Source: a virus | IMG/VR virus record: IMGVR_UViG_3300032236_000684 | Location: 1 to 37,821 of that record | DNA: 37,821 bases | Reading direction: 5' to 3' (one strand) | Part shown: positions 1 through 37,821 of the stretch, piece after piece | How positions within the stretch are numbered: position 1 is the stretch's first letter | Layout: each line of letters starts with the position of its first letter | Notes under the pieces: model-generated | Told to the model about the DNA's origin: nothing | Databases searched by the model: none | The model's input: only the letters and a program-made list of their open reading frames with translations | Made by a program: the position numbers and the translations under genes

Positions 1-1179
1 CTTTTGATAGATAGCTGAAGCCATGATTTTGTATACATCTTCGCCTTTCTCAAATGCGTCTACTAAGTCGTTCTGTCCTGCCAGCCATGCAACAATACGA
101 GCCTCAATCTGCGAGGAGTCGCAGTCGATAATTACATATCTTTCCGGAGGAGTAATAGCCCTTTTTAGCTTGCCACCGTTCTGACCACGACTAGGTAAGT
201 TCTGCAAGTTAATCTTATCGTCACCGCCCCACCTACCAGTATGAGCCGCATAGTATTTAATTGGTACTGGGAGTTTGCCACGTTTGGCTATGTCGATGAA
301 GCGTTGTGTCCGCGTCTCTTCAAGTGTAGATTTGTTTCCCAACCGAGCGGCGACCAATGCTTGAACCCGAACATCAGGAAAAGAAGCCAGTTCTTTAAAG
401 CCTTCGTCAGTCTTTGCGAAAGCCCAAGCAGTCTTGCCTGTTTTCAAAGATGTTTTAGTTGGTGGTTCAACCGCCAGGGACTTTAGTATCTCCGCAAACT
501 TATCGTTTGACATGAGTGTATCTTTGTCAGCCAAGCACGCTTCGAGTAACTTCTCTTTGCGTTCCTTAGTATCTTCTAGGTGTTGCTCAAGTAGGGGGAG
601 ATTTAGTTCGAGGATAGGGTCAGTAAACATCTTTAGAGTGATGTCTATGACTTTGAGTTCCTTCTCAGGAAAGCCCTCTTCCAGTAGGCGATTGAACAGC
701 GCCCAAGTTAAGTTCACGTCGTTCTTACAATACTCGCCGTATTGTGCTAGGTCTGCTGGTGCAAAGTCTTCTCTATGCTTTTCTAGGGCATCCAGTACTT
801 CTGTACCCTTCCGACCCAGTTGATACCGTTCAACCAAAGCTGAAAGACTGCCACCTGCATCCACTCCATGAAGCGCCCTAGCCATGCACAAAGTATCGAG
901 AATCGCTTTAGGATTGATGCCAAAAACCCAGCTAAGAATAGCCCCATCAAAAGAGGCATTGTGAGCAAGCAGAGCAGAGTTACTCCAGTTATATGAATGA
1001 AGAAAGTTGCTAATTTCTTTTTGAGTTCCTGTGAACCATTTTGTTTCGCCTTCGTTTTCTTTGACTGCGACTCCAATGACTTCAAACCTATCATTACGGA
1101 TATATTCTTCGGTAGTGAGTTTCGTGAGCGAGAAGTCTTTTGCATAGTAGGTTTCAAAATCCAATGTGATTATGTTCAT
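1..1179 (-). CDS. DNA polymerase I-like (family A), C-terminus cut off by window edge
   Basis: Replicative phage DNA polymerase with a 3'-5' proofreading domain. The first 393 residues are visible. The exonuclease motifs are Exo I DFET near residue 7, Exo II NASFD and Exo III YCKND. The polymerase begins with TGRWGG near residue 314 and KINLQNLPSR, then motif A DSSQIEAR at about 354-361. The fingers and motifs B and C lie outside the window. The ATG overlaps the stop of the upstream gene as ATGA, so translation is coupled. The frame stays open to base 1. Family A identity is clear from motif order; the closest subfamily cannot be told. Confidence 0.95.
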   Translation of the reverse strand, partial: MNIITLDFETYYAKDFSLTKLTTEEYIRNDRFEVIGVAVKENEGETKWFTGTQKEISNFLHSYNWSNSALLAHNASFDGAILSWVFGINPKAILDTLCMARALHGVDAGGSLSALVERYQLGRKGTEVLDALEKHREDFAPADLAQYGEYCKNDVNLTWALFNRLLEEGFPEKELKVIDITLKMFTDPILELNLPLLEQHLEDTKERKEKLLEACLADKDTLMSNDKFAEILKSLAVEPPTKTSLKTGKTAWAFAKTDEGFKELASFPDVRVQALVAARLGNKSTLEETRTQRFIDIAKRGKLPVPIKYYAAHTGRWGGDDKINLQNLPSRGQNGGKLKRAITPPERYVIIDCDSSQIEARIVAWLAGQNDLVDAFEKGEDVYKIMASAIYQK

Positions 1180-1676
1180 GTGTAATTAAATAATTTTCCG
1201 AATAAGGTTTTGTGTTTCTTTACGGGTGTTGTTTGTAAATTTTTTAAAGCTTTTTGATGTAGTAGTTCATGTAGTTGATTGTTTTGTGCCTGTACGAGCG
1301 GGTCTAAAGGTTCTCGGCTTTCCCAAACCAAACCTGTTCCGTTTGTAGTTAAAGTAAGTCCCCCATTGTGAACAGCATTAACATTACCTATTGAAGACCC
1401 CACTCGGGTCGCTCCACCCAAAGGCGTACCTTTCCCTTGTGCGGTAAACCACTTTCCCAAGTCGTCATCCTCCTGCGGAGCAAGAAGTTCTTTCATAACT
1501 CTTTCGGTAAAGCGTTGTTGCATAAGTCCGTTTAGGGAATCTTCAAGAGCCTTAGCATCTTCCTCACTTAAAAACATCTTGTGGGATTGAATTAAATGAC
1601 TCCACTTACTTCCCTCTGTAAACTCTTCGGGATGGGTTTTGATTCTCTCTATAAGAATCTTTACACCTTCGTTCAT
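1176..1676 (-). CDS. hypothetical protein upstream of DNA polymerase
   Basis: A 166-residue protein of unknown function. The N-terminal half is acidic and helical (KTHPEEF, FLSEEDAKALEDSLNGLM), then comes a Gly/Thr-rich low-complexity middle, and the C-terminus is basic (TPVKKHKTLFGKLF). No catalytic motif is visible. It overlaps the polymerase start and the preceding winged-helix gene, each by four bases (ATGA), so it belongs to the replication operon. A role as a polymerase accessory factor is a guess from position only. Confidence 0.8.
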   Translation of the reverse strand: MNEGVKILIERIKTHPEEFTEGSKWSHLIQSHKMFLSEEDAKALEDSLNGLMQQRFTERVMKELLAPQEDDDLGKWFTAQGKGTPLGGATRVGSSIGNVNAVHNGGLTLTTNGTGLVWESREPLDPLVQAQNNQLHELLHQKALKNLQTTPVKKHKTLFGKLFNYT

Positions 1677-1969
1677 GATAGCTTCTCCAGTTTGTCAGCA
1701 ATCTTACTAAACTTCTCACCGAGATGCACGTATTTAGTTCGCCCATCTTCTTTACTTTCTTCAAGCCTTAGAATCTTTGCTGGTACTAGCTTATGTTTGA
1801 TGCGTCTATGCACGTTGGCTTGTGATGCAATATCTGCACACTCATTTACTAACTGTCCAACCGTAGTCCATTGACCTACCTTTACTAAGTGGATAATCAT
1901 TATGTCTAGGGTATCTATTCCAACCGCATACATAGATACCACCGCTTTACCTAATGTATCAAACTTCAT
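1673..1969 (-). CDS. winged-helix-like small DNA-binding protein
   Basis: A 98-residue protein with the layout of a MarR-like winged helix. A first helix (TLDIMIIHLVKVGQW) is followed by a helix-turn-helix-like stretch (TVGQLVNECADIASQANVHRRIKHKLV) and a charged wing (LRLEESKEDGRTKYVHLG). The likely role is DNA binding, in regulation or replication. It overlaps both neighbours by ATGA and sits next to a second, shorter winged-helix-like gene. Assignment rests on pattern only. Confidence 0.72.
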   Translation of the reverse strand: MKFDTLGKAVVSMYAVGIDTLDIMIIHLVKVGQWTTVGQLVNECADIASQANVHRRIKHKLVPAKILRLEESKEDGRTKYVHLGEKFSKIADKLEKLS

Positions 1970-2166
1970 TTCTTCTTCCTATACCTAATTGGTTTTGTAT
2001 AAACTTCGTGTACTTCTATCTTGCCTTCTTCTAGCAACTCGTATAGATACTTCCTTACCATCTGATACTGGATATCCATATACTTAGTAACTTCTTTTAT
2101 AGTTCGTGGATTACCATCTAGGTGGTGCATTACCTGCGCCAAACGAAATGCCCTATTGCGTCTCAT
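1966..2166 (-). CDS. small winged-helix-like protein
   Basis: A 66-residue basic protein. The segment NPRTIKEVTKYMDIQYQMVR looks like a helix-turn-helix, followed by a wing-like KIEVHEVYTKPIRYRKKK tail. It is probably a DNA-binding regulator. An in-frame GTG three bases upstream could also be the start; both overlap the end of the preceding gene, and the ribosome binding site is weak. It is translationally coupled to the next winged-helix-like gene. Confidence 0.7.
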   Translation of the reverse strand: MRRNRAFRLAQVMHHLDGNPRTIKEVTKYMDIQYQMVRKYLYELLEEGKIEVHEVYTKPIRYRKKK

Positions 2167-2431
2167 CACACCGTTCTACTAAAGCCGCATAGCCACAAAT
2201 ATCTACCAAGTTATCTCGATGGTCAGGGTCATTAGCAAACCTAGCTACCTTAACCAACATCATCAAAGCCGCAACATCTTTAGGAGATACGCTTACTTCT
2301 CCCCTTGCATCTAAATACGCTTGCCACATGACTGCAATAGTTTTAAGGTTCTTACTAGGATGTCCGTAAGTCTTTTCCCTATCGCCATAGATGATTGCGT
2401 TGGCTTCTTTTAGTACGTTCATCTCAGCCAT
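2153..2431 (-). CDS. DUF6378-like phage protein
   Basis: A 92-residue protein with the conserved pattern ANAIIYGDREKTYGHPSKN, then SPKDVAALMMLVKVAR and DHRDNLVDICGYAALVER. This pattern is known from a widespread phage family (DUF6378) without an established function, sometimes compared with nucleotide pyrophosphohydrolase folds. The ATG chosen forms a TAATG junction with the upstream stop and has GGGAG at good spacing. An ATG six bases further upstream is possible but poorly spaced from that GGGAG. Confidence 0.8.
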   Translation of the reverse strand: MAEMNVLKEANAIIYGDREKTYGHPSKNLKTIAVMWQAYLDARGEVSVSPKDVAALMMLVKVARFANDPDHRDNLVDICGYAALVERCDETQ

Positions 2432-2595
2432 TAACATCTCCCATCTAGGTCTACTGCTACTGCCCTATGCACTTGATTAACTACTGCCAGTACATAACCA
2501 ATATCTTTAGGACTTAACTGCCCTAACAGATGGATGATTTTCATTACCGCAACATCATTGTCTAGTGTTGTCGGGGGTATCAAGGTCTCTATCAT
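2431..2595 (-). CDS. small hypothetical protein
   Basis: A 54-residue ORF with a plausible helical core (AVMKIIHLLGQLSPKDIGYV). It fits exactly into the operon: its start overlaps the preceding stop as ATGA and its stop overlaps the next start as TAATG. Function unknown. The tight junctions on both sides are the main reason to believe it is translated. Confidence 0.68.
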   Translation of the reverse strand: MIETLIPPTTLDNDVAVMKIIHLLGQLSPKDIGYVLAVVNQVHRAVAVDLDGRC

Positions 2596-2756
2596 TTAAT
2601 TAACTCCAGCTTTGCACATACATAACCCGAGGTAAGTTCGACTACATAACCGCCTTTACTACGGCACTCCTCCCATTTACCATTGGCATGAAACGCTAGC
2701 CAAAGTAATCCACCTAATAGAGCGGCAAAAACACCGATCACTATCCTATCCATCAT
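2592..2756 (-). CDS. small membrane protein with two cysteines
   Basis: A 54-residue protein. Residues about 5-20 (IVIGVFAALLGGLLWLAF) form one membrane segment. The remainder carries CRSKGGYVVELTSGYVC, two cysteines that could form a disulfide outside the cytoplasm. It overlaps the next and previous genes by ATGA. Function unknown. Its place far from the fibre and lysis region argues against an obvious holin. Confidence 0.68.
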   Translation of the reverse strand: MMDRIVIGVFAALLGGLLWLAFHANGKWEECRSKGGYVVELTSGYVCAKLELIK

Positions 2757-2935
2757 TTTCCCTCCCAATAAATACGTTGTTCTTCAATCTCTTTGGCTCT
2801 TTGTTTACGTACTCTACCTATCTCGTGCAAGATAAATAAGAAGCAAACTAATCCCCAAACAAGCCAAAATACCCATGAAGCATCTCCGTAATATAAAAAG
2901 TAAGCCGTTAGTAATGCAGTCATTTCACCTTGCAT
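2753..2935 (-). CDS. small membrane protein
   Basis: About 60 residues with a long hydrophobic stretch (ASWVFWLVWGLVCFLFILHEI) and a charged C-terminal tail (RVRKQRAKEIEEQR). This suggests a single or paired membrane segment with a cytoplasmic tail. AGGAGA lies in front of two adjacent ATGs; the second is used here. A further in-frame ATG (MTALLT) also has a purine-rich site. It lies in a run of small membrane proteins. Confidence 0.68.
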   Translation of the reverse strand: MQGEMTALLTAYFLYYGDASWVFWLVWGLVCFLFILHEIGRVRKQRAKEIEEQRIYWEGK

Positions 2936-3101
2936 CATCTTCTCCTGTATCTACCATCCCTGCGAATGGGATAGGTTCTATCTTAGGTTGTGGTTTAGTA
3001 GACTTCGCACCAAATATAGTTTCAAAGTTCTTGTCAAACACTTCCATAGGGACCCCTAAAGGTCTAGGTGCATCTCCCTTACCGCCGTCATGTTCACTCA
3101 T
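2925..3101 (-). CDS. small hypothetical phage protein (DGGKGD motif)
   Basis: 58 residues beginning MSEHDGGKGDAPRPLGVP, followed by VFDKNFETIFG. This start pattern recurs in small proteins of many tailed phages, none with a known function. The internal ATG is chosen over one six bases upstream because AGAGG is then properly spaced. It overlaps the preceding gene by eight bases. Confidence 0.72.
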   Translation of the reverse strand: MSEHDGGKGDAPRPLGVPMEVFDKNFETIFGAKSTKPQPKIEPIPFAGMVDTGEDDAR

Positions 3102-3321
3102 TCTCATCCTCTTGCACAGGTGTAACCTCTTTAACAGGGTTTGTTTGTTGGAACATATGAGTTAGGTTATCAATGTATTCTTTCTGAGTAAGTCCTACGC
3201 TATGCGCTAAAGATGTTGACATAATAGATGCCGTGTTAAGTGCATCCAACATACCGCACCCAGCTTCAGAAAACGTCTTGTCCATCAATGCAATTAACTC
3301 TCTAATTTTTGTTTCGTTCAT
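3094..3321 (-). CDS. small hypothetical protein
   Basis: A 75-residue, probably helical acidic protein (KIRELIALMDKTFSEAG near the N-terminus, ending in EVTPVQEDENE). No recognised domain. GGGAA precedes the ATG. It starts right after the VRR-NUC gene's stop and is part of the same leftward operon. Confidence 0.7.
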   Translation of the reverse strand: MNETKIRELIALMDKTFSEAGCGMLDALNTASIMSTSLAHSVGLTQKEYIDNLTHMFQQTNPVKEVTPVQEDENE

Positions 3322-3322
3322 G

Positions 3323-3673
3323 CTATTCCCTATATGAGGTTAGTAAATCAAAATAAATTCCTGCTTTTCTTGGTACATCATCCCGCTTTAACTGCTCCAA
3401 CATACTTCTAAACATTTCGATACCGCCTTCGTCTACTAATACCGAGAACCCGCCCACCGCCATAATGTCGTTAAGGTTCTTTTCTTGTAGTGCCGTTGGT
3501 CTGCCACCATTTGCTTTGCACTCGATACCGATAAACTTCCCTTGTAAGCAAGCGACAATGTCAGGCACACCTGACTTACCATAACCGCCAGTAGCGGGCA
3601 TAAAATAGTAAGCACCGTTATCCTCCAATATCTTTTTAACTTTGTCTTTGACTTTCTTTTCAGGCGTTGTCAT
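3323..3673 (-). CDS. VRR-NUC domain nuclease
   Basis: A 116-residue stand-alone VRR-NUC nuclease of the PD-(D/E)XK superfamily. Visible motifs are GVPD (35-38, catalytic Asp) and IECKANGG (50-57, the E-x-K pair), then the conserved ALQEKNL. Phage members are thought to act on branched DNA, much like Holliday junction resolvases, which fits a replication operon. It starts directly after the stop of the small exported protein. Family assignment is confident; substrate is inferred. Confidence 0.9.
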   Translation of the reverse strand: MTTPEKKVKDKVKKILEDNGAYYFMPATGGYGKSGVPDIVACLQGKFIGIECKANGGRPTALQEKNLNDIMAVGGFSVLVDEGGIEMFRSMLEQLKRDDVPRKAGIYFDLLTSYRE

Positions 3674-3817
3674 TTAGCACCCGATAGGTTTGAAGATTCC
3701 ATCAACGGCAGTATCCCAACAGCACATACCACCACGACCATCAGGCTCACACTTGATAGCGGCATGGGCATTTAATAACACGACGGCTAGTGCTATACCT
3801 ATAAACATATTTTTCAT
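3674..3817 (-). CDS. small exported cysteine-rich protein
   Basis: A 47-residue ORF. The N-terminus (MKNMFIGIALAVVLLNAHAA) is a good Sec signal peptide with an AHA-A cleavage site. The short mature part is rich in Cys (KCEPDGRGGMCCW and a terminal GC). It would be secreted or periplasmic. Its start overlaps the upstream stop as ATGA and its stop directly abuts the VRR-NUC ATG. Function unknown. Confidence 0.72.
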   Translation of the reverse strand: MKNMFIGIALAVVLLNAHAAIKCEPDGRGGMCCWDTAVDGIFKPIGC

Positions 3818-4014
3818 TTGGTTTTCCTTTTAGGTTTGACTGCTACGATTCCTTCTTCTACTTCGAGTTCTTTTGGTTTATTCCTTGCTTCTAACATCAT
3901 GTCTGCTGTGCCGTAGGCAAGTTCCGCTATCTCTTCTTTGCAGTAATCACCATTCATAATCCACCCAGCCATCGCAAACATAGCAAAGCAATCTCGTAAG
4001 TCTTGTTCGTTCAT
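3814..4014 (-). CDS. small hypothetical phage protein
   Basis: 66 residues. The core (DLRDCFAMFAMAGWIMNGDY, then AYGTADMMLEAR) matches the general pattern of a common small phage protein that reads roughly RDxFA-x-A-L-x-G-L followed by A-Y-x-x-AD-x-ML-x-AR. No function is established. It overlaps both neighbours by ATGA. Confidence 0.75.
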   Translation of the reverse strand: MNEQDLRDCFAMFAMAGWIMNGDYCKEEIAELAYGTADMMLEARNKPKELEVEEGIVAVKPKRKTK

Positions 4015-4349
4015 GATTCTTTTATCTTTTCTATTGCGTGAAATTCTTCAAACACTTCAGGGTATCGGGACTGCAAAAAGAATCTAAATAGCTTTATGTT
4101 TTCTCCTACGTCTTCATCCCCAACCCACATAGTTTTAGTAGCAACCATAGGGGAATTAACTGTTACGCTTGTTGTTGTGCTTCCACCAAGAGTTATACCC
4201 CCATTCATATTTGCAGATATTGTTGTAGTAGCCCCTCCTATTGTTCCCGCCATATTATTTCCTCCTCTTAAACTAAATAACTCTTTACCGATAGACCCCA
4301 AAATAATGAACCCAAAAATAACTATCAATACGGCGAATATCTTATCCAT
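4011..4349 (-). CDS. membrane-anchored hypothetical protein with probable internal second start
   Basis: About 112 residues from MDKIF. It has an N-terminal membrane segment (FAVLIVIFGFIILGSI), then RGGNN, a Gly/Thr-rich β-like stretch (TIGGATTTISANMNGGITLG), and a helical tail (FRFFLQSRYPEVFEEF). An ATG nine bases upstream (MKL) is also possible. Inside the frame, AGAGGAGGAAATAAT stands in front of ATG GCG at 4253, an almost perfect ribosome binding site that would give an 80-residue soluble form. Either the gene makes two products, or the short form is the main one. Confidence 0.7.
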   Translation of the reverse strand: MDKIFAVLIVIFGFIILGSIGKELFSLRGGNNMAGTIGGATTTISANMNGGITLGGSTTTSVTVNSPMVATKTMWVGDEDVGENIKLFRFFLQSRYPEVFEEFHAIEKIKES

Positions 4350-4662
4350 AAGTTTCATTCCATTGTCTTGGGGATACTTGAACGTAATAAAGATTCTCAC
4401 CTCGCCAATTACCCATGCCGTCTACATCCACACCCTTACCCGCAGTTCTAAGCAAGGCTATCTTGTCAGCAATAAAGTTAGGTAGTTCGCCATACTTGCA
4501 TTGGTGATACTTGGGTTCAAACAACGTACCCGCCCTCATGTCTACCTGTGTAGAGATAGCAATTTTCCCATCCATAAACTCAACACGAACAGGCGCTGGT
4601 CTTTCTCTGAATTGGTCGAACAGATTATCAATGGCTTTACTGAAGCCTTCAGGGTCTCTCAA
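4342..4662 (-). CDS. hypothetical protein, TTG start
   Basis: A 106-residue hypothetical protein without a recognised domain. The reading frame has no ATG at its head. The start is a TTG overlapping the upstream stop (TTGA), with GAGGAG about seven bases before it, encoded in the end of the upstream gene. It overlaps the next gene by a few bases. Confidence 0.7.
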   Translation of the reverse strand: MRDPEGFSKAIDNLFDQFRERPAPVRVEFMDGKIAISTQVDMRAGTLFEPKYHQCKYGELPNFIADKIALLRTAGKGVDVDGMGNWRGENLYYVQVSPRQWNETYG

Positions 4663-4817
4663 AATGGAGCCTCCTCAAAGTTATATGGTGCTGGTTTAGG
4701 TTTGCGAACGCACTTGAATGTCCAACCTGTGCGTTGCTCGGTTATATGTTTAGCTTCTTCTTGACGACCCACAATACGCATGACTTCTCCGTTCTCATCT
4801 TTGATAACGTAACTCAT
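4659..4817 (-). CDS. small hypothetical protein, first gene after leftward promoter
   Basis: A 52-residue protein (MSYVIKDENGEVMRIVGRQE start; FKCVRKPKPAPYNFEEAPF end). It is the first gene after the promoter at 4850-4878. Its last codons supply the ribosome binding site of the next gene (GAG GAG of EEAPF). Function unknown; a small β-sheet protein seems likely. Confidence 0.7.
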   Translation of the reverse strand: MSYVIKDENGEVMRIVGRQEEAKHITEQRTGWTFKCVRKPKPAPYNFEEAPF

Positions 4818-4849
4818 TACTCTTCCTTATTTTTAGGACTTATATAATT

Positions 4850-4878
4850 ATTGTATTAGTTTGTTTTGGGTTTGTCAA
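4850..4878 (-). promoter_or_regulatory. leftward sigma-70 promoter
   Basis: On the minus strand TTGACA (4873-4878) and TACAAT (4850-4855) are separated by exactly 17 bp. It overlaps the stop of the 4875-5684 gene and would start transcription near 4843, just ahead of the 52-residue gene and the nuclease-polymerase operon. The -35 is preceded by TAT, as at the other leftward promoters. Confidence 0.85.
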
Positions 4879-5684
4879 ATAAGAACGAAGTAGGTGTTTT
4901 CCCCAGCCCGATAACCGATCTCTGGAAGTAACTTGTCTTTCTCAACAAGTTTGAGAAGAGCGATATGGTTTCTGGTTCTCTCAGGTAGCGCCTCAACAGC
5001 GTCTAACTCCTGCGCTTCCAAAGCACGACCATTCGGGATAAGGATAGTCTTGTTGTCCCTAAACATAACCGTATCAAACTTAGGCTTAATTTCTGCCTTG
5101 CGTTGCATCTCTTCGTATGCCTCAATCCCTGCTGCCGCACTTTTAAATGCCTCGGTTTTGAATTGAACCCCAATAGATGTTAGGTATTTAATTTCTTCAT
5201 AGATATCTGCAGGATTTATTCTGAATGGATACACCGCCTTACTATCTTCTTGCGCCCATCTTTCATGCGCTCTCTCTGCATCACGTCTACCTTTAGCAGA
5301 TAACTCATGCCACTCGAATGGTTGCAACACTTCCATCGCAATCTTTACTGCCTTCTTCAAGTCCTTAGTTCTGCGTGACGAATGTTCATTACCCCAATGC
5401 CCGAATCTATCGTTCTGAATCTTGCGTGAAGTAATCTTGTATTCCTTATCGTTACGGCTACCATAAGTCCACTCGACAACACCAACCATATCTACTGACT
5501 CATCACCAATAAAGCGTGTGTCATGGAATCTTAACTGCCAAAACTCCTCGGGTTTATATGAGTGTGGAACGGCTGATACTGTCAGACAGTATCCTAACTT
5601 AGCGTGCTTTAGTTCTAACGCTTCGAGCATCTGAACCACAGGCTCAGACATCTTGGTCTTGTCTATATCATTTAGTTGTAGCAT
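4875..5684 (-). CDS. hypothetical protein with internal palindromic operator copy
   Basis: A 269-residue protein with no recognised domain. It is mixed and charged, with DAERAHERWAQEDSK in a likely helix and a conserved-looking C-terminus (GYRAGENTYFVLI). The ATG chosen (MLQLND) has GAGGAG in front; a longer reading frame upstream would overlap the preceding gene heavily. One of the 17-bp palindromes lies inside it, near codon 35 (YCLTVS), in inverted orientation. It is the last gene before a strong internal promoter. Confidence 0.8.
   Translation of the reverse strand: MLQLNDIDKTKMSEPVVQMLEALELKHAKLGYCLTVSAVPHSYKPEEFWQLRFHDTRFIGDESVDMVGVVEWTYGSRNDKEYKITSRKIQNDRFGHWGNEHSSRRTKDLKKAVKIAMEVLQPFEWHELSAKGRRDAERAHERWAQEDSKAVYPFRINPADIYEEIKYLTSIGVQFKTEAFKSAAAGIEAYEEMQRKAEIKPKFDTVMFRDNKTILIPNGRALEAQELDAVEALPERTRNHIALLKLVEKDKLLPEIGYRAGENTYFVLI
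5576..5592. repeat. 17-bp palindrome, copy 1 (inverted orientation)
   Basis: ATACTGTC-A-GACAGTAT: two perfect 8-bp arms around one base. It is the only copy with A at the centre of the plus strand. It lies within the 269-residue gene and encodes part of YCLTVS. Confidence 0.95.
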
Positions 5685-5853
5685 TTGTTTTCTCCTCGTC
5701 GTAAGATTTAATCCAAGCAAGAGCATCATTCAGTTCCCTAAACAACGGAGACTGCACACCCTTACCTTTCCATTGATAACTTAATTCGTCACTAATCAAC
5801 CACCTATCACTGCCCCACTTCGCTACTCGTTCATGGACTTGTTCTAGGTTCAT
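5668..5853 (-). CDS. small hypothetical protein
   Basis: 61 residues with many Trp and charged residues (KWGSDRWLISDELSYQWKGKG, and a predicted helix ELNDALAWIKSYDEEK). GGAGGATACCG precedes the ATG. It overlaps the preceding gene by 23 bases and the next by 17. No domain recognised. Confidence 0.7.
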   Translation of the reverse strand: MNLEQVHERVAKWGSDRWLISDELSYQWKGKGVQSPLFRELNDALAWIKSYDEEKTNATTK

Positions 5854-6013
5854 CGGTATCCTCCACTACGTCATAAATATCCCAATCGACTTCGATTGGC
5901 TCGTCTTCTACCTCTACCTCCCACATCTTTTCCCTTGCTTCTTCCCATGTATCGGCTTCAACATGGACTAGGAAATACTCCTTTCTAATAATCCAACCTT
6001 TCCATTTCTTCAT
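5831..6013 (-). CDS. small hypothetical protein (acidic, EADTWEEA motif)
   Basis: 60 residues from MKKWKGW. A β-strand pair (WIIRKEYFLVHVEA) is followed by a helix (DTWEEAREKMWEVEVED), a layout common in small phage early proteins. AGGAGG lies nine bases before this ATG; an ATG at 6022 is too close to it. Function unknown. Confidence 0.7.
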   Translation of the reverse strand: MKKWKGWIIRKEYFLVHVEADTWEEAREKMWEVEVEDEPIEVDWDIYDVVEDTDEPRTSP

Positions 6014-6014
6014 A

Positions 6015-6179
6015 TCACTCATCCTCCTCGTCAAATGCTTCAAATTCTAAATTCATAAATCCTACATCTAGACCCTCGTCTAAACACTCCTGATACGCTA
6101 ACTGCTCCGCCTCTTCAATACTCTTTGCCTTAATACTTAAATTCCATGTACCCGTTGCCGTAACTGTGTAGTTTTTCAT
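6015..6179 (-). CDS. small hypothetical protein related in layout to its neighbour
   Basis: 54 residues: strands (NYTVTATGTWNLSIKAKS), a helix (IEEAEQLAYQECLDEG) and an acidic end (FEAFDEEDE). The strand-helix pattern with EEAE resembles the next gene's EADTWEEAREK, so the two may be distant paralogues. AAGGAGGGAG precedes the ATG, and the stop region supplies the next gene's ribosome binding site. Confidence 0.7.
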   Translation of the reverse strand: MKNYTVTATGTWNLSIKAKSIEEAEQLAYQECLDEGLDVGFMNLEFEAFDEEDE

Positions 6180-6189
6180 CACTCCCTCC

Positions 6190-7029
6190 TTAAAACATAT
6201 TTAGAATTTCATCTACCTTAGACTTAACGCTGGTTCGGATAGCTTCACTCTCACGAATATCTGAGGCATCCACACCACTCAAGGCTTTCTCTAACTTCTG
6301 ACGCATCTGTTCCATCTTCGGGTCATTAGTTATATTGAGGCTTGTTAGGAGAGAGCAGAGTTCGCTTGCGTTGGTAATAGTAGAATCCCAAAACTTCTTT
6401 TTATTCTCATCTGTGTAGTCCATACGGTCACTCAAATGAGTCAGGGTTTCATGCAACCTATCCCATGCGTCTTTCATAGCGTCAGCTAACTTAGACTCGT
6501 AGTAGTCTTTGTATTGCTGTTGTAGTTCGTTCTTAGCCTGTTCCTCAACATCTATTCTGAAATCACCCGCATCAGGCACAGGGCAGAACACATACTTGAA
6601 TCTAAACTTGCCACGCAGTTCTTCGGCTGTGGGATATTCCCCTCGGTCAAACAAATCGCCAAGCGTAAACGCAGAAGATGATACCAGTTGCGGATACTCT
6701 ACAAGAAAGTCCTCTACCGCTTGGTTGTATTGGTTCTCGAAGTTACCCAGCGTAGCCTTGTAATCAAAAAAGGATTTCATAGGTAGTAAGCGTGAGCCAC
6801 CATCTGACCAAGGTAAAGTCTGTTGATAGTTCCAAGTCCGCACAGCAGTTGCAATCTTCTGCACTTTCTCTAGCTTGTCTGACCCAGCCAATAACTTCTT
6901 GTGATAATTACCAGCCCGAGCCTTGGTGCTTTTAGTTGCATCAATTTCTTCGGATACTTTCTTATCCATCTTGCGACCTGTCCACATAGAAATGTTTAGG
7001 TCTACTAACATAGCGTTGCTTCCAATCAT
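6190..7029 (-). CDS. DUF3150-like protein
   Basis: A 279-residue, mostly helical protein. The pattern LNISMWTGRKMDKKVSEEI, then RTWNYQQTLPWSDGGSRLLP and YPTAEELRGKFRFKYVFCPVP, resembles the DUF3150 family of phages and plasmids, which has no known function. The C-terminal third is probably coiled coil. It lies in the same leftward transcription unit as the VWA-metallopeptidase and AAA+ ATPase genes upstream, which suggests a joint function (inference). ATGA junction with the upstream gene; GGGAG supports this start. Confidence 0.78.
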   Translation of the reverse strand: MIGSNAMLVDLNISMWTGRKMDKKVSEEIDATKSTKARAGNYHKKLLAGSDKLEKVQKIATAVRTWNYQQTLPWSDGGSRLLPMKSFFDYKATLGNFENQYNQAVEDFLVEYPQLVSSSAFTLGDLFDRGEYPTAEELRGKFRFKYVFCPVPDAGDFRIDVEEQAKNELQQQYKDYYESKLADAMKDAWDRLHETLTHLSDRMDYTDENKKKFWDSTITNASELCSLLTSLNITNDPKMEQMRQKLEKALSGVDASDIRESEAIRTSVKSKVDEILNMF

Positions 7030-7268
7030 TTTAATTCTCCCTCTAGGTTAAGCAGTTTGCACATTGACTGCGCTTCGTGCTTGGTTAAACTTCTACATAC
7101 TAGGTTTGCGCCAGTAGGCATATTAGATAAATGACAGGGTTTATAAACATCTCTATAAACACCAGCCCACATCTCAGGTCGATGTATCACTACATCAGTT
7201 AGCCTAATAACACACCATTGACTACTATCTTCTACTGCTCTCTTCTCCCACCACTTCTTTCGTATCAT
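7026..7268 (-). CDS. small hypothetical protein of a tandem family
   Basis: 80 residues. It has a β-like part (QWCVIRLTDVVIHRPEMW) and a C-terminal helix (SLTKHEAQSMCKLLNLEGELK). The end resembles the ends of the two other small genes nearby (7449-7715 and 7715-7921). The ATG overlaps the upstream stop as TGATG, with GGAGGAG in front; a GTG just upstream is less likely. Function unknown. Confidence 0.72.
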   Translation of the reverse strand: MIRKKWWEKRAVEDSSQWCVIRLTDVVIHRPEMWAGVYRDVYKPCHLSNMPTGANLVCRSLTKHEAQSMCKLLNLEGELK

Positions 7269-7462
7269 CACTCCTCCATCGGAACAATCCTCATCTTTAA
7301 CTTAATACTGTCTGACAGTATTTGGTCGCACATAACCTCCATAGCATTTGAATGGGTCATGGTCACACCTAACTGCGACTCCATCTTCTTCTTTGCATCT
7401 ATAAACTTCTTCTTAGCTTCTGTCTTTAACATCAGCGTTTCAAATCCTCTAGCTATTGCCAT
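7268..7462 (-). CDS. small hypothetical protein encoding a palindrome copy (ILSDS)
   Basis: 64 residues, basic and helical at the N-terminus (LKTEAKKKFIDAKKKMESQLG), then SNAMEVMCDQILSDSIKL. The ILSDS stretch is the translation of the 17-bp palindrome. A small DNA-binding protein is possible but no motif proves it. It overlaps its upstream neighbour by 14 bases. Confidence 0.7.
   Translation of the reverse strand: MAIARGFETLMLKTEAKKKFIDAKKKMESQLGVTMTHSNAMEVMCDQILSDSIKLKMRIVPMEE
7305..7321. repeat. 17-bp palindrome, copy 2
   Basis: Perfect ATACTGTC-T-GACAGTAT followed by TTGG. It lies within the 64-residue gene and is read there as ILSDS. Confidence 0.95.
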
Positions 7463-7715
7463 GATTATTTCCTTCCATTAGTTTTTTAATTGCTTGTGCT
7501 TCTCTGTGTGTTGTGTGTTCTGATACAACCCTATACTTTTGTGTATGTTTATTCCACTTTAGTATTTGCCACCTACTTTTTGCTTTCATATGTATTGGCA
7601 TATCAAACCTTTCTATATAACCCATCCCCTTTCTTAATATGTTTCCAGCCATAACATTTTTTGTATTTGCCATAGACTCAGCCAACATCTTTGTGTAATT
7701 CCTTGCGTATGCCAT
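7449..7715 (-). CDS. small basic hypothetical protein of the tandem family
   Basis: 88 residues, strongly basic. The C-terminal half (SRWQILKWNKHTQKYRVVSEH, then HREAQAIKKLMEGN) is a short sheet plus helix like that of the genes on either side. Function unknown. Its start overlaps the upstream stop by one base. Confidence 0.72.
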   Translation of the reverse strand: MAYARNYTKMLAESMANTKNVMAGNILRKGMGYIERFDMPIHMKAKSRWQILKWNKHTQKYRVVSEHTTHREAQAIKKLMEGNNHGNS

Positions 7716-7921
7716 CAGCCCTCCATGATTTTTAAGATTGTATCTGCTTGTTGTTTAGTAAGGTAGTCACCGACAATATCCGCCGAGCCATTCCATCTCT
7801 GCACGATAATCCGATAACCACCTCGCCATACATCTACTATGTATCTGTCTTTCATATCGTAGTCGTCATAAGCTACCGCCTGACCCTCTCGTTTCATTGG
7901 TGCATCTGCGAAGTTTCCCAT
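7715..7921 (-). CDS. small hypothetical protein of the tandem family
   Basis: 68 residues: strands (RYIVDVWRGGYRIIVQRWNG) and a helix (YLTKQQADTILKIMEG). Clearly the same layout as the 88- and 80-residue genes downstream. A TAATG junction couples it to the metallopeptidase-VWA gene. Function unknown. Confidence 0.74.
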   Translation of the reverse strand: MGNFADAPMKREGQAVAYDDYDMKDRYIVDVWRGGYRIIVQRWNGSADIVGDYLTKQQADTILKIMEG

Positions 7922-9108
7922 TAGTCTTGTATCCTCACGCTAACACCAACAGGCGCAACCACATGACTAGTCATGCCCCAAAACACAGGATGTTTCCAAT
8001 CACCCCACCCATCTATATAGCCGTCAGTCAGCACGATTACACACTCAGGGTTTAGCTTGTGTTGCTCAATGTATTTAGGAATACACTTGGCGCTTGTGCC
8101 ACCGCCACCCATAGGTTTAGTAGAGGACATGATTGCTTCATAGTCACCTCGGTCATACTTCTCATGAGCGCATACCTCTGTGTCCCAATACATCAGATCA
8201 ATACCCTCGGGTTGCACATGGTTGCATACAGATAGAAGTTCGCCTAGGAATTGCCCGACCTCAGCCTGTCCGATAGAGCCTGACATATCAATCGCTACAA
8301 CGATACGACCCACCGCCTCACCGATAGCACTTGGCATATAGACATTCTGATCTACCCACCTACGGTTTGGTCTGCGCCATGTAGAGTTATCCTTGTCGTT
8401 GCAGATAGAGTTCACAAAGTCAGCAAGTACCTCACGCCAGTTCACCTTAGCTTCCATAGCCTCAGTTATCTCTCGTGGGACATTACCGTTTAGCTTACCC
8501 GCCAGTAATGCGCCTTGTCTTAATGCTTGATCGACCTCTCGGGCAAGTGTTTGTTTCTCATCCTCCGACATTTCATCGGCACTTTCCCAATCGTGTTCGT
8601 CAAAGCCCTGCCCACCTTGCGATTCCTGATCGCCACTACCATCGCCTTTTCCACCCTTACCTCCTTGTTGTTGTTCGTCTTTGAGCATACGGAATACCTC
8701 ACCCGCATCCATACCTCGATACTTCTCATCTAAGCAACCGCCCTCGGGTAGCGTCACATTATTACCTTGTGGGTCTGAGTCGTGAATCATTAAGTTAATA
8801 ACGAAGTCACAAGCCATGTTCGCTAGCTGTGGGTTTTGTTTGTAAAGATGTTTCCATACAGTTGTATGACGGAAAGCCTTGTGTAGATTCTCGTGAAGTA
8901 TCAAGCCCTTCAAGTCAGAGTCTTTCATGCCGTCTACAAACTTACGACCATAGTAAGTATTCTTACCATCTGTGCAAGCCGTTGGTATATCATCACTTAC
9001 CTCAGTCTTACCGAGCATGAAGATACCCGAATACAAACAATACTTAGGGTCATTCATCAAAGCCACATGGGACTTCTGCACTCGTTGTTCTGCGCTTAGT
9101 CTTGCCAT
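7921..9108 (-). CDS. putative metallopeptidase with VWA-like domain (DUF2201-type)
   Basis: 395 residues with two parts. The N-terminal half holds a zinc-peptidase motif HENLH (72-76) in ILHENLHKAFRH, as in the DUF2201_N family. A Gly/Gln-rich acidic linker follows (about 145-185). The C-terminal half is a VWA-like domain with a MIDAS site: DMSGS (274-278), a Thr in GGGGTSA (about 338) and Asp in VLTDGY (362). Such proteins pair with MoxR/CobS-type AAA+ ATPases, one of which lies just upstream. The substrate is unknown. It overlaps the zinc-binding small gene by 13 bases. Confidence 0.9.
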   Translation of the reverse strand: MARLSAEQRVQKSHVALMNDPKYCLYSGIFMLGKTEVSDDIPTACTDGKNTYYGRKFVDGMKDSDLKGLILHENLHKAFRHTTVWKHLYKQNPQLANMACDFVINLMIHDSDPQGNNVTLPEGGCLDEKYRGMDAGEVFRMLKDEQQQGGKGGKGDGSGDQESQGGQGFDEHDWESADEMSEDEKQTLAREVDQALRQGALLAGKLNGNVPREITEAMEAKVNWREVLADFVNSICNDKDNSTWRRPNRRWVDQNVYMPSAIGEAVGRIVVAIDMSGSIGQAEVGQFLGELLSVCNHVQPEGIDLMYWDTEVCAHEKYDRGDYEAIMSSTKPMGGGGTSAKCIPKYIEQHKLNPECVIVLTDGYIDGWGDWKHPVFWGMTSHVVAPVGVSVRIQD

Positions 9109-9308
9109 TTTGTTTTACCTACCTTTCTTAAGTTTGGTATGTGTTGTGGTTCTAGTGGGATATATACATTTTCTTGGCACGATACTTGTCGGCAATATAT
9201 CTCTGACGCAAGTTCATCATTAAATACACACCGCCTACAATGGTCGTAGTCATCTTCGGGGTCAGCCACATATATCATTCCCTTTAGTTGTATCCATTTA
9301 AGTTTCAT
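9096..9308 (-). CDS. small cysteine-rich, probably zinc-binding protein
   Basis: 70 residues. DYDHCRRCVF and a later C-x5-C pair (IYCRQVSCQENVY) suggest one metal site. Small proteins of this type are common in phage early regions, function unknown. GGAGG lies just before the ATG and the 17-bp palindrome just upstream of that, so the palindrome is in this gene's leader. Confidence 0.75.
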   Translation of the reverse strand: MKLKWIQLKGMIYVADPEDDYDHCRRCVFNDELASEIYCRQVSCQENVYIPLEPQHIPNLRKVGKTKWQD

Positions 9309-9318
9309 ATATCCTCCG

Positions 9319-9335
9319 ATACTGTCTGACAGTAT
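9319..9335. repeat. 17-bp palindrome, copy 3
   Basis: Perfect copy filling the gap between the AAA+ ATPase stop, which it directly abuts, and the ribosome binding site of the next gene. Confidence 0.95.
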
Positions 9336-10454
9336 TTAGAACAACCATTGGTTATCAGTAGCCCACTTCACAAACTCTTTGTTGCTTACTGCCATAGCTT
9401 GCTTGTTGCTAGACTTAACGATTGAACGGGCAAACAACGCTTGTAATTCCTTATCCAATCGGTCTGCATACTTGAGCCACTTGGGTAGGGTTTCCTTATC
9501 GACACGAGTAATAGCCGAGAACACCAAGATACATTTAGCTACCGCATCATCAGGGACTTTTGCGCTTGCTGGGGATTCACAGATAGCTTCCCATGTAGGT
9601 AGCTTATCCACCACAGTAAAGAACGCTTGCATATCACGAGCCGCAGATTCACCGATAGTGCCAGCCAATGCACTGATAGTCACGCTATCACCTAAGTCAC
9701 CACGCTTTTTGGCAATATGACTAGCTTTCTCAAGTGAACGAGGAGTCACGAACGCTGACTGTCCAGCACGAGTTGGGTTAAAGATATATGGATTGTCTTT
9801 CTGAGCCGAGTCAGTATACGACTCGAGTGCATGGGGGAATTGTTTAACCCACGCAATAATCTCAGGCGCAATATCATTCTCAACAGCCCACGCACCCCAA
9901 GAGTCTGCATCTAGCGAGCCATCAGCACCGAACCCAGCATGAGGTTTACGCACAGTAACAAAACAAACACGATTACGAGCATGAGCCTCGAGGCTATCAC
10001 CTACACCATCAGTTGCTAGATTAGTTGTACCGAACACAATCGAACCCTTGGGTAAATAGTCATCACCGATACGCTTTTCTAACATGAGAGTAAGCAAGAC
10101 ATTCTTAACCGCTTTCATAGCCTTACCAATCTCGTCGAGCATGACGATTACAGGTTTACCAGTGTGCATTTTGAATCTTGCGTTTGGCGCAAACTTGGTG
10201 ACTTTAAGAGTTGATGCCAGTTTTTCTCGAACCACCTCCTCTGTATAAGGTAAAGCAAAGTCGCCTAGGTCTAATAAGGTGCAGTCAATGTAGGCTACCT
10301 CGTAGTCAGGATAGCGTTTAGCTACCGCCTTGAGCATAGAGGACTTACCAATCCCCGGCTCACCCTGACCAATGATAGTTACATCAGAGCCGACAGTTGC
10401 GATTGCATTTGCAAACTCGTTTAAAGATAAAGAACTTCCGAACTTGATACTCAT
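9336..10454 (-). CDS. MoxR/CobS-type AAA+ ATPase
   Basis: 372 residues. Walker A GEPGIGKS (31-38), Walker B VIVMLDE (102-108) and a sensor-1-like GTTN (142-145) define an AAA+ ATPase. The general layout fits the MoxR/CobS branch, whose members remodel partners through a VWA protein. Here that partner is likely the metallopeptidase-VWA protein two genes downstream. AAGGAGA stands before the ATG. Its leader contains a strong promoter and one palindrome copy, so the block has its own control. Confidence 0.92.
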   Translation of the reverse strand: MSIKFGSSLSLNEFANAIATVGSDVTIIGQGEPGIGKSSMLKAVAKRYPDYEVAYIDCTLLDLGDFALPYTEEVVREKLASTLKVTKFAPNARFKMHTGKPVIVMLDEIGKAMKAVKNVLLTLMLEKRIGDDYLPKGSIVFGTTNLATDGVGDSLEAHARNRVCFVTVRKPHAGFGADGSLDADSWGAWAVENDIAPEIIAWVKQFPHALESYTDSAQKDNPYIFNPTRAGQSAFVTPRSLEKASHIAKKRGDLGDSVTISALAGTIGESAARDMQAFFTVVDKLPTWEAICESPASAKVPDDAVAKCILVFSAITRVDKETLPKWLKYADRLDKELQALFARSIVKSSNKQAMAVSNKEFVKWATDNQWLF

Positions 10455-10487
10455 ATACTTCTCCTTGATTTAAAATTAAAAAACCAA

Positions 10488-10504
10488 ATACTGTCTGACA
10501 GTAT
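10488..10504. repeat. 17-bp palindrome, copy 4 (AAA+ operon leader)
   Basis: Perfect copy 47 bases downstream of the -10 box of the 10552-10580 promoter, within the leader of the AAA+ gene. Confidence 0.95.
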
Positions 10505-10551
10505 TTGGTACGACCCCACTAACTTCTACTACTTTTATAATTTATACTACT

Positions 10552-10580
10552 ATTATAAACCTATACTACCTCTGTGTCAA
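10552..10580 (-). promoter_or_regulatory. leftward sigma-70 promoter of the AAA+/VWA operon
   Basis: TTGACA (10575-10580) and TATAAT (10552-10557), both consensus, with a 17-bp spacer. The -35 context TATTGACACAG is shared with the 13.7-kb promoter. Transcription would begin near 10545 and pass through palindrome copy 4. Confidence 0.9.
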
Positions 10581-10589
10581 TACCCCGAC

Positions 10590-11543
10590 TCACAAGCAGT
10601 TAGTTGCTACCACACCCAACGCTACCTCTTTTGTTGTATATACATCTGCTACTTGTTTGATAATGTAGTTGATGCGATTGTCCACAGTCTTATAGTCAAA
10701 CTGTTCTTCTCTCACAACCATTTGTTCCATGCGCTTGTTGCCGTTGTAGTCGGTGCGTTCTACATCAACCGTTTTTATTGTGCGAGTTTCCTTAGCCTGA
10801 CTACCCGCACAGATTATGCAAAGAAGTTTTGGATATAGCGTTTCATCTGCGTTGCACATAGCCTCATACAATTCCTTAGCAGTTGAGTTGCTTACTGAAC
10901 CTGACAATCCCCATCTGTCATACTTATTGCCGTTTAACTCATAGCCCTTGCGACCATAGTAATCAGGCTGACCAGTTGCGTATTGTTCCACTAGGTCATT
11001 ACTTAACCAACCATCAGCCAGTTTGAGCATGATCTTGGCATAGTCCCTAAAGCCCTTGAGTTTATCCCTCGCCGTTTTCATCTTGGTTCGGTCAATAACT
11101 TTTTGTTGCAGTTGAATAGGGTTCTCGATTGTGTAGGTGTCAGTCATGCGTGAGTAATTAAATACCGTTGCCTTCTTGCTGTCCATCACATACGAATGAG
11201 TCTTATATTCAACCCATATCTTGTTGTATTTCTTATAGCACCGCATATCTCGTGGTAGATACCGATTGATAAACTCTGCCGTTGTTGGGGTTTCGTAGCC
11301 GTCAGTCTTAATATGTAATGCACCATTAGCTAAATACAATACGCAGTCAGTACGGTATAGGTGTGCGCCGTATGCCTCGCCACCCTCTACATCAAGTGCG
11401 CCCTCCTCTACTACATAACGCTTGACGATTTGTTCCCAATCCCTGCGCCGTTGTGCGATTGGTCGTACCTCTGTTGCACGACCCCTGATAGGTTTCGTAT
11501 TTAGATAGCGTTGTTTGAAGTGTTCGAATTTCTCTAAACTCAT
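10590..11543 (-). CDS. hypothetical protein
   Basis: 317 residues with no recognised domain. Basic, with many Tyr and Lys. Notable stretches are AQRRRDWEQIVKRYVVEEGA near the N-terminus, YLPRDMRCYKKYNKIWVEYK in the middle, and CIICAGSQAKETR near residue 245. TAGGAGA precedes the ATG. It is the last gene before the AAA+ promoter, and palindrome copy 5 is in its leader. Function unknown. Confidence 0.8.
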   Translation of the reverse strand: MSLEKFEHFKQRYLNTKPIRGRATEVRPIAQRRRDWEQIVKRYVVEEGALDVEGGEAYGAHLYRTDCVLYLANGALHIKTDGYETPTTAEFINRYLPRDMRCYKKYNKIWVEYKTHSYVMDSKKATVFNYSRMTDTYTIENPIQLQQKVIDRTKMKTARDKLKGFRDYAKIMLKLADGWLSNDLVEQYATGQPDYYGRKGYELNGNKYDRWGLSGSVSNSTAKELYEAMCNADETLYPKLLCIICAGSQAKETRTIKTVDVERTDYNGNKRMEQMVVREEQFDYKTVDNRINYIIKQVADVYTTKEVALGVVATNCL

Positions 11544-11566
11544 TTGATTCTCCTAAAGATGTTGTA

Positions 11567-11583
11567 ATACTGTCTGACAGTAT
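11567..11583. repeat. 17-bp palindrome, copy 5
   Basis: Perfect copy in the 44-bp gap between the 91-residue membrane protein gene and the 317-residue gene, ahead of the latter's ribosome binding site. Confidence 0.95.
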
Positions 11584-11587
11584 CGGG

Positions 11588-11863
11588 TTAATTAAACAGC
11601 CAATAAATAAAACAAAATGCACCACCTACAACTACACCTACCCATGCAAACCCAAGGAACGCACCAGCTAAAAACTCTAGGGCTTCTTCCCAGTCGGTCT
11701 TGCTTCGCCAAAACGCAGTAGCATAGTTAGCATCTCGGAACGCTTCACTTACACTTCTGTGGGTCTTGTTACTGTGGATATACTGAGCAGGGTCTGTTTC
11801 CCCCAAGTATTGCCACTTGGCAGTTTGCTTGCCTTTAGTTTTGTTCAGTCGTTTTGTCGCCAT
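11588..11863 (-). CDS. small membrane protein
   Basis: 91 residues: a basic N-terminus (KRLNKTKGKQTAKWQYLG), a charged middle and a strongly hydrophobic C-terminus (AGAFLGFAWVGVVVGGAF and CFIYWLFN) that would anchor it as a tail-anchored protein. AGGAGAG precedes the ATG. It overlaps the upstream gene by 29 bases. Function unknown. Confidence 0.72.
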   Translation of the reverse strand: MATKRLNKTKGKQTAKWQYLGETDPAQYIHSNKTHRSVSEAFRDANYATAFWRSKTDWEEALEFLAGAFLGFAWVGVVVGGAFCFIYWLFN

Positions 11864-12116
11864 GTTTCTCTCCTATATATAGTTCGTTAATGTTCTGCTC
11901 GTAAGTCAGGTAGTCTTTCCAAGGTCGGCACTCCTCACCCCAAACATAAAACAACTCTGTCATTACTTCGCCCACCAGTACCCGCCTTGCCTCCGTCGAG
12001 TCCGCCTTTTGTAGCTTTAGCGATAACTCTAGTGGATCGTTGGGTTTGGGTCTTTTCAAGGGCTTGTCCGTCACAGTCTTGGGTTTGCCCATGCGATACT
12101 CGGTAACTCTAATCAT
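11835..12116 (-). CDS. small hypothetical protein
   Basis: 93 residues with a basic N-terminus (RMGKPKTVTDKPLKRPKP) and helical middle (LELSLKLQKADSTEARRVL). Its ribosome binding site AAGGAGGAG lies in the end of the sigma-like gene, with which it overlaps. No known domain. Confidence 0.7.
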   Translation of the reverse strand: MIRVTEYRMGKPKTVTDKPLKRPKPNDPLELSLKLQKADSTEARRVLVGEVMTELFYVWGEECRPWKDYLTYEQNINELYIGEKHGDKTTEQN

Positions 12117-12387
12117 TCAACTCCTCCTTTTCATACATCAGTTCATACTCGCTACTGTCTGACAGTATTTCCCCCTCGGTTGGTTTGATGGGCTTGGTAT
12201 ATCTTGGGTCGCTGAAGAAATTGTCAGGGTTGTAGCCCTTCTTGCGTAGTATCTTCCTAGCGTTTCGTAATGCGGACTCCTCGATTTGCCTTACCCTCTC
12301 CCTTGTGCAACCCATCACATCTGCTATCTGCTCAAGGGTCATTACAGGTTTAAAGAGCATGGGTTGTTTGCGTTGATAGCTAGTCAT
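12109..12387 (-). CDS. sigma-70 region 4-like helix-turn-helix protein
   Basis: 92 residues. Residues about 16-47 (MTLEQIADVMGCTRERVRQI, then EESALRNARKILR) are a near-textbook sigma-70 region 4.2 helix-turn-helix, the part that reads the -35 box. No other sigma regions are present, so it is not a full sigma factor. It may act as a transcription regulator or anti-sigma/co-sigma factor. The C-terminal tail includes EILSDSSEY, the translation of palindrome copy 6. ATGA overlap with the upstream gene. Confidence 0.88.
   Translation of the reverse strand: MTSYQRKQPMLFKPVMTLEQIADVMGCTRERVRQIEESALRNARKILRKKGYNPDNFFSDPRYTKPIKPTEGEILSDSSEYELMYEKEELND
12152..12168. repeat. 17-bp palindrome, copy 6 (one mismatch)
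   Basis: CTACTGTC-T-GACAGTAT: the first base differs. It lies inside the sigma region 4-like gene and is read as ILSDS. Confidence 0.93.
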
Positions 12388-12590
12388 GTCGTTCTCTTTG
12401 GGTTGGTGGTTGCTAACTCTTTCGGGTTATGTATGTATTGATACGCACCCTTATTAAATGGAATGGCTACTGTGAACCCCTCTGCTACTGCCCGAGCCAC
12501 ATCAATACCGCACTCAATACAAAACTTGTAGCCCAACTCCCACCGAGCCATAGGGTACTCATCTCCACAACATCTGCATATATTCTTCAT
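12384..12590 (-). CDS. small zinc-ribbon-like protein
   Basis: 68 residues. CRCCGDEYP and CIECG form a four-cysteine zinc site near the N-terminus, followed by a mixed tail. Small zinc-ribbon proteins are common in phage early regions, and the role here is unknown. GAGGAG in the end of the upstream gene serves as ribosome binding site; ATGA junction. Confidence 0.75.
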   Translation of the reverse strand: MKNICRCCGDEYPMARWELGYKFCIECGIDVARAVAEGFTVAIPFNKGAYQYIHNPKELATTNPKRTT

Positions 12591-12793
12591 TTGTAATGCT
12601 CCTCTATCAATTTAAGGTTGTGCTTGGCAATCACTTGCCATAAGTCTTTGTTAATTAAACTTCTTTTATTCCACTCGGTACTGTCCGACAGTATTTCGTT
12701 GCAGTATCTCTCGATACCCATAAGCAAAAAAGCCTCACCCACGCTATCAGGGCTTAGCTTCTTAATTAGTGCTTTGTTGGTTTTGCGTGTCAT
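12587..12793 (-). CDS. small hypothetical protein encoding a palindrome copy
   Basis: 68 residues, helical and basic. RYCNEILSDSTEWNKRSLI includes the translated palindrome (ILSDS). AGGAGC precedes the start, which overlaps the upstream stop as ATGA. No domain recognised. Confidence 0.7.
   Translation of the reverse strand: MTRKTNKALIKKLSPDSVGEAFLLMGIERYCNEILSDSTEWNKRSLINKDLWQVIAKHNLKLIEEHYK
12678..12694. repeat. 17-bp palindrome, copy 7 (centre C)
   Basis: GTACTGTC-C-GACAGTAT: first base and central base differ from the consensus; the other seven bases of each arm stay paired. Inside the 68-residue gene. Confidence 0.93.
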
Positions 12794-12939
12794 GAAATGC
12801 TCCTTATATAGGCTTGCGCCTGTGCATATGTTCTAAAAAACTGGGCTGACCAAGGTTTTGGACTCCAACCCATTGTGCCCACCGAATTTACAGGTCTAAC
12901 TACCCAACCTGTTCTAATCTGCTCCGCTACTAATCTCAT
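12790..12939 (-). CDS. small hypothetical protein
   Basis: 49 residues from MRLVAEQ. GWVVRPVNSVGTMGWSPKPW followed by AQAQAYIRSI looks like a short sheet and helix, like the tandem family at 7.0-7.9 kb. The ATG overlaps the upstream stop as ATGA, with GGAGAG in front. Longer in-frame extensions would cover the upstream gene. Confidence 0.68.
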   Translation of the reverse strand: MRLVAEQIRTGWVVRPVNSVGTMGWSPKPWSAQFFRTYAQAQAYIRSIS

Positions 12940-13088
12940 GAGTTCTCTCCTAATATAAAACCATAAGTAAACGACGAAAACACCAGCCCGACCAATGCAA
13001 GGATAGGAATTTCTTGCCATACCCAACTGATACAGGCGCACATAATCGCCACGCATAAACTGATTGCACCAACAAAATAGATATTCAT
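12936..13088 (-). CDS. small membrane protein
   Basis: 50 residues, nearly all hydrophobic: two membrane segments (IYFVGAISLCVAIMCACISW and IPILALVGLVFSSFTYGFIL). GGAG precedes the ATG, which overlaps the upstream stop. It follows another tiny membrane protein. Function unknown; a holin-like role is possible but nothing else supports it. Confidence 0.7.
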   Translation of the reverse strand: MNIYFVGAISLCVAIMCACISWVWQEIPILALVGLVFSSFTYGFILGENS

Positions 13089-13186
13089 TTCAATAACTCC
13101 CAAATGGTATGGTTTAACGACACAAAAAAGATATAGGTGAAAACACCTACTAAAGACCACATTACTACCTTAGCTAGTTCAGCCAT
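13085..13186 (-). CDS. tiny membrane protein, first gene of the leftward operon
   Basis: 33 residues with one membrane segment (WSLVGVFTYIFFVSL). It has the best ribosome binding site of the operon (AAGGAGGTGTATATG) and couples to the next gene by ATGA. It is the first reading frame after the 0.5-kb leader that begins at the 13.7-kb promoter. Confidence 0.65.
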   Translation of the reverse strand: MAELAKVVMWSLVGVFTYIFFVSLNHTIWELLK

Positions 13187-13216
13187 ATACACCTCCTTTT
13201 AAAAAACACTCAGTCA

Positions 13217-13238
13217 GTCAGGCTATTTCTAACCTGAC
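13217..13238 (-). terminator. attenuator-like hairpin before the first leftward gene
   Basis: On the minus strand GTCAGG and CCTGAC pair around a 10-base loop; about ten bases later comes a run of six T. The gap between stem and T-run is longer than in a normal intrinsic terminator, so termination is uncertain. Confidence 0.3.
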
Positions 13239-13356
13239 CTCAAAATGCTCTTTGTTTGTTTGCCCTCTGCTAGTTTCTCGCAGTTCTTGTTAGAGGTTAA
13301 GGGCATGGGTAGGGCATGGTGCGTGTGGTCAGGTTGGTTATGTCTTGAAGGCTCTG

Positions 13357-13373
13357 ATACTGTCTGACAGTAT
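13357..13373. repeat. 17-bp palindrome, copy 8
   Basis: Perfect copy in the leftward leader, between boxA and the first gene. Confidence 0.95.
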
Positions 13374-13552
13374 TTCACCCAGCTATATAAATAGACACAA
13401 CTTCACCCCACACCTTGCTACTACCGCAGAGATACTGCTCGCCTGACGATAACTAACCGCCCGCTTAAATGGGCTATCGAGGCTACGCCTACTCTGCACT
13501 CAGCATTGGTTTGGGGTCTGTATTCCCCCGCACCGCTAAGCATTTACCTAAT

Positions 13553-13564
13553 TGTTAAAGAGCG
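13553..13564 (-). promoter_or_regulatory. rrn-type boxA antitermination element
   Basis: The minus strand reads CGCTCTTTAACA, 11 of 12 bases matching the bacterial rRNA boxA TGCTCTTTAACA bound by NusB-S10. It is followed by AT as in rrn leaders. It lies about 150 bases after the 13.72-kb promoter, before the long leftward operon. Confidence 0.7.
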
Positions 13565-13653
13565 ATACTGTTTTGTAGTAGTTAATAACTTGTTGGAGAA
13601 GCTACCCTCTCGTTGCACCCTTGAACTTAATCGTGGTGTTTCCTGTTACTAAG

Positions 13654-13670
13654 ATACTGTCTGACAGTAT
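13654..13670. repeat. 17-bp palindrome, copy 9 (main leftward promoter leader)
   Basis: Perfect copy, 49 bases downstream of the -10 box of the 13.72-kb promoter. This matches the 47-base distance at the AAA+ promoter. Confidence 0.95.
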
Positions 13671-13719
13671 TTGGTTTTGATTGGGTTCGAACACGACCTT
13701 TTCTCGACCTTACCCCTCT

Positions 13720-13748
13720 ATTATAGACCTATTATAAAGCTGTGTCAA
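13720..13748 (-). promoter_or_regulatory. main leftward sigma-70 promoter
   Basis: TTGACA (13743-13748) and TATAAT (13720-13725), both consensus, with a 17-bp spacer. The context TATTGACACAG equals that of the 10.55-kb promoter. It should drive the boxA leader and the leftward arm. Confidence 0.92.
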
Positions 13749-13862
13749 TAGGGTAGAACTCGGTTGGGGTTTGGAGTGTTTAAGTTAATAGTTGGTCGGT
13801 TTTAAGTTTGCAGTTGGTTTCTTTTGTAAAAACTGGTATCACATTTGTTCACTCCTCTTGTA

Positions 13863-13879
13863 ATACTGTCTGACAGTAT
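13863..13879. repeat. 17-bp palindrome, copy 10
   Basis: Perfect copy followed by TTGG, about 115 bases upstream of the main leftward promoter and inside the TGTTCACTC cluster. Confidence 0.95.
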
Positions 13880-14058
13880 TTGGTTTACTCTGTTAAGTTA
13901 GGTAGGGCTTTGTTCACTCAAATGTTCATTTTGTTCAGTCATGTTCACTCATCAAGGAACAAGGTATTTTTTATTGGATTCAATGGGTTAGGTGATTTTA
14001 ATATACCATGTTCACTCGTGAACAAAAGTATGACACCCTACGAAAGGGTCTTTCTGTC

Positions 14059-14075
14059 GTACTGTCTGACAGTAT
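14059..14075. repeat. 17-bp palindrome, copy 11
   Basis: GTACTGTC-T-GACAGTAT, first base changed, within the non-coding cluster. Confidence 0.94.
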
Positions 14076-14276
14076 TACTTAACATTGTAAAGTGAGTTGA
14101 AATTTTTGGGAGTCATACATTTAAAAAATGAGTGAACAAGTGAACACTACTAATATTTATAATTAAATAAAGAAAGAAAGAGTATATAGAACAAGGAGTT
14201 GCGAGTGTTGCAACGCACAAAAAGTCTGTTCACTCACCAGTGAACATGAGTGAACACAGTGAACAAAGTTGATTCG

Positions 14277-14293
14277 GTACTGTCTGACAGTAT
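14277..14293. repeat. 17-bp palindrome, copy 12
   Basis: GTACTGTC-T-GACAGTAT, first base changed, at the right edge of the TGTTCACTC cluster. Confidence 0.94.
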
Positions 14294-14387
14294 TTTGCTT
14301 GCCTCGCCAACTTCGCCCGCACCCTCGCTGACCACGACATCACGCCCCTTCAAAAAGAAAAAGTAATATCAAAAAGAATTTAAAACC

Positions 14388-14402
14388 GTCGGCTTCGCCG
14401 AC
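14388..14402 (-). terminator. second hairpin downstream of the 14472-14978 gene
   Basis: GTCGGC-GAA-GCCGAC on the minus strand, followed by GGTTTTAAATTC. A six-pair stem with a short T-tract, possibly a backup terminator behind the stronger one. Confidence 0.45.
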
Positions 14403-14433
14403 CTAGATGACACCAGTTCCCTAAAAAAGGGCG

Positions 14434-14457
14434 AAAAAAAACCCCGCCGAAGCGGGG
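14434..14457 (-). terminator. rho-independent terminator of the 14472-14978 gene
   Basis: The minus strand reads CCCCGC-TTCG-GCGGGG followed by eight T: a stable tetraloop hairpin with a U-tract, about 15 bases after the stop codon. Confidence 0.92.
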
Positions 14458-14471
14458 CTGATACTGGGTGA

Positions 14472-14978
14472 TTACTTGCTTTCACCCTCGAAGTCATCAA
14501 GAGCATCAATCAGATAAGACGCTAAGCTTGTAGTCTTATCATTCTCTTTAAACTTATTAAACATACTACGCAAACCCTTGACAATATCGTCAAGCTTTGC
14601 ATCACCCTTAAACTTTACGCCCGTTGTAGGTGCTACCTTACCCTTACCAGCTTGTGAACCCTTGCTGGTTTTGGCGCGGTACGCGTTCATACTGAACGGC
14701 TTGTTTTCGTTGTAAGCTTTGCGGATCGCTGTCATGTAATTTTTAACAGTTTGCTCACTCAATACTTTGCCGTCTTTACCCTTTGATGCTTTCAAGGTTT
14801 CCTGAATACGAACCATGCGAGCATCACCGCTTTTAACTGTACCCAATTCAGTACCCTTGCTGGCGGTACGCAACTCTTTAATGCCGTTGTCGATAGTGGC
14901 TTGAATCGTTGCGCCAATCACAACATCTTTAGCAATTTGAATTGCGATTTGTTCTTGCTTTGTATATTTAACAGTCAT
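14472..14978 (-). CDS. hypothetical protein with its own promoter and terminator, candidate regulator
   Basis: 168 residues, basic in the middle. An N-terminal helix (YTKQEQIAIQIAKDVVIGAT), a segment with a helix-turn-helix-like look (KVLSEQTVKNYMTAIRKAYN), a Lys/Gly linker (KTSKGSQAGKGKVAPTTGVK) and a helical acidic tail. It stands alone between the control cluster and the rightward arm, with a promoter and strong terminator; AGGAG precedes the ATG. A palindrome copy lies just upstream of its promoter. This makes it a candidate for the palindrome-binding protein, but no domain is recognised. Confidence 0.82.
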   Translation of the reverse strand: MTVKYTKQEQIAIQIAKDVVIGATIQATIDNGIKELRTASKGTELGTVKSGDARMVRIQETLKASKGKDGKVLSEQTVKNYMTAIRKAYNENKPFSMNAYRAKTSKGSQAGKGKVAPTTGVKFKGDAKLDDIVKGLRSMFNKFKENDKTTSLASYLIDALDDFEGESK

Positions 14979-15038
14979 TTTTAAAACTCCTAATAAGGAT
15001 ATCGTCGTAAGTCTTTATTGCCCCGAACCGATAACTCT

Positions 15039-15067
15039 ATTGTGCCTACAACATAGCGCTATGTCAA
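15039..15067 (-). promoter_or_regulatory. leftward promoter of the 14472-14978 gene
   Basis: TTGACA (15062-15067) is followed after 17 bp by CACAAT (four of six with TATAAT). The -35 context TATTGACA is shared with the other leftward promoters. Palindrome copy 13 lies 18 bases upstream of the -35 box. Confidence 0.7.
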
Positions 15068-15085
15068 TAGCTATTTGATTTTCCC

Positions 15086-15102
15086 GTACTGTTTGACAGT
15101 AT
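15086..15102. repeat. 17-bp palindrome, copy 13 (most diverged)
   Basis: GTACTGTT-T-GACAGTAT: changes at the first and eighth bases. It is upstream of the promoter of the 168-residue gene and is the rightmost copy. Confidence 0.92.
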
Positions 15103-15388
15103 TTGGCGCACCGCCAGCCCTCGACCCCCACCCCCCACTTTTGGCGTTCATGGGACCCGCTCGCACCCTGTGCTGTATTTTGCTCAAACGATTATGTATT
15201 TTTAAAATTTGACCCCCCACCCCCTATAAAATTTCCGCTAAGATGTACTTAGGGTTTTCCCCTAGAACAGGCCCCCTTATGTTTTCGTGCAAATGACCCC
15301 GGGGGGTATATATTTTTTGAGTTCGTTTTGTGCGTAAAAACAACAGTAAGTGTGTCCTACAAGATCTTTACAATCCCAACCCAAATAC

Positions 15389-15417
15389 TTTACAAAAACC
15401 AAAAAATTCTTTACAAT
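15389..15417 (+). promoter_or_regulatory. rightward sigma-70 promoter
   Basis: TTTACA (15389-15394) and TACAAT (15412-15417) are separated by 17 bp. Transcription would start near 15424, just before the small rightward gene and possibly reading on into the late genes. Confidence 0.75.
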
Positions 15418-15450
15418 TGCTGCATCGCAACATAACTTAAGGAGAACACC

Positions 15451-15579
15451 ATGTTCGAATTTGAAAAGCACTATAAGGATTACCAGCAAGCAGTAGAGCG
15501 TGTAGTACAGGCTTATGAGTTTTGGTTCCATTCCATCATCTCAACCGCCAAGACGTACCTGAACCAAAAAACTAAGTAG
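15451..15579 (+). CDS. small hypothetical protein, first rightward gene
   Basis: 42 residues (MFEFEKHYKDYQQAVERVVQ and then AYEFWFHSIISTAKTYLNQK), probably one long amphipathic helix. TTAAGGAGAACACC is a strong ribosome binding site and a promoter lies just upstream. It is the only coding sequence between the control region and the acetyltransferase. Function unknown; a small regulator or host-takeover peptide is possible. Confidence 0.72.
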   Translation: MFEFEKHYKDYQQAVERVVQAYEFWFHSIISTAKTYLNQKTK

Positions 15580-15587
15580 TATCAAGG

Positions 15588-15630
15588 GGTTACGTAAAAA
15601 AAGTGCATGAAACTTTAATAAAACGTAACC
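15588..15630. repeat. inverted repeat GGTTACGT ... ACGTAACC
   Basis: Perfect 8-bp arms (15588-15595 and 15623-15630) separated by 27 bases, between the first rightward gene and the acetyltransferase gene. A hairpin or protein site is possible; there is no T-run after it. Confidence 0.55.
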
Positions 15631-15638
15631 TCAACCTA

Positions 15639-15690
15639 TACCCATAGGTACCAAAACAACGCCCCATTTTCTACCTAAAGGTACTAAAAT
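15639..15690. repeat. imperfect direct repeat TACC-x-A-x-AGGTAC-x-AAAA
   Basis: TACCCATAGGTACCAAAAC (from 15639) and TACCTAAAGGTACTAAAAT (from 15672), 33 bases apart, in the short gap before the acetyltransferase gene. Each contains an inner GGTAC or palindromic GGTACC. A local operator is possible. Confidence 0.5.
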
Positions 15691-15716
15691 AAAAACCTAA
15701 CTTCAGGGGGATAGAG

Positions 15717-16214
15717 ATGGAGGCACCAAAATTCACAATAAAAAAAGTGGACATCAGAGTCCAAGCCAATCAAACCACACTACTTTTTCTACAAAGGAAG
15801 ATACTTCCGGAGGATACGCCGTACAAACCGGATCGGGGCCATTGGTGGATTGCGTATGCGGAATGTGGAAAGCCTGTCGCTTTTGCGGGTATGGTGCGCT
15901 CGATGAGTTGGAACGATACAGGTTATTTATGTAGAGCCGGTGTGTTAGAAGGCTTTAACGGACATGGACTTCAAAAGCGTTTAATCAAGGTAAGACAAGT
16001 GCAAGCACGTAAGCTTGGATGGAATTGGTTAATTACTGACACTACAAATAATCCTGCATCATCAAACTCCTTGATTTCTTGTGGCTTTAAGATGTATACT
16101 CCAGCAAACCCGTGGTCTTTCAGAAATGCTTGTTATTGGAAATATAAGGTAAACCAAGATGCCGTTCAAAGACGAGAGCGTAAGAAAAAGCAAACACAAA
16201 GCGTACAGCCGTGA
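15717..16214 (+). CDS. GNAT family N-acetyltransferase
   Basis: 165 residues. Strand β4 (PVAFAGMVR) is followed by the acetyl-CoA loop GFNGHGLQKRL (about 79-89, a variant of Q/R-x-x-G-x-G/A), then LGWNWLITDTTNNPASSNSL and CGFKMY, as in RimI-like GNAT enzymes. The acceptor is unknown; phage GNATs may modify host or phage proteins. GGGGGATAGAG precedes the ATG. The last 56 bases overlap the HNH gene. Confidence 0.85.
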   Translation: MEAPKFTIKKVDIRVQANQTTLLFLQRKILPEDTPYKPDRGHWWIAYAECGKPVAFAGMVRSMSWNDTGYLCRAGVLEGFNGHGLQKRLIKVRQVQARKLGWNWLITDTTNNPASSNSLISCGFKMYTPANPWSFRNACYWKYKVNQDAVQRRERKKKQTQSVQP

Positions 16215-16515
16215 GCATTACCTAAAGAACAAAGACAAACAAATAAAAGCCAACAGCGAGTATAAGAAGAAGCGGCGCCAAGAATGGGCGGAATATAAAG
16301 CAACTCTCTCCTGTACCAAATGTGGGTTCTCACACCCAGCAGCAATAGACTTTCACCACGAAGACCCAAGCCTAAAAGAAGGCAACATTCACAGATACGT
16401 TGCTAATGGGCAGTTCAAAAAAGCATTTGAAGAAATTAAAAAGTGCGTAACGCTCTGCGCAAATTGTCACCGAATACATCACTACGACGAAAAAGTGTTA
16501 CACTCCAGTCAATGA
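16159..16515 (+). CDS. HNH endonuclease near terminase
   Basis: 118 residues. A basic N-terminus (KSKHKAYSREHYLKNKDKQI) is followed by zinc ligands CTKC (52-55), the core DFHHEDP (64-70) and CANCHRIHH (100-108), giving a ββα-metal HNH fold. HNH proteins encoded beside terminases often stimulate terminase cutting at the packaging site (known for HK97-like phages). The start MPFKDE overlaps the acetyltransferase gene in another frame by 56 bases, which is long but gives the usual N-terminus for this type. Confidence 0.88.
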   Translation: MPFKDESVRKSKHKAYSREHYLKNKDKQIKANSEYKKKRRQEWAEYKATLSCTKCGFSHPAAIDFHHEDPSLKEGNIHRYVANGQFKKAFEEIKKCVTLCANCHRIHHYDEKVLHSSQ

Positions 16516-16537
16516 CAAAACTATACGGGGCTTACGA

Positions 16538-17188
16538 ATGCCTATAGTGATTGAGCCAGAATCTGGAATACCTTTTCCTTTTGATACAACCCCAGAGGAA
16601 ATCGAACAGTTCAGAGACAGGGCTAAAGCTGCAGTAGAGACAATTAAAGAAATCGTTGCCCTTGGCGGCGAAGTAGAAATTACCGAAGACGACAGGGTCA
16701 AGGCCCGAGGTGCGGCAGCGAGCGACGCTCCACTCAGAGTCACGGAAAAGAATGCGGGAGCGCTAGTGCATTTAGAAGCGATACTCTCCGAATATGATAG
16801 GGACTTACTGAACGTCTCTAGTCGCCTCCGCTCCTATGTCACAAACAAACTCCTTCTTGAAACTATTGATGAAGATGCCCGCATACGCTTAAAGGCGTTA
16901 GAACTGCTGGGCAAAGTTGGTGGAGTCGGGTTGTTTACAGAGCGGGTAGAGGTTGATGTTAAGCACCGTAAAGTAGAAGATGTAGACGCAGAGTTAAGCA
17001 CAATACTTGAGAAATACTTGGGTGACGTGGTTCCTGTCGAAGAAGATAATGAGTTAGACGAAGTAATAAAAGAGCGTAGCCTTTTAGAGATGAGCGACGA
17101 AGAGTTGGGTATCCCAGAAGAAGAAGAAGAACTGCTTGAGATAAACCCAGAAGATTTAGAAATTATTAAACCGGACGGTGAGGAATGA
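16538..17188 (+). CDS. putative terminase small subunit
   Basis: 216 residues directly before the large subunit (ATGA overlap). Helical core (YDRDLLNVSSRLRSYVTNKL, then ARIRLKALELLGKVGGVGLF) resembles the packaging-site-binding small subunits of related phages. The C-terminus is very acidic (EMSDEELGIPEEEEELLEIN), which may contact the large subunit. Function rests mainly on position and general pattern. Confidence 0.72.
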   Translation: MPIVIEPESGIPFPFDTTPEEIEQFRDRAKAAVETIKEIVALGGEVEITEDDRVKARGAAASDAPLRVTEKNAGALVHLEAILSEYDRDLLNVSSRLRSYVTNKLLLETIDEDARIRLKALELLGKVGGVGLFTERVEVDVKHRKVEDVDAELSTILEKYLGDVVPVEEDNELDEVIKERSLLEMSDEELGIPEEEEELLEINPEDLEIIKPDGEE

Positions 17189-18711
17189 TCTCCCCCGAAA
17201 AGCTAAAACTCCTGCAAGCAAACAAAGATAAGCTACCGCCAGAAGTGCGAGCCAAGATTGGTAAGCTTTTGGAAGAGCGTAGTGACATCACTGCACAAGA
17301 AGAAGCAAAAGACAACTTCATGACCTACGTAAACTACGTATGGCCTAATTTTATTCATGGTCGTCATCACGTCAAGATGGCACAAGCATTTGAAAGGGTA
17401 GCTCGTGGGGAATGTAAACGGCTTATTATTAATATGCCTCCTCGTCATACTAAGTCCGAATTCGCTTCTTACCTACTTCCGGCCTGGTTTTTGGGTAAAT
17501 TCCCTAGTAAAAAGGTTATCCAAACGTCTCACACAGCTGAATTGGCGGTGGGTTTCGGGCGTAAAGTTAGAAATTTGGTGGACTCTGATGTCTATAAGGA
17601 TATTTTTCCTGACGTTGCTCTACAATCCGACTCAAAGGCAGCAGGTCGTTGGGCTACTAATCGTGGTGGTGACTACTTCGCTATTGGTGTGGGGGGCGCT
17701 GTTACTGGTAAGGGAGCTGATCTTCTCATCATTGACGATCCCCATTCTGAGCAAGAGGCTACTATAGCCGAAACAAACCCAGAAGTCTACGATAAAACCC
17801 ACGAATGGTACACATCAGGCCCTCGTCAGCGTCTACAACCGGGCGGAGCTATCGTAATTGTGATGACACGCTGGTCAAAACGGGATTTAACGGGTCAAGT
17901 TCTCAAATCTGCGGCTCAAAGAAGCGGAGAAGACTGGGAAGTTATTGAATTTCCTGCAATTTTGCCCTCTGGAAAGCCACTTTGGCCTGAATTTTGGTCA
18001 AAACTAGAGTTAGAAGCACTACATTCTGAACTTCCTAACGGAAAATGGATGGCGCAGTATATGCAGCAGCCAACCTCAGATGTAAACGCCATCATAAAAC
18101 GTGAATGGTGGAGAGTTTGGGAGCATGAAGACCCACCTTACTGTGAATTTATTATCCAATCTTGGGATACAGCGTTTTTAAAGACAGAACGTAGCGATTA
18201 CTCGGCGTGTACTACTTGGGGAGTGTTCTATGCTCCGGACGATACAGGTAAAGACCAAGCCAACATAATCTTGCTAAATGCGTTCAAACAGCGTATGGAG
18301 TTTCCAGAACTAAAGCAAAGAGCTAAACAAGAATACCAAGAATGGGAACCAGATGCACTCATCGTAGAAGCTAAAGCTTCGGGTGCTCCACTCGTATTTG
18401 AGCTAAGAGCTATGGGAATTCCGGTCCAAGAGTATACTCCTAGCAGAGGTAATGATAAAATCGCGAGATTAAATGCCGTTGCTGATATTTTTGCATCTGG
18501 TCACGTATGGGTACCTAATACGCATTGGGCAGAAGAATTAGTTGAGGAAGTGGCAAGTTTTCCTTCGGGGGAGCACGACGACTTGGTCGATAGTATGTCT
18601 CAAGCCTTACTACGTTATCGTAAGGGCGGGTTTATTAGACTGCAGTCCGACGAGGAAGATGAAGTTTTGGAATTTAAGTCTCGCAGGAACCGGGGCTACT
18701 ACAACGTTTAG
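17185..18711 (+). CDS. terL: terminase large subunit
   Basis: 508 residues, normal length. ATPase: Walker A-like MPPRHTKS (84-91) and Walker B LLIIDDPHS (180-188). Nuclease (RNase H-like): IIQSWDTAF (Asp about 328), a second acidic site in LIVEAKASG, and HDDLVDSMSQAL near 482. It packages DNA into the prohead and cuts it, working with the small subunit, the portal and probably the HNH protein. All active-site motifs are intact. Confidence 0.97.
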   Translation: MISPEKLKLLQANKDKLPPEVRAKIGKLLEERSDITAQEEAKDNFMTYVNYVWPNFIHGRHHVKMAQAFERVARGECKRLIINMPPRHTKSEFASYLLPAWFLGKFPSKKVIQTSHTAELAVGFGRKVRNLVDSDVYKDIFPDVALQSDSKAAGRWATNRGGDYFAIGVGGAVTGKGADLLIIDDPHSEQEATIAETNPEVYDKTHEWYTSGPRQRLQPGGAIVIVMTRWSKRDLTGQVLKSAAQRSGEDWEVIEFPAILPSGKPLWPEFWSKLELEALHSELPNGKWMAQYMQQPTSDVNAIIKREWWRVWEHEDPPYCEFIIQSWDTAFLKTERSDYSACTTWGVFYAPDDTGKDQANIILLNAFKQRMEFPELKQRAKQEYQEWEPDALIVEAKASGAPLVFELRAMGIPVQEYTPSRGNDKIARLNAVADIFASGHVWVPNTHWAEELVEEVASFPSGEHDDLVDSMSQALLRYRKGGFIRLQSDEEDEVLEFKSRRNRGYYNV

Positions 18712-18719
18712 GAATAATT

Positions 18720-21209
18720 ATGGCAATTGAAAAAGGTTTGTACGCAGCCCCACAGGGTTTAGAAGCTTTAGCTGCAGAGCAGCCAGACATTGAGATCGAG
18801 ATTGAAGATCCAGAGGCTGTCAAAATTGGTATGGATGGTTTAGAAATTAGTCTTGAAAAAGAAGACAAAGAACCTTCCGACGAAGACTTCGATGCAAACC
18901 TAGCCGAGTACATGGACCAAGGTGAGTTAGCTTCAATTGTTGGAGACTTGCTTGGTGATTACGAGTCAGACGTTGCTAGTCGTAAAGATTGGATTCAAAC
19001 CTATGTAGATGGTTTGGAGTTGTTGGGTATGAAGATTGAAGAGCGTATCGAGCCTTGGCCCGGTGCTTGTGGTGTGTATCACCCTATCCTATCCGAAGCA
19101 TTAGTTAAGTTCCAGTCTGAAACAATGATGGCAACTTTCCCTGCGGCAGGTCCTGTTAAAACACAAATCATCGGTAAAGAAACTCCAGAGAAAAAAGAAT
19201 CTGCTGAGCGTGTTCAAGATGATATGAACTACCAACTCACAGACCGTATGCAAGAATATCGTCCTGAGCATGAGCGTATGCTCTGGGGCTTGGGCCTAGC
19301 TGGTAATGCGTTTAAAAAGATTTATATTGACCCAGCATTAGACCGTCAAGTGTCTATGTTTGTACCGGCTGAAGACATTGTGGTACCATACGGCGCATCT
19401 AGCTTGGAATCAGCAGAGCGTATTACTCACGTAATGCGTAAAACAGAAAATGAACTACGTCGTTTGCAAGTTGCTGGTTTTTATTGCGATGTAGAGTTAG
19501 GTACACCAGACAACGTTCTGGATGAAGTAGAAAAGAAAATTGCCGAGAAACTCGGCTTTAGAGCCACAAGCGATGATCGCTATAAGGTTCTTGAGATGCA
19601 CGTTAACTTGGACTTACCCGGTTACGAGCATAAGGATGAGGACGGGGAACCTACAGGCGTAGCTTTGCCATATGTAGTGACTATCGAAAAAGGTAGTATG
19701 ACCGTTCTTGCAATTAGACGAAATTGGGATCCAGAAGATGAAACTCATCAAAAGCGTCAGCACTTTGTTCACTACGGCTATATTCCTGGCTTTGGCTTCT
19801 ATTGCTTTGGTCTTATTCATCTTCTCGGTGCATTTGCTAAATCAGGCACTTCCATTCTCCGCCAACTCGTTGACGCAGGGTCGCTTTCAAACCTGCCAGG
19901 TGGCTTTAAGACCCGTGGATTGCGTGTTAAAGGCGACGACACCCCGATAGCCCCCGGTGAGTTCCGTGACGTAGATGTACCAAGCGGAACTATGAAAGAC
20001 AACGTGATGACTCTCCCGTACAAAGAACCTTCATTGGTTCTTGCGGGTCTGTTAGATAAGATTATTGCTGAAGCTAAGGCATTCGCATCTGCTAGCGATA
20101 TGCAGGTATCTGATATGAGCGCTAACGCTCCTGTTGGTACAACCTTGGCAATTTTAGAGCGCACGTTGAAAGTGATGTCTGCTATTCAAGCACGTATTCA
20201 CTACTCAATGAAACAAGAGTTCAAACTCTTGAAGAAAATTATTGCGGAGTACACACCAGATGAGTATTCGTATGAACCCGTTGAAGGGTCGCCGAAGGCA
20301 AAGAAATCTGATTACGACAATTGCGAAGTCATTCCAGTTTCGGATCCCAATGCGGCAACGATGGCGCAAAAGATTGTCCAGTACCAAGCGGTACTTCAGT
20401 TGGCAGCACAAGCGCCACAACTTTACAACCTCCCACTCTTGCATCGCCAGATGCTCGACGTATTGGGGATTAAGAATGCGGCAAAACTCGTTCCGATGGA
20501 AGACGATCAGAAGCCACAAGATCCGATAACCGAGAACATGAATGTCCTAAAGGGCAAACCACTCAAGGCATTTATTGCACAAGACCACGAAGCGCATATC
20601 AAGTGTCACATGGCTGTTATGCACGACCCCAAGATCCAGTCTTTACTACAAGGCAACCCACAAGCTCAGATTATGCAAGCCGCACTCATGGCACATATCA
20701 ACGAGCATTTAGGTTACGAGTATCGTAAACAGATGGAAGAAACAATCGGTGTACCTATTCCTTACAACGACAACCCAGATGAAGACTATGCATTACCACA
20801 AGAAGCAGAGTTACAAATCTCTCGCTTGGCTGCTGACGCATCTGTTAAGTTGCTTGGAATTAATAAGACGCAGCAAGCTGCTCAGGCAGCACAACAAGCG
20901 GCACAGGATCCGATTGTCCAGATGCAACAACAAGAGCTACAACTTAAGGCTCAAGAAATTGCAATCAAACAGAAGAAGCTTGCAGCAGATGCCGCAGCTA
21001 AAGCTGACCAAATTGAGATCGAGAAGCAAAGAATTGCAGCCCAAAAAGAAATTGCTGGTATGCAAGTTAGCGCTAAGAGTCAAAACGATAAAGCAACCCT
21101 CGCTGCTAAAACACGCTTAGAGGGTATGAAATTAGGTGTAGATATTGCAAAAACGAAAACGCAAGTCGACAACCAAAATAAGCAAGGAAACCAAAAGAAA
21201 GGTGAATAA
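18720..21209 (+). CDS. portal protein
   Basis: 829 residues, the size of large podovirus-type portals. After an acidic N-terminus come WIQTYVDGLELLGMKIEERI and PWPGACGVYHPILSEALVKF, a portal-like core, then a long helical C-terminus (about 700-829) rich in Gln, Ala and Lys (QQAAQDPIVQMQQQELQLKA) that would form the barrel or crown. It is the DNA gate of the capsid vertex. Position between terminase and capsid genes supports the call; exact portal family uncertain. Confidence 0.9.
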   Translation: MAIEKGLYAAPQGLEALAAEQPDIEIEIEDPEAVKIGMDGLEISLEKEDKEPSDEDFDANLAEYMDQGELASIVGDLLGDYESDVASRKDWIQTYVDGLELLGMKIEERIEPWPGACGVYHPILSEALVKFQSETMMATFPAAGPVKTQIIGKETPEKKESAERVQDDMNYQLTDRMQEYRPEHERMLWGLGLAGNAFKKIYIDPALDRQVSMFVPAEDIVVPYGASSLESAERITHVMRKTENELRRLQVAGFYCDVELGTPDNVLDEVEKKIAEKLGFRATSDDRYKVLEMHVNLDLPGYEHKDEDGEPTGVALPYVVTIEKGSMTVLAIRRNWDPEDETHQKRQHFVHYGYIPGFGFYCFGLIHLLGAFAKSGTSILRQLVDAGSLSNLPGGFKTRGLRVKGDDTPIAPGEFRDVDVPSGTMKDNVMTLPYKEPSLVLAGLLDKIIAEAKAFASASDMQVSDMSANAPVGTTLAILERTLKVMSAIQARIHYSMKQEFKLLKKIIAEYTPDEYSYEPVEGSPKAKKSDYDNCEVIPVSDPNAATMAQKIVQYQAVLQLAAQAPQLYNLPLLHRQMLDVLGIKNAAKLVPMEDDQKPQDPITENMNVLKGKPLKAFIAQDHEAHIKCHMAVMHDPKIQSLLQGNPQAQIMQAALMAHINEHLGYEYRKQMEETIGVPIPYNDNPDEDYALPQEAELQISRLAADASVKLLGINKTQQAAQAAQQAAQDPIVQMQQQELQLKAQEIAIKQKKLAADAAAKADQIEIEKQRIAAQKEIAGMQVSAKSQNDKATLAAKTRLEGMKLGVDIAKTKTQVDNQNKQGNQKKGE

Positions 21210-21406
21210 TGCTTGAAAAAGGACTGAATCATCTATTACGCCAAATAGATGAAAAGGTGGAGATTCTACAGGAATCCCTAGGAAAAGGCACAGCAACTGA
21301 CTATGCCGATTACCAAAAGAAGTGTGGTGAGATACAAGGTCTGCTAACTGCACGTCTTAATATATTAGACCTAAGAAAAAACTTGGAACATTCGGACGAT
21401 GAATAA
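21209..21406 (+). CDS. small conserved protein next to portal
   Basis: 65 residues, helical (MLEKGLNHLLRQIDEKVEIL, then YQKKCGEIQGLLTARLNILD). Small proteins with this CGxIQGLxxAR pattern occur beside portal genes in many tailed phages. Role unknown; a head or assembly factor is likely. TAATG junction with the portal gene and a short overlap with the next. Confidence 0.8.
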   Translation: MLEKGLNHLLRQIDEKVEILQESLGKGTATDYADYQKKCGEIQGLLTARLNILDLRKNLEHSDDE

Positions 21407-21809
21407 CGCCATAGATTTATCACAAGCAGTAGATTTAAGTGCAATCATGCACAAAGCAGCAGAAGACAAAGCAAAGCAACTCCCAGAACCATCGGGATAC
21501 AGAATGTTATGCGCAATTCCGGAAGCAGAAAAAGAATTCGAAAGCGGCATAGCAAAAGCAGATGAAACCCTACGACATGATGAACTACTAACAACCGTGC
21601 TTTTTGTGGTTGCTATGGGTCCTGACTGTTATGCAGATAAAGACCGTTTTCCAACAGGTCCTTGGTGCAAGCAAGGCGATTTTATTCTGACCCGTCCCAA
21701 CGCTGGTACACGACTGGTAATTCATGGTCGTGAATTCAGAATTATTAATGATGACTCCGTCGAGGCTGTAGTTCAAGATCCTCGTGGCATCTCACGTAAA
21801 TTCATATAA
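21399..21809 (+). CDS. GroES-like co-chaperonin
   Basis: 136 residues. After a 30-residue N-terminal extension comes a Cpn10-like fold: PSGYRMLCAIPEAE, a mobile-loop-like region (SGIAKADETLRHDELL), VLFVVAMGPDCYADKDRFPT, then CKQGDFILTRPNAGTRLVIH and FRIINDDSVEAVV. It would cap host GroEL and help fold the capsid protein, as T4 gp31 does. Its site between portal and scaffold genes fits. Assignment by motif pattern. Confidence 0.85.
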   Translation: MNNAIDLSQAVDLSAIMHKAAEDKAKQLPEPSGYRMLCAIPEAEKEFESGIAKADETLRHDELLTTVLFVVAMGPDCYADKDRFPTGPWCKQGDFILTRPNAGTRLVIHGREFRIINDDSVEAVVQDPRGISRKFI

Positions 21810-21819
21810 GGAGTAGCTA

Positions 21820-22803
21820 ATGGATAAAGAAGAATTTAAGTTTCCTGACGAGAAAGAACCCGATATTGCGGTTGAAATCGAAAAGGAACCAGAACTCGTA
21901 ATTGAGATTGAAGACGATACCCCACCAAAGGATCGTAACCGCCAGCCGGTATCTGAAGAAGAAGTCAAAAAGCTAAAACTCGAAGCTGATGAATTAGATC
22001 AATATAGCGTAGAAGCCAAAGACAAGCTTATTAAGATGAAAAAGGTCTGGCATGATGAACGTCGTGCAAAAGAAGCTGCAGATAGAGAGCGTCAAGAAGC
22101 TATTCGTATAGCCCAAAAGCTAGCCGAAGAGAACAAACAACTCAAATCTAAACTTCACAGCGGCGAAGAAGAATATGTCGGTGTAGCCAAACAGTCAGCA
22201 GTTCAAGAGCTTGAGGCAGCTAAAAAAGAATATCGTGACGCTTATGACGCCGGTGATTCTGAAAAGCTAGTCGAAGCGCAGGAAAAGCTCACAATGGCTA
22301 AGATAAAGGTCGATAAATTGGAGAATTACAACCCAATTTACAAAAAACCTTTACAAGAGGAAGAAAATGAGGTACAAAGCTATCAACAGCAATCTGTTCC
22401 TCGGCCCGACAATAAAGCAGTCGACTGGCAACAAAGGAATGAGTGGTTTGGTCAAGACGAAGAAATGACCTCGCTTGCTCTTGGATTGCACGAGAAGTTA
22501 AAACGAAGCGGTGTACCTATCGGTTCGGATGAGTATTACGACACTATTGATAAAACAATGCGTCGCAGATTTCCGGAGAATTTTGAAGACGATCAAGAGC
22601 CGGAAGTTGAAAAGGTTAGGGCAGAAGAACCACAGAAAACTTCAAAACCTAAAGCAAGTACGGTTGTAGCGCCAGCATCGCGCAGTACTTCGCCTAAGAA
22701 AATTAGGTTGAGTAATACGCAAGTTGCCCTAGCTAAAAAACTAGGATTAACACCTGAGCAGTACGCCCGTGAACTTACAAAACTGGAGGCCCAGAATGGC
22801 TGA
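21820..22803 (+). CDS. scaffolding / capsid assembly protein
   Basis: 327 residues, acidic N-terminus, long central coiled coil (EADELDQYSVEAKDKLIKMK, then ADRERQEAIRIAQKLAEENK and VQELEAAKKEYRDAYDAGDS) and a basic C-terminal helix (KKIRLSNTQVALAKKLGLTP) that would bind the capsid protein. This layout and its place before the capsid gene are typical of scaffolds. AAGGAGTAGCTAATG start. Confidence 0.85.
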   Translation: MDKEEFKFPDEKEPDIAVEIEKEPELVIEIEDDTPPKDRNRQPVSEEEVKKLKLEADELDQYSVEAKDKLIKMKKVWHDERRAKEAADRERQEAIRIAQKLAEENKQLKSKLHSGEEEYVGVAKQSAVQELEAAKKEYRDAYDAGDSEKLVEAQEKLTMAKIKVDKLENYNPIYKKPLQEEENEVQSYQQQSVPRPDNKAVDWQQRNEWFGQDEEMTSLALGLHEKLKRSGVPIGSDEYYDTIDKTMRRRFPENFEDDQEPEVEKVRAEEPQKTSKPKASTVVAPASRSTSPKKIRLSNTQVALAKKLGLTPEQYARELTKLEAQNG

Positions 22804-23251
22804 AGTAAAAAATAGACTTAAACGTGAGCTGGAAAGCCGTGAAACCCAAGAGCGCCCTAAACAGTGGGCACCCGCTGAGTTACTCCCCGAGCCTGACAAA
22901 GAGGCTGGCTTTGCTTATCGTTGGATTCGTGTCGCAACCCTAAATAGTGCTGATCCACGCAACTTGTCCGCTAAATTGCGAGAAGGTTGGGAGCCAGTAA
23001 GGATTGAAGAACAACCTAAATTTCAACTGTTAGTTGATCCCAATAGTCGTTATAAAGACAATATTGAGATTGGCGGATTATTGCTTTGCAAGACTCCAAT
23101 TGAGTTCGTTGAGCAGCGTAATGACCATTATGCTAAGCAAACACAAGCTCAAACAGAGGCTGTAGACAATAATTTAATGCGTCAAAGTGACCCACGGATG
23201 CCAATCTTCCAAGAGCGGAAATCCTCAAGTTCCTTTGGCAAAGGTAATTAA
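22796..23251 (+). CDS. conserved head-region protein of unknown function
   Basis: 151 residues. Arg/Glu-rich helical N-terminus (RLKRELESRETQERPKQWAP), then the pattern AYRWIRVATLNSADPRNLSA and REGWEPVR, seen in proteins next to scaffolds in environmental podovirus-like phages. Role unknown. The start used has GGAGG at seven bases and overlaps the scaffold gene slightly. Confidence 0.8.
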   Translation: MAEVKNRLKRELESRETQERPKQWAPAELLPEPDKEAGFAYRWIRVATLNSADPRNLSAKLREGWEPVRIEEQPKFQLLVDPNSRYKDNIEIGGLLLCKTPIEFVEQRNDHYAKQTQAQTEAVDNNLMRQSDPRMPIFQERKSSSSFGKGN

Positions 23252-23275
23252 ATTTTAATCTTTAGGAGTATTTAA

Positions 23276-23896
23276 ATGGCTTATCCAACCATCTCAGCTC
23301 CCTACGGCTTTAAAGCTTATAACCGTTTTGATGGCATTGCTTACGCAGGTGCGACTCTTCAGTTCCCACTTACAACAGGCACAGCAATCTTCAACGGCGA
23401 TACAGTTAAATTAGTCGCAGGTGGCACAATCTCTCTGTCTGGTGCAACTACTTCAGGTACTATTATTGGTACTTTTGTTGGTTGTCAGTATGTCAATTCT
23501 TCTGGTCAAACAGTTGAAGCGCAATACTACCCAGGTACTGGCGTAACAAACCCAATCGGTTACATCGTAGTAGACCCAACAGCTGAATTTAAAGTTGCTG
23601 TGACAACTACAGGTAACACAAGCGTAGTAACAGGCGCTAATGCCTCTATCGTTGGTTGCAACGTAGCTCAAACTGCTTACACTGCTGGTTCTACAACCAC
23701 TGGTGATTCAGTAGCTGCTATCGTATTGCCAGCTAACGGTGCAGGTAATGCAACAACATTGCCATACCGTGTTGTAGCTGTTGTTCCTGATACTGCTTAC
23801 GCAAATGCGACTGGCACAATCTTCTATCCAGAAGTGCTCGTTAAGATCAACAACCCACAATTGACTGCCCTCACCGGCGTTGATTACGCAGCTTAA
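23276..23896 (+). CDS. head decoration protein
   Basis: 206 residues, β-rich, no charged helices. Begins MAYPTISAPYGFKAYNRFDG and contains many Gly/Thr/Val strands (GDTVKLVAGGTISLSGATTS, IIGTFVGCQYVN). This start and composition are typical of small capsid-cementing proteins encoded directly before the major capsid protein. Abundant structural protein likely; it shares its high Ala/Gly codon use with the capsid gene. Confidence 0.8.
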   Translation: MAYPTISAPYGFKAYNRFDGIAYAGATLQFPLTTGTAIFNGDTVKLVAGGTISLSGATTSGTIIGTFVGCQYVNSSGQTVEAQYYPGTGVTNPIGYIVVDPTAEFKVAVTTTGNTSVVTGANASIVGCNVAQTAYTAGSTTTGDSVAAIVLPANGAGNATTLPYRVVAVVPDTAYANATGTIFYPEVLVKINNPQLTALTGVDYAA

Positions 23897-23908
23897 GGAG
23901 CTAATTAA

Positions 23909-24817
23909 ATGGCTATTTCACGCGCACAACTATTAAAAGAGTTGCTCCCAGGTTTGAATGCATTGTTCGGACTTGAGTACGCTCGCTACGGTGAAGAACA
24001 CAAAGAAATCTACGAAACAGAGACTTCTGAGCGTTCATTCGAAGAAGAAACAAAACTGTCAGGCTTCAGCGCTGCACCAGTCAAGAACGAAGGTTCAGCC
24101 ATCGCTTACGACAATGCACAAGAAGCATGGACAGCACGCTACAACCACGAAACTATCGCTTTAGGCTTTAGCTTGACTGAAGAAGCAATCGAAGATAACC
24201 TCTACGATTCTTTGTCTGCTCGCTATACTAAGGCTTTGGCTCGTGCTATGGCTTACACCAAGCAAGTAAAAGCTGCTGCCGTATTAAACAACGGTTTTAG
24301 CTCTGCTTACACTGGTGGTGACGGCGTAGCTTTGTTCTCTGCTTCACACCCATTGGTTTCTGGTGGCACTAACAGCAACATCCCATCAACCCCAGCTGAC
24401 TTGAACGAGACTTCTTTGGAAGCCGCTGTAATTCAAATCTCCTTGTGGACTGATGAACGTGGTCTGTTGATCGCTGCTAAACCTAAGAAATTGATCGTTC
24501 CTCCTTCACTCCAGTTCGTTGCAACTCGTTTGCTAGAAACTGAATTACGTGTTGGTACAAACGACAATGACATCAACGCACTCAAGAACAACGGTTCTGT
24601 TGCAGAAGGTTACACAATTAACCACTTCTTGACCGACACCAATGCTTGGTTCTTGACAACTGATGTTCCAAACGGTATGAAACACTTCGTTCGTACCCCA
24701 TTAAGCCAGTCTATGGACGGCGACTTCGATACAGGTAACGTTCGTTACAAGTCTCGTGAGCGTTATTCATTCGGTTGGTCTGATCCCCTCGGTATGTACG
24801 GTTCCGCTGGAGCCTAA
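23909..24817 (+). CDS. major capsid protein
   Basis: 302 residues. ARYGEEHKEIYETETSERSF, a helical spine (LYDSLSARYTKALARAMAYT), FSASHPLVSGG and a C-terminus FVRTPLSQSMDGDFDTGNVR fit HK97-fold capsid proteins, perhaps of the Mu gpT-like branch. It is flanked by scaffold, decoration and a strong terminator, as expected for the most highly expressed gene. Fold assignment by pattern only. Confidence 0.9.
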   Translation: MAISRAQLLKELLPGLNALFGLEYARYGEEHKEIYETETSERSFEEETKLSGFSAAPVKNEGSAIAYDNAQEAWTARYNHETIALGFSLTEEAIEDNLYDSLSARYTKALARAMAYTKQVKAAAVLNNGFSSAYTGGDGVALFSASHPLVSGGTNSNIPSTPADLNETSLEAAVIQISLWTDERGLLIAAKPKKLIVPPSLQFVATRLLETELRVGTNDNDINALKNNGSVAEGYTINHFLTDTNAWFLTTDVPNGMKHFVRTPLSQSMDGDFDTGNVRYKSRERYSFGWSDPLGMYGSAGA

Positions 24818-24822
24818 TACCT

Positions 24823-24839
24823 TAAAGTCCACGACTTTA
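24823..24839 (+). terminator. hairpin TAAAGTC-CAC-GACTTTA after capsid gene
   Basis: Perfect seven-pair stem with a three-base loop, just ahead of the intrinsic terminator. It may protect the capsid transcript's 3' end. Confidence 0.6.
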
Positions 24840-24840
24840 G

Positions 24841-24870
24841 ACCCCGCTCAAAAGGCGGGGTTTTTCTTTT
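24841..24870 (+). terminator. rho-independent terminator after the capsid gene
   Basis: ACCCCGC and GCGGGGT pair around a seven-base loop, followed by TTTTCTTTT. Strong intrinsic terminator closing the head module. Confidence 0.93.
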
Positions 24871-24876
24871 ATTTAC

Positions 24877-24904
24877 TTGCTTTTATTCGTATTTGTAGTA
24901 ATAT
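24877..24904 (+). promoter_or_regulatory. possible rightward promoter of the virion-protein module
   Basis: TTGCTT (24877-24882) and TAATAT (24899-24904), 16 bp apart, right behind the capsid terminator. Weaker than the leftward promoters, but a new transcription start is needed after that terminator. Confidence 0.5.
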
Positions 24905-24910
24905 CAACTA

Positions 24911-24993
24911 AACCGGGAAACCGGCCTATTAAACTGTCCCGGCAGATAGCATACTAATTAATAGGCTTATCTTGTATGTAAGGACAATTTATT
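24911..24993 (+). ncRNA. structured 5' leader candidate
   Basis: Short leader with several complementary arms: CCGG-GAAA-CCGG (24913-24924), GCCTATTA (24924-24931) with TAATAGGC (24959-24966), and CCGGG (24913-24917) with CCCGG (24938-24942). The last pair is an alternative to the first or a pseudoknot. The sequence GTCCCGGCAGATAGC sits within the long-range stem. It could control the gene that follows. No known RNA family recognised. Confidence 0.45.
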
Positions 24994-25494
24994 ATGGCAT
25001 TAGCAACTACCTCGTCGATCTGGCGTTCAACTGGTGGAGATCAAACTCGTACTGCAGCAGCAGGTTCTATGAGTATGCATATCCCTTTCTATATCGCTAA
25101 CGTAGCTGTAACAGGCAACGTAGCAGTATCTTCAACTGCAGCTAATACAGCGGTTATTCTTCCTGCTGGCGCAGTAGTAACAAGCGTTCAAATTACTTCT
25201 GGCGCTACAGGTTCTGTAGACTTAGGCTTTACACCATTGTCTGGCGTAGGTCCTGGTCAAACAACAACTTTAGGTACAAAAGTTCCACAAGGTTTCTTGG
25301 CTAATGCAACTACTACTAGCCGTGTTTCTATCGGAGTTGGCGCTACAGGTGGCGGTGCTTCTTTGGGTAACATTGCAAACGCAACTAACTTAACAGTTGT
25401 TGTAGCTACAGCAAATACTGGTACTACTGGCGCTGTTAGCGGACTAATTAGCTACTTTGTTGCTGATCCTACATTTGGCGAAGAAAACGTTTAA
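24994..25494 (+). CDS. putative virion β-protein
   Basis: 166 residues, almost entirely β-forming (Val, Thr, Ala, Gly): AVTGNVAVSSTAANTAVILP, GAVVTSVQITSG and GSVDLGFTPLSGVGPG. It resembles small phage structural proteins such as secondary capsid-decoration or tail-associated proteins. It starts its own unit after the capsid terminator. AAGGACA precedes the ATG. Function unknown. Confidence 0.75.
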   Translation: MALATTSSIWRSTGGDQTRTAAAGSMSMHIPFYIANVAVTGNVAVSSTAANTAVILPAGAVVTSVQITSGATGSVDLGFTPLSGVGPGQTTTLGTKVPQGFLANATTTSRVSIGVGATGGGASLGNIANATNLTVVVATANTGTTGAVSGLISYFVADPTFGEENV

Positions 25495-25503
25495 TTAATT
25501 TCC

Positions 25504-25518
25504 GGGGGCTTTGCCCCC
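25504..25518 (+). terminator. GC-rich hairpin between two structural genes
   Basis: GGGGGC-TTT-GCCCCC, six strong pairs with a three-base loop, no T-run. More likely an RNA-stabilising hairpin or partial terminator than a full stop. Confidence 0.5.
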
Positions 25519-25542
25519 ACTTAAATCTTTAGGAGATTAATT

Positions 25543-26082
25543 ATGACAATGCAATATGACGTAAAAGGGTCGCATAATAGCGGTTCTGGTTTTATGGTAT
25601 CTGGGCGGGTTCGCCTTAAAAACTTAATCTATCTTGGTACTGGTACTGCTGGTAGCATTGATATTTTTGATACTACAATTGCCCCGGTAACTGCTACTTA
25701 TGCTCGTTCTGGTTATACAGTTACAGTAACTTCTACGGCTCATGGACTATCTACAGGTCAAACTGTTGGTATTACTTTTGCTGCAGCATCTAGTATTTCT
25801 GCTACTGCTGGTAACTATGTAATTACTAAGCTTACTGCTGATACATTTACTATTACTGATATTAATACTGGCACTATTGCTGGTGGTACAGCTTGTAGTT
25901 ATGTCTCAAATATTAGTAATACGGCAAACATACAATACCCAAACAAATGGCTAACTAGTTACAATACAGGCACTGCAGTTCAACCTTTCCAAGTTATTTT
26001 TTCTGGTGAAGGTATGTTGGTTAACAATGGTGTATATGCTTCTGTAACTAATATTTCTTGGCAAACAGTTCAATATGGCTAA
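25543..26082 (+). CDS. putative structural protein with HGLSTGQ-type β-domain
   Basis: 179 residues, β-rich. The segment VTATYARSGYTVTVTSTAHG, then LSTGQTVGITFA and YVITKLTADTFTI, is a small repeat-type domain often found in phage tail or fibre proteins. The region before and after is a Gly/Thr-rich shell-like sheet. AGGAGATTAATT precedes the ATG. Probably a virion surface protein. Confidence 0.75.
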   Translation: MTMQYDVKGSHNSGSGFMVSGRVRLKNLIYLGTGTAGSIDIFDTTIAPVTATYARSGYTVTVTSTAHGLSTGQTVGITFAAASSISATAGNYVITKLTADTFTITDINTGTIAGGTACSYVSNISNTANIQYPNKWLTSYNTGTAVQPFQVIFSGEGMLVNNGVYASVTNISWQTVQYG

Positions 26083-26341
26083 GAAAAAAGGTGTTTCGCT
26101 TGCAGTTGGTCGTGGTGAAAAGTTGCCTGTATCTAAGGGCGCTGGGCTTACCGCCAAAGGTCGTGCTAAATATAATGCGGCTACTGGCTCGCATTTAAAA
26201 GCCCCACAACCGGAAGGTGGTCCACGCAAGAAGTCTTTTTGCGCCCGTATGTCTGGTATGCCTGGTCCTATGAAAGATGAAAACGGTAAACCAACTCGTA
26301 AAGCTGCTAGTCTAAAACGCTGGAAGTGTGGTACAAAATGA
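26075..26341 (+). CDS. DUF6321-like conserved phage protein
   Basis: 88 residues, basic. KGAGLTAKGRAKYNAATGSH, then FCARMSGMPGPM and GKPTRKAASLKRWKC match a very conserved small family of aquatic phages (DUF6321), function unknown. Two cysteines at fixed distance could bind metal. Starts inside the preceding gene's last codons. Confidence 0.82.
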   Translation: MAKKKGVSLAVGRGEKLPVSKGAGLTAKGRAKYNAATGSHLKAPQPEGGPRKKSFCARMSGMPGPMKDENGKPTRKAASLKRWKCGTK

Positions 26342-26589
26342 GCGATATTATTAACCCAATAGAGACCGCAAGAGAGTTAGCTACCCATGCTAACGATATT
26401 GAACACTTACAGGCTGACATGGACAAGCTAGTTAAAGATATGGAAGAAGTTAAGAAATGCTTAGCAGAAATCCAGCGTTTGTTGTCTGAAGACAAGGCAA
26501 GCAAAAAGACTATGCATACTGTAATTAACGTAGTGGCTGTTTTGTTTGGCGGTTTAATTGTTGCCCTTTTTGAGAAGTTTGTAAAGTAA
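26338..26589 (+). CDS. XhlA-like coiled-coil membrane protein, possible holin-associated
   Basis: 83 residues: a coiled coil (IEHLQADMDKLVKDMEEVKK, then CLAEIQRLLSED) followed by one C-terminal membrane segment (VINVVAVLFGGLIVALFEKF). That layout equals XhlA-type cell-lysis or holin-associated proteins. No endolysin lies next to it, so the role is uncertain. ATGA overlap with the DUF6321-like gene. Confidence 0.68.
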   Translation: MSDIINPIETARELATHANDIEHLQADMDKLVKDMEEVKKCLAEIQRLLSEDKASKKTMHTVINVVAVLFGGLIVALFEKFVK

Positions 26590-27554
26590 TGCCTAGCACA
26601 TCTAAAAAACAGCATAATTTTATGGCGGCTATCGCTAAGAATCCTGCGTTTGCTAAGAAAGTTGGTATTAAACAAGCTGTTGGTGAAGAGTTTTTAAAAG
26701 CTGACAAAGGTCGTAAATTTGGTTTGGGTGGTAGCGCCACAATAACTCGTGGTGGCAAAGGTCAAATCAATAAGCAAGGGACTCGTGCGGGTAGCATTTA
26801 CGGGGAACAAAAAGAAGTACCAAATGTTAATCTAAATAAGTACATCGGAAAGAAAGAAGGCGGTATGGCTAAAAGCGATATGAAAGAAGATATGAAGGCT
26901 GATATCAAACAAGATAAAGCCATCGTCAAAAAAGCATTTAAAATGCATGATGCACAAGAACACAAAGGCGGTAAAGGTACCGACTTGTCTAAACTTAGAA
27001 AAGGTGGTATGGCTATGAAAAAGATGGCAAAAGGCGGTGAAACAATGGGTCCACGTAATATGTCTCAGGACGTAGAAAAAGGCTCAAACAAGTTACTCAA
27101 GTTTGGTGAAAGCGCTGTTCAAAAGCGTGGTCACACTAAAGGTAAAAACTTGGGCGATGCTCAAATGGCTACAGTAGGTCCTAAAACCGTTAAGATGAAA
27201 AAAGGCGGCAAAGTTAAGCGCTATGATGAAGGCGGTGATATTGAGACGGAAACAATGCAAGGCAAAAACGAAGCTATTAAAGACGACACTCGTGCTCGTG
27301 CAATGGCTGCCCTAGAAAGCGGTAAGATGGACCGTGAAGTTGAAGCTCCAAAAGCTAAAGCTAAACCTTCATTTGCTTCTAAAGCTAAAAAAGCTGGATT
27401 TACTTCTGCTGAGACTGGCGGCGGTGCAGCGCTAATGACCCGCAAAATGGCTAAAGGTGGTTCTGCTTCTAGTCGTGCCGATGGTATTGCTCAAAAAGGT
27501 AAAACTCGTGGCACTATGATGTGCATGGGTGGCAGCGCTAAAGGCAAGAAGTAA
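26589..27554 (+). CDS. basic Gly/Lys-rich virion-type protein with DUF3008-like N-terminus
   Basis: 321 residues. The N-terminus (MPSTSKKQHNFMAAIAKNPA, then FAKKVGIKQAVGEEFLKADK) resembles DUF3008. The rest is disordered and highly basic, with repeated KGG and MAKGG motifs (KMKKGGKVKRYDEGG, KMAKGGSASSRADG). The block TKGKNLGDAQMATVGPKTVK recurs in part in a later small gene. It may bind DNA or act as an ejected internal protein (inference). It joins the next gene by TAATG. Confidence 0.75.
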   Translation: MPSTSKKQHNFMAAIAKNPAFAKKVGIKQAVGEEFLKADKGRKFGLGGSATITRGGKGQINKQGTRAGSIYGEQKEVPNVNLNKYIGKKEGGMAKSDMKEDMKADIKQDKAIVKKAFKMHDAQEHKGGKGTDLSKLRKGGMAMKKMAKGGETMGPRNMSQDVEKGSNKLLKFGESAVQKRGHTKGKNLGDAQMATVGPKTVKMKKGGKVKRYDEGGDIETETMQGKNEAIKDDTRARAMAALESGKMDREVEAPKAKAKPSFASKAKKAGFTSAETGGGAALMTRKMAKGGSASSRADGIAQKGKTRGTMMCMGGSAKGKK

Positions 27555-27814
27555 TGAGACCTAGTCGTGGTATGGGCGATATCGCCCCTTCTAAGATGGG
27601 TAAGAAAAAAATTATCCATCGTAAAGATAATCCAAACGACGTTGAGGTTTATAAAGAAGGTGGTAAGGTTTGGGAAAAAGCTAGACCAAAAGGTTTAGGT
27701 AAACCCAAAAAAATGGCTCCAGCTAAAAAAGCTGCTGCAAAAGCGATGGCTAAAAAAGCTGGTCGCCCTTACCCAAATCTAGTTGATAACATGAGAGCTG
27801 CAAGGAAGAAATAA
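27554..27814 (+). CDS. small very basic protein
   Basis: 86 residues, begins MRPSRGMGDIAPSKMGKKKI, ends KKAAAKAMAKKAGRPYPNLV. The middle (KEGGKVWEKARPKGLGKPKK) has the KGG motif of its neighbour. Histone H1-like Lys/Ala tails suggest binding of nucleic acid. Such proteins recur next to each other in uncultured aquatic phages. Function unknown. Confidence 0.78.
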   Translation: MRPSRGMGDIAPSKMGKKKIIHRKDNPNDVEVYKEGGKVWEKARPKGLGKPKKMAPAKKAAAKAMAKKAGRPYPNLVDNMRAARKK

Positions 27815-27990
27815 TGGCTGAAAAATGGATTCAAAAAGCAATTAAAAAACCTGGTGCTTTACGTAAAGAATTAGGCGCTAAAGCAGGTAAACCTATTCCG
27901 GCAGCAAAACTAGCTGCAGCCGCAAAAAAACCGGGCAAGATCGGTAAGCGAGCTAGGCTGGCGGAAACCCTTAAAGGACTGAAAAAGTGA
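27814..27990 (+). CDS. small very basic protein (KPGALRKELG motif)
   Basis: 58 residues, very basic: AIKKPGALRKELGAKAGKPI, AAKLAAAAKKPGKIGKRARL. The pattern KPGALRxxLG...AKKxGKxGKRARLAxTL occurs in many phage proteins of unknown function. Likely nucleic-acid binding or a virion-internal protein. TAATG with the upstream gene. Confidence 0.8.
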   Translation: MAEKWIQKAIKKPGALRKELGAKAGKPIPAAKLAAAAKKPGKIGKRARLAETLKGLKK

Positions 27991-28121
27991 ATTGGGCTAT
28001 CTGGCTACACTTGATTAAAGGCGTGTCGCTAGGGTTTGAAATAGTAGACGAAGACGACGAAAGTTTTTTTGTTATTGACTTATTAATTGTACGAATTGGA
28101 ATAGTGTGGGAGCAAGCATGA
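27987..28121 (+). CDS. small hypothetical protein, GTG start
   Basis: 44 residues (NWAIWLHLIKGVSLGFEIVD, then FFVIDLLIVRIGIVW), hydrophobic strands with an acidic turn. The GTG overlaps the upstream stop as GTGA and the end overlaps the next ATG as ATGA. The short WLHLIKGxSLGFE pattern also occurs in small proteins of other phages. Function unknown. Confidence 0.65.
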   Translation: MNWAIWLHLIKGVSLGFEIVDEDDESFFVIDLLIVRIGIVWEQA

Positions 28122-28315
28122 AAAAATACATCATAAAAGCTTTGAAATGGGCGTTAAGCAAATTTGAAGATAAAGCTCCAAAGATTGAAGCATGGCCTTT
28201 TCCAGCCGAACTAACGCCAACAGTAAAAAAGAAACCAGTTCTTAAAAAAGCTACAACACGAACAAAGAAACCGGCAGTGGTGGCTAAAACCGCCCGCACA
28301 AAGAAAGCTAAGTAA
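28118..28315 (+). CDS. small basic protein with Lys-rich tail
   Basis: 65 residues: an amphipathic N-terminal helix (MKKYIIKALKWALSKFEDKA), a Pro-containing linker and a Lys/Ala/Thr-rich tail (KKATTRTKKPAVVAKTARTK). Likely nucleic-acid or membrane binding. A GTG 12 bases upstream would extend it. TAATG junction with the next gene. Confidence 0.7.
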   Translation: MKKYIIKALKWALSKFEDKAPKIEAWPFPAELTPTVKKKPVLKKATTRTKKPAVVAKTARTKKAK

Positions 28316-29259
28316 TGGCAACTACGCCCGCAACTTCTGGATTAAGCGCATTTAATCTAAACCTTAATGACCTTGTAGAAGAGGCATTTGAGCGTTGTGG
28401 GAAAGAGCTGCGTACTGGTTATGACTTACGTACAGCGCGGCGTAGCCTCAACCTACTTACTATTGAGTGGGCAAATCGTGGTATTAACCTGTGGACTATA
28501 GAGCAGGGACAGATTGTAATGAATACGGGTCAGGCTATTTACCCTATTCCTGTAGATACTATTGACCTATTAGATACCGTTGTCCGTACCAATAATGGTG
28601 AAGGCAACAACCAGATTGATATTAATATCACCCGAATTTCAGAGTCTACATACCTAACAATTCCTAACAAGAACGCTAATGGTCGCCCTATTCAGGTCTA
28701 TGTAAACCGCCAATCAGGTAATATTTCTGAACTTCCTGCTACTACTTTGGCTACGGGATACCCCATATCTGCTACCGATACTACAATAACCCTTACAGAC
28801 GTGTCTAAGCTTTCTACACAAGGGTTTGTTAAGATTGATAATGAGGTTATTGGATATCAAAATATTGTCGGAAATCAGATTCTGAACGCTTGGCGCGGTC
28901 AAAACGGTACAACTGCAGCAAGTCATGCGGCTTTGGCTTCGGTATTTGTAAACAACTTACCTTGCATTAACGTCTGGCCTACCCCTAATTCTCCGGGTAA
29001 TCAGTATACGTTTGTGTACTACCGTCTGCGCCGTATGCAGGATGCTGGTAACGGTGTAAATATTCAAGACATTCCATTCCGTCTAGTAACCGCTATGGTA
29101 GCTGGATTGGCTTATAATTTAAGTATGAAGCTACAAGGTGTAGATCCAATGCGTATTGCGGCTCTTAAGGCTGACTATGAACAACAATACCAGCTTGCTG
29201 CAGAGGAAGATAGAGAGAAAGCCGCTATTAGATTTGTACCTCGAGTAATGTTTTATTAA
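28315..29259 (+). CDS. neck/tail accessory protein (P22 gp4-like adaptor)
   Basis: 314 residues. The N-terminus (NLNDLVEEAFERCGKELRTG, then YDLRTARRSLNLLTIEWANR) is the conserved start of podovirus-type head-tail adaptor proteins that bind beneath the portal. An inserted β-domain (about 150-205: ATDTTITLTDVSKLSTQGFV, RGQNGTTAASHAA) interrupts the helical core, which resumes with FRLVTAMVAGLAYNLSMKLQ. Position after the head genes fits. Confidence 0.78.
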   Translation: MATTPATSGLSAFNLNLNDLVEEAFERCGKELRTGYDLRTARRSLNLLTIEWANRGINLWTIEQGQIVMNTGQAIYPIPVDTIDLLDTVVRTNNGEGNNQIDINITRISESTYLTIPNKNANGRPIQVYVNRQSGNISELPATTLATGYPISATDTTITLTDVSKLSTQGFVKIDNEVIGYQNIVGNQILNAWRGQNGTTAASHAALASVFVNNLPCINVWPTPNSPGNQYTFVYYRLRRMQDAGNGVNIQDIPFRLVTAMVAGLAYNLSMKLQGVDPMRIAALKADYEQQYQLAAEEDREKAAIRFVPRVMFY

Positions 29260-29267
29260 GGTGAATC

Positions 29268-29696
29268 ATGCCTAGTAAATACGCTTCAGGTAAATATGCA
29301 ATTGCTGAATGCGACAGATGTGCGCAGCGGTATATGCTTAAGGAATTAAAGAAAGAGGTCATTAAGACTCATTTGTTTCAAATTAAAGTTTGTCCGTCTT
29401 GCTGGGATCCAGATCAACCTCAGTTATCATTAGGTCTATATCCTGTTAACGACCCACAAGCAGTACGGGAACCTAGGCGTGATGTGAGTTATTTGCAGTC
29501 TGGTAACAACGGAGTTCAGACAAATGTGAATGGCGGAACGACACAATCTGGTTTTGGTACGCCAGAATTAGGTAGTAGAATTTTTCAATGGGGGTGGAAC
29601 CCTGTTGGTGGTGCAAGTAGTTTTGATACAGTTTTAACGCCAAATTACTTGATTGCAGTAGGACAAACAGGTACAGTAACAATATCCACAACTTAG
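29268..29696 (+). CDS. zinc-ribbon virion-associated protein
   Basis: 142 residues. N-terminal four-cysteine zinc ribbon: CDRC near 15-18 and CPSC near 42-45, after the usual KYASGKYAIAECDRC start seen in phage neck-region proteins. The C-terminal part is β-rich (GTVTISTT end). Function unknown, maybe a structural stabiliser at the neck. Confidence 0.78.
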   Translation: MPSKYASGKYAIAECDRCAQRYMLKELKKEVIKTHLFQIKVCPSCWDPDQPQLSLGLYPVNDPQAVREPRRDVSYLQSGNNGVQTNVNGGTTQSGFGTPELGSRIFQWGWNPVGGASSFDTVLTPNYLIAVGQTGTVTISTT

Positions 29697-29705
29697 GAGT
29701 TTATT

Positions 29706-29891
29706 ATGGGATACAAAACAGCGGCTGATGGCGTTACCAAAACAGGTAAAACTAAAGGCAAAAATTTAGGCGATTCCGGTCCAACAATCGGTATTGAAGG
29801 CGGCAAGGGTTCAAAAGGCGCTCGCACCGTTACTTCAGAAGCTATGAAAAAAGTAGGTCGTAACTTGGCTCGTGCCCACAATCAGGAGTAA
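29706..29891 (+). CDS. small Gly/Lys-rich protein sharing TKGKNLGD motif
   Basis: 61 residues. GKTKGKNLGDSGPTIGIEGG is close to the KGKNLGD block of the 321-residue basic protein. The remainder is basic (KGSKGARTVTSEAMKKVGRN). Likely a virion-internal or DNA-associated peptide. Function unknown. Confidence 0.7.
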   Translation: MGYKTAADGVTKTGKTKGKNLGDSGPTIGIEGGKGSKGARTVTSEAMKKVGRNLARAHNQE

Positions 29892-29893
29892 TC

Positions 29894-30172
29894 ATGGCTA
29901 AAAATAACAAACCAGCTGACTTTTATGTAGGGTTCCAATACCCTGCTGGCGGCGGCAATGACATCGGTGTTTACAAGCAACCACAACCAAACACAACTAG
30001 CGCAAAAGAAGACGTTATTCAAAAACCAGGTAATGGTATGGATGACTTAAATGTTTCTCTTGCTGGCGCTGGCAAACGTAACTACACCAAAGAAAACAAA
30101 AACGGTGAACTTACTATGCGTGGTTATGGCGCTGCTACTAAAGGCATCAAGACTCGTGGACCGATGGCCTAA
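29894..30172 (+). CDS. small phage protein ending RGYGAATKGIKTRGPMA
   Basis: 92 residues, polar, probably disordered, with RGYGAATKGIKTRGPMA at the C-terminus. This tail is a recurring signature in small proteins of environmental phages, function unknown. AGGAG precedes the ATG and it joins the next gene by TAATG. Confidence 0.75.
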   Translation: MAKNNKPADFYVGFQYPAGGGNDIGVYKQPQPNTTSAKEDVIQKPGNGMDDLNVSLAGAGKRNYTKENKNGELTMRGYGAATKGIKTRGPMA

Positions 30173-31119
30173 TGAATTACGAAACGTTATATAACTCGAT
30201 TCAAGCTTACGCTGAAAACACAGAAGCACTGTTTGTAGCGAATATTCCTGTTTTTATACAGGAAGCTGAAGACCGTATATATAACTCAGTAAATCTTCCA
30301 TCATTACGTAAAAACGTTACCGGTACTTTAACTGCTGGTAATCAGTATCTTTCTTTACCTACGGATTGGCTCGCTAACTATTCTTTAGCGGTTATTGATG
30401 CAAATAATAACTACCAATATCTTTTAAACAAAGACGTTAACTTTTTACGTGAAGCATTTCCATCAGTTGTTTATACAAGCCCTACATATCAAGGCACACC
30501 GGGCGGAGTTCCACAGTACTACGCATTATTTGGTTCCCAGTTATCAAATGTTAATGAAATGACTTTGATGTTAGCTCCAACACCAGATGATAACTACACA
30601 GTAGAGATGCATTATTTTTACTACCCACCTACTATTGTTCAAGGGCAAATTGCTACTTTGGGTACTATCAGTGCTGGTACGCTATATACCAATGGTGTAT
30701 ATCAAAACGTAGCTTTAACTGGAGGTTCAGGTGCAAACGCAACTGCTGATATCGTTGTTTCCGGGGGTGCTGTTACAAGCTGCTCCCTTAAGTTTGGTGG
30801 TAATTTTTATGTCATGGGAGATATTTTATCCTGTAGCTCTCTTGGTTCTACTGGTACTGGCTTTTCTGTTCCAGTAGCTTCTGTATCTAATGCATTGGGT
30901 ACAAGCTGGCTTGGCGATAATTATGACCCAGTTTTGTTTTACGGCGCTATGCGTGAAGCTATGCTCTTTATGAAGGGCGAACAAGATTTAATTGGCTACT
31001 ATGAATCTAAGTACCAAGAAGCTTTAGCGCAACTTAAACGCCTTGGTGATGGTCTGGATCGTGGTGATTTCTACAGAGATGGACAAACCAAACTTGATAT
31101 TAGCGGAGCTAGACCCTAA
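30172..31119 (+). CDS. phage adaptor/tail-tube-like protein (SU10 adaptor type)
   Basis: 315 residues. The N-terminus (IQAYAENTEALFVANIPVFI, then QEAEDRIYNSVNLPSLRKN) and the C-terminal helix (AMREAMLFMKGEQDLIGYYE) match the phage SU10-type adaptor that joins portal and tail. A Gly/Ser-rich β-insert (about 165-240) is extra. Together with the gp4-like gene this suggests a short-tail connector. Assignment tentative in detail. Confidence 0.7.
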   Translation: MNYETLYNSIQAYAENTEALFVANIPVFIQEAEDRIYNSVNLPSLRKNVTGTLTAGNQYLSLPTDWLANYSLAVIDANNNYQYLLNKDVNFLREAFPSVVYTSPTYQGTPGGVPQYYALFGSQLSNVNEMTLMLAPTPDDNYTVEMHYFYYPPTIVQGQIATLGTISAGTLYTNGVYQNVALTGGSGANATADIVVSGGAVTSCSLKFGGNFYVMGDILSCSSLGSTGTGFSVPVASVSNALGTSWLGDNYDPVLFYGAMREAMLFMKGEQDLIGYYESKYQEALAQLKRLGDGLDRGDFYRDGQTKLDISGARP

Positions 31120-31547
31120 TGGCTTTAACTCAAGGTTTAACCACCACGTTCAAACAAAATTGCTTGTCTGGCTTAGAGAACTTTGCCGTTGGTACCCCGT
31201 ATACTTACAAGGTTGCTTTATATAGCTCAACTGCTAATCTATCAAACTACACAACTACCTATACTACAGACGGTGAGATTACGGGTACTGGGTATACAGC
31301 GGGGGGTAAAGTTCTAACAGTTATTCCTCCAGCAGCAAACACTACATCAAATACTGCTTATGTCTCTTTTGCTAATGTAACTTGGGATCCCGCTTCTTTC
31401 ACTTGTGGTGGGGCTTTAATATACAATAGCACTACTGGAGCATCGGTATGCGTATTAAGTTTTGGATCAAATAAAACCGCAGCAAACACATTTACAATAA
31501 CCTTTCCGGCAGATACCGCATCAGATGCCGTTATTAGATTTAGTTAG
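31119..31547 (+). CDS. phage structural protein (ALTQGL type)
   Basis: 142 residues, β-rich: MALTQGLTTTFKQNCLSGLE, YKVALYSSTANLSNYTTTYT, GEITGTGYTAGGKVLTV. The same layout is found in tail-associated proteins of many phages, often just before fibre genes. TAATG with the adaptor gene. Role unknown. Confidence 0.75.
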   Translation: MALTQGLTTTFKQNCLSGLENFAVGTPYTYKVALYSSTANLSNYTTTYTTDGEITGTGYTAGGKVLTVIPPAANTTSNTAYVSFANVTWDPASFTCGGALIYNSTTGASVCVLSFGSNKTAANTFTITFPADTASDAVIRFS

Positions 31548-31555
31548 GAGCAATT

Positions 31556-32164
31556 ATGCATAAAGAAACTGGAAGCTGTGGTGATTACGCCGTAGCGACT
31601 TTACAAACAAACGCAAACATACCTGAAGGTATGGGTATTGAAGGCCACTACCACGTAGAATGCCGTGATGCTCAAGGTAACTTAAAATGGACTGAAGAGT
31701 TTCCTAACTTAGTAGTTCAGGGTGGTAAGCAGTTGATGCTTGATACTTTGCTACGTACATCTGGTACATATACAACTGTTGGACCTTTCTTAGGTTTGAC
31801 TAACGCTTCTTTAACTCCAGCAGCTACTGATACTATGACTACTTTAGTCGGTGGTGGTAAAGAGTTTACAGCCTACACAGTTGGTGGTTCTGCAGTTCGT
31901 GGTACAGCAGTATTTGGTGCTTCTACTTCTTCTGGCTCTACACCATCTAACGTAACTACTTCAACAGCAACAGCTATTACCTACACAATTACAGGTTCTG
32001 GCGGTACTATTTATGGTTGCTTCTTGGTTACAGGTTCTGGCGCAGTAAGTACTCAAAGCTCTACTGCAGGTACTTTGTATTCTGAAGGTAACTTCTCTAC
32101 TGCTAAAACTACGACTGCTGGCGATACTGTAAGCGTTACATATTCAACAACTGCTACAAGCTAA
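31556..32164 (+). CDS. virion structural protein before fibres
   Basis: 202 residues. N-terminal part (GMGIEGHYHVECRDAQGNLK, WTEEFPNLVVQGGKQLMLDT) is a known phage pattern; the C-terminal part is Thr/Ser-rich β-sheet (TATAITYTITGSGGTIYGCF). Likely a base or fibre-attachment protein. GGAGCAATT precedes the ATG. Confidence 0.72.
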   Translation: MHKETGSCGDYAVATLQTNANIPEGMGIEGHYHVECRDAQGNLKWTEEFPNLVVQGGKQLMLDTLLRTSGTYTTVGPFLGLTNASLTPAATDTMTTLVGGGKEFTAYTVGGSAVRGTAVFGASTSSGSTPSNVTTSTATAITYTITGSGGTIYGCFLVTGSGAVSTQSSTAGTLYSEGNFSTAKTTTAGDTVSVTYSTTATS

Positions 32165-32174
32165 GGAGTCCTAA

Positions 32175-33542
32175 ATGGCTCTGGTGTTAGCTGATCGTGT
32201 CCAAGAGACTACGACTACTACTGGTACGGGTTCTGTCACGCTCCTTGGAGCGGTTACTGGGTATCAGACTTTTGCCGTCATCGGCAACGGTAACACAACC
32301 TTCTATACCATCGCAGACCAAGGTGGTGCAAATTGGGAGGTTGGTCTTGGCACGTACTCAACTACCGGTCCTACTCTTGCTCGTACTACTGTCCTTGCTT
32401 CTTCTAATAGTGGTAGTCTGGTTAATTTTGGTTCTGGTACCAAAGCTGTTTTTGTTACTTACCCCTCTGAAAAGTCTGTAAACTTAGATGCATCTGGTAA
32501 TGTTAGCGCTCTTGGGAATGTTACTTCAGGCACTTGGCAAGGAAGCGTTGTTCAAACCTCTTATGGCGGTACTGGCGTTACTACTTCTAGTGGTGCTAAT
32601 AGTAACGTCTTACGTGACGCTAATTCCAACATAGTAGTAAATAACATACTAAATGGATACACCAATATTACTGCCGCAGGCGGTACAACTGTTTTAACTG
32701 CAGCTTCTACATACTACCAAAAAATTAGCGGGTCAACAACCCAAACAATTCAGTTACCTGTTGGCACAACTATGGCTAACGGTCAAGCTTTTGTTTTTGA
32801 TAACGACTCTAGCGGTGCAGTAACTATTGTTGATAACGCTTCTACTACGATTGATACTGTCCCTTCTGGTGGTTATTCTTATCTGTTTGTTGAAGATAAC
32901 TCTACATCTGCCGGTTCTTGGGGTAAGTACGCTTTGCTTCCAGCAAGCTATGACTTTAGTACTACTTCAGCAAACTTTGGTGGCGCAGTAATATCGAACA
33001 CAACTTACCAAGGTACAGCGGTTGCTTCTGGTTACGGTGGTACAGGTTTAACTACATTTACTGCGGCTAACAACGCCTTGTATTCCACGTCTTCTTCTGC
33101 TTTGGCTGCCGGTACTTTACCTGTCGCTGCTGGTGGTACTGGATCTACAACTTTAACCGTTAATAACGTATTACTTGGTAATGGTACTTCTGCATTACAA
33201 GTTGTGGCTCCGGGTACTTCTGGCAATATCTTAACTTCTAACGGAACGACTTGGACTTCTTCTGCTCCCGCTACCCCTGCCGCTGCTGGTTCAAATACAC
33301 AAGTTCAATACAATAATTCTGGCTCTCTCGGTGCTTCATCTAGCTTTACTTGGACTAGTGGAACGGGTGCATTACGTTCTCCAGAATTTGAAGCATCTAA
33401 TGGTTTAGTGGTAAATAATATGACTGTTGGTACAAGCTATTCTATTCCATCTGGTTATTCAGCTAGTTCGGTTGGACCTGTTACAGTATCTAGCGGTGTA
33501 GCCGTTACGATTCCTTCTGGTAGTCGTTGGGTAGTTCTGTAA
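32175..33542 (+). CDS. tail fibre protein with repeats and shared C-terminal module
   Basis: 455 residues. After an N-terminal β-domain come fibre repeats: SYGGTGVTTSSGANSNVLRD, GYGGTGLTTFTAANNALYST and AAGGTGSTTLTVNNVLLGNG. The last 23 residues (SVGPVTVSSGVAVTIPSGSR ending in WVVL) are nearly the same as the end of the fibre gene at 34451-35320. This suggests a common tip, trimerisation or attachment unit. It is expected to contact the host surface or support the adhesin. Confidence 0.82.
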   Translation: MALVLADRVQETTTTTGTGSVTLLGAVTGYQTFAVIGNGNTTFYTIADQGGANWEVGLGTYSTTGPTLARTTVLASSNSGSLVNFGSGTKAVFVTYPSEKSVNLDASGNVSALGNVTSGTWQGSVVQTSYGGTGVTTSSGANSNVLRDANSNIVVNNILNGYTNITAAGGTTVLTAASTYYQKISGSTTQTIQLPVGTTMANGQAFVFDNDSSGAVTIVDNASTTIDTVPSGGYSYLFVEDNSTSAGSWGKYALLPASYDFSTTSANFGGAVISNTTYQGTAVASGYGGTGLTTFTAANNALYSTSSSALAAGTLPVAAGGTGSTTLTVNNVLLGNGTSALQVVAPGTSGNILTSNGTTWTSSAPATPAAAGSNTQVQYNNSGSLGASSSFTWTSGTGALRSPEFEASNGLVVNNMTVGTSYSIPSGYSASSVGPVTVSSGVAVTIPSGSRWVVL

Positions 33543-34447
33543 TGTTTGGTTTATCTACCTTTGCACAATCTCCATTTGCTTCTTTGGGCGGTGCGTACTA
33601 TCCTGTTTCTTTAACAGAAAATGTTGGAATGGCTGATACAAATAGTCAGTCATGGTCTTTTTTACAAAGTATTACAGAACCCGTCACGATGACGGATAAC
33701 AACTCAGAAGCAACTATTTTTGTGTTTGGGCAGGTTGAAGGGTTTAGCTCTAGTGATTCATCAACTCAAACTTCTACTTTTTTACAAAACCTAACTGAGA
33801 ATTTTAGCCCTGCAGATAACCCCACAATAGCCGCTCAGTTTGCTGTTAGTAGGACAGAAAACTTTAACCCAGACGATTCTAGCGCCCAGTATTTTGCCGC
33901 TTTAGAAACCCGTACAGAACCAATAATTGCGGTGTTGGATTCAAGCACCCAATCTTCTGCGTTCAACCAAACCCAAACCGAACCATTTACTTCTGCTGAA
34001 ACTGAAGTTATAACTGCTCAGTTCCAAACTAGTATTACAGAACCTCTTACAAGTGCAGACATTATTTCTTTTGCCGCTCAGTTTGCTGCAAGTATTTCTG
34101 AAAATGCAACGCTGGCTGATATAGAATCTATTTCTAATGCGTTTTTATTAAGTATTACCGAAAATGCTGGGCTGGCTGATGCCTATGTGGTATCTCAAGG
34201 TTTGACTCTTAGCATCACAGAAAGCCTTACTTCTGGTAGCGTTGAGTCTATTAAAGCAGGGTTTGTTGCGGCAGTAACGGAAAATATTGTGGCTTTAGAT
34301 GCCTTAATTGTGCGTGGTTGGGTTAAAATTAACGACAATCAAACGGCTAACTGGAACAATATTAATAATGCTGGGGGCGGTTCTTGGTCTACAATAAATG
34401 ATACCCAAAACCCCGGTTGGACCCAAATTGATGATTTTCAAGGGTAA
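33542..34447 (+). CDS. fibre-like protein of tandem TEN/TEP repeats
   Basis: 301 residues, made of about ten tandem units of 22-26 residues in the form S-I-T-E-N/P-x5-7-D-x2-S-x3-A-Q-F (examples: SITENAGLADAYVVSQGLTL, SITENATLADIESISNAFLL). The C-terminus is a different Trp repeat (WVKINDNQTANWNNINNAGG, WSTINDTQNPGWTQIDDFQG). It is probably a long, flexible virion protein. The start overlaps the upstream stop as TAATG; a further upstream in-frame start is unlikely. Confidence 0.78.
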   Translation: MFGLSTFAQSPFASLGGAYYPVSLTENVGMADTNSQSWSFLQSITEPVTMTDNNSEATIFVFGQVEGFSSSDSSTQTSTFLQNLTENFSPADNPTIAAQFAVSRTENFNPDDSSAQYFAALETRTEPIIAVLDSSTQSSAFNQTQTEPFTSAETEVITAQFQTSITEPLTSADIISFAAQFAASISENATLADIESISNAFLLSITENAGLADAYVVSQGLTLSITESLTSGSVESIKAGFVAAVTENIVALDALIVRGWVKINDNQTANWNNINNAGGGSWSTINDTQNPGWTQIDDFQG

Positions 34448-34450
34448 TTT

Positions 34451-35320
34451 ATGACAAGTGCATATACAACTAATTTAAAAATACAACAGATTGGTAATGG
34501 TGAACAATCTGGTGTTTGGGGTACTACGACCAATACAAACTGGACGTTGATAGAACAGGCAGTAGCTGGGGTTGTAACCATTAATATGGGAAATGCCGAC
34601 TACACCCTGACTAATCTAAACGGGGTTTCAGACGAGGCTCGCAACATGGCTATTGTTGCAACAGGTACAAATTCAGCAATTCGTAAAATAGTAGCCCCCC
34701 TAAACCAAACTAAGTTATATATAGTTTCGAACCAAACTACAGGTGGATATGCAATTACTATTGGCGCTTCTACAGGTTCTATTGTTACTATCCCAAACGG
34801 CGTTACCGCCCAAGTATATTCTGATGGCACAAATTTTTATTCTGCCCAAACTGGCTCGGCTGGTGACTTTAATGTAAACGGAACTTTAACTGCTTCTGGT
34901 ATTGCTGACGTTGGTAATTTGACGGTTTCAGGTACTATGGGAGTTACTGGAAATGCAACAGTTGGTGGTACTTTAGGGGTTACTGGGGCAGCTACATTTG
35001 CTTCTGATTCTGCTTTTACTTCTACAGGTGCTTTGACCATTCCTGATGGTTCAACTGCACAAAGACCCGGTACACCCACAGCCGGTATGATTCGTTTTAA
35101 CAATACTGTACCTACTACTTTTGAAGGTTATGATGGTGTAAAATGGGGCAGTATTGGTGGCGGTGCTTCTGGTGGTGGGGTTGTTTACGAGAATGCTCAA
35201 AATCTTACTACTAATTACACTATGACAACGGGTTATAACGGTGAGTCTGTTGGGCCAATTACTATTGATTCTGGCGTGACTGTTACTATTCCTAGCGGCA
35301 GCCGCTGGGTAATTTTTTAA
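34451..35320 (+). CDS. tail fibre protein with shared C-terminal module
   Basis: 289 residues. N-terminus MTSAYTTNLKIQQIGNGEQS and VWGTTTNTNWTLIEQAVAGV is a common phage fibre start. The middle contains short repeats (NLTVSGTMGVTGNATVGGTL, GVTGAATFASDSAF) and FNNTVPTTFEGYDGVKWGSI. The last residues (SVGPITIDSGVTVTIPSGSR ending in WVIF) equal the C-terminal module of the 455-residue fibre. Probably part of the host-contact apparatus. Confidence 0.82.
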   Translation: MTSAYTTNLKIQQIGNGEQSGVWGTTTNTNWTLIEQAVAGVVTINMGNADYTLTNLNGVSDEARNMAIVATGTNSAIRKIVAPLNQTKLYIVSNQTTGGYAITIGASTGSIVTIPNGVTAQVYSDGTNFYSAQTGSAGDFNVNGTLTASGIADVGNLTVSGTMGVTGNATVGGTLGVTGAATFASDSAFTSTGALTIPDGSTAQRPGTPTAGMIRFNNTVPTTFEGYDGVKWGSIGGGASGGGVVYENAQNLTTNYTMTTGYNGESVGPITIDSGVTVTIPSGSRWVIF

Positions 35321-35332
35321 GGATATACAAAC

Positions 35333-36265
35333 ATGAGTTCAGTCGTAATTTCAGGCGATTCAAGCGGAACAATAACGTTAGCTGCCCCAAGCGTAGCTGG
35401 TACAAACACAATTACGCTACCTGCTTCCACAGGTACAGTTGCTTTAACTTCACAATTACCATACTCAATTGATTATTTACTTATAGCTGGCGGCGCTTCT
35501 GGTGCTTCTGGATGGTCTAATACTACTGCTTGTCAAGGTGGCGGCGGTGCTGGCGGTTATATAGCTTCAACGTTTGTAGCAGCTCCTGGTAATACATTAA
35601 CAATAACTATTGGTGCTGGTGGTGCAGCCGTACAAAATGGTAGTTCATCACAAAACGGTAATAACGGTTCAAACTCTACAGTAACTGGACTTGTCACTGC
35701 TACAGCTATTGGTGGTGGAGGCGGAGGTAATGCTAATACTCCATCAAGCGGTAATAGCGGTGGATCGGGTGGTGGTGCTTCTGGTGGCTCTGGAACTACA
35801 TTTGGTGCAGGAACTGCTGGTCAAGGAAACCCTGGCGGTGCAGCTGCTACTAATACTTATGCTGGAGGCGGTGGCGGTGCAGGAGCTTCGGGCGGTAACG
35901 GAGGTCCTAGTGCATCAGGTAACGGTGGTGCTGGATCTACTTGGCTAAATGGAACCACATACGCTGGAGGCGGTGGCGGTGGTGGCGGATCAGGCGAACC
36001 AGCTGGTTCTGGCGGTTCTGGTGGTGGTGGTGCAGGTGGTGCTTATCAAGCAAATGGTACAAATGCAACTGCTAACACAGGTAGTGGTGGTGGTGCTTCT
36101 GGAGATGGTAACGGACAAGTAAACGTAATTTCTGGTGCTGGTGGTTCTGGAGTTGCAATTATTCGTTATCAGTCATCTGTACAAAAAGGTAGCGGAGGCA
36201 CGGTTACTTCTTCTGGTGGATATTATTACCATACATTTACAACTTCTGGGACATATACAGCATGA
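35333..36265 (+). CDS. glycine-rich adhesin / receptor-binding protein
   Basis: 310 residues. After a short β N-terminus (GTNTITLPASTGTVALTSQL) and YLLIAGGASGASGW come many poly-Gly blocks (GGGGAGG, GGGGGG, GGSGGGASGGSGT, GGGGGGGGSG) and an end VAIIRYQSS ... YYYHTFTTSGTYTA. This matches the Gly-rich domain of phage adhesins such as S16 gp38, which stack as polyglycine helices and present receptor-binding loops between the blocks. The loops are expected to vary fastest. Confidence 0.83.
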   Translation: MSSVVISGDSSGTITLAAPSVAGTNTITLPASTGTVALTSQLPYSIDYLLIAGGASGASGWSNTTACQGGGGAGGYIASTFVAAPGNTLTITIGAGGAAVQNGSSSQNGNNGSNSTVTGLVTATAIGGGGGGNANTPSSGNSGGSGGGASGGSGTTFGAGTAGQGNPGGAAATNTYAGGGGGAGASGGNGGPSASGNGGAGSTWLNGTTYAGGGGGGGGSGEPAGSGGSGGGGAGGAYQANGTNATANTGSGGGASGDGNGQVNVISGAGGSGVAIIRYQSSVQKGSGGTVTSSGGYYYHTFTTSGTYTA

Positions 36266-36606
36266 GTCATTTCGCTAAAGTTTTAGATGGTAAGGTAACT
36301 CAAGTTATAGTTGCCGAACCTGAGTTTTTTGAAACCTTTATAGATTCAAGTCCGGGCACTTGGATTCAAACATCTTATAACACATTAGGAAATCAACACC
36401 CAGAGGGTAGACCTTTACGTGGAAATTTTGCTAGTGTTGGATATACATACGATTCTACACATGATGTATTTTACGCCCCACAACGATATCCATCTTGGGT
36501 ATTAAATCAAACTACATGGCAATGGGAAGCACCAACTCCATACCCAACAGATGGTAAAAAGTATGATTGGGATGAACCTAGCTTAAGCTGGAAGGAAGTT
36601 AAATAA
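36262..36606 (+). CDS. conserved phage protein (SHFAKVLDGKVTQVIVAE)
   Basis: 114 residues. The N-terminus SHFAKVLDGKVTQVIVAEPE, then TWIQTSYNT, FASVGYTYDSTHDVFYAPQR and PSWVLNQTTWQWEAPTPYP are a strongly conserved pattern in phage fibre regions, function unproven; a fibre-tip or attachment role is likely. ATGA overlap with the adhesin gene. Confidence 0.8.
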   Translation: MSHFAKVLDGKVTQVIVAEPEFFETFIDSSPGTWIQTSYNTLGNQHPEGRPLRGNFASVGYTYDSTHDVFYAPQRYPSWVLNQTTWQWEAPTPYPTDGKKYDWDEPSLSWKEVK

Positions 36607-37727
36607 TGGCCTACGGAACAATCAATGCCGATGTAATCGGAACAAGCGTAGCTGGTAGCAACATCGGAGCTGGTAATGCTTCTATTATGAAGAATCGCAT
36701 TATTAATGGTGCGATGGTTATTGACCAAAGAAATGCTGGTGCTAGTGTTACTGCAACTACAACTGGTGCATGGGTATATACATTAGATAGATGGGCTTAT
36801 TTGGTTGCCAATGCTTCTAAAATTAGTATTCAACAAAATGCTGGTTCGGTTGCAACTCCAGCAGGATTTAGTAAATATTTAGGCGTTACTTCTTTGGCGG
36901 CTACAACTGTTGGTGCTAATGAATATTACATGATTCGCCAACCAATAGAAGGTTTTAATACTGCCGACTTAAATTGGGGAACTGCCAATGCCAAAACTGT
37001 TACTTTGTCGTTTCAAATTTATTCAAGCATAACTGGCACTTTTGGTGGTTCTTTAGCTAATTCTGCTGGAAATAGAAGTTATCCTTTTAGCTACACAGTT
37101 TCTTCTGCTAATACTTGGACACCAATTTCAATTACCATTGCTGGTGATACTACTGGTACTTGGATTGGTGCTACTAATGGTGTTGGCATGAATGTCTATT
37201 TTAGTTTAGGCATGGGTTCTGTTTATACAACAACTGCTAATGCTTGGGCTGGTGGTGAATATTATTCATTTACTGGTGCTACAAACACAGTAGGAACAAA
37301 CGGTGCAACTTTCTACATTACTGGTGTTCAACTAGAAGTAGGAAGTAGTGCTACTGGATTTGAGTATCGTCAGTATGGTCAAGAGTTAGCATTGTGTCAG
37401 CGGTATTATTTTAGAAATGGTGGCTCAAATCAATATGTAAGGATTGGAACAGGGCCAGCAAATACAACAACAGCGGCTTTAATTACCGTGTTTATGCAAA
37501 ATGCAATGAGAACTCAACCTTCTGCCGTAACTCAAACTGGCACATTTGGTATTTGGGCTGGTGCAACAGTATTTTCAGTATCAAGTTTATCAATAGACAC
37601 AACTTCTACAAGCCCATACACAACAGTCCTTAATTGCGTTACTTCAGGATTATCTACTGGAACAACATATCAATTAATTGGAAACAACGATGGCACAGCA
37701 GCAATCGGTTTATCTGCGGAGTTATAA
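36606..37727 (+). CDS. tail fibre / receptor-binding-type protein
   Basis: 373 residues. N-terminal linker, then NRIINGAMVIDQRNAGASVT and YTLDRWAYLVANASKISIQQ, the start of a jelly-roll-like carbohydrate-binding domain common in phage fibres, ending in YITGVQLEVGSSATGFEYRQ. The C-terminal 100 residues form another β-domain. It follows directly after the previous gene (TAATG). Confidence 0.78.
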   Translation: MAYGTINADVIGTSVAGSNIGAGNASIMKNRIINGAMVIDQRNAGASVTATTTGAWVYTLDRWAYLVANASKISIQQNAGSVATPAGFSKYLGVTSLAATTVGANEYYMIRQPIEGFNTADLNWGTANAKTVTLSFQIYSSITGTFGGSLANSAGNRSYPFSYTVSSANTWTPISITIAGDTTGTWIGATNGVGMNVYFSLGMGSVYTTTANAWAGGEYYSFTGATNTVGTNGATFYITGVQLEVGSSATGFEYRQYGQELALCQRYYFRNGGSNQYVRIGTGPANTTTAALITVFMQNAMRTQPSAVTQTGTFGIWAGATVFSVSSLSIDTTSTSPYTTVLNCVTSGLSTGTTYQLIGNNDGTAAIGLSAEL

Positions 37728-37728
37728 A

Positions 37729-37821
37729 ATGTATAAATTACTTACAGTTACAGGTATGTTTGGAGATACACAACATCATATTATTCGTGATGATGGCAAT
37801 GGTTCTTTTACAACATTTCCA
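37729..37821 (+). CDS. hypothetical protein, cut off by window edge
   Basis: First 31 residues only (MYKLLTVTGMFGDTQHHIIR, then DDGNGSFTTFP). The reading frame continues out of the window. It probably belongs to the fibre region; nothing else can be said. Confidence 0.6.
   Translation, partial: MYKLLTVTGMFGDTQHHIIRDDGNGSFTTFP

Follow-up and report, generated by a model that had tools for sequence, protein, structure and literature searches.

A gene set shared by phages and plasmids encodes an AAA+ ATPase, a HExxH-VWA protein and a DUF3150 protein, candidate parts of one intracellular machine

The window analyzed here is the whole 37,821-nt stretch of the virus record IMGVR_UViG_3300032236_000684, from a virus that infects bacteria. 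It contains a three-gene leftward unit that encodes an AAA+ ATPase of 372 aa (9336–10454), a protein of 395 aa with a HExxH zinc-peptidase domain and a MIDAS-bearing VWA domain (7921–9108), and a DUF3150 protein of 279 aa (6190–7029), the candidate third subunit. All are on the minus strand, exactly where a sequence-only reading had placed one unit with tiny genes, and the tiny genes, also on the minus strand, number five. The first (81 aa, 7026–7271) overlaps the DUF3150 gene and has homologues in five loci only; the second (64 aa, 7268–7462) is kept within the window's own clade and is present in 22 loci; the third (88 aa, 7449–7715) is variable and occurs in two loci, counting the window; the fourth (68 aa, 7715–7921) is unique to the window, with no homologue in the other loci; and the fifth (70 aa, 9096–9308), located between the ATPase and VWA genes, occurs in three loci, counting the window. 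Because the ends of the tiny ORFs overlap one another or the large genes, the module is likely a coupled operon.

Two linked minus-strand genes encode proteins with no family assigned. One protein (g4875; 284 aa, 4875–5729) is present in 72 of the 81 viral loci picked by the VWA protein and, by clustering, lies on the module's strand in 61 loci. The other (g10590; 317 aa, 10590–11543) is present in 55 of the 81; depending on the gene order, it precedes the ATPase gene or follows the VWA gene. Additionally, the module shares its strand with the genes of a Holliday-junction resolvase, a DNA polymerase, a PD-(D/E)XK exonuclease and an SNF2 helicase, and the terminase and portal genes are on the opposite strand. 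The module belongs to a replication/recombination gene block.

The ATPase scores 31.2 bits against Pfam AAA (cut-off 21.2) and 25.7 bits against AAA_5 (cut-off 22), and matches phrog_1297 (ATPase) at 1.9e-52. Its Walker A residues G31..GK37, the Walker B residues D107 and E108, and N145, R162 and R239 are kept in 97–100% of the viral homologues. As in MoxR AAA+ ATPases, Walker A, Walker B, sensor and arginine residues occur together with an adjoining VWA partner gene. An assignment as a MoxR/CobS-type ATPase had been proposed from the sequence. AAA_3, the Pfam model usually linked to the MoxR core, reached 13.2 bits against a cut-off of 27, and the label MoxR-like is based on AAA_5 and the gene partnership. 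The bpMoxR domain of the MoxR-vWA-beta-propeller ternary conflict systems likewise stayed under its cut-off (12.3 bits versus 27).

The VWA protein matches both the DUF2201_N metallopeptidase model (107.6 bits, cut-off 23.2) and the VWA-like DUF2201 model (43.1 bits, cut-off 26.4), and this pairing in one protein assigns it, as judged by Pfam, to the DUF2201 metallopeptidase-VWA family. Residues H72, E73, H76, H81, N97, D101 and N105 of the peptidase half and D274, S276, S278, T338 and D362 of the VWA half are invariant or 99% conserved. The Walker A/B, HENLH and MIDAS (D-x-S-x-S/T/D) motifs noted from the sequence are present, and they are essentially invariant across 73–79 viral homologues. 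H81 and D101, both invariant, are candidate third zinc ligands; together with HExxH and the MIDAS, they stay unchanged as far afield as N4, phage G and the majority of plasmids. In the AlphaFold model, the VWA half superposes on known VWA folds with Z values reaching 13.0 (rmsd 2.2 for 130 residues), and Foldseek also matches it to Rea1-MIDAS. The metal-site residues and the predicted Rossmann-like VWA fold both identify a VWA domain with a MIDAS.

The DUF3150 protein matches PF11348 at 29 bits (cut-off 24.9) over residues 5–254. Residues D22, K44, R64, T71, R80 and R265 are invariant in the viral alignment and nearly so in plasmids. The Pfam model missed DUF3150 in MinM2 and plasmids, and a profile built from the viral loci found it there. 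With a plasmid DUF3150 as the query, a search of genome contigs gave two loci only. The AlphaFold model (pLDDT 82.7) has no significant PDB match, Foldseek gave nothing significant, and structural alignment returned only generic helical bundles with Z at most 9.8, within the chance range for helical proteins. DUF3150 was not mentioned in the literature searched. An expected occurrence of DUF3150 among CobS/CobT-like genes of IncA/C plasmids was not borne out in the 98 of 144 kb of pRA1 that were searched.

Among the 81 viral loci, the ATPase is present in 76 and DUF3150 in 74, and the remainder are mostly cut contigs. Similarly, in loci picked by DUF3150 itself, the VWA and ATPase partners are present where the flank allows. 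Two gene orders occur among the viral loci, one in 43 and the other in 27, and the set stays together in both. On five Burkholderiales plasmids that were read, the genes form a compact contiguous ATPase-DUF3150-VWA operon; the three-gene set occurs on two more plasmids and in a Bryobacterales MAG, and DUF3150 is held by 44 plasmid records. Since the arrangement is conserved across such diverse contigs, it is far beyond chance. Moreover, after removal of the DNA polymerase distance, the sequences co-diverge (ATPase-VWA 0.85, VWA-DUF3150 0.72, ATPase-DUF3150 0.61), with the resolvase control near zero, and g4875 co-diverges with the module proteins as well (partial correlation 0.58–0.65). The co-divergence is positive within each gene-order group, and for DUF3150 it is weaker in the smaller group; linked genes that are transferred jointly, without contact between their products, could also produce it. 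The three genes travel together in phages as well as on plasmids, and their sequences co-diverge; the lack of co-occurrence that would have refuted the sequence-only reading was not observed.

Directly before the ATPase gene, on the minus strand, lies a perfect sigma-70-type promoter (10552–10580; TTGACA, 17, TATAAT; 12/12 match). Most of the clade's loci have a 12/12 match upstream of the ATPase gene; matches of at least 11/12 have a background of 0.08 per kb. Between this promoter and the ATPase start, a 27-bp palindrome on the same strand (10483–10509), terminator-like or operator-like, is followed by TTTTTT. Further copies lie immediately after the ATPase stop, before the 70-aa ORF and the VWA gene (9319–9335), upstream of the 81-aa ORF and the DUF3150 gene (7305–7321), upstream of g10590 (11567–11583), and within the coding region of g4875 (5576–5592), where the copy is kept in relatives. 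Eight more are found within 12152–15102 (at 12152, 12678, 13357, 13654, 13863, 14059, 14277 and 15086), all in the leftward block. The palindrome thus occurs in 13 places, with a chance expectation of 0.12 matches; it is closely tied to gene starts, and its sequence differs between lineages. The window resembles the Cluster O mycobacteriophages, in which many perfect 17-bp dyads scattered in a leftward operon are thought to bind a dimeric protein, but the tie to gene starts and the lineage-varying sequence distinguish the palindromes of the window from those dyads (PMC4351075).

Other readings were also considered. The single-mismatch copies of the palindrome, a small sample, comprise two G-U, four A-C and ten other pairs and give no sign of RNA pairing; the copy at 10483–10509 is nevertheless terminator-like. 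For N4-type hairpin promoters and a virion RNA polymerase, PF00940 had no match in nine relatives, and its control likewise had no match anywhere. Temperate control was rejected, as neither MinM2 nor any of ten virus records carries a tyrosine integrase.

The ATPase/HExxH-VWA pair is already known from N4-like and jumbo phages. The N4-like core genes gp24 (AAA ATPase) and gp25 (vWFA) are adjacent homologues with profile scores of 94 and 130 bits; they share with the window K37/S38 of Walker A, Walker B, the sensor, HExxH and the MIDAS residues, and the N4 ATPase aligns Ser where the window has G31. Unlike the window, the N4 segment that was read has no DUF3150 match and no repeated palindromes. 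The group 2.2 jumbo phages have the same two-protein core of MoxR and metallopeptidase-vWA, with the peptidase N-terminal to the VWA; no DUF3150 is mentioned for them, and the genes of the window differ in lying in a replication block (PMC7824862). The Burkholderiales plasmid operon has all three proteins, contiguous, and its DUF3150 aligns over the full length with about 30% identity; in contrast to the window, the order is ATPase-DUF3150-VWA, often beside conjugation genes, some copies are without HExxH, and the two plasmid stretches tested have no repeated palindromes. The MoxR-VWA chaperones RavA-ViaA, NorQ-NorD and CbbQ-CbbO similarly pair an AAA+ motor with a MIDAS-bearing VWA protein; to our knowledge, however, these VWA proteins have neither a fused HExxH domain nor a DUF3150 partner. 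Three features had no counterpart in the literature searched: DUF3150 as a fixed third component, a perfect sigma-70 promoter ahead of the set, and the palindromes between genes, which are lineage-specific. With its fixed third subunit, which plasmids share, its own promoter and a relative that lacks it, the module is a testable unit.

Among the functions suggested by the sequence-only reading, remodeling of protein complexes is best supported; host-protein remodeling or degradation of a defense factor, also suggested there, may apply. We consider it about an even call that the three proteins form one remodeling or cleaving machine of mobile elements that acts early and inside the cell rather than in the virion. 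The AAA+ ATPase ring would bind and hydrolyze ATP, and the MIDAS site would couple the ring to a target or dock the VWA protein on the ring, as in MoxR/VWA systems. The fused HExxH domain would then cut or clip the pulled target. Cutting is not essential everywhere, since the HExxH motif is gone from two plasmid lineages that keep the Walker and MIDAS residues. DUF3150 would be a dedicated third subunit, most likely serving as an adaptor or scaffold to hold the target in place. The module may be turned on early, as the promoter pattern and gene position suggest, from its own host-type promoter under a dyad-binding regulator, and its target in the infected cell would be tied to replication, recombination or host takeover. 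A more specific version, which we consider clearly less likely, is a three-subunit unfoldase-protease not described before, common to phages and conjugative plasmids; soon after DNA entry it would remove or remodel a host protein so that foreign DNA can replicate, with DUF3150 as the target adaptor and lineage-specific operator networks as its control in phages.

Virion assembly or maturation, in which the ATPase/VWA pair is a chaperone and HExxH processes structural proteins, was proposed for the group 2.2 jumbo phages by Iyer et al. 2021, who cite the tail chaperone of the archaeal virus ATV (PMC7824862). In phages such as 121Q, the two-gene pair lies among structural genes, a position that suits assembly and argues against an early machine. 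For the group studied here, we regard assembly as unlikely. The module lies in the replication block on the strand opposite to the virion genes, and in N4 the homologues belong to the middle genes (PMC4193335). The terminase, capsid and portal proteins of phage DSL-LC04 are homologous (TerL 56%, capsid 63%, portal 43%), and its whole record contains no VWA gene, so the module is not needed for this virion type. Furthermore, the full set occurs on plasmids, which make no virions; since it recurs in dozens of uncultured viruses and large bacterial plasmids, it probably acts inside the cell rather than in particle building. The location among replication and recombination genes and the capsid-sharing relative without the module therefore favor an early intracellular machine, and together with the plasmid sharing point to a job common to phages and plasmids.

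A counter-defense protease that pulls out and cuts a host factor directed against phages or plasmids would fit a set common to phages and large plasmids, which meet the same host defenses; its strong host-type promoter suggests early expression, and close relatives lack it, as for accessory counter-defense genes. Nevertheless, this explanation seems improbable: no defense-related family was matched (none of five proteins had a credible match among PADLOC anti-phage defense components), the protease motif is missing from some plasmid copies, and the module is nearly fixed in the phage group and co-divergent with its neighbors, unlike rapidly swapped anti-defense genes. Linkage without interaction, with three separate functions traveling in one replication operon, is quite doubtful; all the genes lie in a long one-strand block and linked genes share history, but the set is kept in two gene orders and in an unrelated plasmid context, has its own promoter, and co-diverges more than the equally linked resolvase. 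A machine that inserts a cofactor or metal, similar to CobS/CobT or Mg-chelatase I/D and matching the metal-chelatase-like action once suggested, shares the general AAA_5 and VWA pairing but is hardly credible, as the conserved neighborhood holds no chelatase partner, catalytic subunit or cofactor enzyme, the VWA protein is a DUF2201 protein with an active-site-like zincin and not CobT/BchD, and no resemblance of DUF3150 to chelatase subunits was found.

The VWA protein also matches, at 7e-87, phrog_1314, which is named HNH endonuclease. For this family the name is a misnomer because a Pfam scan up to E 1 contains no HNH domain. Of 50,697 phage records, 725 contain a match to the VWA family, which is in the N4-like core yet often misnamed HNH endonuclease, and the ATPase/HExxH-VWA pair is a widespread unexplained phage gene pair.

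The window is a phage contig whose rightward genes from about 16.5 kb encode the terminase, portal, and major capsid protein, while a DNA polymerase and a resolvase run leftward with the module. ORF reading placed the three large genes of the sequence-only reading on the minus strand at 9336–10454 (AAA+ ATPase), 7921–9108 (VWA protein), and 6190–7029 (DUF3150), and its "four or five" tiny genes proved to be five tiny ORFs with overlapping ends lying between the large ones. The three proteins match the Pfam families AAA/AAA_5, DUF2201_N plus DUF2201 (an HExxH zinc-peptidase domain fused to a MIDAS-bearing VWA domain), and DUF3150, respectively, every match being over the cut-off. In PHROGs, the ATPase falls into phrog_1297 and the VWA protein into phrog_1314. 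The label of phrog_1314 is HNH endonuclease, though the protein is an HExxH metallopeptidase-VWA, and many GenBank phage records repeat the HNH (or homing) endonuclease name for it. By terminase, the nearest isolates are DSL-LC04, the Pelagibacter phages HTVC027P and HTVC023P, and the MinM2/Pag-Yong1 genome. Just ahead of the terminase genes, a GNAT acetyltransferase-like ORF (15717–16214) overlaps an HNH endonuclease ORF (16159–16515). Further right, genes at 35155–36161 carry repeats of the GGTGGTGGT type, rich in glycine codons, and perhaps encode tail or fibre proteins.

Co-occurrence of the three genes in phages, named in the sequence-only reading as the check on its block at 6190–10454, was borne out. 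A search of IMG/VR with the VWA protein retrieved 80 loci. With the window counted as well, profiles of its proteins detect the ATPase in 76 of the 81 VWA-bearing sequences and DUF3150 in 74; those missing either are mostly contigs ending within the module. A second scan started from DUF3150 agreed, giving 41 loci with the VWA and ATPase genes wherever the contig reaches far enough. The gene order is DUF3150-ATPase-VWA in 43 viral loci, ATPase-VWA-DUF3150, as in the window, in 27, and ATPase-DUF3150-VWA in one. Across loci, the module is followed on its strand by a Holliday-junction resolvase, DNA polymerase, PD-(D/E)XK exonuclease, HNH protein, SNF2 helicase, and Gam-like protein, and the terminase and portal lie on the opposite strand. 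Two minus-strand genes of no known family, at 4875–5729 and 10590–11543, accompany the module in most loci, and the profile of the former also matches a smaller adjoining ORF at 4345–4674.

Among GenBank phage records, 725 match the VWA family, 554 the ATPase, and only three DUF3150. These three, of 65,014 bases each and bearing Synechococcus, Planktothrix, and Planktothricoides host names, do not differ in their matches and appear to be a single genome entered three times under different names. No DUF3150 match was found beside the ATPase/HExxH-VWA pair in the stretches examined from N4, phage G, MIJ3, S-TIM66, an rV5-like phage, SBP1, and 121Q. The E. coli record CP057073.1 (137,565 bases), filed as a plasmid, resembles rV5-type phages in length and match and may be a phage genome.

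Co-divergence was assessed from protein distances in 25 dereplicated loci, with the distance of the DNA polymerase corrected for. ATPase-VWA had the highest corrected correlation (0.85), followed by VWA-DUF3150 (0.72) and ATPase-DUF3150 (0.61); the protein at 4875–5729 reached 0.58–0.65 with the module proteins, and the resolvase, as closely linked as the module genes, was at about zero. The correlations hold within each gene order, with permutation p values of 0.001 for all three module pairs in one group and 0.001, 0.022, and 0.051 in the smaller. These values support a co-evolving unit, with which both contact and joint transfer would be compatible.

The set also occurs outside viruses. DUF3150 from a Simplicispira plasmid retrieved 44 plasmid records, nearly all from Burkholderiales, and for the main genera the counts equal those of the VWA search. 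In five plasmids read, the genes are contiguous in the order ATPase, DUF3150, VWA; the module lies directly upstream of conjugation genes in two of these and likewise in pATCC31433. A Bryobacterales MAG contains the same three genes.

Across 79 viral VWA proteins, conservation is complete or 99% at H72, E73, H76, H81, N97, D101, N105, and the MIDAS positions, and the HExxH-domain and MIDAS residues are also kept in N4, phage G, jumbo phages, and most plasmids. H81 and D101 are candidates for the third zinc ligand. In two plasmids (Variovorax and Paraburkholderia), HExxH is lost while MIDAS is kept, and the adjoining ATPases retain the Walker residues, including the Walker A lysine; this pattern suggests that the basic activity may be remodelling, with cleavage an addition to it. 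Walker B of the plasmid ATPases is mostly D-D in place of D-E. In structural comparisons, the VWA half aligned with VWA domains at Z scores reaching 13.0 and an rmsd of 2.2 over 130 residues; Foldseek also matched Rea1-MIDAS, in a search that covered mainly the VWA half and hardly the peptidase half. Seven DUF3150 residues are invariant among the aligned viral sequences, but the protein does not clearly look like an enzyme. Long helices plus a small beta part make up its AlphaFold model (pLDDT 82.7), for which a structure search found no significant PDB match.

A perfect TTGACA-17-TATAAT promoter lies at 10580–10552, just ahead of the ATPase gene, and most loci of the window's clade have a perfect match at the same place. 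Matches of 11/12 or better precede DUF3150 or ATPase in a number of other loci (overall rate, 0.08 per kb). Since promoter-like sequences taken together do not outnumber those of shuffles in the module region, the weight of the ATPase promoter rests on its perfect score and conservation. Such host-type promoters suggest early expression of the module.

We give roughly even odds to a general early role in remodelling or cleaving. Virion assembly, proposed for the pair in jumbo phages by Iyer et al. 2021 (PMC7824862), appears unlikely as the role here: the capsid, terminase, and portal of DSL-LC04 are homologous to those of the window (63%, 56%, and 43%, respectively), and other head genes are shared too, yet no VWA match occurs anywhere in the DSL-LC04 record, and the N4 counterparts gp24 (ATPase) and gp25 (vWFA) are middle genes (PMC4193335). 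Moreover, the three genes are also found on plasmids, where the module makes sense, so a device for virion assembly only is improbable. That the module instead serves counter-defence is about as unlikely as virion assembly.

The replication-side operon is punctuated by lineage-specific perfect palindromes, usually just ahead of gene starts. The window holds 13 copies of ATACTGTCAGACAGTAT (at most three mismatches; 0.12 expected), all between 5576 and 15102 and none elsewhere in the window. One copy each precedes the gene at 10590–11543, the ATPase gene, and the ORFs preceding VWA and DUF3150, and another lies within the gene at 4875–5729. Relatives carry other perfect dyads in like positions, with more than 15 sequences across some sixty loci, and MinM2, an isolate with the three-gene set, has its own dyad in twelve copies. 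Of 52 genes of each kind, 36 for the ATPase and 37 for DUF3150 have a dyad site in the interval from −100 to +60 around the start, where chance would place one in 13%. No repeated dyads were found in the stretches from HTVC027P and DSL-LC04, where the module is absent, or in those from N4, G, and jumbo phages, where DUF3150 is absent; with so few lineages, this pattern no more than hints that dyads and module go together. The dyads probably bind a dimeric phage protein whose specificity drifts, and they resemble dyads of Cluster O mycobacteriophages that likewise lack an explanation (PMC4351075). Although the ATPase/HExxH-VWA pair has been described before, the literature searched, which contained no mention of DUF3150, yielded no account of a three-part version that includes DUF3150, of its occurrence on plasmids as well as in phages, of a promoter of its own, or of punctuation by dyads. 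A second perfect sigma-70 promoter lies at 13720–13748 (minus strand), and its spacing from the palindrome that follows is similar to that seen for the ATPase promoter. A small protein encoded at 12109–12387 has a sigma-70 region 4-like helix-turn-helix (36.5 bits) and is a candidate regulator acting on the palindromes.

Follow-up and report, generated by a model that had tools for sequence, protein, structure and literature searches.

A conserved array of short repeats between the early and late genes of a group of related phages is a probable origin of replication

What does a dense array of short repeats do in the non-coding DNA between the leftward and rightward genes of a phage: does it start replication, or does it control transcription? 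The array lies in IMG/VR record IMGVR_UViG_3300032236_000684, a viral record classed as linear, whose 37,821 bases form the window analysed here. To the left of 13.2 kb the genes run leftward, among them those for an AAA ATPase, a DUF2201 metallopeptidase/VWA protein and a DUF3150 protein; to the right of 15.7 kb they run rightward and encode, among others, terminase, portal and capsid proteins. The left end of the window falls, on a reading of the sequence, inside a family A DNA polymerase gene. By terminase, the nearest annotated phages are DSL-LC04, HTVC027P and 023Pt_psg01 (53-56% identity), and 13.2-16.0 kb, used as a nucleotide query against annotated phages, gave no match. Among the leftward genes, those for the AAA ATPase, the DUF2201 metallopeptidase/VWA protein and DUF3150 form a conserved set (6190-10454, minus strand), and a small protein encoded at 12109-12387 (minus strand) carries a sigma-70 region 4 domain (Pfam E 3.5e-9) and is possibly a phage transcription factor.

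An earlier note on this DNA had described an iteron-like cluster of about twelve copies in 420 bases and proposed either an origin with initiator-binding iterons or a second operator array. The cluster itself is borne out: 13846-14265 holds 13 TGTTCA sites, of which 11 are exact TGTTCAC and two are variants (at 13923 and 13932), with four further exact copies in the rest of the window. In 2000 dinucleotide shuffles of 13161-14471, TGTTCAC occurred 0.26 times on average and at most 3 times, and the most frequent 7-mer of any kind within 420 bp reached 9 copies, never 11. The inverted pairing that had been noticed is equally present, as in GTTCACTCGTGAAC at 14010-14023. Two details shift: the AT-rich stretch exists but lies within the array, between two site blocks, rather than beside it, and the palindromes at 13864 and 14060 are indeed interleaved with the sites, whereas the third, at 14278, stands just past the end of the cluster. 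The elements of the locus are, from left to right:

13720..13748, minus strand: perfect sigma-70-type promoter (TTGACA-17-TATAAT) leading into the early genes; relatives have a similar sequence.
13846..13854, plus strand: outlying forward site TGTTCACTC, with an equivalent in L002, L006, L063 and L103.
13864..13878, no strand: palindrome TACTGTCTGACAGTA inside the array, of a separate site system.
13911..13950, plus strand: block A, forward sites at 13911, 13923 (TGTTCATTT), 13932 (TGTTCAGTC) and 13942.
14009..14024, no strand: block B, paired sites TGTTCACTCGTGAACA, 67 bp past the last block A site.
14060..14074, no strand: palindrome TACTGTCTGACAGTA between blocks B and C.
14130..14146, minus strand: block C, a pair of inverted sites (GAGTGAACAAGTGAACA) 8 bp apart that hardly varies across the alignment.
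14146..14189, no strand: AT-rich tract between blocks C and D, a candidate DNA unwinding element by duplex stability.
14191..14204, plus strand: second conserved element, a motif of the gap, ACAAGGAGTTGCGA in the window and nCAAGGACTTGCnn as consensus.
14227..14265, no strand: block D, sites > < < < (14227, 14240, 14250, 14259).
14278..14292, no strand: palindrome TACTGTCTGACAGTA, 12 bp past block D.
14440..14459, minus strand: intrinsic terminator of the adjacent leftward gene; most relatives have the same hairpin.
14472..14978, minus strand: 168-aa protein of A type adjoining the array, a candidate palindrome binder.

The array is flanked by the leftward promoter (13748-13720) on one side and by the terminator (14459-14440), which stands between it and the adjacent leftward gene, on the other; the earlier note had overlooked both of these as well as the ordered layout of the sites.

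Relatives were sought with the ATPase, the palindrome, the adjacent protein and the site pair as queries, which yielded close to 200 loci. In about 40 related contigs the array lies at the same place and keeps its block order, orientation and spacing, namely a forward triplet, 66-67 bp, a pair, about 105-125 bp, an inverted pair, the AT-rich tract with CAAGGACTTGC and then > < < <. Close relatives that span the region carry the same array in the same orientation; the earlier note had held that absence from them would count against its reading, and the array is found there. Block A has two to four forward sites in nearly all relatives; the block B pair, inverted in the window, is mostly tandem in relatives with TGTTCC, and in most relatives its sites are 7-10 bp apart, as the inverted sites of block C are 8 bp apart. 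The word itself changes by lineage (TGTTCAC, TGTTCC(G/A), TGTTACA, TGTTTCA), distant relatives differing in word and not in place, and the array is less regular in the TGTTACA class. As the geometry is kept while the word and most of the spacer sequence change, spacing must be important in its own right. The distance between the second site of block C and the first of block D is 52-54, 61-65, 74-76 or 86; these values rise by about 10 bp at a time, as though the helical phase were conserved, although the independent events are few. In each of five long genomes the array is the sole dense cluster of its word; G001 and G004, with identical ends of 123 bases, are probably complete circular assemblies.

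Some loci depart from the common form. In L069 (7522-7860 on the reverse complement) the array word is apparently GCTACTC, unlike all TGTT words. L020 (G030) apparently has a reduced array of TGTTTAA sites adjoining repeated segments of about 90 bases, and this may be a decaying or changing origin. In L223 (023Pt_psg01), a phage without the DUF927 primase-helicase described below, seven TGTGCCA sites cluster at 13575-13784 near the small terminase gene.

If the array is an origin, the gap between blocks C and D is where opening would be expected. The gap begins with the AT-rich tract (14146-14189), and only one 50-mer of the window is less stable than the one from 14145; the tract is the least stable in G002, G003 and G007, ranks third in G001 and falls outside the top six in G004, and relatives with TGTTCC have a shorter gap, in many cases one that is not AT-rich (AT 0.48-0.78). 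The second element, nCAAGGACTTGCnn, reaches 12.7 bits over 19 non-redundant C-D gaps as against 7.7-8.4 in shuffles, and Rhizobium phage RHph_TM27A has a similar string, AATCAATGGCTTAGC, in non-coding DNA. In five genomes the cumulative GC-skew minimum and the array are about 1-5 kb apart; gene direction also switches there, and GC skew was rejected as proof of an origin, being confounded by this change.

The place of the array at the boundary of early and late genes, with a perfect promoter directly downstream, and the interleaving with operator-like palindromes also suit transcription control, in which a phage regulator on TGTTCAC would act as a switch for the early promoter (13748-13720) and perhaps for the late genes. 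The palindromes speak to this directly. TACTGTCTGACAGTA, a 15-bp palindrome, has 13 copies across 5577-15101, spread over the early region and in many cases directly upstream of genes, with three in or beside the array; sites of the array type are not dispersed at other promoters. In related phages, other palindromes take the same role and track the family of the array-adjoining protein: phages with an A-type neighbour have mostly odd-centred palindromes (TACTGTCnGACAGTA, TAATGTC.., TATAGTC.., TCAAGTC..) and those with a B-type neighbour mostly TTAACAnnTGTTAA-like ones, the two protein types showing no blastp similarity at E 0.01. (Matches of the B-type profile to L006, L021 and L063 are an artefact of L021 having been misplaced in the profile set, and its other matches in the TGTTCA clade are probably artefacts of the same kind.) The palindromes are a site set separate from the array, for which the A-type 168-aa protein is a candidate binder. 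The array word behaves differently: genomes of A type carry TGTTCA or TGTTCC arrays, and genomes of B type TGTTCC, TGTTAC or TGTTTC arrays. Because the word does not follow the split between neighbours, it is probably some other protein that recognises the array; the simplest reading, in which the adjacent 168-aa protein binds the array, was rejected since the family does not follow the array word. An AT-rich tract and a multi-block geometry over 420 bp would also be unusual for an operator. Control of transcription is therefore an unlikely function for the array, and the second operator array proposed at the outset is the less likely of the two original readings. It is nonetheless plausible that control of replication and of transcription meet here, because palindromes of the regulator type sit inside and beside the array.

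Which protein, then, would read the array? Long relatives that bear it encode, at the far end of the early region, a fused primase-helicase of about 951 aa. It was found once per record in 21 of the 32 records searched, the other 11 being fragments no longer than 39.6 kb together with 023Pt_psg01, a more distant phage in which primase and helicase are separate. The G001 protein carries DUF927 (Pfam PF06048, E 1.7e-25), and the primase-helicase matches the primase/helicase family phrog_8841; motifs of the AEP type (D82/D84; S118 G119 G121 H123) and the Walker A motif are invariant in alignment A2, and the best sequence match of the helicase in the PDB is 5dgk (Cch, E 2e-12). The C-terminus is predicted to form a winged helix (beta-alpha-alpha-beta-beta, residues 864-922, pLDDT about 80), and the top fold matches of the C-terminal model, itself of moderate confidence (mean pLDDT 66), are 5dgk (Cch) and 8tch (SaPIbov1 Rep), with VIA Z of 8.1 and 8.8; the whole-length model (mean pLDDT 55) was unusable beyond the winged helix. 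In the 64.7-kb circular assembly G001 the array (52.8-53.3 kb) and the primase-helicase gene (9.3-12.2 kb) are about 20 kb apart. The gene of the candidate initiator lies outside the 37.8-kb fragment that forms the window, which stops within the DNA polymerase gene; on the basis of relatives with ATPase identities of up to 93%, we infer that the phage of the window encodes the protein too.

A link between this protein and the array word was sought by a covariation scan of 13 genomes, 21 shared gene families and 8956 positions. Eight positions followed the word perfectly, six of them in the primase-helicase, as compared with five positions, one in the primase-helicase, in a control with swapped labels. 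Under a looser column criterion the primase-helicase showed no excess (12 of 62, against 10 of 61 in the swapped-label control), so that the signal rests on few positions. Five of the six discriminating primase-helicase columns were lost once further TGTTCC genomes were added, leaving residue 901, whose wing strand reads KRKRM or KKKRM. This residue is R where word position 6 is A (seven genomes) and K where it is C (15 genomes), in 22 of 22; the R901 genomes have TGTTCA in six cases and TGTTTA in G030, and one genome, G033, has I at this residue and the word TGTTTC. A tree built on residues 1-820 nests G007 (R) next to G046 and G018, both K, at support 1.0, and on this placement the R/K switch would have occurred at least twice. 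G007 has a mixed array, however (six TGTTCA and six TGTTCC), which weakens the second event and could be a transitional state.

The same scan bears on two further functions that an array of this kind could serve. A role as packaging start (pac or cosB-like), with the small terminase subunit as binder, would agree with the distance of 1-2.3 kb between the array and the terminase genes in many relatives, and the lambda-type cosB also has several spaced sites; columns in strict agreement with the array word occur in the primase-helicase and in none of the terminase-like families (the 216-aa and 463-aa proteins of G001), and the array lies outside the terminase genes and adjoins the early promoter, so that packaging is quite improbable. 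The small terminase was also discarded as binder on the grounds that the annotated small terminase subunits of HTVC027P, HTVC023P, 023Pt_psg01 and DSL-LC04 are related to one another and unrelated to the adjacent proteins. Fixed geometry and a single copy would fit any large nucleoprotein complex, including a partition or DNA-organising site unrelated to initiation; given that no ParA/ParB-type gene occurs among the proteins scanned and that the covarying protein is the primase-helicase, this carries very little probability.

The array is thus probably a replication origin, recognised by the winged helix of a phage-coded primase-helicase and opened between blocks C and D. An origin with initiator-binding iterons is the best-supported reading of the comparisons made here, which show a conserved place and geometry, one array per long genome, an AT-rich tract and covariation with residue 901. 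The primase-helicase, with its N-terminal primase of the archaeo-eukaryotic type, DUF927 and winged helix, would bind TGTTCAC through the latter, its wing reading base 6 of the word; through the fixed, partly inverted blocks, helicase assemblies would come to flank the AT-rich tract between blocks C and D, which would open; the same protein would then unwind and prime, and the family A DNA polymerase of the phage would extend. Binding, assembly, opening and initiation are steps that we infer for this protein. Whether the locus also amounts to an undescribed type of tailed-phage origin, with a fixed geometry of four blocks, a word re-coded between lineages together with one wing residue, and a build around regulator operators by which one regulator would control both early transcription and initiation, is a more tentative proposal, and a somewhat doubtful one. 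The natural word switches and the one-residue switch of the initiator make origin recognition by the primase-helicase directly testable.

The array most likely works as an origin opened by a self-loading primase-helicase, in the manner of the SaPI or P4 systems. According to a published study (PMC7581432), Cch, which has DUF927, and SaPIbov1 Rep are related; the SaPI Rep uses its C-terminal domain to recognise an origin composed of short repeats (iterons), and Cch2 binds iterons through its C-terminal domain. The SaPIbov1 system (of the Staphylococcus aureus pathogenicity islands) resembles the present one in its DUF927 helicase with a C-terminal DNA-binding domain (here predicted) and in its origin of many short repeats; it differs in that the phage has a fused primase-helicase and its own DNA polymerase. 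The SaPI origin, moreover, lies directly downstream of the initiator gene, while in the relatives of the phage the two are about 20 kb apart, and since origin and initiator gene are not adjacent, the array is not classed as a SaPI-type replicon. The Cch of SCCmec provides the best PDB sequence match to the phage helicase (5dgk), but Cch and Cch2 belong to staphylococcal cassette elements with a separate primase, and the Cch2 origin has only three iterons.

In phage P4, whose alpha protein acts at ori1/crr, primase and helicase are likewise fused and alpha is also the origin binder; the layout of the array is different. The P4 type I repeat, GGTGAACAG(A/T), may share a GTGAACA core with the array word. 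Identity with a D5_N helicase of the P4-alpha type was rejected, PF08706 being unmatched up to E 10 in eight records, several of them near-complete; the P4 origin-binding domain is absent among the fold matches listed for the C-terminal model, which is no evidence against kinship. Origins of lambda and of iteron plasmids (O protein, Rep) have iterons beside an AT-rich opening region, whereas here sites in both orientations stand in spaced blocks and the candidate initiator is a helicase, not a protein of the Rep or O type.

Two published accounts of related phages make no mention of an origin. An independent parallel in design comes from Pseudomonas phage Rollin, which encodes a homologue of the primase-helicase (27.5% identity). 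Eight of the nine TATGCAA copies of its record (L336/L337) lie at 260-680 (about 420 bp), in non-coding DNA before the late genes, arranged as three one way, three the other way 9 bp apart, an AT-rich tract and one of each, with AAAAGGTAG..CTACCTTTT palindromes interspersed in the region (1-700). Rollin repeats the design with a different word, as a candidate origin, and as an annotated phage with a culturable host and an analogous array it could serve as a laboratory model.
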